DNA of 64,000 nucleotides. It comes from Melieria omissa (taxonomy: Eukaryota > Arthropoda > Insecta > Diptera > Ulidiidae). A model generated the notes under the pieces. That model worked only from the letters and a program-made list of their open reading frames with translations. It made no database searches and was not told the origin of the DNA. The position numbers and the translations under genes are program-made. Shown here one piece after another: positions 1 to 64,000 of this stretch (the first letter of the stretch is position 1; each line of letters begins with the position of its first letter). The stretch spans positions 273,501 to 337,500 of the forward strand of contig CAXARI010000002.1 in the NCBI GenBank assembly GCA_963971225.1, in the 5' to 3' direction.

Positions 1-520
1 CACCAACAAGGCTGCACCGATCTTGTTCAATCAAACACCGCGATTATGAACGTTATAAACTTTATTCCGCTCCGATCGAGCTCTAGACTAAGAGTGAGTA
101 CAATGTGTTGCTTAAGCCTACTCGTAACCTATGTCCGGCACCGCTCCCATGGTGACGGCGATTCGCTGAGGTAGGCGATCCCACGGTGGACGCGGCGCGT
201 GTGCTGTGTCAGCGCCTTGGCGTGCTGGTGTGGCGTAGCGAGGATCAGGTTGCAGCTCGAAGAGCGCTGACCATACACGCTGCCGAGGTCGCTGGTCACG
301 TTGCTGCGCGCGTGTGGTAAGCAGCGCGGGAAAGTGCTGGCGTTGCATATTGCCGAGGTCGCTGGTCACGTTGCTGCGCGCGTGTGGTAAGCAGCGCGGG
401 AAAGTGCTGGCGTTGCATATTGCCGAGGTCGCTGGTCACGTTGCTGCGCGCGTGTGGTAAGCAGCGCGGGAAAGTGCTGGCGTTGCATATTAGTTGGCCA
501 GTGGTGGCCCCGTGCTAACT
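1..520 (-). repeat. A1 3' LTR (partial)
   Basis: Its inner edge at 520 (CTAACT on plus, AGTTAG on minus) directly follows the polypurine tract. A polyadenylation signal AATAAA lies on the minus strand at 61-66. Compared with A1's own 5' LTR it has three rather than two copies of a 70-bp U3 repeat and about ten substitutions, so the two LTRs are not a fresh pair. Confidence 0.9.
281..490 (-). repeat. 70-bp tandem repeat in U3, three copies
   Basis: Three head-to-tail 70-bp units start at 281, 351 and 421, each beginning TGCCGAGGTC on the plus strand and ending GTTGCATAT. They lie close to the LTR start in the minus sense, that is in U3, where retroviral enhancer repeats sit. Most other A-family LTRs here have two units. 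Enhancer function is inference. Confidence 0.9.
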
Positions 521-1989
521 GCCCCCCCTTCAAAAGTCTGCGTCCCGCTGACTATGGTTGCCAGAGGATGTTGCGTGGCAGCTTGGGCTCCCGCTGGTTC
601 CTGGAGTGGCGGGATGCCCGTCTTCATCGTTAGTCTTCGCCAAAAGAGGTATGCCAAGCAAGCCATTACTGAAAAGATCAGAGAATCTGCAACGACAGAA
701 AGGTTAGTCATATTCTTCAGGTGTCCCATGTACTTGAAGTTTTGTAAGTGGCCATCGTGCACATATTCTAAGGTTGGCTTTAGACCGCGATTCGTTATGT
801 TGTGGAGGACTGGCGGTAGTGCCAAGAGTCTTGTCACGGATCTGCTAGAATAAGTCTCGTTTCCCAACTCGATGGTTTCGTTGTTTAGCTGGATGACGAA
901 GGTTCCCTCCAATAATTTGGTGTAATTTTCTGCCCTGATGGTTCCCCTGAAATTGGTGAGAAATAGTGTGTTGTCGTCTATCGTCTCGATCACCTCCTTG
1001 TCGCTGGGTACGTAGTGGCATTCAGCGTCGCCTCCTTTAATCACTCGTGGCAGGCAGCTATCTTCGGGCAGCACTTCTATCTCCTCGGGGTAGCAGATCG
1101 TTGAATTGCTGATGTGTGTGCACGTTCCGGTGATGCCGAACGTTTCTCTTTGGTTAACCAGCATCTTGGTATAATTGAGAGCTAGTTGTTTGCCCTCTGA
1201 GATGGTGGCTCTTGTTGTTAGAAGATGATACCTTTCGTTCTTGGTTTTCGGCAGTGAGAGCACATACAGCAGCAGCGTACCGTTCGTGTAGACTGAAGGC
1301 TTCCCATACTCGATAGCTTCAATCGCGTTCTGGTACGGCAACGTCTCTATTTCCGATATAACTTGATTGATCTCTTCCTTGTCGAGGAGGTTAGTGTTCA
1401 CGATCCCGTTCTTTGCCATTTGGCATGCCCTTACGACTTCATCTACCTGTTCTTTTAGTATAAGCACCTTACTCATAATGTTGCGTCCTGGCTCCATCGT
1501 TTCTACGTATTTTGAAACGTTGTTGACCTTCGTTATCATTTCGTTAACCTTGGCTATGACATCACTCGTGGCCTCCAAGATGCCGTTATTGATTTTGTAT
1601 TGCTGATTGTTGTTCTCCCAGATTTCTTTCTCTGAATTCAGCACCTGATTCCAATCGGTGGCATCGGGTGAACCAGCTATCCATTTCCACGCAGCTCCCA
1701 GCCAGTCAATGGAGCGAGTCTTCCTCTTGCTGCTGCGAAGTTCGTCAAGGCGGTCATTAATTTGGTTTACGTAGTAGTCAAAAATAGCCTTGTCTTCTGT
1801 GCTCCTCAGCGCGTCTTGGGCCACCGCAGTAATCTTCTTTGCCGCTTCCTTAAGGGATCCTGTATTGATGACGTGCACCATTTTGAAATGCCCACTGATG
1901 ACCCATGCGTTCCCGTGTTGAATCGTCACCACAGGCGCCTTGTAGTTGAATATCCGGACGCCATTTGCTACCGTCAGGAGGTGTAGCAA
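490..1989 (-). CDS. env: Errantivirus envelope glycoprotein (Env, F-like), A1 copy
   Basis: An open frame of 499 codons encodes a membrane fusion glycoprotein of the errantivirus/baculovirus-F type. A dibasic stretch SSKRKTR precedes SIDWLGAAWKW, matching the furin-type cleavage site and following fusion-peptide region of this family. Several N-x-S/T sites lie in the C-terminal half, and a hydrophobic membrane anchor (FSVMACLAYLFW) is followed by a short basic tail. The last nine residues are encoded inside the 3' LTR. The frame starts at a TTG just after a stop and has no ATG near its N-terminus. A spliced leader exon probably supplies the start, and an AG acceptor lies just upstream. No internal stop or frameshift is seen, so it could be functional if spliced. 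Confidence 0.88.
   Translation of the reverse strand: MLHLLTVANGVRIFNYKAPVVTIQHGNAWVISGHFKMVHVINTGSLKEAAKKITAVAQDALRSTEDKAIFDYYVNQINDRLDELRSSKRKTRSIDWLGAAWKWIAGSPDATDWNQVLNSEKEIWENNNQQYKINNGILEATSDVIAKVNEMITKVNNVSKYVETMEPGRNIMSKVLILKEQVDEVVRACQMAKNGIVNTNLLDKEEINQVISEIETLPYQNAIEAIEYGKPSVYTNGTLLLYVLSLPKTKNERYHLLTTRATISEGKQLALNYTKMLVNQRETFGITGTCTHISNSTICYPEEIEVLPEDSCLPRVIKGGDAECHYVPSDKEVIETIDDNTLFLTNFRGTIRAENYTKLLEGTFVIQLNNETIELGNETYSSRSVTRLLALPPVLHNITNRGLKPTLEYVHDGHLQNFKYMGHLKNMTNLSVVADSLIFSVMACLAYLFWRRLTMKTGIPPLQEPAGAQAATQHPLATIVSGTQTFEGGAVSTGPPLAN
521..531 (-). promoter_or_regulatory. Polypurine tract of A1
   Basis: On the minus strand GAAGGGGGGGC immediately precedes the 3' LTR, the expected place for the plus-strand DNA primer. 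It is also translated, as part of the env C-terminus. Confidence 0.85.
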
Positions 1990-2811
1990 CCTAGCTTAGG
2001 ATAGTTGATTAGGTGTAAAATTTGTTAAGACTTATCTGTTAATGTGTTAACTAGTTAGTTAAAAGATTTGTATTAGGTTACTTTTTTGTAGTTAGTGGGA
2101 ATTGGTATAAGGTATTTTAATATTACAAAATATAATATAGGATAATGATCTGGAGGTCCAGTAACGTATTTTAGGTAGTTATGCACCTATTTTCCTTTTT
2201 GTTTAATTAACATTATTTCTTTTCTTTTTTCTTTTTATTTTATTTTCATATATATTCTATGCGCATGGTACCATTCTGTCGTTCTCAAACGGGGAGTTGA
2301 GCCCCAATACCTGGGTTCTTCTTGCCAGGTATCTGCCATATTTGTTGGGACTTGGGTACTGCGACGGGTATGTGATAACATTATTTCTTTTTTCCTATTT
2401 GATTTTAACAGTATTCATGATACTTGAATAATTTTTTGTACATCTTAATTTTCTATTTTTACTAAAAAAACTTGTTCTCTTTTTTTTTGATTGTTTCTTG
2501 ACGGTACGTAAAAAGCATATCTCTTTCTTGTGTGTGAGTGTATATTTTGTGCGGTTTTACGTGCAGTTGTATTTTATTTTGTGTGCTGGTGCGAATATGT
2601 GCTGGTGTAAGTGCTTATGTGATTGAATTTATCGCATTTTATGTTATACTTATATTGTTACGTATATTCTAGTATATAAGATATTTATTGATTGATTTAC
2701 TGACGTACTTCAGCGTACAAGATTGCTGATTGTATTTTATGTGGTCTTTACTAATTTATAAAATTTCTTTTATATTTTAATTGCATATATTTTTTCATAT
2801 TTTATGTTATT
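1990..2811 (-). other. Non-coding interval between pol remnant and env in A1
   Basis: AT-rich sequence with no convincing ORF. The stretch next to env (minus: TTTTACACCTAATC, then CCTAAGCTAG) looks like a branch site and 3' splice acceptor for a subgenomic env mRNA. It matches the corresponding interval in A3/A4, apart from the LINE insertion there. Confidence 0.6.
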
Positions 2812-3337
2812 TTATTTTTTTGGAGTGCAACTCTTGATATGGGCCTTGTGAATTCTTCTTCCACTTTCCGTCGTTACTGTCACCCTATTGTCTTTAGATA
2901 CTATCTCTTTACGGTACAATGGTTTGTTTTTCCCTTTTATTTTTTTCCTAATTATCGGCATAGAGGCACTTCACTCAGATGACATTGGAAAGCTCGCGTT
3001 GTTCCCTTTTAGCCAAAAGCGTTAATAATTGCAAATGGCCTACTCATGGCACGAGTGATTTCACGTCAGTTGAAGACATAGTCCTCCTGGTGGAGTTGAA
3101 CCACTTCGATTGTTCGCCACTCGGACCACCGAGTTAACTGGAATTGAACCAATCTGGCTTGATCGACTACAAACGAATTTGTACCAGACCGCTGGGGCAC
3201 AAGGATCTATGCATAAGTTATGTGCTCTTTACCGATGTTGTTTCTTATTGGTCGTCAGACATTTCTTATGTCGGATTTGTGGAATTTTTTTCCTTTTTAT
3301 TGTCTTGATTGCTACGAAAATTTCCTTGCCCTTCCTA
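2812..3337 (-). pseudogene. pol: 3' remnant of pol in A1, interrupted by a SINE
   Basis: Two pieces, 2812-2941 and 3302-3337, match the C-terminal end of the pol frame of A3/A4, including its terminal codons. The rest of pol is absent. At 3335-3337 the pol sequence joins the foreign ORF. The SINE at 2942-3286 splits the remnant. Confidence 0.85.
2942..3286 (-). mobile_element. tRNA-dimer (Twin-like) SINE in A1
   Basis: A 345-bp insert is flanked by a 15-bp target duplication, TTTTTCCCTTTTATT at 2927-2941 and TTTTTCCTTTTTATT at 3287-3301 (one mismatch). On the minus strand two tRNA-like units follow each other. Each has a B-box (GGTTCAATTCC and GGTTCAACTCC), and the second has an A-box-like TGGTCCGAGTGG. 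The minus-strand 3' end is A-rich. The two-tRNA design recalls the Twin SINEs of Culex. The same copy is in A2. Confidence 0.75.
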
Positions 3338-4666
3338 ATTGCAACTGAATTCTAAACTTATTTTGTTGGTTTCGATATGGTATTTAATATAAACGGTGTC
3401 CCCTCCTGTTAATTGCAGCAGTTGCCAAAGGCGTTCCGCTGAACTCAATTTATTCTCGAAGTTCTTCTTCTCCACTCCCGTTGAGTAGAGTTGATGTAGC
3501 GCTTCGTAGCGTTCGATCTGCCTTTCTATGGCCCTCGTATTTAATTTTTTAACCGGGCGTTTGCCAAATGTCTTATCGGGGCCTTGAACAGGCAAACGAG
3601 ACCTCGAACCAGGTCGATGACAACGTGCCGTTTCACGTTCGGGATCGGAACGAAAACTTCTGTTATTGGCTTTTAGGGAACCGTCTACTATGGGTTTGCG
3701 AGTTGTATCACCAACCGGTGCATAGTTTCCACTAGGAGTTGGGTAAGATGACATTGCAAACGATGTTTCTGGATAGCACTGATTGAAATTGTACATTTTC
3801 GGAGTCGGCTGCTGATAACGTAACTCTGGGACAGGGTGATGTTGTCGGCTGAACTGTTGAGGATCATGAATTTTGTTACGAGAAGCAAAGCCTGAATGAC
3901 AGGGGTGGACAGTCTCATTCAAAGATTTCTGGGGAACAAGGTTATGCCTTGTTCCGACTAGCTGATCAACGTCTCTTGAATTTACTATATGTGTAAAAGT
4001 AGGGCCATATAGTTCAGAGGCATGACGAAATGAGAATATTTTTGAAAGAATTTCGTAACGATTGATATTAAAATCACGCTCCATGCATTCATACGGCAAA
4101 TCTCGGCCATGATGTTTCTCTATAGCCACAGCCAATTTTTTCAAAATTTGTAACATAACTCTCTGAGAATCCTCTTCAGGAATTTTTCCGATATATTGTC
4201 GGCATTGCCGTATGGCAGTCGGAAAGTGGTTTTCACAAAATTTCAGACGGTGATTGTAGCCCATCAAGTGATCTTGCATACCAGACCCATCCGACATAAG
4301 TTCGCATAACCCACACTCAAACCTCGCATTTAAGTCACCAGAGCCTTTAAGTATTTTGATTACATACTCAACGCCTATCAGTCCCAGTATTTTGTCATCA
4401 CTTCGCTTATAACTAAATGTTTTTGTTGCAAACGTTGGTTGGACTATTTTGCGCATCCGGGAATGGGAGGAGCGGTTTTTATTTTTGTCAACCGTCGGTA
4501 CACTTACAGTATTTGCTTGATAGCGCGATTTCTCTGTGGTATCTAATAACTCATATTTAGGTAGCATATCTCTGCAGGGGGTATGCTCTGTGCCGTGAAT
4601 TAGCATTAATTCTTCTGGGATCGCCCCATGGCTTTTTGACCTTTTATTTGAACTAAGTTTTTTCAT
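3335..4666 (-). CDS. Captured cellular-type ORF, C2H2 (U1/matrin-like) zinc-finger protein, in A1
   Basis: An intact 443-codon frame occupies the place of gag-pol. I chose the ATG at 4666 because the longer frame opens only with a GTG at 4687. The N-terminus is basic (KKLSSNKRSKS). A C-x2-C-x12-H-x5-H finger (CGLC ... HLMGYNH) follows at about residues 118-140, with a helical stretch after it, a Pro/Gln/Arg-rich middle and a charged helical C-terminus. It shows no capsid, protease, RT or integrase motif. The finger spacing and HLxGYNHR signature are like U1/matrin-type nucleic-acid-binding fingers of cellular proteins. The 118-bp segment upstream (4667-4784) contains no ATG and looks like a cellular 5' UTR. 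The stop TAG sits exactly on the join to pol sequence, so the C-terminus may be shorter than in the donor gene. Function unknown. Cellular origin is inferred. Confidence 0.8.
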   Translation of the reverse strand: MKKLSSNKRSKSHGAIPEELMLIHGTEHTPCRDMLPKYELLDTTEKSRYQANTVSVPTVDKNKNRSSHSRMRKIVQPTFATKTFSYKRSDDKILGLIGVEYVIKILKGSGDLNARFECGLCELMSDGSGMQDHLMGYNHRLKFCENHFPTAIRQCRQYIGKIPEEDSQRVMLQILKKLAVAIEKHHGRDLPYECMERDFNINRYEILSKIFSFRHASELYGPTFTHIVNSRDVDQLVGTRHNLVPQKSLNETVHPCHSGFASRNKIHDPQQFSRQHHPVPELRYQQPTPKMYNFNQCYPETSFAMSSYPTPSGNYAPVGDTTRKPIVDGSLKANNRSFRSDPERETARCHRPGSRSRLPVQGPDKTFGKRPVKKLNTRAIERQIERYEALHQLYSTGVEKKNFENKLSSAERLWQLLQLTGGDTVYIKYHIETNKISLEFSCN

Positions 4667-4784
4667 GGCTTTATTCCTGGTCTTCACTGCGCCGTTTCCT
4701 TTTTTTTTTTGTTATCTTAACTTCCCACCGTCACTGTTTCCCTTTCTTCTATTTTTAAGTTTTCACTGTCACTACACCAGGTCT

Positions 4785-4834
4785 CTGTTATCTAGCCTAT
4801 CTTGTTCGACCCTAGGTAGTCGTCCCTCTATACC
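4785..4834 (-). pseudogene. gag: Short gag remnant in A1
   Basis: About 50 bp match codons some 24-40 of the A3/A4 gag frame (residues GIEGRL and VEQDRLDN are recognisable). The gag start codon and the first roughly 20 codons have been deleted, and the foreign segment begins at 4784. Confidence 0.8.
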
Positions 4835-5545
4835 TGGTTCAATTGGTCAATTCTGGTCAATTCGGTCAGCTGGAAGAAAAATTCACTCACCTGTTATTTT
4901 CCTGTGACTCTAGTCCTTGTGTTGCCTCCGTATATATCCTTTTCCTAGCACTTGGCACTCACTTTGTACTTACTTTGCACGCACTGCACACTTTTCAATG
5001 ATTAGTATTTCTTTATTTTATTTTTTTCCTTCCTTGGTTTGACTGTATGCACACACTGCACACTTCAATGATTTCTCTTTTAGAAGAAAAAAAAACTTCT
5101 TTTTTTTTTTTTTTTTTTTTTTTTTAGCTTTTTTGCTTTTGCTGATTTTTCCGTGTAAAAAAAAATTTTGGTTATATGTTTTATCGTTTATTTGACGTTA
5201 GTTTAGTTATGGTCCTTTTACTCACCCTAAGATGAGCATTGAAGGCTTTAGTTAGTTATCCGGTCGTTGGCGAAATGAAATAAAAAATTTTTTTAAGACT
5301 GGAGGGTCCCGTGGGAATCGCAGCCTTAGTGTTCACCAACGCCTTTTTTGTTTATGTGCGGGCACCGCCTGGAAGGGTCGTGTTGTCCTGTTTAGTTGTC
5401 TGCGTTAACGGATTATTTGCGGACAACCTACTGAGGCACGACTGGCTTCACGTACCGGCTCACTATCGCTTAACGCTTGAGTCGTCCGGAGGATATACTC
5501 CGACTCCTCGGGGGAAGCTTGCGAAGAGTGAACTTGTGGTAAGGC
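4835..5545 (-). promoter_or_regulatory. 5' leader of A1 with splice donor
   Basis: Untranslated leader between primer site and gag remnant, matching the A3/A4 leader without the hAT insert. A strong 5' splice site (minus CAG|GTGAGT) lies with its exon end at 4891. In A3/A4 it sits just upstream of the gag ATG, so it is the likely env mRNA donor. The only ATG I find on the minus strand between LTR and captured ORF is at about 5238 and opens a five-codon uORF. A TTCCCACGGGACCCTC motif, shared with element B's leader repeats, lies near 5310. Confidence 0.65.
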
Positions 5546-5563
5546 GGTCCCTGCTCGGGCGCC

Positions 5564-5564
<1 letters not shown>
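5546..5564 (-). promoter_or_regulatory. tRNA-Lys-type primer binding site of A1
   Basis: Minus strand TGGCGCCCGAGCAGGGACC abuts the 5' LTR and shares its first base with the LTR end. It matches the usual lysine tRNA (UUU) 3' end with one mismatch. Elements A2, A3 and B have the same site. Confidence 0.88.
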
Positions 5565-7131
<1,567 letters not shown>

Positions 7132-8600
7132 GCCCCCCCTTCAAAAGTCTGCGTCCCGCTGACTATGGTTGCCAGAGGATGTTGCGTGGCAGCTTGGGCT
7201 CCCGCTGGTTCCTGGAGTGGCGGGATGCCCGTCTTCATCGTTAGTCTTCGCCAAAAGAGGTATGCCAAGCAAGCCATTACTGAAAAGATCAGAGAATCTG
7301 CAACGACAGAAAGGTTAGTCATATTCTTCAGGTGTCCCATGTACTTGAAGTTTTGTAAGTGGCCATCGTGCACATATTCTAAGGTTGGCTTTAGACCGCG
7401 ATTCGTTATGTTGTGGAGGACTGGCGGTAGTGCCAAGAGTCTTGTCACGGATCTGCTAGAATAAGTCTCGTTTCCCAACTCGATGGTTTCGTTGTTTAGC
7501 TGGATGACGAAGGTTCCCTCCAATAATTTGGTGTAATTTTCTGCCCTGATGGTTCCCCTGAAATTGGTGAGAAATAGTGTGTTGTCGTCTATCGTCTCGA
7601 TCACCTCCTTGTCGCTGGGTACGTAGTGGCATTCAGCGTCGCCTCCTTTAATCACTCGTGGCAGGCAGCTATCTTCGGGCAGCACTTCTATCTCCTCGGG
7701 GTAGCAGATCGTTGAATTGCTGATGTGTGTGCACGTTCCGGTGATGCCGAACGTTTCTCTTTGGTTAACCAGCATCTTGGTATAATTGAGAGCTAGTTGT
7801 TTGCCCTCTGAGATGGTGGCTCTTGTTGTTAGAAGATGATACCTTTCGTTCTTGGTTTTCGGCAGTGAGAGCACATACAGCAGCAGCGTACCGTTCGTGT
7901 AGACTGAAGGCTTCCCATACTCGATAGCTTCAATCGCGTTCTGGTACGGCAACGTCTCTATTTCCGATATAACTTGATTGATCTCTTCCTTGTCGAGGAG
8001 GTTAGTGTTCACGATCCCGTTCTTTGCCATTTGGCATGCCCTTACGACTTCATCTACCTGTTCTTTTAGTATAAGCACCTTACTCATAATGTTGCGTCCT
8101 GGCTCCATCGTTTCTACGTATTTTGAAACGTTGTTGACCTTCGTTATCATTTCGTTAACCTTGGCTATGACATCACTCGTGGCCTCCAAGATGCCGTTAT
8201 TGATTTTGTATTGCTGATTGTTGTTCTCCCAGATTTCTTTCTCTGAATTCAGCACCTGATTCCAATCGGTGGCATCGGGTGAACCAGCTATCCATTTCCA
8301 CGCAGCTCCCAGCCAGTCAATGGAGCGAGTCTTCCTCTTGCTGCTGCGAAGTTCGTCAAGGCGGTCATTAATTTGGTTTACGTAGTAGTCAAAAATAGCC
8401 TTGTCTTCTGTGCTCCTCAGCGCGTCTTGGGCCACCGCAGTAATCTTCTTTGCCGCTTCCTTAAGGGATCCTGTATTGATGACGTGCACCATTTTGAAAT
8501 GCCCACTGATGACCCATGCGTTCCCGTGTTGAATCGTCACCACAGGCGCCTTGTAGTTGAATATCCGGACGCCATTTGCTACCGTCAGGAGGTGTAGCAA

Positions 8601-9423
8601 CCTAGCTTAGGATAGTTGATTAGGTGTAAAATTTGTTAAGACTTATCTGTTAATGTGTTAACTAGTTAGTTAAAAGATTTGTATTAGGTTACTTTTTTGT
8701 AGTTAGTGGGAATTGGTATAAGGTATTTTAATATTACAAAATATAATATAGGATAATGATCTGGAGGTCCAGTAACGTATTTTAGGTAGTTATGCACCTA
8801 TTTTCCTTTTTGTTTAATTAACATTATTTCTTTTCTTTTTTCTTTTTATTTTATTTTCATATATATTCTATGCGCATGGTACCATTCTGTCGTTCTCAAA
8901 CGGGGAGTTGAGCCCCAATACCTGGGTTCTTCTTGCCAGGTATCTGCCATATTTGTTGGGACTTGGGTACTGCGACGGGTATGTGATAACATTATTTCTT
9001 TTTTCCTATTTGATTTTAACAGTATTCATGATACTTGAATAATTTTTTGTACATCTTAATTTTCTATTTTTACTAAAAAAAACTTGTTCTCTTTTTTTTT
9101 GATTGTTTCTTGACGGTACGTAAAAAGCATATCTCTTTCTTGTGTGTGAGTGTATATTTTGTGCGGTTTTACGTGCAGTTGTATTTTATTTTGTGTGCTG
9201 GTGCGAATATGTGCTGGTGTAAGTGCTTATGTGATTGAATTTATCGCATTTTATGTTATACTTATATTGTTACGTATATTCTAGTATATAAGATATTTAT
9301 TGATTGATTTACTGACGTACTTCAGCGTACAAGATTGCTGATTGTATTTTATGTGGTCTTTACTAATTTATAAAATTTCTTTTATATTTTAATTGCATAT
9401 ATTTTTTCATATTTTATGTTATT
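8601..9423 (-). other. Non-coding interval between pol remnant and env in A2
   Basis: AT-rich, the same as A1 1990-2811 except for one extra A in a run near 9072. It contains the putative env splice acceptor and nothing else I recognise. Confidence 0.6.
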
Positions 9424-9949
9424 TTATTTTTTTGGAGTGCAACTCTTGATATGGGCCTTGTGAATTCTTCTTCCACTTTCCGTCGTTACTGTCACCCTAT
9501 TGTCTTTAGATACTATCTCTTTACGGTACAATGGTTTGTTTTTCCCTTTTATTTTTTTCCTAATTATCGGCATAGAGGCACTTCACTCAGATGACATTGG
9601 AAAGCTCGCGTTGTTCCCTTTTAGCCAAAAGCGTTAATAATTGCAAATGGCCTACTCATGGCACGAGTGATTTCACGTCAGTTGAAGACATAGTCCTCCT
9701 GGTGGAGTTGAACCACTTCGATTGTTCGCCACTCGGACCACCGAGTTAACTGGAATTGAACCAATCTGGCTTGATCGACTACAAACGAATTTGTACCAGA
9801 CCGCTGGGGCACAAGGATCTATGCATAAGTTATGTGCTCTTTACCGATGTTGTTTCTTATTGGTCGTCAGACATTTCTTATGTCGGATTTGTGGAATTTT
9901 TTTCCTTTTTATTGTCTTGATTGCTACGAAAATTTCCTTGCCCTTCCTA
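9424..9949 (-). pseudogene. pol: pol 3' remnant in A2 with SINE
   Basis: Same two-piece remnant of the pol C-terminus as in A1, split by the SINE at 9554-9898. Confidence 0.85.
9554..9898 (-). mobile_element. tRNA-dimer SINE in A2
   Basis: Same SINE at the same site and with the same target duplication as in A1. It predates the A1/A2 duplication. Confidence 0.75.
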
Positions 9950-11278
9950 ATTGCAACTGAATTCTAAACTTATTTTGTTGGTTTCGATATGGTATTTAAT
10001 ATAAACGGTGTCCCCTCCTGTTAATTGCAGCAGTTGCCAAAGGCGTTCCGCTGAACTCAATTTATTCTCGAAGTTCTTCTTCTCCACTCCCGTTGAGTAG
10101 AGTTGATGTAGCGCTTCGTAGCGTTCGATCTGCCTTTCTATGGCCCTCGTATTTAATTTTTTAACCGGGCGTTTGCCAAATGTCTTATCGGGGCCTTGAA
10201 CAGGCAAACGAGACCTCGAACCAGGTCGATGACAACGTGCCGTTTCACGTTCGGGATCGGAACGAAAACTTCTGTTATTGGCTTTTAGGGAACCGTCTAC
10301 TATGGGTTTGCGAGTTGTATCACCAACCGGTGCATAGTTTCCACTAGGAGTTGGGTAAGATGACATTGCAAACGATGTTTCTGGATAGCACTGATTGAAA
10401 TTGTACATTTTCGGAGTCGGCTGCTGATAACGTAACTCTGGGACAGGGTGATGTTGTCGGCTGAACTGTTGAGGATCATGAATTTTGTTACGAGAAGCAA
10501 AGCCTGAATGACAGGGGTGGACAGTCTCATTCAAAGATTTCTGGGGAACAAGGTTATGCCTTGTTCCGACTAGCTGATCAACGTCTCTTGAATTTACTAT
10601 ATGTGTAAAAGTAGGGCCATATAGTTCAGAGGCATGACGAAATGAGAATATTTTTGAAAGAATTTCGTAACGATTGATATTAAAATCACGCTCCATGCAT
10701 TCATACGGCAAATCTCGGCCATGATGTTTCTCTATAGCCACAGCCAATTTTTTCAAAATTTGTAACATAACTCTCTGAGAATCCTCTTCAGGAATTTTTC
10801 CGATATATTGTCGGCATTGCCGTATGGCAGTCGGAAAGTGGTTTTCACAAAATTTCAGACGGTGATTGTAGCCCATCAAGTGATCTTGCATACCAGACCC
10901 ATCCGACATAAGTTCGCATAACCCACACTCAAACCTCGCATTTAAGTCACCAGAGCCTTTAAGTATTTTGATTACATACTCAACGCCTATCAGTCCCAGT
11001 ATTTTGTCATCACTTCGCTTATAACTAAATGTTTTTGTTGCAAACGTTGGTTGGACTATTTTGCGCATCCGGGAATGGGAGGAGCGGTTTTTATTTTTGT
11101 CAACCGTCGGTACACTTACAGTATTTGCTTGATAGCGCGATTTCTCTGTGGTATCTAATAACTCATATTTAGGTAGCATATCTCTGCAGGGGGTATGCTC
11201 TGTGCCGTGAATTAGCATTAATTCTTCTGGGATCGCCCCATGGCTTTTTGACCTTTTATTTGAACTAAGTTTTTTCAT
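9947..11278 (-). CDS. Captured cellular-type zinc-finger ORF, A2 copy
   Basis: The 443-codon frame (ATG at 11278) translates to the same protein as in A1, with the C2H2 finger CGLC ... HLMGYNH. It lies between a gag remnant (11397-11446) and the pol remnant. The preceding leader has the same short uORF and splice donor as A1. No other product is evident between the two LTRs besides Env. Biochemical role unknown. Confidence 0.8.
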   Translation of the reverse strand: MKKLSSNKRSKSHGAIPEELMLIHGTEHTPCRDMLPKYELLDTTEKSRYQANTVSVPTVDKNKNRSSHSRMRKIVQPTFATKTFSYKRSDDKILGLIGVEYVIKILKGSGDLNARFECGLCELMSDGSGMQDHLMGYNHRLKFCENHFPTAIRQCRQYIGKIPEEDSQRVMLQILKKLAVAIEKHHGRDLPYECMERDFNINRYEILSKIFSFRHASELYGPTFTHIVNSRDVDQLVGTRHNLVPQKSLNETVHPCHSGFASRNKIHDPQQFSRQHHPVPELRYQQPTPKMYNFNQCYPETSFAMSSYPTPSGNYAPVGDTTRKPIVDGSLKANNRSFRSDPERETARCHRPGSRSRLPVQGPDKTFGKRPVKKLNTRAIERQIERYEALHQLYSTGVEKKNFENKLSSAERLWQLLQLTGGDTVYIKYHIETNKISLEFSCN

Positions 11279-11396
11279 GGCTTTATTCCTGGTCTTCACT
11301 GCGCCGTTTCCTTTTTTTTTTTGTTATCTTAACTTCCCACCGTCACTGTTTCCCTTTCTTCTATTTTTAAGTTTTCACTGTCACTACACCAGGTCT

Positions 11397-12157
11397 CTGT
11401 TATCTAGCCTATCTTGTTCGACCCTAGGTAGTCGTCCCTCTATACCTGGTTCAATTGGTCAATTCTGGTCAATTCGGTCAGCTGGAAGAAAAATTCACTC
11501 ACCTGTTATTTTCCTGTGACTCTAGTCCTTGTGTTGCCTCCGTATATATCCTTTTCCTAGCACTTGGCACTCACTTTGTACTTACTTTGCACGCACTGCA
11601 CACTTTTCAATGATTAGTATTTCTTTATTTTATTTTTTTCCTTCCTTGGTTTGACTGTATGCACACACTGCACACTTCAATGATTTCTCTTTTAGAAGAA
11701 AAAAAAACTTCTTTTTTTTTTTTTTTTTTTTTTTTTTAGCTTTTTTGCTTTTGCTGATTTTTCCGTGTAAAAAAAAATTTTGGTTATATGTTTTATCGTT
11801 TATTTGACGTTAGTTTAGTTATGGTCCTTTTACTCACCCTAAGATGAGCATTGAAGGCTTTAGTTAGTTATCCGGTCGTTGGCGAAATGAAATAAAAAAT
11901 TTTTTTAAGACTGGAGGGTCCCGTGGGAATCGCAGCCTTAGTGTTCACCAACGCCTTTTTTGTTTATGTGCGGGCACCGCCTGGAAGGGTCGTGTTGTCC
12001 TGTTTAGTTGTCTGCGTTAACGGATTATTTGCGGACAACCTACTGAGGCACGACTGGCTTCACGTACCGGCTCACTATCGCTTAACGCTTGAGTCGTCCG
12101 GAGGATATACTCCGACTCCTCGGGGGAAGCTTGCGAAGAGTGAACTTGTGGTAAGGC
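11397..12157 (-). promoter_or_regulatory. A2 gag remnant and 5' leader
   Basis: Same as the A1 segment: about 50 bp of gag without a start codon at 11397-11446, then untranslated leader with CAG|GTGAGT donor (exon end 11503) and a poly(T) run near 11713-11737. Confidence 0.65.
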
Positions 12158-12175
12158 GGTCCCTGCTCGGGCGCC

Positions 12176-12176
<1 letters not shown>
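12158..12176 (-). promoter_or_regulatory. tRNA-Lys-type primer binding site of A2
   Basis: Minus strand TGGCGCCCGAGCAGGGACC next to the 5' LTR, as in A1. Confidence 0.88.
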
Positions 12177-13844
<1,668 letters not shown>

Positions 13845-13845
<1 letters not shown>

Positions 13846-13863
13846 GGCGCCCGAGCAGGGACC
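13845..13863 (+). promoter_or_regulatory. tRNA-Lys-type primer binding site of B
   Basis: TGGCGCCCGAGCAGGGACC directly follows the LTR. Confidence 0.9.
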
Positions 13864-13867
13864 TGAC

Positions 13868-14077
13868 TGCGATTCCTACGGGACCCTCCAGTCAGGCTTG
13901 TAATTTCAAGTATAACAAACCAATCAATCCTGCGATTCCTACGGGACCCTCGAGGATATAACAATTATGCCGACTGCGACTCCTACGGGACCCTCCAGTC
14001 AGGTTAAACAATTGAATATGTAAATATATAAAAATTAAGAAACTGATCGACCCTGCGATTCCTACGGGACCCTCCAG
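13868..14077 (+). repeat. Four dispersed leader repeats in B
   Basis: Copies of a 24-bp motif built on TCCTACGGGACCCTC start at 13868, 13931, 13975 and 14054, separated by AT-rich DNA. A related single copy is in the A-family leader. The position, just after the primer site, is where gypsy has its insulator and where packaging signals lie. The function here is unknown. Confidence 0.75.
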
Positions 14078-14716
14078 GGTATAACCACCTGCTGGCTGAG
14101 ATCCTGTAAATCAGGCCCTCCAGCTTATGTACGGATCCTTGGTCATGGTTAGACGACAGGTCATTCCGCTTAGCGGAGAATCATTACGGCCAGGATACTG
14201 TACGGTGGAGTTAGTCGTGCCATTAGTAGGTCGCTGACAAGCATAAACGTCAGCTTCCAAACGGGGCAACCACGACGCTCCCGAAGCAGTAAATCAGTAA
14301 CAAAGGAACGTCGCTCGGGTGGACGCCAGGCCAACTAGCTCCAATCTTGTTTTTGCTAAAATTGCGGTGAAAAAAATAAAAAGAAAACCTACAGCAAAAG
14401 CGAAAAAAAAATTTCAGATAAAAGTGAAAAAGAACACGTATAGTTGCCGATACAAATTGCAGAAGAACTTACAAGATTTTGAAATAAAAGTGCAAGGTCG
14501 AAGGTGAAAAAGATCGAGAACTCAAAATATCTTCTCGAAAAAAAAAAGCAGTGCAAAAATTTAAGAAAAAAACCTACATCAAGAACAAAGGTGCACGGAC
14601 GAGGTAGAAGGGATCGAAGAAGAAGGCGCAAGGATTGCTGAAATCGACATTGGAAAAATTGCAGACTCGATAATCACTGGAGGAATTTTTTGCGACATGA
14701 AGGTGTTTTTTATAGT

Positions 14717-15041
14717 GTAAGTTGGAATACTGTATCCACAAAATACAGAAAAAGAAAAAAGAAAATAAGCAAAAATATATATTTCCTCTCAGGCGCAATA
14801 AGTAAAAAAGAAAATAAGCAAAAATATATCTTTCCTCTCGGGCGCAACAAATAAAAAAGAAAATAAGCAAAAATATATATTTCCTCTCAGGCGCAATAAA
14901 TAAAAAAGAAAATAAGCAAAAATATATCTTTCATCTCAGGCGCAATAAATAAAAAAGAAAATAAGCAAAAATATATCTTTCATCTCAGGCGCAGTAAATA
15001 AAAAAGAAAATAAGCAAAAATACACATTTCTTCTCAGGCGC
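14717..15041 (+). promoter_or_regulatory. 49-bp tandem repeats carrying splice-acceptor-like sites, with upstream donor
   Basis: Six head-to-tail units of about 49 bp (14752-15041) each contain an A-rich part, TATAT and then TTTCCTCTCAGGCGC or a close variant. That is a pyrimidine tract plus CAG|G, the form of an insect 3' splice site. The second unit has CGG instead of CAG. A donor-like GTAAGT is at 14717. A small leader intron with alternative acceptors is possible. Not proven. Confidence 0.6.
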
Positions 15042-15070
15042 CCTGTGAACCCTAGTAATTCTTTAGTAAT

Positions 15071-16348
15071 ATGGACGATATCCAAAAGGCGCTAACTGAA
15101 CTCACCGGGGGTCTTAATGCGGTGCTCGAAACACAAAAGCGTTTCGAGAAAAGGTTAGGGGCCTTGACCAACCTGGAGACGCGTATCGTCTCCCTAGAAG
15201 GCAATGACGCAAATGGGAACGTAAATTCAGTTTTAGGGAGGATAGAGAGTAAATTAGGGACCTTGAATACCCTCGAGTCACGTATTGCCGCCCTGGAAGC
15301 GAAGCGATCAACGACAACTGACCAATTACCCGGAACCCCTGTTCTTCCTCCTCTATGCGGACCCCGTAATGAAGATGACCTGAAGCTTATAAGCCGGTTG
15401 CCAGACGCTGTGAAGGAATTACAACCTTTTGATGGGAATCCTGTGCAGTACGTGTCGTGGATCCACAGTGTCGAAAGCATCCTTCATGACTACGAGTTAG
15501 TGCGAGATAAACCAATTTTTCGTGCTATATTACAGAGCATAAGGCAAAAAATTCGCGGGGAGGCCGACACCGCTCTGGTGTCTTATAATATCTTCGATGA
15601 AGACTGGAATACTATCAAGGAATGTCTATCTCTTCATTATGCGGATAAAAGAGACATCCGGACGCTGGAGCACCAGCTTAATCAACTCTCTCAGAAAAAC
15701 TCGAAGCTGGACGAGTTCTACGCCTCAGTGAATCATCAGTTTTCCCTAATTGTGAACAAAATTAAAACCGAGTCCTATAGCCAAGAAACTGTTTCTGTTT
15801 TGATAGATACCTATAGGAATAGGGCACTTGATGTTTTTATAAGAGGGGTAAACGGGGAAGCATCAAAGATGCTCTTCATCCGCAAACCGAAATCCTTGCC
15901 CGAAGCATATACATCCTGCCTCGAGTTTCAAAATCTGAGTTTCCGTAACACCGTGCTGCACCGACCGGTAACTGTGCCCAGGAACGACATGTCTTCCAGA
16001 CCACCCCTTCCACCCAGAATTCCTCATAGACCCTTCCCAAGAAATCCATTCCATTACAATCGCCACTGGTCAAATGATCAGACTCCAAGCAACCGCAACC
16101 CATTCTCGGCAGGAGGAAGTCCTCCACCAAGGCCTGGACCTAAGCCAGCCGAAAAAATGGAGGTGGATAGATCCATACAAACCCGACAAGTTAATTATAT
16201 GAACCGTCCCCAAGAAGGCGGGCAGCCCAACAAAAAGCAGCGGATCTTTCACCTAACAAATGATAGCGAGGAGTCGTCGAAGGACCATGGGGATGGCCAC
16301 GAAGAAATAAATTTTACAACAAACGCCTCAGTAGCGTACCTTACTTAG
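15071..16348 (+). CDS. gag: Gag polyprotein of element B
   Basis: 425 codons from an ATG. The N-terminal 80 residues contain two related leucine-rich stretches (LTNLETRIVSLEG, LNTLESRIAALEA) that look coiled-coil. A capsid-like helical region follows (FDGNPVQYVSWIHSVE, LSLHYADKRDIRTLEHQL), then a Pro/Arg-rich basic tail. There is no CCHC knuckle, as is usual for gypsy-group errantiviruses, so the basic tail probably binds RNA. The protein would form the particle core. The frame ends 31 bases after a slippery heptamer that leads into pol. Confidence 0.92.
   Translation: MDDIQKALTELTGGLNAVLETQKRFEKRLGALTNLETRIVSLEGNDANGNVNSVLGRIESKLGTLNTLESRIAALEAKRSTTTDQLPGTPVLPPLCGPRNEDDLKLISRLPDAVKELQPFDGNPVQYVSWIHSVESILHDYELVRDKPIFRAILQSIRQKIRGEADTALVSYNIFDEDWNTIKECLSLHYADKRDIRTLEHQLNQLSQKNSKLDEFYASVNHQFSLIVNKIKTESYSQETVSVLIDTYRNRALDVFIRGVNGEASKMLFIRKPKSLPEAYTSCLEFQNLSFRNTVLHRPVTVPRNDMSSRPPLPPRIPHRPFPRNPFHYNRHWSNDQTPSNRNPFSAGGSPPPRPGPKPAEKMEVDRSIQTRQVNYMNRPQEGGQPNKKQRIFHLTNDSEESSKDHGDGHEEINFTTNASVAYLT
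16309..16315 (+). promoter_or_regulatory. Slippery heptamer for -1 frameshift, gag to pol (B)
   Basis: A AAT TTT, read in the gag frame, fits X XXY YYZ. The -1 frame is open from here into pol, which has no ATG of its own at the start (it opens with GTG at 16354). Downstream structure was not evaluated. Confidence 0.75.
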
Positions 16349-16353
16349 AGTAC

Positions 16354-19300
16354 GTGACTGCTGAAGGTAAGGTGTTGAAGTTTCTCATAGACACTGGGGC
16401 AAATAAGAACTTTGTCAGTCCGTCAGTTAATAAGCATAACCATCCGGTAATTAAACCCTTTAACGTTCATTCCGCCGCAGGCAATATAGAAATCCGCCAG
16501 AAGGTCTGTGGAAAATTCTTTCAAAATTTAGGTATACACTCCATTCTAACGTTCTACGTCCTTCCCGGCCTAAAGACCTTCGATGGTATAATCGGTGACG
16601 ATTCCTTAAGGGAATTGGAAGCCATCATCGATCGCAAGGCTAATGTCCTCATTTTAAAACCAGACGTAAGAATCCCCTTGAAGGCTCAGTGTTCAGAAAA
16701 TGTAAACATAACCATCGGTGAAGAAGTCTCAAGTCTGGCAAGAACGAAACTAGCTGAGATAGTCCGTACCCGCAAATCACTGTTTGGCCCGATTTCCGAC
16801 AGCGAACTCGCCAAAACCTCGGTCAGGGCTGAGATAAGGACCACAACAAGCGAGCCGGTCTACACTAAAAGCTACCCCTACCCTAGTTGCATGCGTAGCG
16901 AAGTGGATAGACAAATTAACGAGCTGTTATCTGAAGGAATTATACGACCTTCCAAAAGCCCCTACAATTCGCCACTCTGGATAGTGCCGAAGAAGCCCAA
17001 GCCGAACGGCGAAAAGCAGTACCGAGTCGTCATTGACTACAAAAGGCTAAACGCGGTCACAATAGCCGACACCTATCCGATACCCGACATCAACAGCACT
17101 CTGGCTAGCCTTGGGAATGCCCGATTCTTCACAACTTTGGACCTGACCTCTGGATTCCACCAGATACCGATGAAGGCGTCTGATGTACAAAAGACCGCGT
17201 TCTCGACTATGAACGGAAAATTCGAGTTTCTCAGACTACCGTTCGGGTTGAAGAACGCTCCATCAATATTCCAGCGAATGATAGACGATGTATTAAAAGA
17301 ATACATTGGGAGGATTTGCTACGTATACATCGACGATATAATTGTATACGGCAGCAATGAGGATGAACACATTCGGAACATCGAGGTAATCCTCAACCGT
17401 CTTTCTGATGCCAATCTCAAAGTGAACCTAGACAAGACTCACTTTATGAAGTCTGAAGTGGAGTTCCTGGGATATATCGTGGGGGCAAGTGGAATCAAGG
17501 CAGACCCAAAAAAGGTTCACGCGATCAACAACATCTTACCGCCAACGAACCTAAAGGATTTGAAAAGCTTCCTGGGAATGACTTCCTATTATAGGAAGTT
17601 CATCCGTGATTACGCAAGAGTAGCGAAGCCACTAACGAATCTCACCAGGGGCGAACTTGCACGGGTTAAGGCTAACGCCTCAAGGAAGGTGCCAATTGAG
17701 CTTGACGAGGCTGCTCTTCGGGCTTTTACCAATCTGAAGGAATTACTGACGTCATCCGAAGTGCTAGCCTTTCCCGACTTCAACAAACCCTTTAACCTAA
17801 CCACTGACGCTTCTAACGTGGCAATAGGCGCCGTCTTGTCCCAAGAGCAGGATAATCTGGATAAACCGATTGCCTACGTCTCCAGGTCCTTAAACAAAAC
17901 GGAGGAAGCGTACGCAGCTAACGAAAAGGAAATGTTAGCTATAGTGTGGGCATTGGATAGCCTTCGTTCGTATCTTTATGGAGCAAAAAAGGTCAACATC
18001 TTCACAGACCACCAGCCGCTAACGTTTGCCTTGGGTAATAGGAATTACAACGCGAAGCTAAAACGGTGGAAAGCGCGAATCGAGGAATACAACCACCAAT
18101 TAATTTACAAGCCAGGTAAATCTAATGTGGTTGCTGACGCTCTTTCCCGGCTGAAAACCCAGATTAACCATTTACCCAGCTCGCCGCATGTAAGCCAAGC
18201 TCCAAGCGAGTCGAGCACTCTAACAGCGAGTGAAGGACAAGCTCCAAGCGAGTCGAGCACTCTAACAGCGAGTGAAGGACAAGCTTCAAGCGAATCAGGC
18301 ACTCTAACAGCAAGTGAGGGACGACCAATGGAAACGACTATGACTGCCGACGAACATGGTTCCACTACGATCACCGCGGACGAAGACGACACATGCAACC
18401 AGACAGTCCATAGCGCAGAACAGGACAATACTGATTTAATCCCACATGTGGAGGTTCCCCTCAATGTATTCCGCAATCAGATTGTAATTCGAATTGGAAA
18501 AGAATTGCTCTCTTATCTTCAGCCCCACCCCGGATTCCAACGCTATTTTGTGACGGTTCCCGTAATAACTGAAGAAATTCTTGTAAGAATCCTGAAAGAG
18601 AGGCTCCGCCCAAGAATAGTTAATGGAATTAAAATTCCAGAAGAATATTTAGGGTTATTACAGAGAATTTATTTAGGGCATTTCAGTTATTACAAGATAA
18701 GAGTCACGCAAAGACTAGTGGAGGACGTAACGGTCGACGAGCGCAAATGCGCAATAATAGAGGCAGAACATAAGAGAGCACACAGGAATGCGAAAGAAAA
18801 CAGGGAACAGATACTTGAATCCTACTACTTCCCCCGAATGAGCAGCCTGATTAGAAAATACACCAAAAATTGCGAAACATGTAACGCTAACAAGTATGAC
18901 CGCCATCCTCATATTCCCTCTTTACAACCCACGCCCATCCCTAATTACCCGTGTGAAATTCTGCACATGGACATAGTGGAAATACAGAATGAAAAATTCA
19001 TCAGCTGTCTGGATAAATTCTCCAAGTTTGGAAAACTTTTCCGTGTAAAAAATCGATCTGCCCTACACCTAAGGAATAAAATCATAAAAGCCCTACACTA
19101 TTTCACAATACCAAAAGTCCTTGTCACCGATAATGAAACGGGATTCCTCAGCCCCATAATCCTGAACCTCATCAGGTCACTGAATGTTAAACTCTATAGG
19201 ACCCCAATACACAAAAGTGAGGTTAATGGACAGGTGGAAAGATTCCACTCAACTATTTTAGAAATCTACCGTTGCCTCAAGAGAGAGTACGCGGACCTGA

Positions 19301-19752
19301 ACACGAAGGAGCTGGTGGAAATTGCCGTCGACAGATACAATAATACCATACATTCCGTAACACGTAAAAAACCTAATGACATTTTTTTTAACAGGACACA
19401 GAGAATAAATTACCAGAACATAGTCGACTTTAGGGCAGTCGTCAACGAGAATTTGAAAGGGCTCATAGAAAGGAACCAAAAGTTACAAAATCTCCGCCGA
19501 AACGCGAAAAGGGCGACGCCAAAAACTTATAAAAAAGGGGAAATTATCTACACCGCCGTTAAAGGCATAAAACCGAAAGCAAAACCACTATTTAGGAGGG
19601 ATGTAGTAGCTAGAAACAACAAAGTTACGGTAGTAACTCGGGAAGGAAGGAGAGTCCACAAGAGCCACATTAAAAACATAGACCAAGCAACCAAAAATTC
19701 CAAAGGTAACAGAAGCAGTCAGGGCAACAGGGGGGGTTCACAGGAAAAATAA
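16354..19752 (+). CDS. pol: Pol polyprotein of element B (protease, RT, RNase H, integrase)
   Basis: 1,132 codons in the -1 frame relative to gag, probably made as Gag-Pol. In order: aspartic protease (FLIDTGANKNF, DTG at about residues 13-15), reverse transcriptase (VVIDYKRLN, FHQIPM, YIDD at 325-328), RNase H (TDASNVAIGAVLS, NEKEMLAIVWAL, FTDHQPL), a Ser/Thr/Glu-rich linker with a three-fold repeat containing TASEG, then integrase. The integrase has an H-H-C-C zinc-binding region (HKRAH ... CETC) and a D-D-E core (LHMDIVE with D873, VTDNE, GQVERFHS). All catalytic residues I can check are present. It would copy the RNA and insert the DNA. Confidence 0.95.
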   Translation: MTAEGKVLKFLIDTGANKNFVSPSVNKHNHPVIKPFNVHSAAGNIEIRQKVCGKFFQNLGIHSILTFYVLPGLKTFDGIIGDDSLRELEAIIDRKANVLILKPDVRIPLKAQCSENVNITIGEEVSSLARTKLAEIVRTRKSLFGPISDSELAKTSVRAEIRTTTSEPVYTKSYPYPSCMRSEVDRQINELLSEGIIRPSKSPYNSPLWIVPKKPKPNGEKQYRVVIDYKRLNAVTIADTYPIPDINSTLASLGNARFFTTLDLTSGFHQIPMKASDVQKTAFSTMNGKFEFLRLPFGLKNAPSIFQRMIDDVLKEYIGRICYVYIDDIIVYGSNEDEHIRNIEVILNRLSDANLKVNLDKTHFMKSEVEFLGYIVGASGIKADPKKVHAINNILPPTNLKDLKSFLGMTSYYRKFIRDYARVAKPLTNLTRGELARVKANASRKVPIELDEAALRAFTNLKELLTSSEVLAFPDFNKPFNLTTDASNVAIGAVLSQEQDNLDKPIAYVSRSLNKTEEAYAANEKEMLAIVWALDSLRSYLYGAKKVNIFTDHQPLTFALGNRNYNAKLKRWKARIEEYNHQLIYKPGKSNVVADALSRLKTQINHLPSSPHVSQAPSESSTLTASEGQAPSESSTLTASEGQASSESGTLTASEGRPMETTMTADEHGSTTITADEDDTCNQTVHSAEQDNTDLIPHVEVPLNVFRNQIVIRIGKELLSYLQPHPGFQRYFVTVPVITEEILVRILKERLRPRIVNGIKIPEEYLGLLQRIYLGHFSYYKIRVTQRLVEDVTVDERKCAIIEAEHKRAHRNAKENREQILESYYFPRMSSLIRKYTKNCETCNANKYDRHPHIPSLQPTPIPNYPCEILHMDIVEIQNEKFISCLDKFSKFGKLFRVKNRSALHLRNKIIKALHYFTIPKVLVTDNETGFLSPIILNLIRSLNVKLYRTPIHKSEVNGQVERFHSTILEIYRCLKREYADLNTKELVEIAVDRYNNTIHSVTRKKPNDIFFNRTQRINYQNIVDFRAVVNENLKGLIERNQKLQNLRRNAKRATPKTYKKGEIIYTAVKGIKPKAKPLFRRDVVARNNKVTVVTREGRRVHKSHIKNIDQATKNSKGNRSSQGNRGGSQEK

Positions 19753-20295
19753 ATAAAAAAAAAAAAAGAGAGGAAAAAACACAAAAGACAAATAAAGGAA
19801 AAAAACACAAATGAAAAACACGAAGAGAGGAAAGAACACAAAAGACAAATAAAAAAAAAAAAAAACACAAATAAAAAACACGAAGAGAGGAAAAAACACC
19901 AAACATAAAAAGCAAAAAACACAAGTAAAAGACACAAAGAAAACAAGAGAAACGAATTGGCCCGAAGAAGCAATAGAGAAAAGAAAAAACACACTATTCA
20001 AAAAAAAAAAAGAGGAAAAAATACAAAACATTAACAAAAAAATTAACAAAAACGGAAAAACACATTTTACCAATAAAAATAAAGGATAAATGTAATATAA
20101 TATATATAATACAATACATCTACTAGCAGAAAAATTTTGATTGATTTCTAAATTAGCCTTAAGAATCCTTATGTAAACAATTGTCAATTTACCCTTAAGA
20201 GTATGATAATAACAAACAGAATTAATGGTAATGGTCTAGTAGTAGTAACAGTAATAGAAATTCAACTCTGTAATCAATAAATCAATAAAGATGAA

Positions 20296-20332
<37 letters not shown>

Positions 20333-20530
20333 AAAAAAAAATATATATATATATATATATTAGCATATATTAGCATATATTAGCATATATTAGCAATTAC
20401 GGAAAATTACAACCTAGAAGCCACTACATAATATTCACATTGAACAGAAATCAATCAAAATAGCAAAAGAAATTGCATACGAATAATTAAATGAGATGTC
20501 CTAGAACAAGGAAGAAGTCCACTCAAATGA
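19753..20530 (+). other. A-rich spacer between pol and env in B
   Basis: No gene. It contains loosely repeated purine-rich units around ACACGAAGAGAGGAAA, a poly(A) run at about 20300-20326, an AT run near 20341-20361 and four TAGCATATAT copies. The env splice acceptor should lie at its end or just inside the env frame. Confidence 0.7.
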
Positions 20531-22051
20531 ATGGAACAATTTTTAGCAAGTAAGAATAAAATAGATACAACATGTTTCAGAATGATTACGATGGCTATGA
20601 CGACGGTACGCGGCCTACACGTGTTCGAGTATAAGTCTCCAATCGTCACCATGAAGGAGGGCAACGCTCGGATTCTGAATGGGAATTTCAACCTGGTGCA
20701 CGTCATGAACATACAACAATACGAAGAGTTGGTGGGAGAAATAAAAGAAGCTGTCAAAGATGTTGAAGTGACCGAAAGGAAGGACATCATTCTCTTCTAC
20801 GTCAACGAGGTAGAAAAGGGGCTACGTGAGCTAAGGGGAAAGAAGCAAAGATCGGGGCGTTCCATCAACTGGATAGGATCCGCCTGGAAATGGGTCTCCG
20901 GCTCCCCGGACGCCACTGATTGGGACAAAATCCTTAAGAGCGAGGAAGAAATAGTTGAAAATAATAACCAGCAATACAAAATTAACAAAAGACTCTTTAA
21001 CGTCACTAACCAAGCAATAGAAAAGTACAACCAGCTAGCCAATCTGTTTTACAATGACGTCAGCGGCAAAGCTTCGGAAAGGTTCGAGCAGATCCTGCTG
21101 GAAAAAACCAAGATCGTAAAAGAAAAGGTACACGAAATAGTCCGAGCATGCCAGATGGCAAGGAAAGGCATCGTCAACACCAACCTACTGGACGATGAGG
21201 AAATCAATGCGGTTTTGTCTGAAATTGAGACCTTGCCCTACGACAACGAAATAGAAGCCCTGGAGTACGCAACACCTTCAATCCTCGTAAAACCATCGAC
21301 GCTGCTATATGTAATATCCTTGCCGAAAGTACACACCGATTCGTACAATCACCTGTTAATACGTCCAGCGGCAATAAATGGGAAACAGGTCGACATTTAT
21401 TATACAGAAATGGTTGTTAATCAGAAAGAATCGTTCGCAATCTCTGGTCAATGTATGCGGATGAGAAACACAACCATATGCAACCAATCCGCACTCGTCA
21501 AACTGGCTGACGACGATTGCGTGTCAAACCTCCTGAGGGGAGAAGACGCTGAATGCTCCCTTAGGTCAAACACCGAAGAAATTGTAGAACTAATAAAGGA
21601 AGACACACTGTTTCTCAGCAACTTTTTTGGCCCCGTCACGTCGGGAAACTACTCGAGAAATCTTAATGGAACCTACATCATCCAGATCCAGAACGAGTCG
21701 GTGCTAATAAAGGACAAGCTCTTTTCAACCCGATCGTATGTGAAAACTCAAATAATGCCCCCGATCCTCTCAAATATCACGAAAAGTATCCCCAAGATAG
21801 ACGTAAGCTATTTGCACCAGCTAAGCCTGAAGAACATCGACAGACTCCAGGATCTGCAGGTTAAATCAAATGTTTCATTAGCCACCGACATAATTATCGT
21901 CACTATAATAATTCTTTGCTCGCTGATAATATGGAAATATCTTACGAGGAATCTCCACATCCCTCGCATATACCCCATAATCGAGCACACGGCATCCCCC
22001 GCTAAACCACCACGCCTAACATCACTTAATCTGCGGGACGCAGATATTTGA
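20531..22051 (+). CDS. env: Envelope glycoprotein of element B (errantivirus Env)
   Basis: 506 codons from an ATG. A basic cleavage-like stretch (GKKQRSGR) precedes SINWIGSAWKW, the family's fusion region. Numerous N-x-S/T sites follow, then a C-terminal transmembrane segment (DIIIVTIIILCSLIIW) and a short cytoplasmic tail. The sequence is clearly homologous to the A1/A2 Env (shared SPDATDW, IVRACQMA, GIVNTNLLD). Unlike A1, the stop lies just before the polypurine tract. The first ATG may not be the one used if a leader is spliced in. The frame is intact. Confidence 0.93.
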   Translation: MEQFLASKNKIDTTCFRMITMAMTTVRGLHVFEYKSPIVTMKEGNARILNGNFNLVHVMNIQQYEELVGEIKEAVKDVEVTERKDIILFYVNEVEKGLRELRGKKQRSGRSINWIGSAWKWVSGSPDATDWDKILKSEEEIVENNNQQYKINKRLFNVTNQAIEKYNQLANLFYNDVSGKASERFEQILLEKTKIVKEKVHEIVRACQMARKGIVNTNLLDDEEINAVLSEIETLPYDNEIEALEYATPSILVKPSTLLYVISLPKVHTDSYNHLLIRPAAINGKQVDIYYTEMVVNQKESFAISGQCMRMRNTTICNQSALVKLADDDCVSNLLRGEDAECSLRSNTEEIVELIKEDTLFLSNFFGPVTSGNYSRNLNGTYIIQIQNESVLIKDKLFSTRSYVKTQIMPPILSNITKSIPKIDVSYLHQLSLKNIDRLQDLQVKSNVSLATDIIIVTIIILCSLIIWKYLTRNLHIPRIYPIIEHTASPAKPPRLTSLNLRDADI

Positions 22052-22060
22052 AGGGGGAGG
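22050..22060 (+). promoter_or_regulatory. Polypurine tract of B
   Basis: GAAGGGGGAGG immediately precedes the 3' LTR and follows the env stop. Confidence 0.9.
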
Positions 22061-24330
<2,270 letters not shown>

Positions 24331-25286
24331 GCCCCCCTTCAAAAGTCTGCGTCCAGCTGACTATGGTTGCCAGAGGATGTTGCGTGGCAGCTTGGGCTCC
24401 CGCTGGTTCCTGGAGTGGCGGGATGCCCGTCTTCATCGTTAGTCTTCGCCAAAAGAGGTATGCCAAGCAAGCCATTACTGCAAAGATCAGAGAATCTGCA
24501 ACGACAGAAAAGTTAGTCATATTCTTCAGGTGCCCTATGTACTTGAAGTTTTGTAAGTGGCCATCGTGCACATATTCTAAGGTTGGCTTTAGACCGCGAT
24601 TCGTTATGTTGTGGAGGACTGGCGGTAGTGCCAAGAGTCTTGTCACGGATCTGCTAGAATAAGTCTCGTTTCCCAACCCGATGGTTTCGTTGTTTAGCTG
24701 GATGACGAAGGTTCCCTCCAATAATTTGGTATAATTTTCTGCCCTGATGGTTCCCCTGAAATTGGTGAGAAATAGTGTGTTGTCGTCTATCGTCTCGATC
24801 ACCTCCTTGTCGCTGGGTACGTAGTGGCATTCAGCGTCGCCTCCTTTAATCACTCGTGGCAGGCAGCTATCTTCGGGCAGCACTTCTATCTCCTCGGGGT
24901 AGCAGATCGTTGAATTGCTGATTGTTGTTCTCCCACATTTCTTTCTCTGAATTCAGCACCTGATTCCAATCGGTGGCGTCGGGTGAACCAGCTATCCATT
25001 TCCACGCAGCTCCCAGCCAGTCAATGGAGCGAGTCTTCCTCTTGCTGCTGCGAAGTTCGTCAAGGCGGTCATTAATTTGGTTTACGTAGTAGTCAAAAAT
25101 AGCCTTGTCTTCTGTGCTCCTCAGCGCGTCTTGGGCCACCGCAGTAATCTTCTTTGCCGCTTCCTTAAGGGATCCTGTATTGATGACGTGCACCATTTTG
25201 AAATGCCCACTGATGACCCATGCGTTCCCGTGTTGAATCTTCACCACAGGCGCCTTGTAGTTGAATATCCGGAAGCCATTTGCCAC

Positions 25287-25663
25287 CGTCAGGAGGTGTA
25301 GTAACCTAGCTTAGGATAGTTGTTTAGGTGTAAAATTTGTTAAGACTTATCTGTTAATGTGTTAACTAGTTAGTTAAAAAATTTGTATTAGTTTCCTTAA
25401 CAAGTGGTTACCTTTTTGTAGTTAGTGGGAATTGGTATAAGGTATTTTAATATTACAAAATATAATATAGGATAATGATCTGGAGGTCCAGTAACGTATT
25501 CTAGGTAGTTATGCACCTATTTTCCTTTTTGTTCAATTAACATTATTTCTTTTCTTTTTTCTTTTTATTTTATTTTTATATATATTCTATGCGCATGGTA
25601 CCATTCTGTCGTTCCCAAACGGGGAGTTGAGCCCCAATACCTGGGTTCTTCTTGCCAGGTATC
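25287..25663 (-). other. Pol-env interval of A3, env side
   Basis: AT-rich non-coding sequence matching A1 1990-2330, with a 21-bp difference near 25390-25412. It ends at the LINE insertion. Confidence 0.6.
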
Positions 25664-25754
25664 TTTTTTTTTTTTTTTTTAAACAGGAACAAACGCGCAG
25701 GGGATGACCCCTATTAATGCGAAGCATTGCGTTGGTTCAGGAAGGATATAAAGG

Positions 25755-28646
25755 TTAGGAGATAGGGTTATGAGTGAAGTGGTTATGGACTCTTGCCTTG
25801 AACCCATCGAGATCATAAGTGCTGGGGAAAATATCCGCAGGGAGACCATTCCACAACCGCGCTGTACGGGCCAGAAACGAACTTTCCCTGTAGTGCGTAG
25901 TGCGCTGGAACATCGTTTCGACGTGGAAAGCATGGGCGCCAGTGTTCAAACGGGTTGCCCGGGGGAATACCCGGAGTGATGGCATCAAGTTGCTCATCTC
26001 CACTGAGCAGTTACCGAAAAAGTATCGGTAAAATAACACCACACATGCCACGTTTCGACGATGTTCCAAGGAGTCAATAGAGCTGGATGCCCTACTGTCC
26101 CCTATAAGTTTAATCGCACGGTTTTGCACCCGATCGAGGAGCTCCAAATGGGTTTTTGAAGCCCCCGCCCAGAGGTGCGAGTTAAACTCCATTTTAGGTC
26201 GGATATAGGTGGTGTAAATAATGCGGAGATCAGACGGAGTGAAATATTTTTTGCACCGCTTTAGGAAGCCTAGGCACTTGGCTGCTTCTTTCGACACGCC
26301 AAAAATATGATCGTTCCAACGAAGATCGTTCTTAATGGACATGCCCAGAACATCAAGAGCTGCCGATTCCGCAATACCCACACCACCCATAACCAGGGAT
26401 GTTTTGGAATGTGGGGAGACTCGTTTGTGGGATAACAGGCAACATTGGGTCTTGCGGGGATTAAAATCGACCCTGTTCACTTGACCCCACTTGGAGATTG
26501 TTTGTAGGTCGCTATTAAGTGTGTCATTCATACGGCGCCGTTCTCTCTCAATCTCCACAGAGCTGGGACGCTTTGTGAAAGAGTATGAATGACAAATGGT
26601 GCTGTCATCCGCAAACGAGTAGATGGGATTCTTCGTCGACGACAGCAGGTCGTTAATGAAGATCAGGAAGAGGGTTGGAGAAAGGACCGAACCCTGCGGC
26701 ACTCCCGCGCTAAGGGAATGCTTTTCCGAGGCTATGCCGTCTACTACAACACGAATAGAGCGATCATAGAGGAAGCTCGTAATCCAACGAGAGAAGGTAC
26801 TACCGACACCATAGGCAATCAATTTTGACACGAGTGCTTTATGCCACACCCGGTCAAAGGCCTTGGAAATATCCAATGCAACAACCTTGCTTTCACCGAG
26901 ATTTAGAATGCTATGGTTCCATTTCTCGGTGAGGACCGCCATAAGGTCTCCCGTCGATCGTTGTCTTCGGAAGCCGTATTGGCGGTCACTTAGCAGTCTA
27001 TTGTGCTCCAGATATTTCACAAGGTTGAAGTTTACAATGCTTTCCATTACTTTGGAAAGCACCGAACAGATTGCTATAGGTCGGTAGTTCGCAGGATCAG
27101 TAGTCTTGCCTTTTTTAGGAACTGGTTGAACATTTGCTACCTTCCAACATGTCGGAAATACCCCTGTGGTGTATGACATGTTGAAAAGTTTGCGTAATGG
27201 ACAAGCCAGTGAGGTAGCGCACTTTTGCAAAACAAGGGCTGGAATGCCGTCCGGCCCTGAAGCCTTATTTACATCGAGATTTGCAAGCACTCTTTTAACT
27301 ACCCGCGTTCGAAAATGAATTTCTGGCATAGAGCAAGATACGTTCTCGACTACGGGTAGTGGTTGATCGCTGGGGGGCAGGGAGGAATTCTCTGCGAAAA
27401 TTTTAGCCAACAAATTAGCTTTATCAACCGAGTGAGTGATGATTTGATCATTGTTAAGAAGAGTTGGAATTGAAGATGATGTTTGGTTCTTCACCTTCTT
27501 AACGAATGACCAAAAGTTCTTACTACCACGTTGGCATTGAAGAACTTTTTTCCTTTGGCGCTGTTCGTGCAGAAACTTTTGGCACCTTAGGATGGCATTG
27601 CATCGATTTCTAGCCTGTTTACGCAGCTGTTCAGTGGTGGCATTTTTATTTGCCTGCCATGCTCTGAAAGCTTCCTCTTTAGACCTGACAGCAATTCTGC
27701 ATGTCTCATTAAACCATAGATTGTCCTTAGGTTTAATGCAAATTAACTTATTGGGGATGAAGGACCGCATTCCCAATAATATTATTTCTTCAACCATTTT
27801 GGCTGCGGCATTTATGTTTCTATCAAGAAAACACAATTTCCAGTTGAAGTGGACGAAAAATTCATTAAGTCCACTCCAGTTAGCTTTATCATACATCCAC
27901 ACTAGGTGCTTCGGGGCTAGGGGCGAAGCATTGCGGATAGAAGAGTATGAGAAAGACGCCAAAATGGTGCAATGGTCTGAGTTTCCAAGAGGTGCGTGCA
28001 TTTCAACATCATATTTTTCATGCTGTGAAGTGAGAAAAAGGTCTAGAGTATTGAGAGCTTGCCCCGCAACGCAGGGGATATGCGTTGGTTCTTTCACTAA
28101 TTGAGTCAAGTTATTAGACTCGGCAAAGAGCTCGACAAATAAGCCTTCAGGAGTTGTGTGGCTGGAATGGCGTAGCCAATTGGAATTATGAATATTGAAA
28201 TCACCAGCAACTACAATTTCACTATTCGGATACGATTCCAGAATATGAGATATGGAATCAGAGAGAAGATCAAACTTGTTATAAGTAAAATCTCTCCCTG
28301 AATTCGGGCTTCTATAAAGGAAGCAAAAGTGCAGAATGTGCGACTGGATATTGAATTTAACCCACATGGAGCTAAATTCGGCATCCGTCGTGTAAAGTTG
28401 CTACTGGCACTGGTACGCAACATTACTGCACACATAAAGGGCAAGACCCCTGTGGGGAGAGAATAATGGCAGTAAGTGGTACCCCGGGATGTGAAAATCC
28501 AGTGGATCTGCATCTTCACACACCTGGGTCTCGCCTAGTGCCATTATGTGGGGTTTATGGAGGTTAACGTACGCGTAAACTGCGAAAAAGTTCGCCCTAA
28601 GCCCGCGCACGTTACAAAAGGCTATGCGGAATTTATCCACCACCAT
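25755..28646 (-). pseudogene. LINE endonuclease-reverse transcriptase ORF, one nonsense codon (A3)
   Basis: A 963-codon frame from the ATG at 28646 is interrupted only by a TAG at 28401-28403. The A4 copy has a sense codon (CAG) there. An apurinic-type endonuclease domain comes first (FCNVRGLRANF, VVAGDFNIHNSNW, GNSDHCTI). The RT follows (NKASGPDGIP, PANYRPIAICSVLSKV, YGFRRQRST, VPQGSVLSP, SFADDST). A C-terminal region typical of CR1-like elements (LLDRVQNRAIKLIGDS, FLARTARLWNGLP) ends the frame. It would make target-primed cDNA at nicked DNA. With the stop, this copy is probably dead. Confidence 0.9.
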
Positions 28647-29112
28647 GGTCTGGATGGGCTAAAGATCAAGGAAAGTAGCTGGGAATGAGATCTGCCGACC
28701 TAAGAAATTGATGATGCTCTGTGGTAAGTGTTATGCCTTTACCACAGAACAGTCAATTTCTCAATGTCGAACAGGACCGCATGTAGCGCTACTGAGAACG
28801 GACAGAGGAGGGAAACACGGAAAAACGAACCACAAACAACACATCGCGAGCAGGGGTCATTGCGGCGGACGGCGACATCGAGTAACGGCCCTTGACGGCT
28901 TTCCAATGGCCACGCTTTTAATTTTTAGATTGATTTGACAACAATCCACGCAAATTTATTAAGTTGACACACGCGGGGCTGCATACACCGAGTTAAAAGA
29001 CAAACACACAAGCGGACGAACATTAAAACACGCGCGAGACGGACAGAAACATTAAAAGACCACGAGCACAAAAAGGCACTTCTGCCCACGCGTAACTGTG
29101 TTGTTTAACTCC
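28647..29112 (-). other. LINE 5' region (A3)
   Basis: 466 bp upstream of the endonuclease ATG. No ORF1 or promoter could be recognised. Confidence 0.5.
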
Positions 29113-29592
29113 CTGCCATATTTGTTGGGACTTGGGTACTGCGACGGGTGTGTGATAACATTGTTTCTTTTTTTTCCTATTTGATTTTAACAGTATTCAT
29201 GATACTTGAATAATTTTTTGTACATCTTAATTTTCTATCTTTACTAAAAAAACTTGTTCTCTTTTTTTTTGATTGTTTCTTGACGGTATGTAAAAAGCAT
29301 ATCTCTTTCTTGTGTGTGAGTGTATATTTTGTGCGGTTTTACGTGCAGTTGTATTTTACTTTGTGTGCTGGTGCAAATATGTGCTGGTGCAAGTGCTTAT
29401 GTGATTGAATTTATCGCATTTCATGCTATACTTATATTGTTACGTATATTCTAGTATATAAGATATTTATTGATTGATTTATTGACGTACTCCAGCATAC
29501 AAGATTGCTGATTGTATTTTATGTGGTCTTTACTAATTTATAAAATTTCTTTTATATTTTAATTGCATATATTTTTCATATTTTATGTTATT
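29113..29592 (-). other. Pol-env interval of A3, pol side
   Basis: Non-coding AT-rich sequence, matching A1 2333-2811. Confidence 0.6.
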
Positions 29593-32371
29593 TTATTTTT
29601 TTGGAGTGCAACTCTTGATATGGGCCTTGTGAATTCTTCTTCCACTTTCCGTCGTTACTGTCACCCTATTGTCTTTAGATACTATCTCTTTACGGTACAA
29701 TGGTTTGTTTTTCCCTTTTATTGTCTTGATTGCTACGAAAATTTCCTCGCCCTTCCTATATGTTCTTGGTTTTGACCTTCTTGCATTTCTGCGTGTGTTC
29801 TGCAGTCGGAGGTTTTTTCGAATAAGCCCCCTTAAATCATTGTTTACCTTTGCTTGGAAGTCGACTAGATTTTGGTAGTTTATCTTCTGAACTCTATTAA
29901 AAAATATATCGCTGGGTCTTTTCTTGGTTACAGAATGTATTGTATTGTTATATCTGTCAGTAGCGACGTTCACTAGTTCCTTAACCTTAAGGTCAGGATA
30001 CTCCCTTCTAAGGCATCGGTAAATTTCCAAGATGGTAGAGTGAAGTCGTTCCACTTGCCCATTTACTTCGCTCCTTTGTGAAGGGGTGAAGTAAAGTCGA
30101 ATCCTCAGAGCTTTTATAAGGTTCTGGATTATGGGACTAATCAGACTCCTTTCATTATCTGCAACCAGAATTTTGGGTACTGTGAAGTAATGTAAAATTT
30201 TTATAAGCTTTGACCTAACATGTAGTACGGATCTATCTTTGAGGTGAAACAATTTGGCAAATTTCGAAAATTTATCTATGCAACTCACGAACTTTTCCCC
30301 TTGAATTTCCATGATATACATGTGAAGGATTTCACACGCGTACTTTGGGACGGGGGTTTCTTGGAATTCCGGGTGTGTGGGATGTCTGTCATATTTGTTA
30401 ATGTTACACACGTCACAGGTGGAGGCATACTTTTTCACAAGACTGTTCATCCTTGGAAAATAGAAGGTTTCTAATATTTGCTCTTTATTTTCTCGCGCAT
30501 TTCGGTGAGCCCTATTATGCTCCGTTCTTATAATGTAGAATTTGCGCTCTTCATTTGTCACGTCCTCTACAATTCTTTGCGTGATACGAATTTTGTACTT
30601 AGAAAAGTTGTTGACATATATTTCTTGGAGTAGGTGAATGTGTTCCTCGGGAATTTTCACTCCATTAATTACATTTGGATTTAATCTCTCTTTAAGAAGC
30701 TGTACAAGTTTCCCTTTGTTGAAATATGGTATGGTCAGATAATGGCGAGTGTATCCCGGGTGCGGGCTTTCACAGGAGAGGAGTTCTTTACCTATTCTGA
30801 TGATTATTTGGCATCGAAATGCGTTAATAGGACATTCCACATGCGGAATCAAGTCTGAGCTGTCTTGATCCGCGCTGTGCATCGTGGCACCCTCACTTGC
30901 AGTATCTGTTATCGAATCCTTACCCTCACTTGCTGTATCCGTTATCGAATCATTACCCTCACTTGCTGTTTGCGTGTCACTTTGACCTTCGATGGCTGTC
31001 TCTGTTTCTGAAGTATATTCTCGACCTTCGCTAGCTGTATCCGTATCGCTTGGTTCAGCTCCTGTGGATGCTGTCAAGTGGTTCACATTTGTTTTTAGCC
31101 TGGAAAGGGCGTCCGCTACTGAGTTTGATTTACCCGGCTTGTAAATTGACTCGTAGTTATATTCTTCTATCCTAGCTTTCCATCTTTTCAACTTCGCGTT
31201 ATAGTTGCTATTGCTAAGGGCAAATGTGAGGGGTTGGTGGTCGGTATAAATTCTAATTTTCTTTGCGCCGTACAGGTATGAGCGAAGGTTGTCGAGAGCC
31301 CATACTATAGCGAGCATCTCTTTCTCATTTGTCGCGTAGTTTTCTTCTGTCTTGTTCAAAGAGCGCGAGATGTACGCTATTGGCTTATCCTTTCGGGGTT
31401 CTCCCTGGGACAGCACGGCACCAATTGCGTAGTTTGAGGCGTCAGTTGTCAGATTAAATGATTTTTCGAAGTCTGGGAAAGCGAGTATTTCTGAAGAGGT
31501 TAAGAGTTCTCTTAAATTGTTGAACGCTTGCAAAGCCGTTGAATCTAAACTAATAGAAACTTTTCTCGATTGGTTAGCCTTTACTTGAGAATTTTCACCA
31601 CGGGTGAGATTTGTGAGTGGTTTTGCTACCTTGGCATAATCTCGAATAAACTTGCGGTAGTACGACGTCATCCCTAGGAATCGTTTCAATTCTTTTAAGT
31701 TGCTTGGTGGCAACATTTGTTGGATTGCTGCAACTTTACCTGGGTCGGCCTTGATACCATCAGTCGTAATAATGTATCCTAAAAATTCGACCTCTTCCCT
31801 CATAAGGTGTGTTTTTTCCAAGTTTACCCTCAGGTTAGCTTCCAACAATGTTGCAAAGACGGTCTCTACGTTTTGTAGATGCTCGTCCACAGTTTTTCCA
31901 AAGACGATTATATCATCGATGTACACGTAGCAAATTTTCCCGATATGCTTCTTCAGTACATCGTCAATCATTCTTTGGAAAATTGCGGGCGCATTCTTAA
32001 GACCGAATGGTAGGCGCAAGAATTCGTACTTGCCGTTCATCGTGGAGAACGCAGTTTTAGGGATGTCGGATTCTTTCATCAATATTTGATGAAAGCCTGA
32101 TGTTAGATCGAGGGTGGTGAAATACTTTGCTGCTCCCAGGCTTACCAGAGTTGAGTTAATATCAGGGATGGGGTACGTGTCAGCTATGGTTACCGGCTTT
32201 TCCCCTGAAGGCTTAGGCTTTTTCGGAACTACCCATATCGGAGAATTGTATGGGCTTTTTGAAGGTCGAATAATGCCTTCAGTTAGGAGTTCATGAACCT
32301 GTTTTTCTACTTCCGATCTCATGCACGCCGGGTATGGATAACTTTTAGTGTAAATGGGCTCGTCTGTACTA

Positions 32372-32503
32372 CACCTTTTTAAGTTCGATTTCAGAAAGCG
32401 TAAATTCAATTTCAGAAAGCGTAAATTCAATTTCAGAAAGCGTAAATTCAATTTCAGAAAGCGTAAATTCAATTTCGGAAAACGTAAATTCAATTTCAGA
32501 AAC
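32372..32503 (+). repeat. Left terminal repeat and 21-bp subterminal array
   Basis: The terminal CACC end followed by about six 21-bp units containing AGAAAGCGTAAATTCAATTT. Each is the reverse complement of the right-side units, so the two arrays are inverted. They are likely transposase binding sites (inference). Confidence 0.85.
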
Positions 32504-32671
32504 TACCTTTAATGTATAAAAAATGTTTTTGGAAAAGTGCACTTTGCCAAATTTTTTATCTACGTACGGAACAAAGTGTGCCATTTCTACATATTTGTAA
32601 TTGTAAAATAAAACAAAATAGTTCATTTCATTTCAACTGTACAACTGTTGTGTGCGTATAACTGAAATCCA

Positions 32672-33946
32672 ATGGAGTACAAAGACAATTGTGCAATATG
32701 CCTCTTGGATATGCGAACGCGTCGCGTGTGCAAAATTCTAAATTGTGGGCACTTATTTCACATGGAGTGCATTGAGCCGCTGTTAGCAAATGCAAATCGA
32801 ACTTGCCCAATTTGCCGTTGTGAAATTACTGGTAAGTATTCGTTTTTTGCTAAATATCCTGTAAGTATTCAAAATTTTTTTCTCTTTGCAGGCAATGAAG
32901 AATGCGTAAGAAAGCAGTACAAAGCGAATTCGGCCCAAGATAGGGACCGAGTCGTGTCGGTAGCAGCCCGGGGCGAAGATTGGGTAGCGATGGCGACTTC
33001 TCTGGGTATTTGCTACAAGACGGCACATAGCTGGGTTTCGTCAGGGCGCGCCGAAATGCTTCGTAAGGGTGGTGGAAAAAGCCGGAAGCTTGGAGCGGAC
33101 CAGGTGGCAGAGATAATAACTTGGTTGGAAGAGGATTGCTCTATGACCCTTACAGCGATGAAGTCACGAATCCTAACACGCTTTAACGTTGACGTCACCA
33201 CAACAACGATAGGAAACTACCTAAATGGTGAATTGTATTCACTGAAAAAAGTCCACACGGAGCCGGTGACAATGAATAGCTGCGCAAACAAACTAAAGCG
33301 AGCTGGCTACGTCACACAACTCAATCAGTTGATACAAGCCGGGAAGCAGATCGTTTGGATAGACGAAACAAATTTTAATTTATTTTGCCGTTTTACACGA
33401 GGCCGTTCCAAAGTTGGTCAACGCGCTATCCAACAACTTCCCGCGTCTAGGGGCCCAAACGTACATTTGATTGGTGCAATCACCACAGGAGGTGTGCTGC
33501 TTTTAGAGCGTCGCAGGGGCTCATTTACATCTGCAGCTTGCTCCGAATGGGTACAAGGTTTAATTACCAAATGGCAGGAAAATGGCAATAACGTTAACGA
33601 CCTTGTGATTGTGTGCGACAATGCACCATGCCATACCACGATCGAAACAGCCGTAGCAGCACACTCAGGTGGTCTTGCAGAAGTGCTACGTTTGGGTCCA
33701 TATTCGCCGATGCTAAATCCGATCGAAAATATTTGGTCGAAAGTAAAGGCGTACGTAAAGTCGCATATGACTGTACCACAAGTGCAATCACCGGCCATTA
33801 TGGAGCAGCGGCTCCAGTATTTAGAAAAAATAGTGGACGAGGCAAAGTGCACTATAACTGGAGGCGACTGCGCAAGAGCAATCCAGCACAGTTCGACGTT
33901 TCATGGGGATGCTCTTGCGCAGAAGGACATGCTTGTGGGAACATAA
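32672..33946 (+). CDS. IS630/Tc1/mariner-superfamily transposase with N-terminal RING-H2 finger
   Basis: 424 codons from an ATG. Residues 7-48 form a RING-H2 finger: C7-x2-C10, C25-x-H27-x2-H30-x2-C33, C45-x2-C48. A helix-turn-helix DNA-binding region follows (about 85-190: WVAMATSLGICYKTAHSWV, TTIGNYLNG), then the DDE core with D231 (VWIDETNF), D316 (VCDNAPCH) and E352 (LNPIENIW). By my count 35 residues separate D316 and E352. Bases 32832-32891 fit a 60-nt intron (GTAAGT ... TTTGCAG), which is in phase. Spliced and unspliced RNAs would give about 404 and 424 residues. The core cuts and joins DNA at TA. The RING may be a ubiquitin-ligase or protein-binding module, which is unusual for this superfamily. 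The gene looks intact. Confidence 0.9.
   Translation: MEYKDNCAICLLDMRTRRVCKILNCGHLFHMECIEPLLANANRTCPICRCEITGKYSFFAKYPVSIQNFFLFAGNEECVRKQYKANSAQDRDRVVSVAARGEDWVAMATSLGICYKTAHSWVSSGRAEMLRKGGGKSRKLGADQVAEIITWLEEDCSMTLTAMKSRILTRFNVDVTTTTIGNYLNGELYSLKKVHTEPVTMNSCANKLKRAGYVTQLNQLIQAGKQIVWIDETNFNLFCRFTRGRSKVGQRAIQQLPASRGPNVHLIGAITTGGVLLLERRRGSFTSAACSEWVQGLITKWQENGNNVNDLVIVCDNAPCHTTIETAVAAHSGGLAEVLRLGPYSPMLNPIENIWSKVKAYVKSHMTVPQVQSPAIMEQRLQYLEKIVDEAKCTITGGDCARAIQHSSTFHGDALAQKDMLVGT
32832..32891 (+). other. Putative 60-nt intron in the RING-transposase gene
   Basis: Starts GTAAGTATT and ends CTCTTTGCAG, with a T-rich tract before the AG. The length is a multiple of three and it has no stop codon, so retention also leaves the frame open. 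It falls between the RING and the HTH region. A second GTAAGTATT lies inside it at 32871. Confidence 0.65.
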
Positions 33947-34096
33947 ACATTTATTTTTCTTGGCCAGCAGATATTTAGATATAGATAGATATAGATAGAT
34001 ATAGATAGATATAGATATTTCTTTTATAACGTATTATAAAAAATGTTACTTTTTCAAATCTGTGTAAATGCAACCAAAATAAATTCAACATTTGCT

Positions 34097-34432
34097 CTGA
34101 AATTGAATTTACGTTTTCTGAAATTGAATTTACGTTTTCCGAAATTGAATTTACGCTTTCTGAAATTGAATTTACGCTTTCTGAAATTGAATTTACGCTT
34201 TCTGAAATTGAATTTACGCTTTCTGAAATTGAATTTATGTTTCTGAAATTGAATTTACGTTTTCCGAAATTGAATTTACGCTTTCTGAAATTGAATTTAC
34301 GCTTTCTGAAATTGAATTTACGCTTTCTGAAATTGAATTTTTGTTTCTGAAATTGAATTTACGCTTTCTGAAATTGAATTTACGCTTTCTGAAATTGCTT
34401 TTACGCTTTCTGAAATCGAACTTGAAAAGGTG
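34097..34432 (-). repeat. Right terminal repeat and 21-bp subterminal array
   Basis: About 16 units of GAAATTGAATTTACGCTTTC type, with a higher-order pattern: units with TTTTCC recur before runs of the CTTTCT type, suggesting internal block duplication. The array ends in the 16-bp terminal inverted repeat. Confidence 0.85.
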
Positions 34433-34972
34433 TAGTTTTTATCTCTGCCTTGACAGACGTTTCTACACTAACCCCTGCACTGAGTGGCTCAAATAGTTCC
34501 GAATATTTTTCCAAAAGTGATTCCAAAGATCTTACCTCCCCGTTTCTCACATTAGGCGTCTGCAACAGGTGCAAGCCTTTCGTAACCCTATTCCTCAGAT
34601 TCAGTGTAATTCCAGGCTGCAACGTTATTTTGTGGTTTTTTCGGTCTATCACCGCCCCTAGTTGCTTAAGCGTGTCGTCTCCGATTATTCCATCGAAAGA
34701 TTTGAGCCCCGGAAGCACATAGAATGTAATTGGGGTCTCAATTCCTACACACTTGAAAAATTTCCCGGTAGTCTTTCTGTTGATGGAAATCGGGCCAGCA
34801 ACTGTTTGGACAGGGAAAGGAGAATTTACAGGCGAGGATTGTTTAGCCAACTTTGGGCTGACGAAGTTCTTATTGGCCCCCGTATCTATCAGAAAATCCA
34901 AAGTTTCCCCGTTCTTGCACGATTTCGAGATGTAGGGTACACTCGAAATTCGTTCCCCCCGAGTTTGTCCGT

Positions 34973-36265
34973 CTAAATGAAAAACGCAGGGGGATGATCC
35001 CCTAAAAAATCCTGATCATCATCTAGGGTTCCAGTATTAGTGTCCTCCTGTGCGTGTTGACTTAGATTTTCCTCTTCGGCTAACGCCTCGAGGTTAAACA
35101 GCCGCTGCTGTTTTTGTGGGAAGTTTGCAGAGGCCGCGCGCCTCTTAAACGGATTCATATTATTGGTGTCGGGTCGATTCATATAATTTACCCGCTTGGA
35201 CTGGATCGACCTGTCCACATCCATTTTCTCTTGTGGCTTAGGGCCCGTCGGTCTGGGAGGTGGAGTAGACTCCATGCTTCCATTTCCCGTGTATCTATTA
35301 TTTTCAAAGATTGGAGGCATGTTGCGGTAGTTTAATTTTCCCCCATAATCACTGGGAAACTTATATTGTCTTCGGGGCAGTGGCGGTACCTGATCCGAAA
35401 TTTCTGTTCAGAGGAACCGTGACCCTGTTTGTGCTTGCGGTATGAATAATGTTGTTTCGTATTGTTAAATTCTGCATATCCAAGCATGCAGAGTACGCTT
35501 CCGGCAAGGTCTTCGGTTTCTGTACTATAAGCATGCGTGACAAGTCGCTGTTCAACCGCCTTATGAAAACGTCCAGAGCTCGGTTCCGGTATGTCTCTAT
35601 TAGTGCGTTCATTGTCTCTTCGGAGTATGTCTCGCTTTTTATTTTATTAATAATCAATGAAAATTGATGGTTTACGGTCGCATAGAACTCGTCCAGCCTA
35701 CCTCCTCTTTGCGAGAGTTGGTTTAGCTGGTGTTCCAACGTCCGTATGTCCCTTTTGTCGGCGTAATGAAGAGACAATACCCGTTTTATTTCCTGTCAGT
35801 CCGCGCGAACACGTTGTACGACACCAGCGCTGTGTCGGCACTACCCCTCACTTTTTGGCGGATATGTTGGAGGATTGCCCGGTAGATGGGCTTTCCCCGT
35901 ACGATTTCATAGTCCTTTAGAATATTTTCCACGCTGTGCACCCACGACACATAGCATACAGGGTTTCCGTCAAAAGTTTGAAGTTCCTTCACACAGTCAG
36001 GGAGTCGAGCGATCTCTTTGAGTTCCTGTTCATTTTGAGGTCCGCATAAGGTGGTCAGCTCCGCGCCAGGTTGCGGTTGTGATTCTCCTCGCTCAATCTG
36101 GAGAAGTCTCCCCTCAATTCCTTGAAGCGTTGCTCCTAATAAGCCCCTGTTATCTAGCCTATCTTGTTCGACCCTGGATAGTCGTCCCTCTATACCCCTT
36201 AGCTGTTCTAACATCCTGTTGACCGCTCCGGTCAATTCGGTCAAAGAGGTTCTCATCTCGTCCAT
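34973..36265 (-). pseudogene. gag: gag of A3, frameshifted
   Basis: Homologous to element B gag throughout: leucine-rich N-terminus (MDEMRTSLTELTGAV), FDGNPVCYVSWVHSVEN, LSLHYADKRDIRTLEHQL and a Pro/Arg-rich tail. The frame is broken near 35780 and again between 35361 and 35320. The two shifts return to the original frame, and both are shared with A4. The full capsid protein cannot be made. Confidence 0.9.
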
Positions 36266-36339
36266 CGTCGGTCAGTTGGAAGAAAAATTCACTCACCTGT
36301 TATTTTCCTGTGACCCTAGTCCTTGTGTTGCCTCCATAT

Positions 36340-37655
36340 TAGGCATCGCAATCCCGGGATCCCGGGATCCCGGACTTTTTCCAGTCCCGAAAATCCCGGG
36401 ATTCAAATCTTTTAATCCCGGGATTTTCGGGATTGCAAAAGATGCTTCAAAGTTCAAATGAAATAAATTTAAAAGCACAAAAACCCAATTCCTTATCTGA
36501 AGGAGGAGGGAGGGGATAGATGGCGTCTTTTGCAAAAGGCTTATAATTATTTACTAAGCATTCAACCAGCAAGTGTTGAATCTGAAAGATGTTTTCTCTC
36601 AGCAGGGTTTATTTGCAATAAATTTCGCTCTAGATTAGAGGGCAAAACATTTAATGCCTTAGTATTTTTAAGATCTCAGTTTTTAGTTAATCACAACGCT
36701 TAACTTTTTTATCGAAATAATCGAAGTAAAACTAAAAGTACTAACAAATTAACTATTTTATTTTTTTTTATCAAATATGCGTATATATGTACTTTATGAT
36801 ACATTTGATGCAAAGCAATAAGTTATGTTTATGAGCAGCCGCCGTGGCTCAGTTGGTTAGTGCGCGGTCCAACGAGTCGCATGCAGAGCGACGCAAGATC
36901 GAATACTGCATGTAGTAACACCTAAAAAAAAATAACGGGAAACTCGTTTTCTCTTTCGGTGGCTGTCCTCTCAGCTGGAAATGGCAAACCTCTGAGAGTA
37001 AAAATTGCCTATGAAAAAGCTTCCAACCTGCCGTTCGGAACCGGCATAAAACTGTAGGTCCCTTCCACCCGCGTACAAAATTCACACGCACAACACGGGT
37101 GGTTGCGGGAAGCTAGGCCTTAGTCTCGCGTAAGCGGGCTGTCGTGCCAATCAATTATTAAATTATTAATAAGTTATGTTTAAGTGTCATTTTTGGATAA
37201 AACAAAATGTTATCAAACTGAAGTTAAATGTCAAATGAAAAACTTTTAAGTTAAACAAAATGTTGTCAAGGATGACTATGTTTATTTATTTGATTTAAAT
37301 TTAAGCTGACAATTTTGAATGTAATTGACAACTGATTGTAAATAACAACTGGATTTTGGTGATGTGCCGCGCACAACCAACCACTTCGACGACTCAACAC
37401 CGACTGCCTCCCTTTCCGCCTTACAATGTGATTAAATTCAAGATAAAAAATCTTAAAACTACCCCAAATGTGATTAAACTGTGTCCATTTTTATGGTAAA
37501 TATATTATAAACAAGTATTTATGCAATTTGGGAAAGTTGTTTTATTTAAAAAATTTGTTATTTGAATCCCGGGATTAAATCCCGGGATCCCGGGATTTGA
37601 CTTTTCAATCCCGAAAATCCCGGGATCGCAAAATGGCAAAAAATTGCGATCCCTA
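36340..37655. mobile_element. hAT-like non-autonomous transposon in the A3 leader
   Basis: 1,316 bp flanked by an 8-bp duplication CTCCATAT (36332-36339 and 37656-37663). A1 has the single-copy site. The ends are inverted: TAGGCATCGCAAT and TAGGGATCGCAAT. An 8-bp duplication with TAGG ends is the hAT pattern. GATCCCGGGAT palindromic blocks lie next to both ends. There is no transposase frame. A SINE is nested inside. Confidence 0.85.
36832..37167 (+). mobile_element. tRNA-derived SINE inside the hAT-like element
   Basis: 336 bp between two exact copies of AATAAGTTATGTTTA (36817-36831, 37168-37182). The head has an A-box (GTGGCTCAGTTGGTTAG) and a B-box-like GATCGAATACTG spaced as in a tRNA promoter. 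The tail is AT-rich. RNA polymerase III transcription is the family expectation. Confidence 0.85.
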
Positions 37656-37663
37656 CTCCATAT

Positions 37664-38242
37664 ATATCCTTTTACTAGCACTTGGCACTCACTTTGCACG
37701 TTCTGCACACTTTTCAATGATTAGTATTTTTTTATTTTTATTTTTTTCTTTCCTTGGTTTGGCTGTATGCGCACACTGCACACTTCAATGAATTCTCTTT
37801 AGAAACAATTTTTTTAACTTTTTGCGTTTGCTAATTTTTTGTTAAAAAAAAAATTTTGTTATATGTTTTGTCGTTTATTCGAATTTTAATTCGATGTAAG
37901 TTTACTTGTTGTCCTTTTACTCACCCTAAGATGAGCATTGAAGGCTTTAGTTAGTTATCCGGTCGTTGGCGAAATGAAATAAAATTTTTTTAAGACTGGA
38001 GGGTCCCGTGGGAATCGCAGCCTTAGTGTTCACCAACGCCTTTTTTGTTTATGTGCGGGCACCGCCTGGAAGGGTCGTGTTGTCCTGTTTAGTTGTCTGC
38101 GTTAACGGATTATTTGCGGACAACCTACTGAGGCACGACTGGCTTCACGTACCGGCTCACTATCGCTTAACGCTTGAGTCGTCCGGAGGATATACTCCGA
38201 CTCCTCGGGGGAAGCTTGCGAAAAGTGAACTTGTGGTAAGGC
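37664..38242 (-). other. A3 leader, LTR-proximal part
   Basis: Non-coding, matches A1 4930-5545. The long plus-strand frame crossing into the LTR is not supported as a gene. Confidence 0.6.
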
Positions 38243-38260
38243 GGTCCCTGCTCGGGCGCC

Positions 38261-38261
<1 letters not shown>
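38243..38261 (-). promoter_or_regulatory. tRNA-Lys-type primer binding site of A3
   Basis: Same sequence as in A1, A2 and B, next to the 5' LTR. Confidence 0.88.
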
Positions 38262-39655
<1,394 letters not shown>

Positions 39656-41096
39656 CTACACTATTATATAAAAGGAAGTGTGACGTTTTTTGAGCCACAA
39701 TCAGGCAAAAACCACTGAACCGATTTAGATGAAATAAGGACCAAAAATTTTTTTATCTGTGGAAATGGTACATAGGCTATATGAGAATGACCACGCCCCC
39801 TTCTTACGCCCACTATGGTAACAAAACTCATCAATGGTATGCTTTTGTAAGGCAATATGGGTATCAAACGATTCAGCGTATCATTGTAGCAAACATAGGC
39901 TATAATATAATCGGCCACGCCCACTTTCCGTGCCCTCTAAACTAACAAAACGAAGCTACGGTACATGTCGGTAAATCAGTATTAATATCGAATGATACCG
40001 TGCTTCGTTGATGTTAACATAGGATATATAAAATTGACCACGCCCTCCCGATATGCCTTTTCGCCACGCCCACTATAATAACAAATCAGCCATGGTATAT
40101 TTGTCATAGCAATATGGGTATCAAACGATTCAGCAGTTTATTGCGGCAAACATAGGCTATAATATAATCGGTCGCGCCCACTTCCCGCGCCCACTAAACT
40201 AACAAAACAAAACTACGGTACATGTCTGAAAATTAATGTTGATATAAAATGATTCTGTGTTTCATAGCGGTAAACATAAGCTATATAAGGTTGACCACGC
40301 CCACCTTTTACGCCTTCCTGCAATTTCCATGACGACAGAAATTAACTGTGCTATAATTGTGCAAAACAATATGGATATAAAACAAATTTTGCGAGTCATT
40401 GCAGCAAATATCTTTATGTTGTAAATCAAAATTAATGTATATTTGTTTGTTGGTCCCACGGCATTAAAACTCAAAAACTAGACAGCCGATTAGCTGAATT
40501 TTCGAACAGCATTAGAATTTGGTGCGGGTCCACCGTTTAGATGTTCCGTTTTACTGGTAAAATTTGATGGGCGTTGGACAAGAGGCGTGGCACTTTTTAA
40601 ATGCCGGTGTAACTTTGAAACTATAGCGTTCTCATTAATGACACTCGGTACAAACGTACAATTTAGTTGTGTTTTTCCATATGGGGAATAGGGTGGGGTT
40701 TTGACAAGGGGGCGTGGCACCGCCCATACAACTTAAAATTTCAATATGGAATATCTTCGGAATGAAAAATCGGGCAGCATTAAAATTTGGTGCGGGGTCA
40801 CCGTTTAGATGTGCCGTTTCACTGGTAAAACTTTGCGAGCGTTGGACAGGGGGCTTGGCACTTTTTAAGCAACTCAAATGTTTCGAATAACTGTGGAACT
40901 ACAAATCAAACATCAAAGATTTACGATTTAGATGTGCACTTCGACATGGGGAATGGGTTGGGTATTGGACGAGGGCATGGCACCGCCCATAGAACCCAAA
41001 TTTTTATTGTGGAATAGCTTCGGAACAATAAGTTGGAAAGCTTTGAAGTTTTGTATATCATCGTCCCATAGATGTGTTATTCTACTGACAAAATAT

Positions 41097-41519
41097 TGTT
41101 ACGAATACTAAGTCTAGTGGGCTGTTGCGTATCTCTGGATTGTGTAATTTGAAAATAAAACACAGTTTCTTAAACGCAGACAATAAAATAAACCAACAGT
41201 CACTTTATTATTCACCGTTTACACTTTACTGTTCGTACACCTAAGTATTTGCTTAATCACTTCGTGTGGCAACTTCACTTGTCAAAACCAGACTGACTCG
41301 CTGCACCGCATCTGGCCACCTTTTATACTCTGTCCGGCCGTCGCGCAGATCGTTCTCGCACGTTGCCAGATTGGACTAGAAGTTTCCCTGATGACCGCGA
41401 CCATCGTTGCCAGGTTGGACTAAAAGTTACTATCGCGGCCGTCGTTGCCAGATTGGGTTATGGCACGGCACGTAGCGGCAGGGTTGCTTTGCACCGCGAC
41501 AGACTGGCTCATCGTTACA
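41097..41519 (-). repeat. Element C 3' LTR
   Basis: 423 bp, no mismatch to the right LTR found by eye. The end of the pol frame lies inside it. The inner edge follows a minus-strand purine-rich AAAGTGGTGGGCAG. Confidence 0.94.
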
Positions 41520-44500
41520 CTGCCCACCACTTTGACTTGTTCGTCCCGAACAAGTGCCGAGGCTCCGCTGTGATAAGGCGCCAGGCGCTCCAAATGGACT
41601 ACCTTCAGCTTAGCGCCTCTATTGTTGCAACGTTGAATCCGGTATACCACGTCGTTAATCCTAGTCACGACTTCGTAAGGTCCTTCCCATGACGCTTGAA
41701 GTTTTGGAGACAAACCTTTCCTCCGCTGCGGGTTGTAGAGCATTACCAAATCGCCTTCTTGGAACCCTGCTGAGTTGGCCCGTAGATCGTATCTGGCTTT
41801 CGCCTTATCGCTGACCAGTTTGGTGCGGCCCCCTATAAATTGGTGAATTTCCTCCAGTTCCGCCCGCTTATTGGCCACGTATTCCGTCTTAGCGCCTCCC
41901 GTCGTGCTGACTACCCCGAACTTCAAGTCAGCGGGTAACCGCAACTCTGTGCCGAACACTGCTCGGGCTGGAGTGAGTGATGTCGTGTCGTGCGGGGCTG
42001 ACCTATACGCCATCAGGAACAGGGGGATATGCGTGTCCCAATCCTTTTGATTCCTGCCTACCACTTTCCGCAGGTATTCCTCCAGCGTCCGGTTAAAGCG
42101 TTCCACCATGCCGTCGGACTGTGGGTGCAAAGGAGTGGTACGCGTTTTCTTTATCCCCAGCAGCCCACACACTTCCTTGAATACCGCAGACTCGAAATTC
42201 CGGCCTTGATCTGAGTGCAACTCCAACGGAACTCCGAACCGGGCTACCCAGTTGTTTACCAGCTTTTCCGAGATCGTGGTGGCCTCCTGGTTAGGAATAG
42301 GGTACACTTCGGGCCATTTGCTGAAGTAATCCATTACGACCAGCACATATTTGTGGCCTTGAGTGCTAGTTGGGAATGGGCCGGCGACGTCCATAGCAAT
42401 CCGCTCGAAGGGCGCTCCCACGTTGTACTGCTGCATGCGGCCTCGAGATTTTCTTGTCGGCCCTTTCGCGGCTGAACATCGGTCGCAGCTCTTAATCCAC
42501 TCGGCTACAGACTCCTGACATCCTACCCAGTAGAATCGTCTTTTTATTTTGGCGACGGTTTTGGTGATGCCTAGGTGCCCTCCACTGGAGTCGTTATGGT
42601 ATGCCTCGATGACCTCGTTGATTCTGCTTTTCGGCACTACCATTAGGGGGTTGCTGGTACGACCATCCGCGCTCTCCCATTCGCGGTACAGGCAGCCTTC
42701 CTTCAGCCGCAAACTTTTCCACTGTGCCCAGTAAGCCTTAGCGATCGGGCTTTCACCAGCCATCTCCTGCCAGTCTGGACGTGCGCCTTGCTCCTTGCCT
42801 TCGACGATTTTTGCAAGATCCGCATCCTCATGCTGGTCTTTTTGTAGCCTCTCCGCAGACCACTCTTCCTCTGGCATGACGCTGACCAACCGGACGTCCA
42901 CTATCTGTTCTTTGCTTTCAGCTCGCGAGCATTGCCTGCATTCGACTTTGCACGGACGGCGGGACAAGGCATCGGCATTTCCATGGCTACTGCCCTTGCG
43001 ATGCTCTATCGTGTAGTCGTAGCTCTGCAGTCGCTCGATCCACCGCGCCAATTGCCCTTCAGGATCTTTAAAGTTCAGGAGCCATCTCAATGCCGCATGA
43101 TCTGTGTGCAGGCGAAACTTTTGTCCATACAGGTATTTGTGGAAGTGTTTTACGCAGTCCAATACCGCCAGCAGTTCTCTCCGTGTCACACAGTAGTTGC
43201 GCTCCGGTTTCGATAGAACCCTACTGTAGTACGCTATCACTTGTTCCTGGCCGTCTATTATCTGTGATAGCACACCGCCAATACTATTCCCGCTTGCATC
43301 TGTATCCAGCACAAACATCTCCCCAGGCACGGGGAAGGCCAGAATTGGAGCACTGCACAGTTTTTCCTTCAGACGTGCAAAAGCCTGTTCCTGCTCCTCG
43401 CTCCACTCGAAAGCTTGGCTCTTTTTCGTCAGTTTGTGCAAGCTGCTGGCTATGTTCGCGAATCCCGGAACAAATCGGCGGTAGTATGTACACAGGCCCA
43501 GGAAACTGCGGAGTTCGTGTAGATTGCGTGGTCGGGGCCACTCCTTCACCGCCGTGATTTTGCCTTCATCCGTATGCACTCCGCGGGCGGAAACCGTATG
43601 GCCCAGATACTTGACCTCCTTTTGGAACAGCGAGCACTTCTTTGGGTTGAGTTTAAGCCCGGCTTGTTGTATCCGCTCAAATACCTCCTTCAGCTTTCCC
43701 AGGTGGTCGTCGAAGCTTTTACCCATTACGATTATGTCGTCGAGGTACACCAGACACGTCCGCCAATGCAGCCCTTTTAGCACGCGTTCCATTAGCCGCT
43801 CGAATGTTGCTGGTGCGTTGCAGAGTCCAAACGGCATGACGGTGAACTGCCACAAACCATCGCCAACACTGAAAGCCGTTTTCTCCTTGTCCTTGTCTGC
43901 AAGCTCTACCTGCCAATAGCCGCTGCGTAAGTCGAGCGTGGAGAACCACTGCGTGCCTGACAGTGTGTCCAGGGTGTCATCGATCCGAGGTAGTGGATAA
44001 CTGTCCTTCTTGGTCACATCATTGAGCTTCCGATAGTCCACACAAAACCGGGTACTGCCATCTTTTTTCTTGACTAGCACGACCGGCGAGCACCAGGGGC
44101 CCGAAGAAGGCTCTATGACCTTGTCTTTCCGCATGTTCTCGATCAAATTGGTGACCTCCTCCCTCTTGGCCAGAGGAACTCGTCTTGGCGGTTGGCGAAT
44201 CGGTTTTGCACTTCCGGTGTCGATGTTGTGCTTCACTATGGCTGTTCTTCCGCCTGCTTCTGCCGCAAAAATTGACCCATAGTGCTGCAGGAGTGACCTC
44301 GCCTTCTGTTTCTGCTTGGCCGTCAACTCGCTGCTCCACTGGTTCTCCTGCGGTATGGCGTCCATGTTAAAACCGCTCTTCTTATTACCTCCAGGTGGGC
44401 TACTCTCGCAATTGACCACTGCTACAGCTTCCTTACACTCGCCGATTACCTCATCTTTTCCGACATATCTGGGTGCATTCAGGGGGTTCAGTATTCTGAC

Positions 44501-45130
44501 TGGTATCCTGCCATTTTTAGGTTCCACTAATGTACGTCCGATGATGATGTTGTCGTGTCCTTGTTTCGGTGCTTCTACTACCCACAGCCGACTCGTCCCA
44601 TCGTCCCCGTCCACCTTTGCCCACACAATCGCCTCAGAATTCGCTGGTATCCTCCCGTGTTGACACGATACAACCTTCCGTACCGCCACGCTTCGCTCAT
44701 AGCCGGTGCGCAGCGGGAATTCAACGTTGGCATATCTCAGCACATTTTCCTTCAGGTCCAGCGTAAAACCGTGCCTAATCATGAAATCCACGCCGATAAT
44801 CACGTCGTCCATTATATCCGCGACGATTAACTCATGTTCCAGGCTGCTGGTGCCGATAGCAATCGTTTTCGTAACTTTTCCTTTTACCGGCGCACGCTCG
44901 CCAGTCGCAGTCCGCAGCTGTATGCCATGCAGCGGTTCCCAGTTCTTCAGCAGCTTCCTTTTTATGATCGAATATGACGCTCCAGTATCTAGTGTCAACA
45001 CGAACCACTTTCCATCTATCCTTCCTTCAATTGTCAAGCTGCTGGGCTGTCGTTTCAGCTGTGAGACAAGGATGGTGGGGCGGCAGATTGTGGGGATCAG
45101 CTCACGCCCCTTTGGGCTGACCCGTTTTAG
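41420..45130 (-). CDS. pol: Pol polyprotein of element C
   Basis: The -1 frame is open from the slippery site at 45130-45136 to a stop inside the 3' LTR, about 1,236 codons, with no ATG at its start. Order: protease (LTLDTGASYSI), RT (FCVDYRKLND, TLDLRSGYWQ, YLDDIIV), RNase H (LDTDASGNSIGGVLS, RRELLAVLDC, HTDHAALRWL), integrase with H-H-C-C zinc region (GGHLG ... CDRCSAAK) and D-D-E core (MDVAGPF, HSDQGRNF, MVERFNR), then a GPY/F module (WEGPYEVV). All catalytic motifs are present. About 33 C-terminal residues are LTR-encoded. Confidence 0.95.
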   Translation of the reverse strand, partial: LKRVSPKGRELIPTICRPTILVSQLKRQPSSLTIEGRIDGKWFVLTLDTGASYSIIKRKLLKNWEPLHGIQLRTATGERAPVKGKVTKTIAIGTSSLEHELIVADIMDDVIIGVDFMIRHGFTLDLKENVLRYANVEFPLRTGYERSVAVRKVVSCQHGRIPANSEAIVWAKVDGDDGTSRLWVVEAPKQGHDNIIIGRTLVEPKNGRIPVRILNPLNAPRYVGKDEVIGECKEAVAVVNCESSPPGGNKKSGFNMDAIPQENQWSSELTAKQKQKARSLLQHYGSIFAAEAGGRTAIVKHNIDTGSAKPIRQPPRRVPLAKREEVTNLIENMRKDKVIEPSSGPWCSPVVLVKKKDGSTRFCVDYRKLNDVTKKDSYPLPRIDDTLDTLSGTQWFSTLDLRSGYWQVELADKDKEKTAFSVGDGLWQFTVMPFGLCNAPATFERLMERVLKGLHWRTCLVYLDDIIVMGKSFDDHLGKLKEVFERIQQAGLKLNPKKCSLFQKEVKYLGHTVSARGVHTDEGKITAVKEWPRPRNLHELRSFLGLCTYYRRFVPGFANIASSLHKLTKKSQAFEWSEEQEQAFARLKEKLCSAPILAFPVPGEMFVLDTDASGNSIGGVLSQIIDGQEQVIAYYSRVLSKPERNYCVTRRELLAVLDCVKHFHKYLYGQKFRLHTDHAALRWLLNFKDPEGQLARWIERLQSYDYTIEHRKGSSHGNADALSRRPCKVECRQCSRAESKEQIVDVRLVSVMPEEEWSAERLQKDQHEDADLAKIVEGKEQGARPDWQEMAGESPIAKAYWAQWKSLRLKEGCLYREWESADGRTSNPLMVVPKSRINEVIEAYHNDSSGGHLGITKTVAKIKRRFYWVGCQESVAEWIKSCDRCSAAKGPTRKSRGRMQQYNVGAPFERIAMDVAGPFPTSTQGHKYVLVVMDYFSKWPEVYPIPNQEATTISEKLVNNWVARFGVPLELHSDQGRNFESAVFKEVCGLLGIKKTRTTPLHPQSDGMVERFNRTLEEYLRKVVGRNQKDWDTHIPLFLMAYRSAPHDTTSLTPARAVFGTELRLPADLKFGVVSTTGGAKTEYVANKRAELEEIHQFIGGRTKLVSDKAKARYDLRANSAGFQEGDLVMLYNPQRRKGLSPKLQASWEGPYEVVTRINDVVYRIQRCNNRGAKLKVVHLERLAPYHSGASALVRDEQVKVVGSVTMSQSVAVQSNPAATCRAITQSGNDGRDSNF

Positions 45131-46671
45131 TTTAACGGCTCCTCGTCCTCAGCCCTGCGCTTGTTGGCTGAGCCTCGATTGTCAGTATTCCTCGCAGGCG
45201 ATTGCGATCGAGAACGGGAACGCCTCTTTCGTTGGCGGCAGTCTCGTGATATGTGGCCCTGCTTGCCACATATCCAGCAAACAACTTTAGAGGAGACCAC
45301 CCGTGGCCTGTCCGGTATCTCCGAGCTTATGGCCTGGATCGGAATGTCGTTGTCCGCCTGAATCTGGCGTATCCTTGCAGGTGCATACCGAGTGCTCCCA
45401 ATCCATGCCGCTTCATATGTCATCGCGCTGGTCACCGTTTCCTTAAATGTTGGCTTGCCCATCATCAACGCACTGCGACGTGTTTCTGGATCATGAAGAC
45501 CTTCAACAAACGACTCAATCTTCATCCTCTCGAGATCATCAGCACCAAATTTTGGGTAGCACAACTGTACGAGCCGCTCAATGTCTGCTGCATATGTCTG
45601 CAGCGCCTCGTTGGCTCTTTGCTTGCGGTTCTTCAGCTCACAGTAGTATAGCGCATGGTTGTGCTCGTTGCTATACTTCGCTGCTAATGCTCTCATGATG
45701 GCATCGTAATCACTTCTTAAACATTCTGGAACTGATTTGATTACCTCCGCCGCAGGACCTTTCAGCGCCAGTGCCAACCTCCGACCTTTCCTGATATCAG
45801 TCCACTGATTTTCCAAAGCAGCCAAGTCGAATTGCAATTTAAATGTGTCGAACGGCGCAGCACCGTCATAAGTAGGCACTTCTGTTCTGGCAGCAAAACC
45901 GTCCGGAACCGGTGGCAAACATTCTCGTGGCTGTACCTCTCGAAACCGTTCGTCTATCTTTCTGTGCATCGAATCTTCCAGACTGTCAACTCGTTTGTTC
46001 AAGGACTCATCCAGGTTGTCAACTCGTCTATTCAGGGATTCACCCATTTCGTCAACTCGTTTGTCCCAATCGTCTATTCGCGTCTCGAGATGCTCAACTT
46101 TCACATTCAGGCTATTGGAAATTTCCTCCACCTTCTGCTCTATGCGCGCAGAATTTTCCGCCATTTCTCGATTTGCAGTCTCGACTCTTGCCGAAATTTC
46201 GAGATTCGTAGTTTCCAGCTTCGCTGACATTTCTCGATTTGCTGTCTCGACTTTTGCCGAAATTTCGAGATTCGTAGTTTCCAGCTTCGCTGACATATCT
46301 CGATTTGCTGTCTCGACTTTTGCCGAAATTTCGAGATTCGTAGTTTCCATTTTCGCTGCCATTTCGCGGTTGGAAGTCTCGAACATGCCTTTAAGTGCAA
46401 CCATTAGCTGGCTCATGTCCATTGCTTGTGGCGGCGCAGCCGCTGCAGTCGTACTTTGCATCGACGCAGCACCTGCAGGCGATTCCTCCATTTTGGCCGA
46501 CGCCTCTTGTTCTTGCACTCCGAACTCGTGCACCGTCCAATCGACGCCTCGTTCCTCACATGCTTCTCGCAAGCGCAACTGCAACTCCACCTTTCCGCCA
46601 GCAGTCGGCAAATTCCAGGCAGCCAGCTCCTTCTTCAGCTGGTCCACCTTCAGCAGCTCGAATTTCTCCAT
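45127..46671 (-). CDS. gag: Gag of element C with SAP-like domain, coiled-coil repeats and CCHC knuckle
   Basis: 514 codons from an ATG. Residues 6-37 (LKVDQLKKELAAWNLPTAGG...) match a SAP-type helix-loop-helix, a nucleic-acid-binding fold. Then come about three 22-residue tandem repeats (units such as METTNLEISAKVETANRDM), a further heptad-rich stretch (RVDNLDESLNKRVDSLEDS), a capsid-like region (FDTFKLQFDLAA, ALYYCELKNRKQ), a CCHC knuckle (CWICGKQGHISRDC) and an SR-rich tail. The coiled coil probably helps particle assembly. Confidence 0.92.
   Translation of the reverse strand: MEKFELLKVDQLKKELAAWNLPTAGGKVELQLRLREACEERGVDWTVHEFGVQEQEASAKMEESPAGAASMQSTTAAAAPPQAMDMSQLMVALKGMFETSNREMAAKMETTNLEISAKVETANRDMSAKLETTNLEISAKVETANREMSAKLETTNLEISARVETANREMAENSARIEQKVEEISNSLNVKVEHLETRIDDWDKRVDEMGESLNRRVDNLDESLNKRVDSLEDSMHRKIDERFREVQPRECLPPVPDGFAARTEVPTYDGAAPFDTFKLQFDLAALENQWTDIRKGRRLALALKGPAAEVIKSVPECLRSDYDAIMRALAAKYSNEHNHALYYCELKNRKQRANEALQTYAADIERLVQLCYPKFGADDLERMKIESFVEGLHDPETRRSALMMGKPTFKETVTSAMTYEAAWIGSTRYAPARIRQIQADNDIPIQAISSEIPDRPRVVSSKVVCWICGKQGHISRDCRQRKRRSRSRSQSPARNTDNRGSANKRRAEDEEPLN
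45130..45136 (-). promoter_or_regulatory. Candidate -1 frameshift site of element C
   Basis: Minus strand G TTA AAC in the gag frame, immediately followed by the gag stop TAA. Shifting -1 continues straight into pol. GTTAAAC is a known, less common slippery heptamer (equine arteritis virus). Confidence 0.7.
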
Positions 46672-46729
46672 GTCCGTGCTTTTATAATTTTATTTCTTAG
46701 TTTTTTTTTTTTTATCTTCAATTTTCCAC

Positions 46730-46748
46730 AATCCCACTTCTGACACCA
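46730..46748 (-). promoter_or_regulatory. tRNA-Leu-type primer binding site of element C
   Basis: Minus strand TGGTGTCAGAAGTGGGATT, two bases after the 5' LTR, complementary to a eukaryotic tRNA-Leu 3' end. Confidence 0.85.
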
Positions 46749-46750
46749 AA

Positions 46751-47173
46751 TGTTACGAATACTAAGTCTAGTGGGCTGTTGCGTATCTCTGGATTGTGTA
46801 ATTTGAAAATAAAACACAGTTTCTTAAACGCAGACAATAAAATAAACCAACAGTCACTTTATTATTCACCGTTTACACTTTACTGTTCGTACACCTAAGT
46901 ATTTGCTTAATCACTTCGTGTGGCAACTTCACTTGTCAAAACCAGACTGACTCGCTGCACCGCATCTGGCCACCTTTTATACTCTGTCCGGCCGTCGCGC
47001 AGATCGTTCTCGCACGTTGCCAGATTGGACTAGAAGTTTCCCTGATGACCGCGACCATCGTTGCCAGGTTGGACTAAAAGTTACTATCGCGGCCGTCGTT
47101 GCCAGATTGGGTTATGGCACGGCACGTAGCGGCAGGGTTGCTTTGCACCGCGACAGACTGGCTCATCGTTACA
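46751..47173 (-). repeat. Element C 5' LTR
   Basis: 423 bp, pair of the left LTR, followed by ATAT. Confidence 0.94.
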
Positions 47174-47426
47174 ATATTATAGGCGTTGAACAAGGGGCGC
47201 GGCATATTTTTTGTGACCGAAATTTTCCGCGTAACTTTGGAACTGAAAGTCGCATATTAATGAAACCAGGTCACACCCGTCGGCTGGAGGAATGGATTGG
47301 GCGTTACATAAAAAAGCGTGGCATCGCCCATAGAGTATAGTATGAAGAAACTTGATTTATTGGGCCCATTGACTTCAAGCTTGCGTGCAAAGCTGCAGGG
47401 CCCTACTAGTTATTATTATTATTAAT

Positions 47427-48575
47427 ATTATGATTATGATTATGATTATGATTATGATTATGATTATGATTATGATTATGATTATGATTATGATTATGAT
47501 TATGATTATGATTATGATTATGATTATGATTATGATTATGATTATGATTATGATTATGATTATGATTATGATTATGATTATGATTATGATTATGATTATG
47601 ATTATGATTATGATTATGATTATGATTATGATTATGATTATGATTATGATTATGATTATGATTATGATTATGATTATGATTATGATTATGATTATGATTA
47701 TGATTATGATTATGATTATGATTATGATTATGATTATGATTATGATTATGATTATGATTATGATTATGATTATGATTATGATTATGATTATGATTATGAT
47801 TATGATTATGATTATGATTATGATTATGATTATGATTATGATTATGATTATGATTATGATTATGATTATGATTATGATTATGATTATGATTATGATTATG
47901 ATTATGATTATGATTATGATTATGATTATGATTATGATTATGATTATGATTATGATTATGATTATGATTATGATTATGATTATGATTATGATTATGATTA
48001 TGATTATGATTATGATTATGATTATGATTATGATTATGATTATGATTATGATTATGATTATGATTATGATTATGATTATGATTATGATTATGATTATGAT
48101 TATGATTATGATTATGATTATGATTATGATTATGATTATGATTATGATTATGATTATGATTATGATTATGATTATGATTATGATTATGATTATGATTATG
48201 ATTATGATTATGATTATGATTATGATTATGATTATGATTATGATTATGATTATGATTATGATTATGATTATGATTATGATTATGATTATGATTATGATTA
48301 TGATTATGATTATGATTATGATTATGATTATGATTATGATTATGATTATGATTATGATTATGATTATGATTATGATTATGATTATGATTATGATTATGAT
48401 TATGATTATGATTATGATTATGATTATGATTATGATTATGATTATGATTATGATTATGATTATGATTATGATTATGATTATGATTATGATTATGATTATG
48501 ATTATGATTATGATTATGATTATGATTATGATTATGATTATGATTATGATTATGATTATGATTATGATTATGATT
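47427..48575. repeat. ATTATG hexanucleotide array
   Basis: About 190 copies of ATTATG, a variant of two TAT units with one G, starting just after the Helitron-like 3' end. It passes into plain (TTA)n at about 48575 through one mixed unit at 48597-48602. Confidence 0.97.
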
Positions 48576-53169
<4,594 letters not shown>

Positions 53170-54126
53170 GCCCCCCCTTCAAAAGTCTGCGTCCAGCTGA
53201 CTATGGTTGCCAGAGGATGTTGCGTGGCAGCCTGGGCTCCCGCTGGTTCCTGGAGTGGCGGGATGCCCGTCTTCATCGTTAGTCTTCGCCAAAAGAGGTA
53301 TGCCAAGCAAGCCATTACTGCAAAGATCAGAGAATCTGCAACGACAGAAAAGTTAGTCATATTCTTCAGGTGCCCTATGTACTTGAAGTTTTGTAAGTGG
53401 CCATCGTGCACATATTCTAAGGTTGGCTTTAGACCGCGATTCGTTATGTTGTGGAGGACTGGCGGTAGTGCCAAGAGTCTTGTCACGGATCTGCTAGAAT
53501 AAGTCTCGTTTCCCAACCCGATGGTTTCGTTGTTTAGCTGGATGACGAAGGTTCCCTCCAATAATTTGGTATAATTTTCTGCCCTGATGGTTCCCCTGAA
53601 ATTGGTGAGAAATAGTGTGTTGTCGTCTATCGTCTCGATCACCTCCTTGTCGCTGGGTACGTAGTGGCATTCAGCGTCGCCTCCTTTAATCACTCGTGGC
53701 AGGCAGCTATCTTCGGGCAGCACTTCTATCTCCTCGGGGTAGCAGATCGTTGAATTGCTGATTGTTGTTCTCCCACATTTCTTTCTCTGAATTCAGCACC
53801 TGATTCCAGTCGGTGGCGTCGGGTGAACCAGCTATCCATTTCCACGCAGCTCCCAGCCAGTCAATGGAGCGAGTCTTCCTCTTGCTGCTGCGAAGTTCGT
53901 CAAGGCGGTCATTAATTTGGTTTACGTAGTAGTCAAAAATAGCCTTGTCTTCTGTGCTCCTCAGCGCGTCTTGGGCCACCGCAGTAATCTTCTTTGCCGC
54001 TTCCTTAAGGGATCCTGTATTGATGACGTGCACCATTTTGAAATGCCCACTGATGACCCATGCGTTCCCGTGTTGAATCTTCACCACAGGCGCCTTGTAG
54101 TTGAATATCCGGAAGCCATTTGCCAC

Positions 54127-54503
54127 CGTCAGGAGGTGTAGTAACCTAGCTTAGGATAGTTGTTTAGGTGTAAAATTTGTTAAGACTTATCTGTTAATGT
54201 GTTAACTAGTTAGTTAAAAAATTTGTATTAGTTTCCTTAACAAGTGGTTACCTTTTTGTAGTTAGTGGGAATTGGTATAAGGTATTTTAATATTACAAAA
54301 TATAATATAGGATAATGATCTGGAGGTCCAGTAACGTATTCTAGGTAGTTATGCACCTATTTTCCTTTTTGTTCAATTAACATTATTTCTTTTCTTTTTT
54401 CTTTTTATTTTATTTTTATATATATTCTATGCGCATGGTACCATTCTGTCGTTCCCAAACGGGGAGTTGAGCCCCAATACCTGGGTTCTTCTTGCCAGGT
54501 ATC
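54127..54503 (-). other. Pol-env interval of A4, env side
   Basis: Non-coding, matches A3 25287-25663. Confidence 0.6.
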
Positions 54504-57500
54504 TTTTTTTTTTTTTTTAAACAGGAACAAACGCGCAGGGGATGACCCCTATTAATGCGAAGCATTGCGTTGGTTCAGGAAGGATATAAAGGTTAGGAGA
54601 TAGGGTTATGAGTGAAGTGGTTATTGACTCTTGCCTTGAACCCATCGAGATCATAAGTGCTGGGGAAAATATCCGCAGGGAGACCATTCCACAACCGCGC
54701 TGTACGGGCCAGAAACGAACTTTCCCTGTAGTGCGTAGTGCGCTGGAACATCGTTTCGACGTGAAAAGCATGGGCGCCAGTGTTCAAACGGGTTGCCCGG
54801 GGGAATACCCGGAGTGATGGCATCAAGTTGCTCATCTCCACTGAGCAGTTACCGAAAAAGTATCGGTAAAATAACACCACACATGCCACGTTTCGACGAT
54901 GTTCCAAGGAGTCAATAGAGCTGGATGCCCTACTGTCCCCTATAAGTTTAATCGCACGGTTTTGCACCCGATCGAGGAGCTCCAAATGGGTTTTTGAAGC
55001 CCCCGCCCAGAGGTGCGAGTTAAACTCCATTTTAGGTCGGATATAGGTGGTGTAAATAATGCGGAGATCAGACGGAGTGAAATATTTTTTGCACCGCTTT
55101 AGGAAGCCTAGGCACTTGGCTGCTTCTTTCGACACGCCAAAAATATGATCGTTCCAACGAAGATCGTTCTTAATGGACATGCCCAGAACATCAAGAGCTG
55201 CCGATTCCGCAATACCCACACCACCCATAACCAGGGATGTTTTGGAATGTGGGGAGACTCGTTTGTGGGATAACAGGCAACATTGGGTCTTGCGGGGATT
55301 AAAATCGACCCTGTTCACTTGACCCCACTTGGAGATTGTTTGTAGGTCGCTATTAAGTGTGTCATTCATACGGCGCCGTTCTCTCTCAATCTCCACAGAG
55401 CTGGGACGCTTTGTGAAAGAGTATGAATGACAAATGGTGCTGTCATCCGCAAACGAGTAGATGGGATTCTTCGTCGACGACAGCAGGTCGTTGATGAAGA
55501 TCAGGAAGAGGGTTGGAGAAAGGACCGAACCCTGCGGCACTCCCGCGCTAAGGGAATGCTTTTCCGAGGCTATGCCGTCTACTACAACACGAATAGAGCG
55601 ATCATAGAGGAAGCTCGTAATCCAACGAGAGAAGGTACTACCGACACCATAGGCAATCAATTTTGACACGAGTGCTTTATGCCACACCCGGTCAAAGGCC
55701 TTGGAAATATCCAATGCAACAACCTTGCTTTCACCGAGATTTAGAATGCTATGGTTCCATTTCTCGGTGAGGACCGCCATAAGGTCTCCCGTCGATCGTT
55801 GTCTTCGGAAGCCGTATTGGCGGTCACTTAGCAGTCTATTGTGCTCCAGATATTTCACAAGGTTGAAGTTTACAATGCTTTCCATTACTTTGGAAAGCAC
55901 CGAACAGATTGCTATAGGTCGGTAGTTCGCAGGATCAGTAGTCTTGCCTTTTTTAGGAACTGGTTGAACATTTGCTACCTTCCAACATGTCGGAAATACC
56001 CCTGTGGTGTATGACATGTTGAAAAGTTTGCGTAATGGACAAGCCAGTGAGGTAGCGCACTTTTGCAAAACAAGGGCTGGAATGCCGTCCGGCCCTGAAG
56101 CCTTATTTACATCGAGATTTGCAAGCACTCTTTTAACTACCCGCGTTCGAAAATGAATTTCTGGCATAGAGCAAGATACGTTCTCGACTACGGGTAGTGG
56201 TTGATCGCTGGGGGGCAGGGAGGAATTCTCTGCGAAAATTTTAGCCAACAAATTAGCTTTATCAACCGAGTGAGTGATGATTTGATCATTGTTAAGAAGA
56301 GTTGGAATTGAAGATGATGTTTGGTTCTTCACCTTCTTAACGAATGACCAAAAGTTCTTACTACCACGTTGGCATTGAAGAACTTTTTTCCTTTGGCGCT
56401 GTTCGTGCAGAAACTTTTGGCACCTTAGGATGGCATTGCATCGATTTCTAGCCTGTTTACGCAGCTGTTCAGTGGTGGCATTTTTATTTGCCTGCCATGC
56501 TCTGAAAGCTTCCTCTTTAGACCTGACAGCAATTCTGCATGTCTCATTAAACCATAGATTGTCCTTAGGTTTAATGCAAATTAACTTATTGGGGATGAAG
56601 GACCGCATTCCCAATAATATTATTTCTTCAACCATTTTGGCTGCGGCATTTATGTTTCTATCAAGAAAACACAATTTCCAGTTGAAGTGGACGAAAAATT
56701 CATTAAGTCCACTCCAGTTAGCTTTATCATACATCCACACTAGGTGCTTCGGGGCTAGGGGCGAAGCATTGCGGATAGAAGAGTATGAGAAAGACGCCAA
56801 AATGGTGCAATGGTCTGAGTTTCCAAGAGGTGCGTGCATTTCAACATCATATTTTTCATGCTGTGAAGTGAGAAAAAGGTCTAGAGTATTGAGAGCTTGC
56901 CCCGCAACGCAGGGGATATGCGTTGGTTCTTTCACTAATTGAGTCAAGTTATTAGACTCGGCAAAGAGCTCGACAAATAAGCCTTCAGGAGTTGTGTGGC
57001 TGGAATGGCGTAGCCAATTGGAATTATGAATATTGAAATCACCAGCAACTACAATTTCACTATTCGGATACGATTCCAGAATATGAGATATGGAATCAGA
57101 GAGAAGATCAAACTTGTTATAAGTAAAATCTCTCCCTGAATTCGGGCTTCTATAAAGGAAGCAAAAGTGCAGAATGTGCGACTGGATATTGAATTTAACC
57201 CACATGGAGCTAAATTCGGTCCGTCGTGTAAAGTTGCTGCTGGCACTGGTACGCAACATTACTGCACACATAAAGGACAAGACCCCTGTGGGGAGAGAAT
57301 AATGGCAGTAAGTGGTACCCCGGGATGTGAAAATCCAGTGGATCTGCATCTTCACACGCCTGGGTCTCGCCTAGTGCCATTATGTGGGGTTTATGGAGGT
57401 TAACGTACGCGTAAACTGCGAAAAAGTTCGCCCTAAGCCCGCGCACGTTACAAAAGGCTATGCGGAATTTATCCACCACCATGGTCTGGATGGGCTAAAG

Positions 57501-57948
57501 ATCAAGGAAAGTAGCTGGGAATGAGATCTGCCGACCTAAGAAATTGATGATGCTCTGTGGTAAGTGTTATGCCTTTACCACAGAACAGTCAATTTCTCAA
57601 TGTCGAACAGGACCGCATGTAGCGCTACTGAGAACGGACAGAGGAGGGAAACACGGAAAAACGAACCACAAACAACACATCGCGAGCAGGGGTCATTGCG
57701 GCGGACGGCGACATCGAGTAACGGCCCTTGACGGCTTTCCAATGGCCACGCTTTTAATTTTTAGATTGATTTGACAACAATCCACGCAAATTTATTAAGT
57801 TGACACACGCGGGGCTGCATACACCGAGTTAAAAGACAAACACACAAGCGGACGAACATTAAAACACGCGCGAGACGGACAGAAACATTAAAAGACCACG
57901 AGCACAAAAAGGCACTTCTGCCCACGCGTAACTGTGTTGTTTAACTCC
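54504..57948 (-). mobile_element. LINE copy in A4 (same insertion as in A3)
   Basis: Same target base and same 5' end as the A3 copy. The poly(A) tail is a few bases shorter. The 466-bp 5' region is at 57483-57948. Confidence 0.88.
54593..57482 (-). pseudogene. LINE endonuclease-RT ORF with a 2-bp deletion (A4)
   Basis: Begins at the ATG at 57482 like the A3 copy. It lacks the A3 nonsense codon, but a 2-bp deletion near 57219 shifts the frame about 90 codons in. The remaining 54593-57220 frame keeps most of the endonuclease domain and all of the RT (SFADDST, YGFRRQRST). The two copies were therefore broken separately after the duplication. Confidence 0.9.
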
Positions 57949-58428
57949 CTGCCATATTTGTTGGGACTTGGGTACTGCGACGGGTGTGTGATAACATTGT
58001 TTCTTTTTTTTCCTATTTGATTTAAACAGTATTCATGATACTTGAATAATTTTTTGTACATCTTAATTTTCTATCTTTACTAAAAAAACTTGTTCTCTTT
58101 TTTTTTGATTGTTTCTTGACGGTATGTAAAAAGCATATCTCTTTCTTGTGTGTGAGTGTATATTTTGTGCGGTTTTACGTGCAGTTGTATTTTACTTTGT
58201 GTGCTGGTGCAAATATGTGCTGGTGCAAGTGCTTATGTGATTGAATTTATCGCATTTCATGCTATACTTATATTGTTACGTATATTCTAGTATATAAGAT
58301 ATTTATTGATTGATTTATTGACGTACTCCAGCATACAAGATTGCTGATTGTATTTTATGTGGTCTTTACTAATTTATAAAATTTCTTTTATATTTTAATT
58401 GCATATATTTTTCATATTTTATGTTATT
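57949..58428 (-). other. Pol-env interval of A4, pol side
   Basis: Non-coding, matches A3 29113-29592. Confidence 0.6.
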
Positions 58429-61400
58429 TTATTTTTTTGGAGTGCAACTCTTGATATGGGCCTTGTGAATTCTTCTTCCACTTTCCGTCGTTACTGTCAC
58501 CCTATTGTCTTTAGATACTATCTCTTTACGGTACAATGGTTTGTTTTTCCCTTTTATTGTCTTGATTGCTACGAAAATTTCCTCGCCCTTCCTATATGTT
58601 CTTGGTTTTGACCTTCTTGCATTTCTGCGTGTGTTCTGCAGTCGGAGGTTTTTTCGAATAAGCCCCCTTAAATCATTGTTTACCTTTGCTTGGAAGTCGA
58701 CTAGATTTTGGTAGTTTATCTTCTGAACTCTATTAAAAAATATATCGCTGGGTCTTTTCTTGGTTACAGAATGTATTGTATTGTTATATCTGTCAGTAGC
58801 GACGTTCACTAGTTCCTTAACCTTAAGGTCAGGATACTCCCTTCTAAGGCATCGGTAAATTTCCAAGATGGTAGAGTGAAGTCGTTCCACTTGCCCATTT
58901 ACTTCGCTCCTTTGTGAAGGGGTGAAGTAAAGTCGAATCCTCAGAGCTTTTATAAGGTTCTGGATTATGGGACTAATCAGACTCCTTTCATTATCTGCAA
59001 CCAGAATTTTGGGTACTGTGAAGTAATGTAAAATTTTTATAAGCTTTGACCTAACATGTAGTACGGATCTATCTTTGAGGTGAAACAATTTGGCAAATTT
59101 CGAAAATTTATCTATGCAACTCACGAACTTTTCCCCTTGAATTTCCATGATATACATGTGAAGGATTTCACACGCGTACTTTGGGACGGGGGTTTCTTGG
59201 AATTCCGGGTGTGTGGGATGTCTGTCATATTTGTTAATGTTACACACGTCACAGGTGGAGGCATACTTTTTCACAAGACTGTTCATCCTTGGAAAATAGA
59301 AGGTTTCTAATATTTGCTCTTTATTTTCTCGCGCATTTCGGTGAGCCCTATTATGCTCCGTTCTTATAATGTAGAATTTGCGCTCTTCATTTGTCACGTC
59401 CTCTACAATTCTTTGCGTGATACGAATTTTGTACTTAGAAAAGTTGTTGACATATATTTCTTGGAGTAGGTGAATGTATTCCTCGGGAATTTTCACTCCA
59501 TTAATTACATTTGGATTTAATCTCTCTTTAAGAAGCTGTACAAGTTTCCCTTTGTTGAAATATGGTATGGTCAGATAATGGCGAGTGTATCCCGGGTGCG
59601 GGCTTTCACAGGAGAGGAGTTCTTTACCTATTCTGATGATTATTTGGCATCGAAATGCGTTAATAGGACATTCCACATGCGGAATCAAGTCTGAGCTGTC
59701 TTGATCCGCGCTGTGCATCGTGGCACCCTCACTTGCAGTATCTGTTATCGAATCCTTACCCTCACTTGCTGTATCCGTTATCGAATCATTACCCTCACTT
59801 GCTGTTTGCGTGTCACTTTGACCTTCGATGGCTGTCTCTGTTTCTGAAGTATATTCTCGACCTTCGCTAGCTGTATCCGTATCGCTTGGTTCAGCTCCTG
59901 TGGATGCTGTCAAGTGGTTCACATTTGTTTTTAGCCTGGAAAGGGCGTCCGCTACTGAGTTTGATTTACCCGGCTTGTAAATTAACTCGTAGTTATATTC
60001 TTCTATCCTAGCTTTCCATCTTTTCAACTTCGCGTTATAGTTCCTATTGCTAAGGGCAAATGTGAGGGGTTGGTGGTCGGTATAAATTCTAATTTTCTTT
60101 GCGCCGTACAGGTATGAGCGAAGGTTGTCGAGAGCCCATACTATAGCGAGCATCTCTTTCTCATTTGTCGCGTAGTTTTCTTCTGTCTTGTTCAAAGAGC
60201 GCGAGATGTACGCTATTGGCTTATCCTTTCGGGGTTCTCCCTGGGACAGCACGGCACCAATTGCGTAGTTTGAGGCGTCAGTTGTCAGATTAAATGATTT
60301 TTCGAAGTCTGGGAAAGCGAGTATTTCTGAAGAGGTTAAGAGTTCTCTTAAATTGTTGAACGCTTGCAAAGCCGTTGAATCTAAACTAATAGAAACTTTT
60401 CTCGATTGGTTAGCCTTTACTTGAGAATTTTCCCCACGGGTGAGATTTGTGAGTGGTTTTGCTACCTTGGCATAATCTCGAATAAACTTGCGGTAGTACG
60501 ACGTCATCCCTAGGAATCGTTTCAATTCTTTTAAGTTGCTTGGTGGCAACATTTGTTGGATTGCTGCAACTTTACCTGGGTCGGCCTTGATACCATCAGT
60601 CGTAATAATGTATCCTAAAAATTCGACCTCTTCCCTCATAAAGTGTGTTTTTTCCAAGTTTACCCTCAGGTTAGCTTCCAACAATGTTGCAAAGACGGTC
60701 TCTACGTTTTGTAGATGCTCGTCCACAGTTTTTCCAAAGACGATTATATCATCGATGTACACGTAGCAAATTTTCCCGATATGCTTCTTCAGTACATCGT
60801 CAATCATTCTTTGGAAAATTGCGGGCGCATTCTTAAGACCGAATGGTAGGCGCAAGAATTCGTACTTGCCGTTCATCGTGGAGAACGCAGTTTTAGGGAT
60901 GTCGGATTCTTTCATCAATATTTGATGAAAGCCTGATGTTAGATCGAGGGTGGTGAAATACTTTGCTGCTCCCAGGCTTACCAGAGTTGAGTTAATATCA
61001 GGGATGGGGTACGTGTCAGCTATGGTTACCGGCTTTTCCCCTGAAGGCTTAGGCTTTTTCGGAACTACCCATATCGGAGAATTGTATGGGCTTTTTGAAG
61101 GTCGAATAATGCCTTCAGTTAGGAGTTCATGAACCTGTTTTTCTACTTCCGATCTCATGCACGCCGGGTATGGATAACTTTTAGTGTAAATGGGCTCGTC
61201 TGTACTAGTTTTTATCTCTGCCTTGACAGACGTTTCTACACTAACCCCTGCACTGAGTGGCTCAAATAGTTCCGAATATTTTTCCAAAAGTGATTCCAAA
61301 GATCTTACCTCCCCGTTTCTCACATTAGGCGTCTGCAACAGGTGCAAGCCTTTCGCAACCCTGTTCCTCAGATTCAGTGTAATTCCAGGCTGCAACGTTA

Positions 61401-61674
61401 TTTTGTGGTTTTTTCGGTCTATCACCGCCCCTAGTTGCTTAAGCGTGTCGTCTCCGATTATTCCATCGAAAGATTTGAGCCCCGGAAGCACATAGAATGT
61501 AATTGGGGTCTCAATTCCTACACACTTGAAAAATTTCCCGGTAGTCTTTCTGTTGATGGAAATCGGGCCAGCAACTGTTTGGACAGGGAAAGGAGAATTT
61601 ACAGGCGAGGATTGTTTAGCCAACTTTGGGCTGACGAAGTTCTTATTGGCCCCCGTATCTATCAGAAAATCCAA
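58429..61674 (-). pseudogene. pol: pol of A4: open frame, RT and integrase motifs damaged
   Basis: An uninterrupted frame of 1,081 codons (no ATG; expected by -1 shift from gag) with protease FLIDTGANKNF, RT, RNase H, a TASEG-rich linker and integrase. Against element B it lacks 12 codons at GEK-P-VTIADTY (near 61030), removing a conserved RT motif. It also carries Tyr for the first catalytic Asp of integrase (codon 59152-59154, LHMYIME). YIDD, RNase H residues and the last two integrase acids remain. I call it a pseudogene because integration activity should be lost, although the frame is open. Confidence 0.85.
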
Positions 61675-61745
61675 AGTTTCCCCGTTCTTGCACGATTTCG
61701 AGATGTAGGGTACACTCGAAATTCGTTCCCCCCGAGTTTGTCCGT

Positions 61746-63038
61746 CTAAATGAAAAACGCAGGGGGATGATCCCCTAAAAAATCCTGATCATCATCTAGG
61801 GTTCCAGTATTAGTGTCCTCCTGTGCGTGTTGACTTAGATTTTCCTCTTCGGCTAACGCCTCGAGGTTAAACAGCCGCTGCTGTTTTTGTGGGAAGTTTG
61901 CAGAGGCCGCGCGCCTCTTAAACGGATTCATATTATTGGTGTCGGGTCGATTCATATAATTTACCCGCTTGGACTGGATCGACCTGTCCACATCCATTTT
62001 CTCTTGTGGCTTAGGGCCCGTCGGTCTGGGAGGTGGAGTAGACTCCATGCTTCCATTTCCCGTGTATCTATTATTTTCAAAGATTGGAGGCATGTTGCGG
62101 TAGTTTAATTTTCCCCCATAATCACTGGGAAACTTATATTGTCTTCGGGGCAGTGGCGGTACCTGATCCGAAATTTCTGTTCAGAGGAACCGTGACCCTG
62201 TTTGTGCTTGCGGTATGAATAATGTTGTTTCGTATTGTTAAATTCTGCATATCCAAGCATGCAGAGTACGCTTCCGGCAAGGTCTTCGGTTTCTGTACTA
62301 TAAGCATGCGTGACAAGTCGCTGTTCAACCGCCTTATGAAAACGTCCAGAGCTCGGTTCCGGTATGTCTCTATTAGTGCGTTCATTGTCTCTTCGGAGTA
62401 TGTCTCGCTTTTTATTTTATTAATAATCAATGAAAATTGATGGTTTACGGTCGCATAGAACTCGTCCAGCCTACCTCCTCTTTGCGAGAGTTGGTTTAGC
62501 TGGTGTTCCAACGTCCGTATGTCCCTTTTGTCGGCGTAATGAAGAGACAATACCCGTTTTATTTCCTGTCAGTCCGCGCGAACACGTTGTACGACACCAG
62601 CGCTGTGTCGGCACTACCCCTCACTTTTTGGCGGATATGTTGGAGGATTGCCCGGTAGATGGGCTTTCCCCGTACGATTTCATAGTCCTTTAGAATATTT
62701 TCCACGCTGTGCACCCACGACACATAGCATACAGGGTTTCCGTCAAAAGTTTGAAGTTCCTTCACACAGTCAGGGAGTCGAGCGATCTCTTTGAGTTCCT
62801 GTTCATTTTGAGGTCCGCATAAGGTGGTCAGCTCCGCGCCAGGTTGCGGTTGTGATTCTCCTCGCTCAATCTGGAGAAGTCTCCCCTCAATTCCTTGAAG
62901 CGTTGCTCCTAATAAGCCCCTGTTATCTAGCCTATCTTGTTCGACCCTGGATAGTCGTCCCTCTATACCCCTTAGCTGTTCTAACATCCTGTTGACCGCT
63001 CCGGTCAATTCGGTCAAAGAGGTTCTCATCTCGTCCAT
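61746..63038 (-). pseudogene. gag: gag of A4, frameshifted
   Basis: Same two compensating frame breaks as in A3 (near 62553 and between 62134 and 62093). The start codon context and N-terminal residues are intact, with the CAG|GTGAGT donor just upstream. Confidence 0.9.
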
Positions 63039-63112
63039 CGTCGGTCAGTTGGAAGAAAAATTCACTCACCTGTTATTTTCCTGTGACCCTAGTCCTTGTG
63101 TTGCCTCCATAT

Positions 63113-64000
63113 TAGGCATCGCAATCCCGGGATCCCGGGATCCCGGACTTTTTCCAGTCCCGAAAATCCCGGGATTCAAATCTTTTAATCCCGGGATTTT
63201 CGGGATTGCAAAAGATGCTTCAAAGTTCAAATGAAATAAATTTAAAAGCACAAAAACCCAATTCCTTATCTGAAGGAGGAGGGAGGGGATAGATGGCGTC
63301 TTTTGCAAAAGGCTTATAATTATTTACTAAGCATTCAACCAGCAAGTGTTGAATCTGAAAGATGTTTTCTCTCAGCAGGGTTTATTTGCAATAAATTTCG
63401 CTCTAGATTAGAGGGCAAAACATTTAATGCCTTAGTATTTTTAAGATCTCAGTTTTTAGTTAATCACAACGCTTAACTTTTTTATCGAAATAATCGAAGT
63501 AAAACTAAAAGTACTAACAAATTAACTATTTTATTTTTTTTTTATCAAATATGCGTATATATGTACTTTATGATACATTTGATGCAAAGCAATAAGTTAT
63601 GTTTATGAGCAGCCGCCGTGGCTCAGTTGGTTAGTGCGCGGTCCAACGAGTCGCATGCAGAGCGACGCAAGATCGAATACTGCATGTAGTAACACCTAAA
63701 AAAAAATAACGGGAAACTCGTTTTCTCTTTCGGTGGCTGTCCTCTCAGCTGGAAATGGCAAACCTCTGAGAGTAAAAATTGCCTATGAAAAAGCTTCCAA
63801 CCTGCCGTTCGGAACCGGCATAAAACTGTAGGTCCCTTCCACCCGCGTACAAAATTCACACGCACAACACGGGTGGTTGCGGGAAGCTAGGCCTTAGTCT
63901 CGCGTAAGCGGGCTGTCGTGCCAATCAATTATTAAATTATTAATAAGTTATGTTTAAGTGTCATTTTTGGATAAAACAAAATGTTATCAAACTGAAGTTA
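63113..64000. mobile_element. hAT-like element in A4 leader (right end beyond window)
   Basis: Same TAGGCATCGCAAT end and CTCCATAT duplication (63105-63112) as in A3. It contains the SINE. Confidence 0.85.
63606..63941 (+). mobile_element. tRNA-derived SINE in the A4 hAT-like element
   Basis: Same SINE with AATAAGTTATGTTTA on both sides (right copy 63942-63956) as in A3, with A-box GTGGCTCAGTTGGTTAG. Confidence 0.85.

What the first reader, a model, noticed from the sequence alone, without database searches (positions are those of the whole stretch)
3335..11278. A gag-pol-less errantivirus that carries a captured cellular-type zinc-finger gene and keeps env
In A1 and A2 the whole of gag and pol, except about 50 bp of gag and about 165 bp of the pol end, is replaced by about 1.45 kb encoding one intact protein with a U1/matrin-like C2H2 finger. 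LTRs, primer site, polypurine tract, splice donor and env remain. This is the architecture of an acutely transducing retrovirus (host gene in, replication genes out, helper needed), which to my knowledge is not usual for insect errantiviruses. Seen: the exact joins and the intact ORF. Inferred: cellular origin and trans-mobilisation.
Basis: partly seen in the sequence, partly recalled or inferred. Interest (0 to 1): 0.9.

Follow-up and report, generated by a model that had tools for sequence, protein, structure and literature searches.

The report
Fly retroviruses carrying a host gene
In a fly genome, virus-like mobile elements have swapped their own replication genes for a piece of a fly zinc-finger gene, and that piece has passed between several distinct virus families, apparently carried by helper viruses, much like the cancer-gene viruses of vertebrates.

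The parts
5564..6063 (-). A1 5' LTR (500 bp; AGTTAGCACG...AACCATAACT)
1..520 (-). A1 3' LTR, cut by the window's edge (three copies of a 70-bp unit against two in the 5' LTR)
5546..5563 (-). A1 primer-binding site GGCGCCCGAGCAGGGACC; the same 18 bases directly follow the 5' LTR in 16 of 17 other Z elements read (in L023 the row is shifted by the LTR boundary that I used)
4884..4895 (-). Donor-like splice site AACAG|GTGAGTG in the leader
   Evidence: use not shown
4785..4834 (-). Remnant of the gag start (GIEGRLPRVEQDRLDNR), without a gag start codon
3335..4666 (-). ORF Z, 443 aa (A1)
3581..4540 (-). [not shown]
3335..3580 (-). [not shown]
4541..4666 (-). Z aa 1-42, origin unknown
   Evidence: 66 of 68 matches lie at or beside Z rows
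3295..3336 (-). First piece of the pol 3' end, abutting the Z stop
2942..3285 (-). Block of about 344 bp that splits the pol end; its start reads like the pol end of another errantivirus (longer in class-4 L026), an inference from the translation
2790..2941 (-). Second piece of the pol 3' end and adjoining sequence
490..1881 (-). env ORF, 463 aa (A1), Pfam Gypsy PF07253
521..538 (-). Polypurine tract of A1
6563..12675 (-). [not shown]
23831..38760 (-). Element B: A-type relative with gag and pol, broken by nested insertions and by an env deletion; yardstick for the joins

Best explanation
[not shown]
Confidence: 0.85

Rival explanations
1. [not shown]
Against: 52 of 53 full-length matches are open, though many are near-identical copies; in nine copies aligned the only inner length change is 21 nt, in frame; the zinc ligands stand in 20 of 21 copies; the core is the one part common to the six classes, in classes 5 and 6 as an in-frame gag fusion; P(no stop) between L018 (class 1) and L024 (class 3) is 0.065 under neutrality, but 0.19-0.50 for the other six Z pairs.
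Confidence: 0.3
2. Several independent captures of the same host gene by different errantiviruses.
For: Class 5 has neither the 42-aa head nor the ORF0 tail and is a gag fusion.
Against: Classes 1, 2 and 3 share head and tail; the Z classes compared are nearer to each other (dS at most 0.135) than to the host gene (at least 0.185).
Confidence: 0.07
3. Assembly artefact or a purely local tandem rearrangement.
For: A1 and A2 are tandem duplicates in a microsatellite-rich contig.
Against: Copies on C1, C2, C3 and C4, with different flanks and target duplications in those on C1, C2 and C4 (the C3 copy L023 was unclear).
Confidence: 0.01
4. Direction reversed: the host gene took its middle part from the virus.
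For: High similarity between the two.
Against: The domain is embedded in long orthologues in Drosophila, tephritids, Lucilia and Musca, and L009 matches none of the LTRs tried.
Confidence: 0.01

Closest known systems
Acutely transducing retroviruses of vertebrates (v-onc; recalled)
   Same: Host coding piece truncated at both ends, replacement of replication genes, fusion to viral reading frames (ORF0 or gag), apparent need of a helper
   Different: Ty3/Gypsy-type insect elements in the genome assembly, cargo is a C2H2 gene of unknown function, one cassette in several virus families, env ORF often kept
Crocodilian ERVs with captured KIT-ligand and nectin3 (PMC4299795; abstract and passages read)
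   Same: Endogenous retrovirus lineages with a captured host mRNA; nectin3 at the cost of a viral gene (env)
   Different: There KIT-ligand came without loss of an ERV domain and nectin3 at the expense of env; here gag-pol is gone, and the cargo is shared by distinct LTR families
Maize Bs1 and other LTR elements with transduced genes (PMC7264820; abstract and passages read)
   Same: LTR element carrying host gene pieces
   Different: That review says transduced ORFs are present in one or a few copies; here 94 scored viral matches and several families
Bdelloid LTR elements with ORF3s shared among diverse retroelements (PMC5408684; passages read)
   Same: An extra ORF exchanged between retroelement types
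   Different: There exchange is judged likelier than capture from the host, and the ORF is an addition to gag and pol; here the host source is found in the same genome and gag-pol is lost
MDG1-group sORF1 and sORF2 upstream of gag (PMC11952523; passages read)
   Same: ORF0 is also a small ORF just upstream of gag
   Different: Homology not tested; by eye ORF0 has no obvious membrane segment, unlike sORF2
Recombination between rover variants in Drosophila (PMC12992720; passages read)
   Same: Strand switching between co-packaged errantivirus RNAs is reported there
   Different: There within one lineage, and its Env tree argued against env exchange between lineages; here a cassette crosses between families whose env are about half identical

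Membership tests
Errantivirus (insect Ty3/Gypsy retrovirus) | LTRs AGT...ACT with PBS and PPT | tested here: met
Errantivirus (insect Ty3/Gypsy retrovirus) | Gypsy-type env | tested here: met
   Pfam PF07253
Errantivirus (insect Ty3/Gypsy retrovirus) | Own gag and pol (autonomous member) | tested here: not met
   Only end fragments in 23 of 23 fetched Z loci; so a defective derivative, not an autonomous member
Acutely transducing retrovirus | Host coding sequence replacing viral genes | tested here: met
Acutely transducing retrovirus | Fusion of cargo to a viral reading frame | tested here: met
   ORF0 in classes 1-3; gag start in classes 5 and 6
Acutely transducing retrovirus | Helper-dependent mobility | tested here: inconclusive
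   Lack of gag-pol plus recent insertions and A-family loci with gag, pol and env; no transfer experiment
Acutely transducing retrovirus | Belongs to Retroviridae | tested here: not met
   Env is Gypsy type; the A-type relatives' gag is weakly Ty3-like in element C's homologue and their pol is 70% to C's
Acutely transducing retrovirus | Cargo transforms or stimulates cells | not testable with these tools
   None
CG7065 family | Central C2H2 domain with C118, C121, H133, H139 | tested here: met
   Invariant over 42 aligned sequences; 20 of 21 Z copies
CG7065 family | N-terminal finger and C-terminal conserved region | tested here: not met
   Z holds only the 320-aa inner piece
MDG1 sORF2 (membrane-fusing accessory) | Transmembrane helix plus polybasic stretch | not tested
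   ORF0 only read by eye

The most novel reading that the evidence does not exclude
A single host-derived viral gene (v-CG7065) defines a satellite lineage of insect retroviruses that is independent of any one virus family: it jumps between at least four or five errantivirus backbones, in place of gag-pol in every copy read, and its protein actively helps these satellites, by blunting a CG7065-dependent host control or by favouring their RNA over that of the helper.
Probability: 0.35. Interest if true: 0.95.

Novelty: new variant of a known kind. Interest (0 to 1): 0.85.

Why it matters
Transduction of host genes is a hallmark of vertebrate retroviruses. Here is a case in an insect, with donor gene, joins, several recipient families, recent copies and A-family loci with gag, pol and env all in one genome. 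It turns the question whether insect retroviruses can pick up and pass on host genes into something that can be tested, points to the little-studied gene CG7065 (2 held papers) as a possible player in virus-host conflict, and shows exchange between distant errantivirus lineages. In the papers found (listings with abstract starts, and passages of seven papers) I saw no such case in an insect; subscription journals are mostly not held.

Full report
1. Observation. The window is contig C16:273501-337500 of a 490-Mb, 164-contig genome. A1 and A2 lie on the minus strand. Each has LTRs, a primer site, a donor-like site, a gag remnant of about 50 bp, the 443-aa ORF Z, the pol 3' end, env and a polypurine tract; A1's 3' LTR is cut by the window's edge. 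The two units are a 6.6-kb tandem duplication (99.97%), and A-type env copies at seven places on C16 (234-282 kb) show a longer array.

2. Z in the genome. The six-frame search gave 95 scored matches out of 187 candidates: 53 run from residue 1 or 2 to 443, 52 of them without a stop; 1 is a damaged copy (50-443, three stops); 9 run 1-312; 3 run 85-312, each with a stop; 1 runs 1-237; 27 run 41-252 or 41-260; 1 is the host gene. Counts are lower bounds, and many rows are near-identical array copies.

3. Host gene. L009 (C1:46825000-46834999) holds one open frame of 1304 codons, 1295 from its first ATG, and matches none of the LTRs tried. Its relatives are proteins that sources call CG7065 in tephritids and Drosophila, and uncharacterised proteins of Lucilia and Musca (53 proteins at E up to 0.01 among 4120 candidates). 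Z aa 43-362 match it over 960 nt, 88.3%, without a gap. The piece holds the central C2H2 domain and stops before the conserved C-terminal region. The domain is fairly confidently modelled.

6. Mobility. LTR pairs: 15 loci measured, 9 identical (in L013 over 401 bp), 4 at 99.8%, 1 at 98.3%, 1 at 95.6%; the other 8 of 23 Z loci gave no clean pair. Target duplications of four bases, T-N-N-A: 10 of 17; 5 lie in TTA/TAA repeats, 1 has a truncated LTR, 1 is unclear. L010 and L012, on different contigs, carry the same deletion inside env and identical LTR pairs; being shared, the deletion should be older than the two insertions, so an intact env in cis was not needed either. A-family loci with gag (434-aa frame), pol (1131) and env (501) in order: five (the gag query was only its first 159 aa). 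They are noted as possible helpers only.

7. Expression. In 11 class-1 or class-4 leaders read (L010-L018, L030 and the window's A1) there is one upstream ATG, opening 5 codons, plus in L011 an in-frame upstream start of Z; in 4 class-2 leaders there are 5-6, none over 10 codons; in 3 class-3 leaders 23-24 including Z's own in-frame start; in class-6 L028 9, the last being the start of the gag-Z frame. env of A1 and A2 is open, but how it would be started there is not clear, as no other leader ATG was found.

9. Reading. What is shown: host origin of 320 aa, viral origin of the tail, loss of gag-pol, presence in several LTR families, recent insertion. What is inferred: helper use, template switching, order of events, protein function. 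It works like a transducing retrovirus; it is not a member of Retroviridae, nor an autonomous errantivirus.

Noticed in passing
window 6064-6562, 12676-13486, 22420-23830, 38761-39655 and about 47410-52669: Long (TTA)n-like arrays between elements; A-type elements and, it seems, element C sit directly against them, and several Z elements elsewhere are also in TTA/TAA repeats. Further A-type LTR copies lie in the last array (49385-49884, 51356-51855).
   Followed up: partly
window about 13487-22419, + strand: Element C: relative of another family with open gag (425 aa), pol (953 aa) and env (506 aa) ORFs.
   Followed up: partly
window 23017-32371 against 51856-61207, and 34433-37226 against 61206-64000: Large segmental duplication, 99.8-99.9% identical, carrying element B with a LINE-like and, in the first copy, a Tc1-like insertion (32672-33946; both labels by eye).
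   Followed up: no
L034 3728-3937, L035 3231-3431, L036 (reverse complement) 3451-3702: ORF0, a diverse small ORF just upstream of gag in several errantiviruses of this genome; no homologue in the protein database.
   Followed up: partly
G000:C16:345455 (gag) and 348592 (env); C20:7892 and 11037: Copies of a gag 73% like the A type lie only about 3.1 kb from a class-2-type env, too close for pol: perhaps a second, gag-plus-env, pol-less class.
   Followed up: no
L027, L029: Head-to-tail arrays of about 3.9-4.0-kb units in which a gag start is fused in frame to the Z core.
   Followed up: partly
L033: Mosaic: Z tail plus a gag start running into pol, with an env frame behind, of a 17.6/gypsy-like element (label recalled).
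   Followed up: partly
window 41420-46671, minus strand: A further retroelement with open gag-like (514 aa) and pol (1130 aa) ORFs (labels by eye).
   Followed up: no
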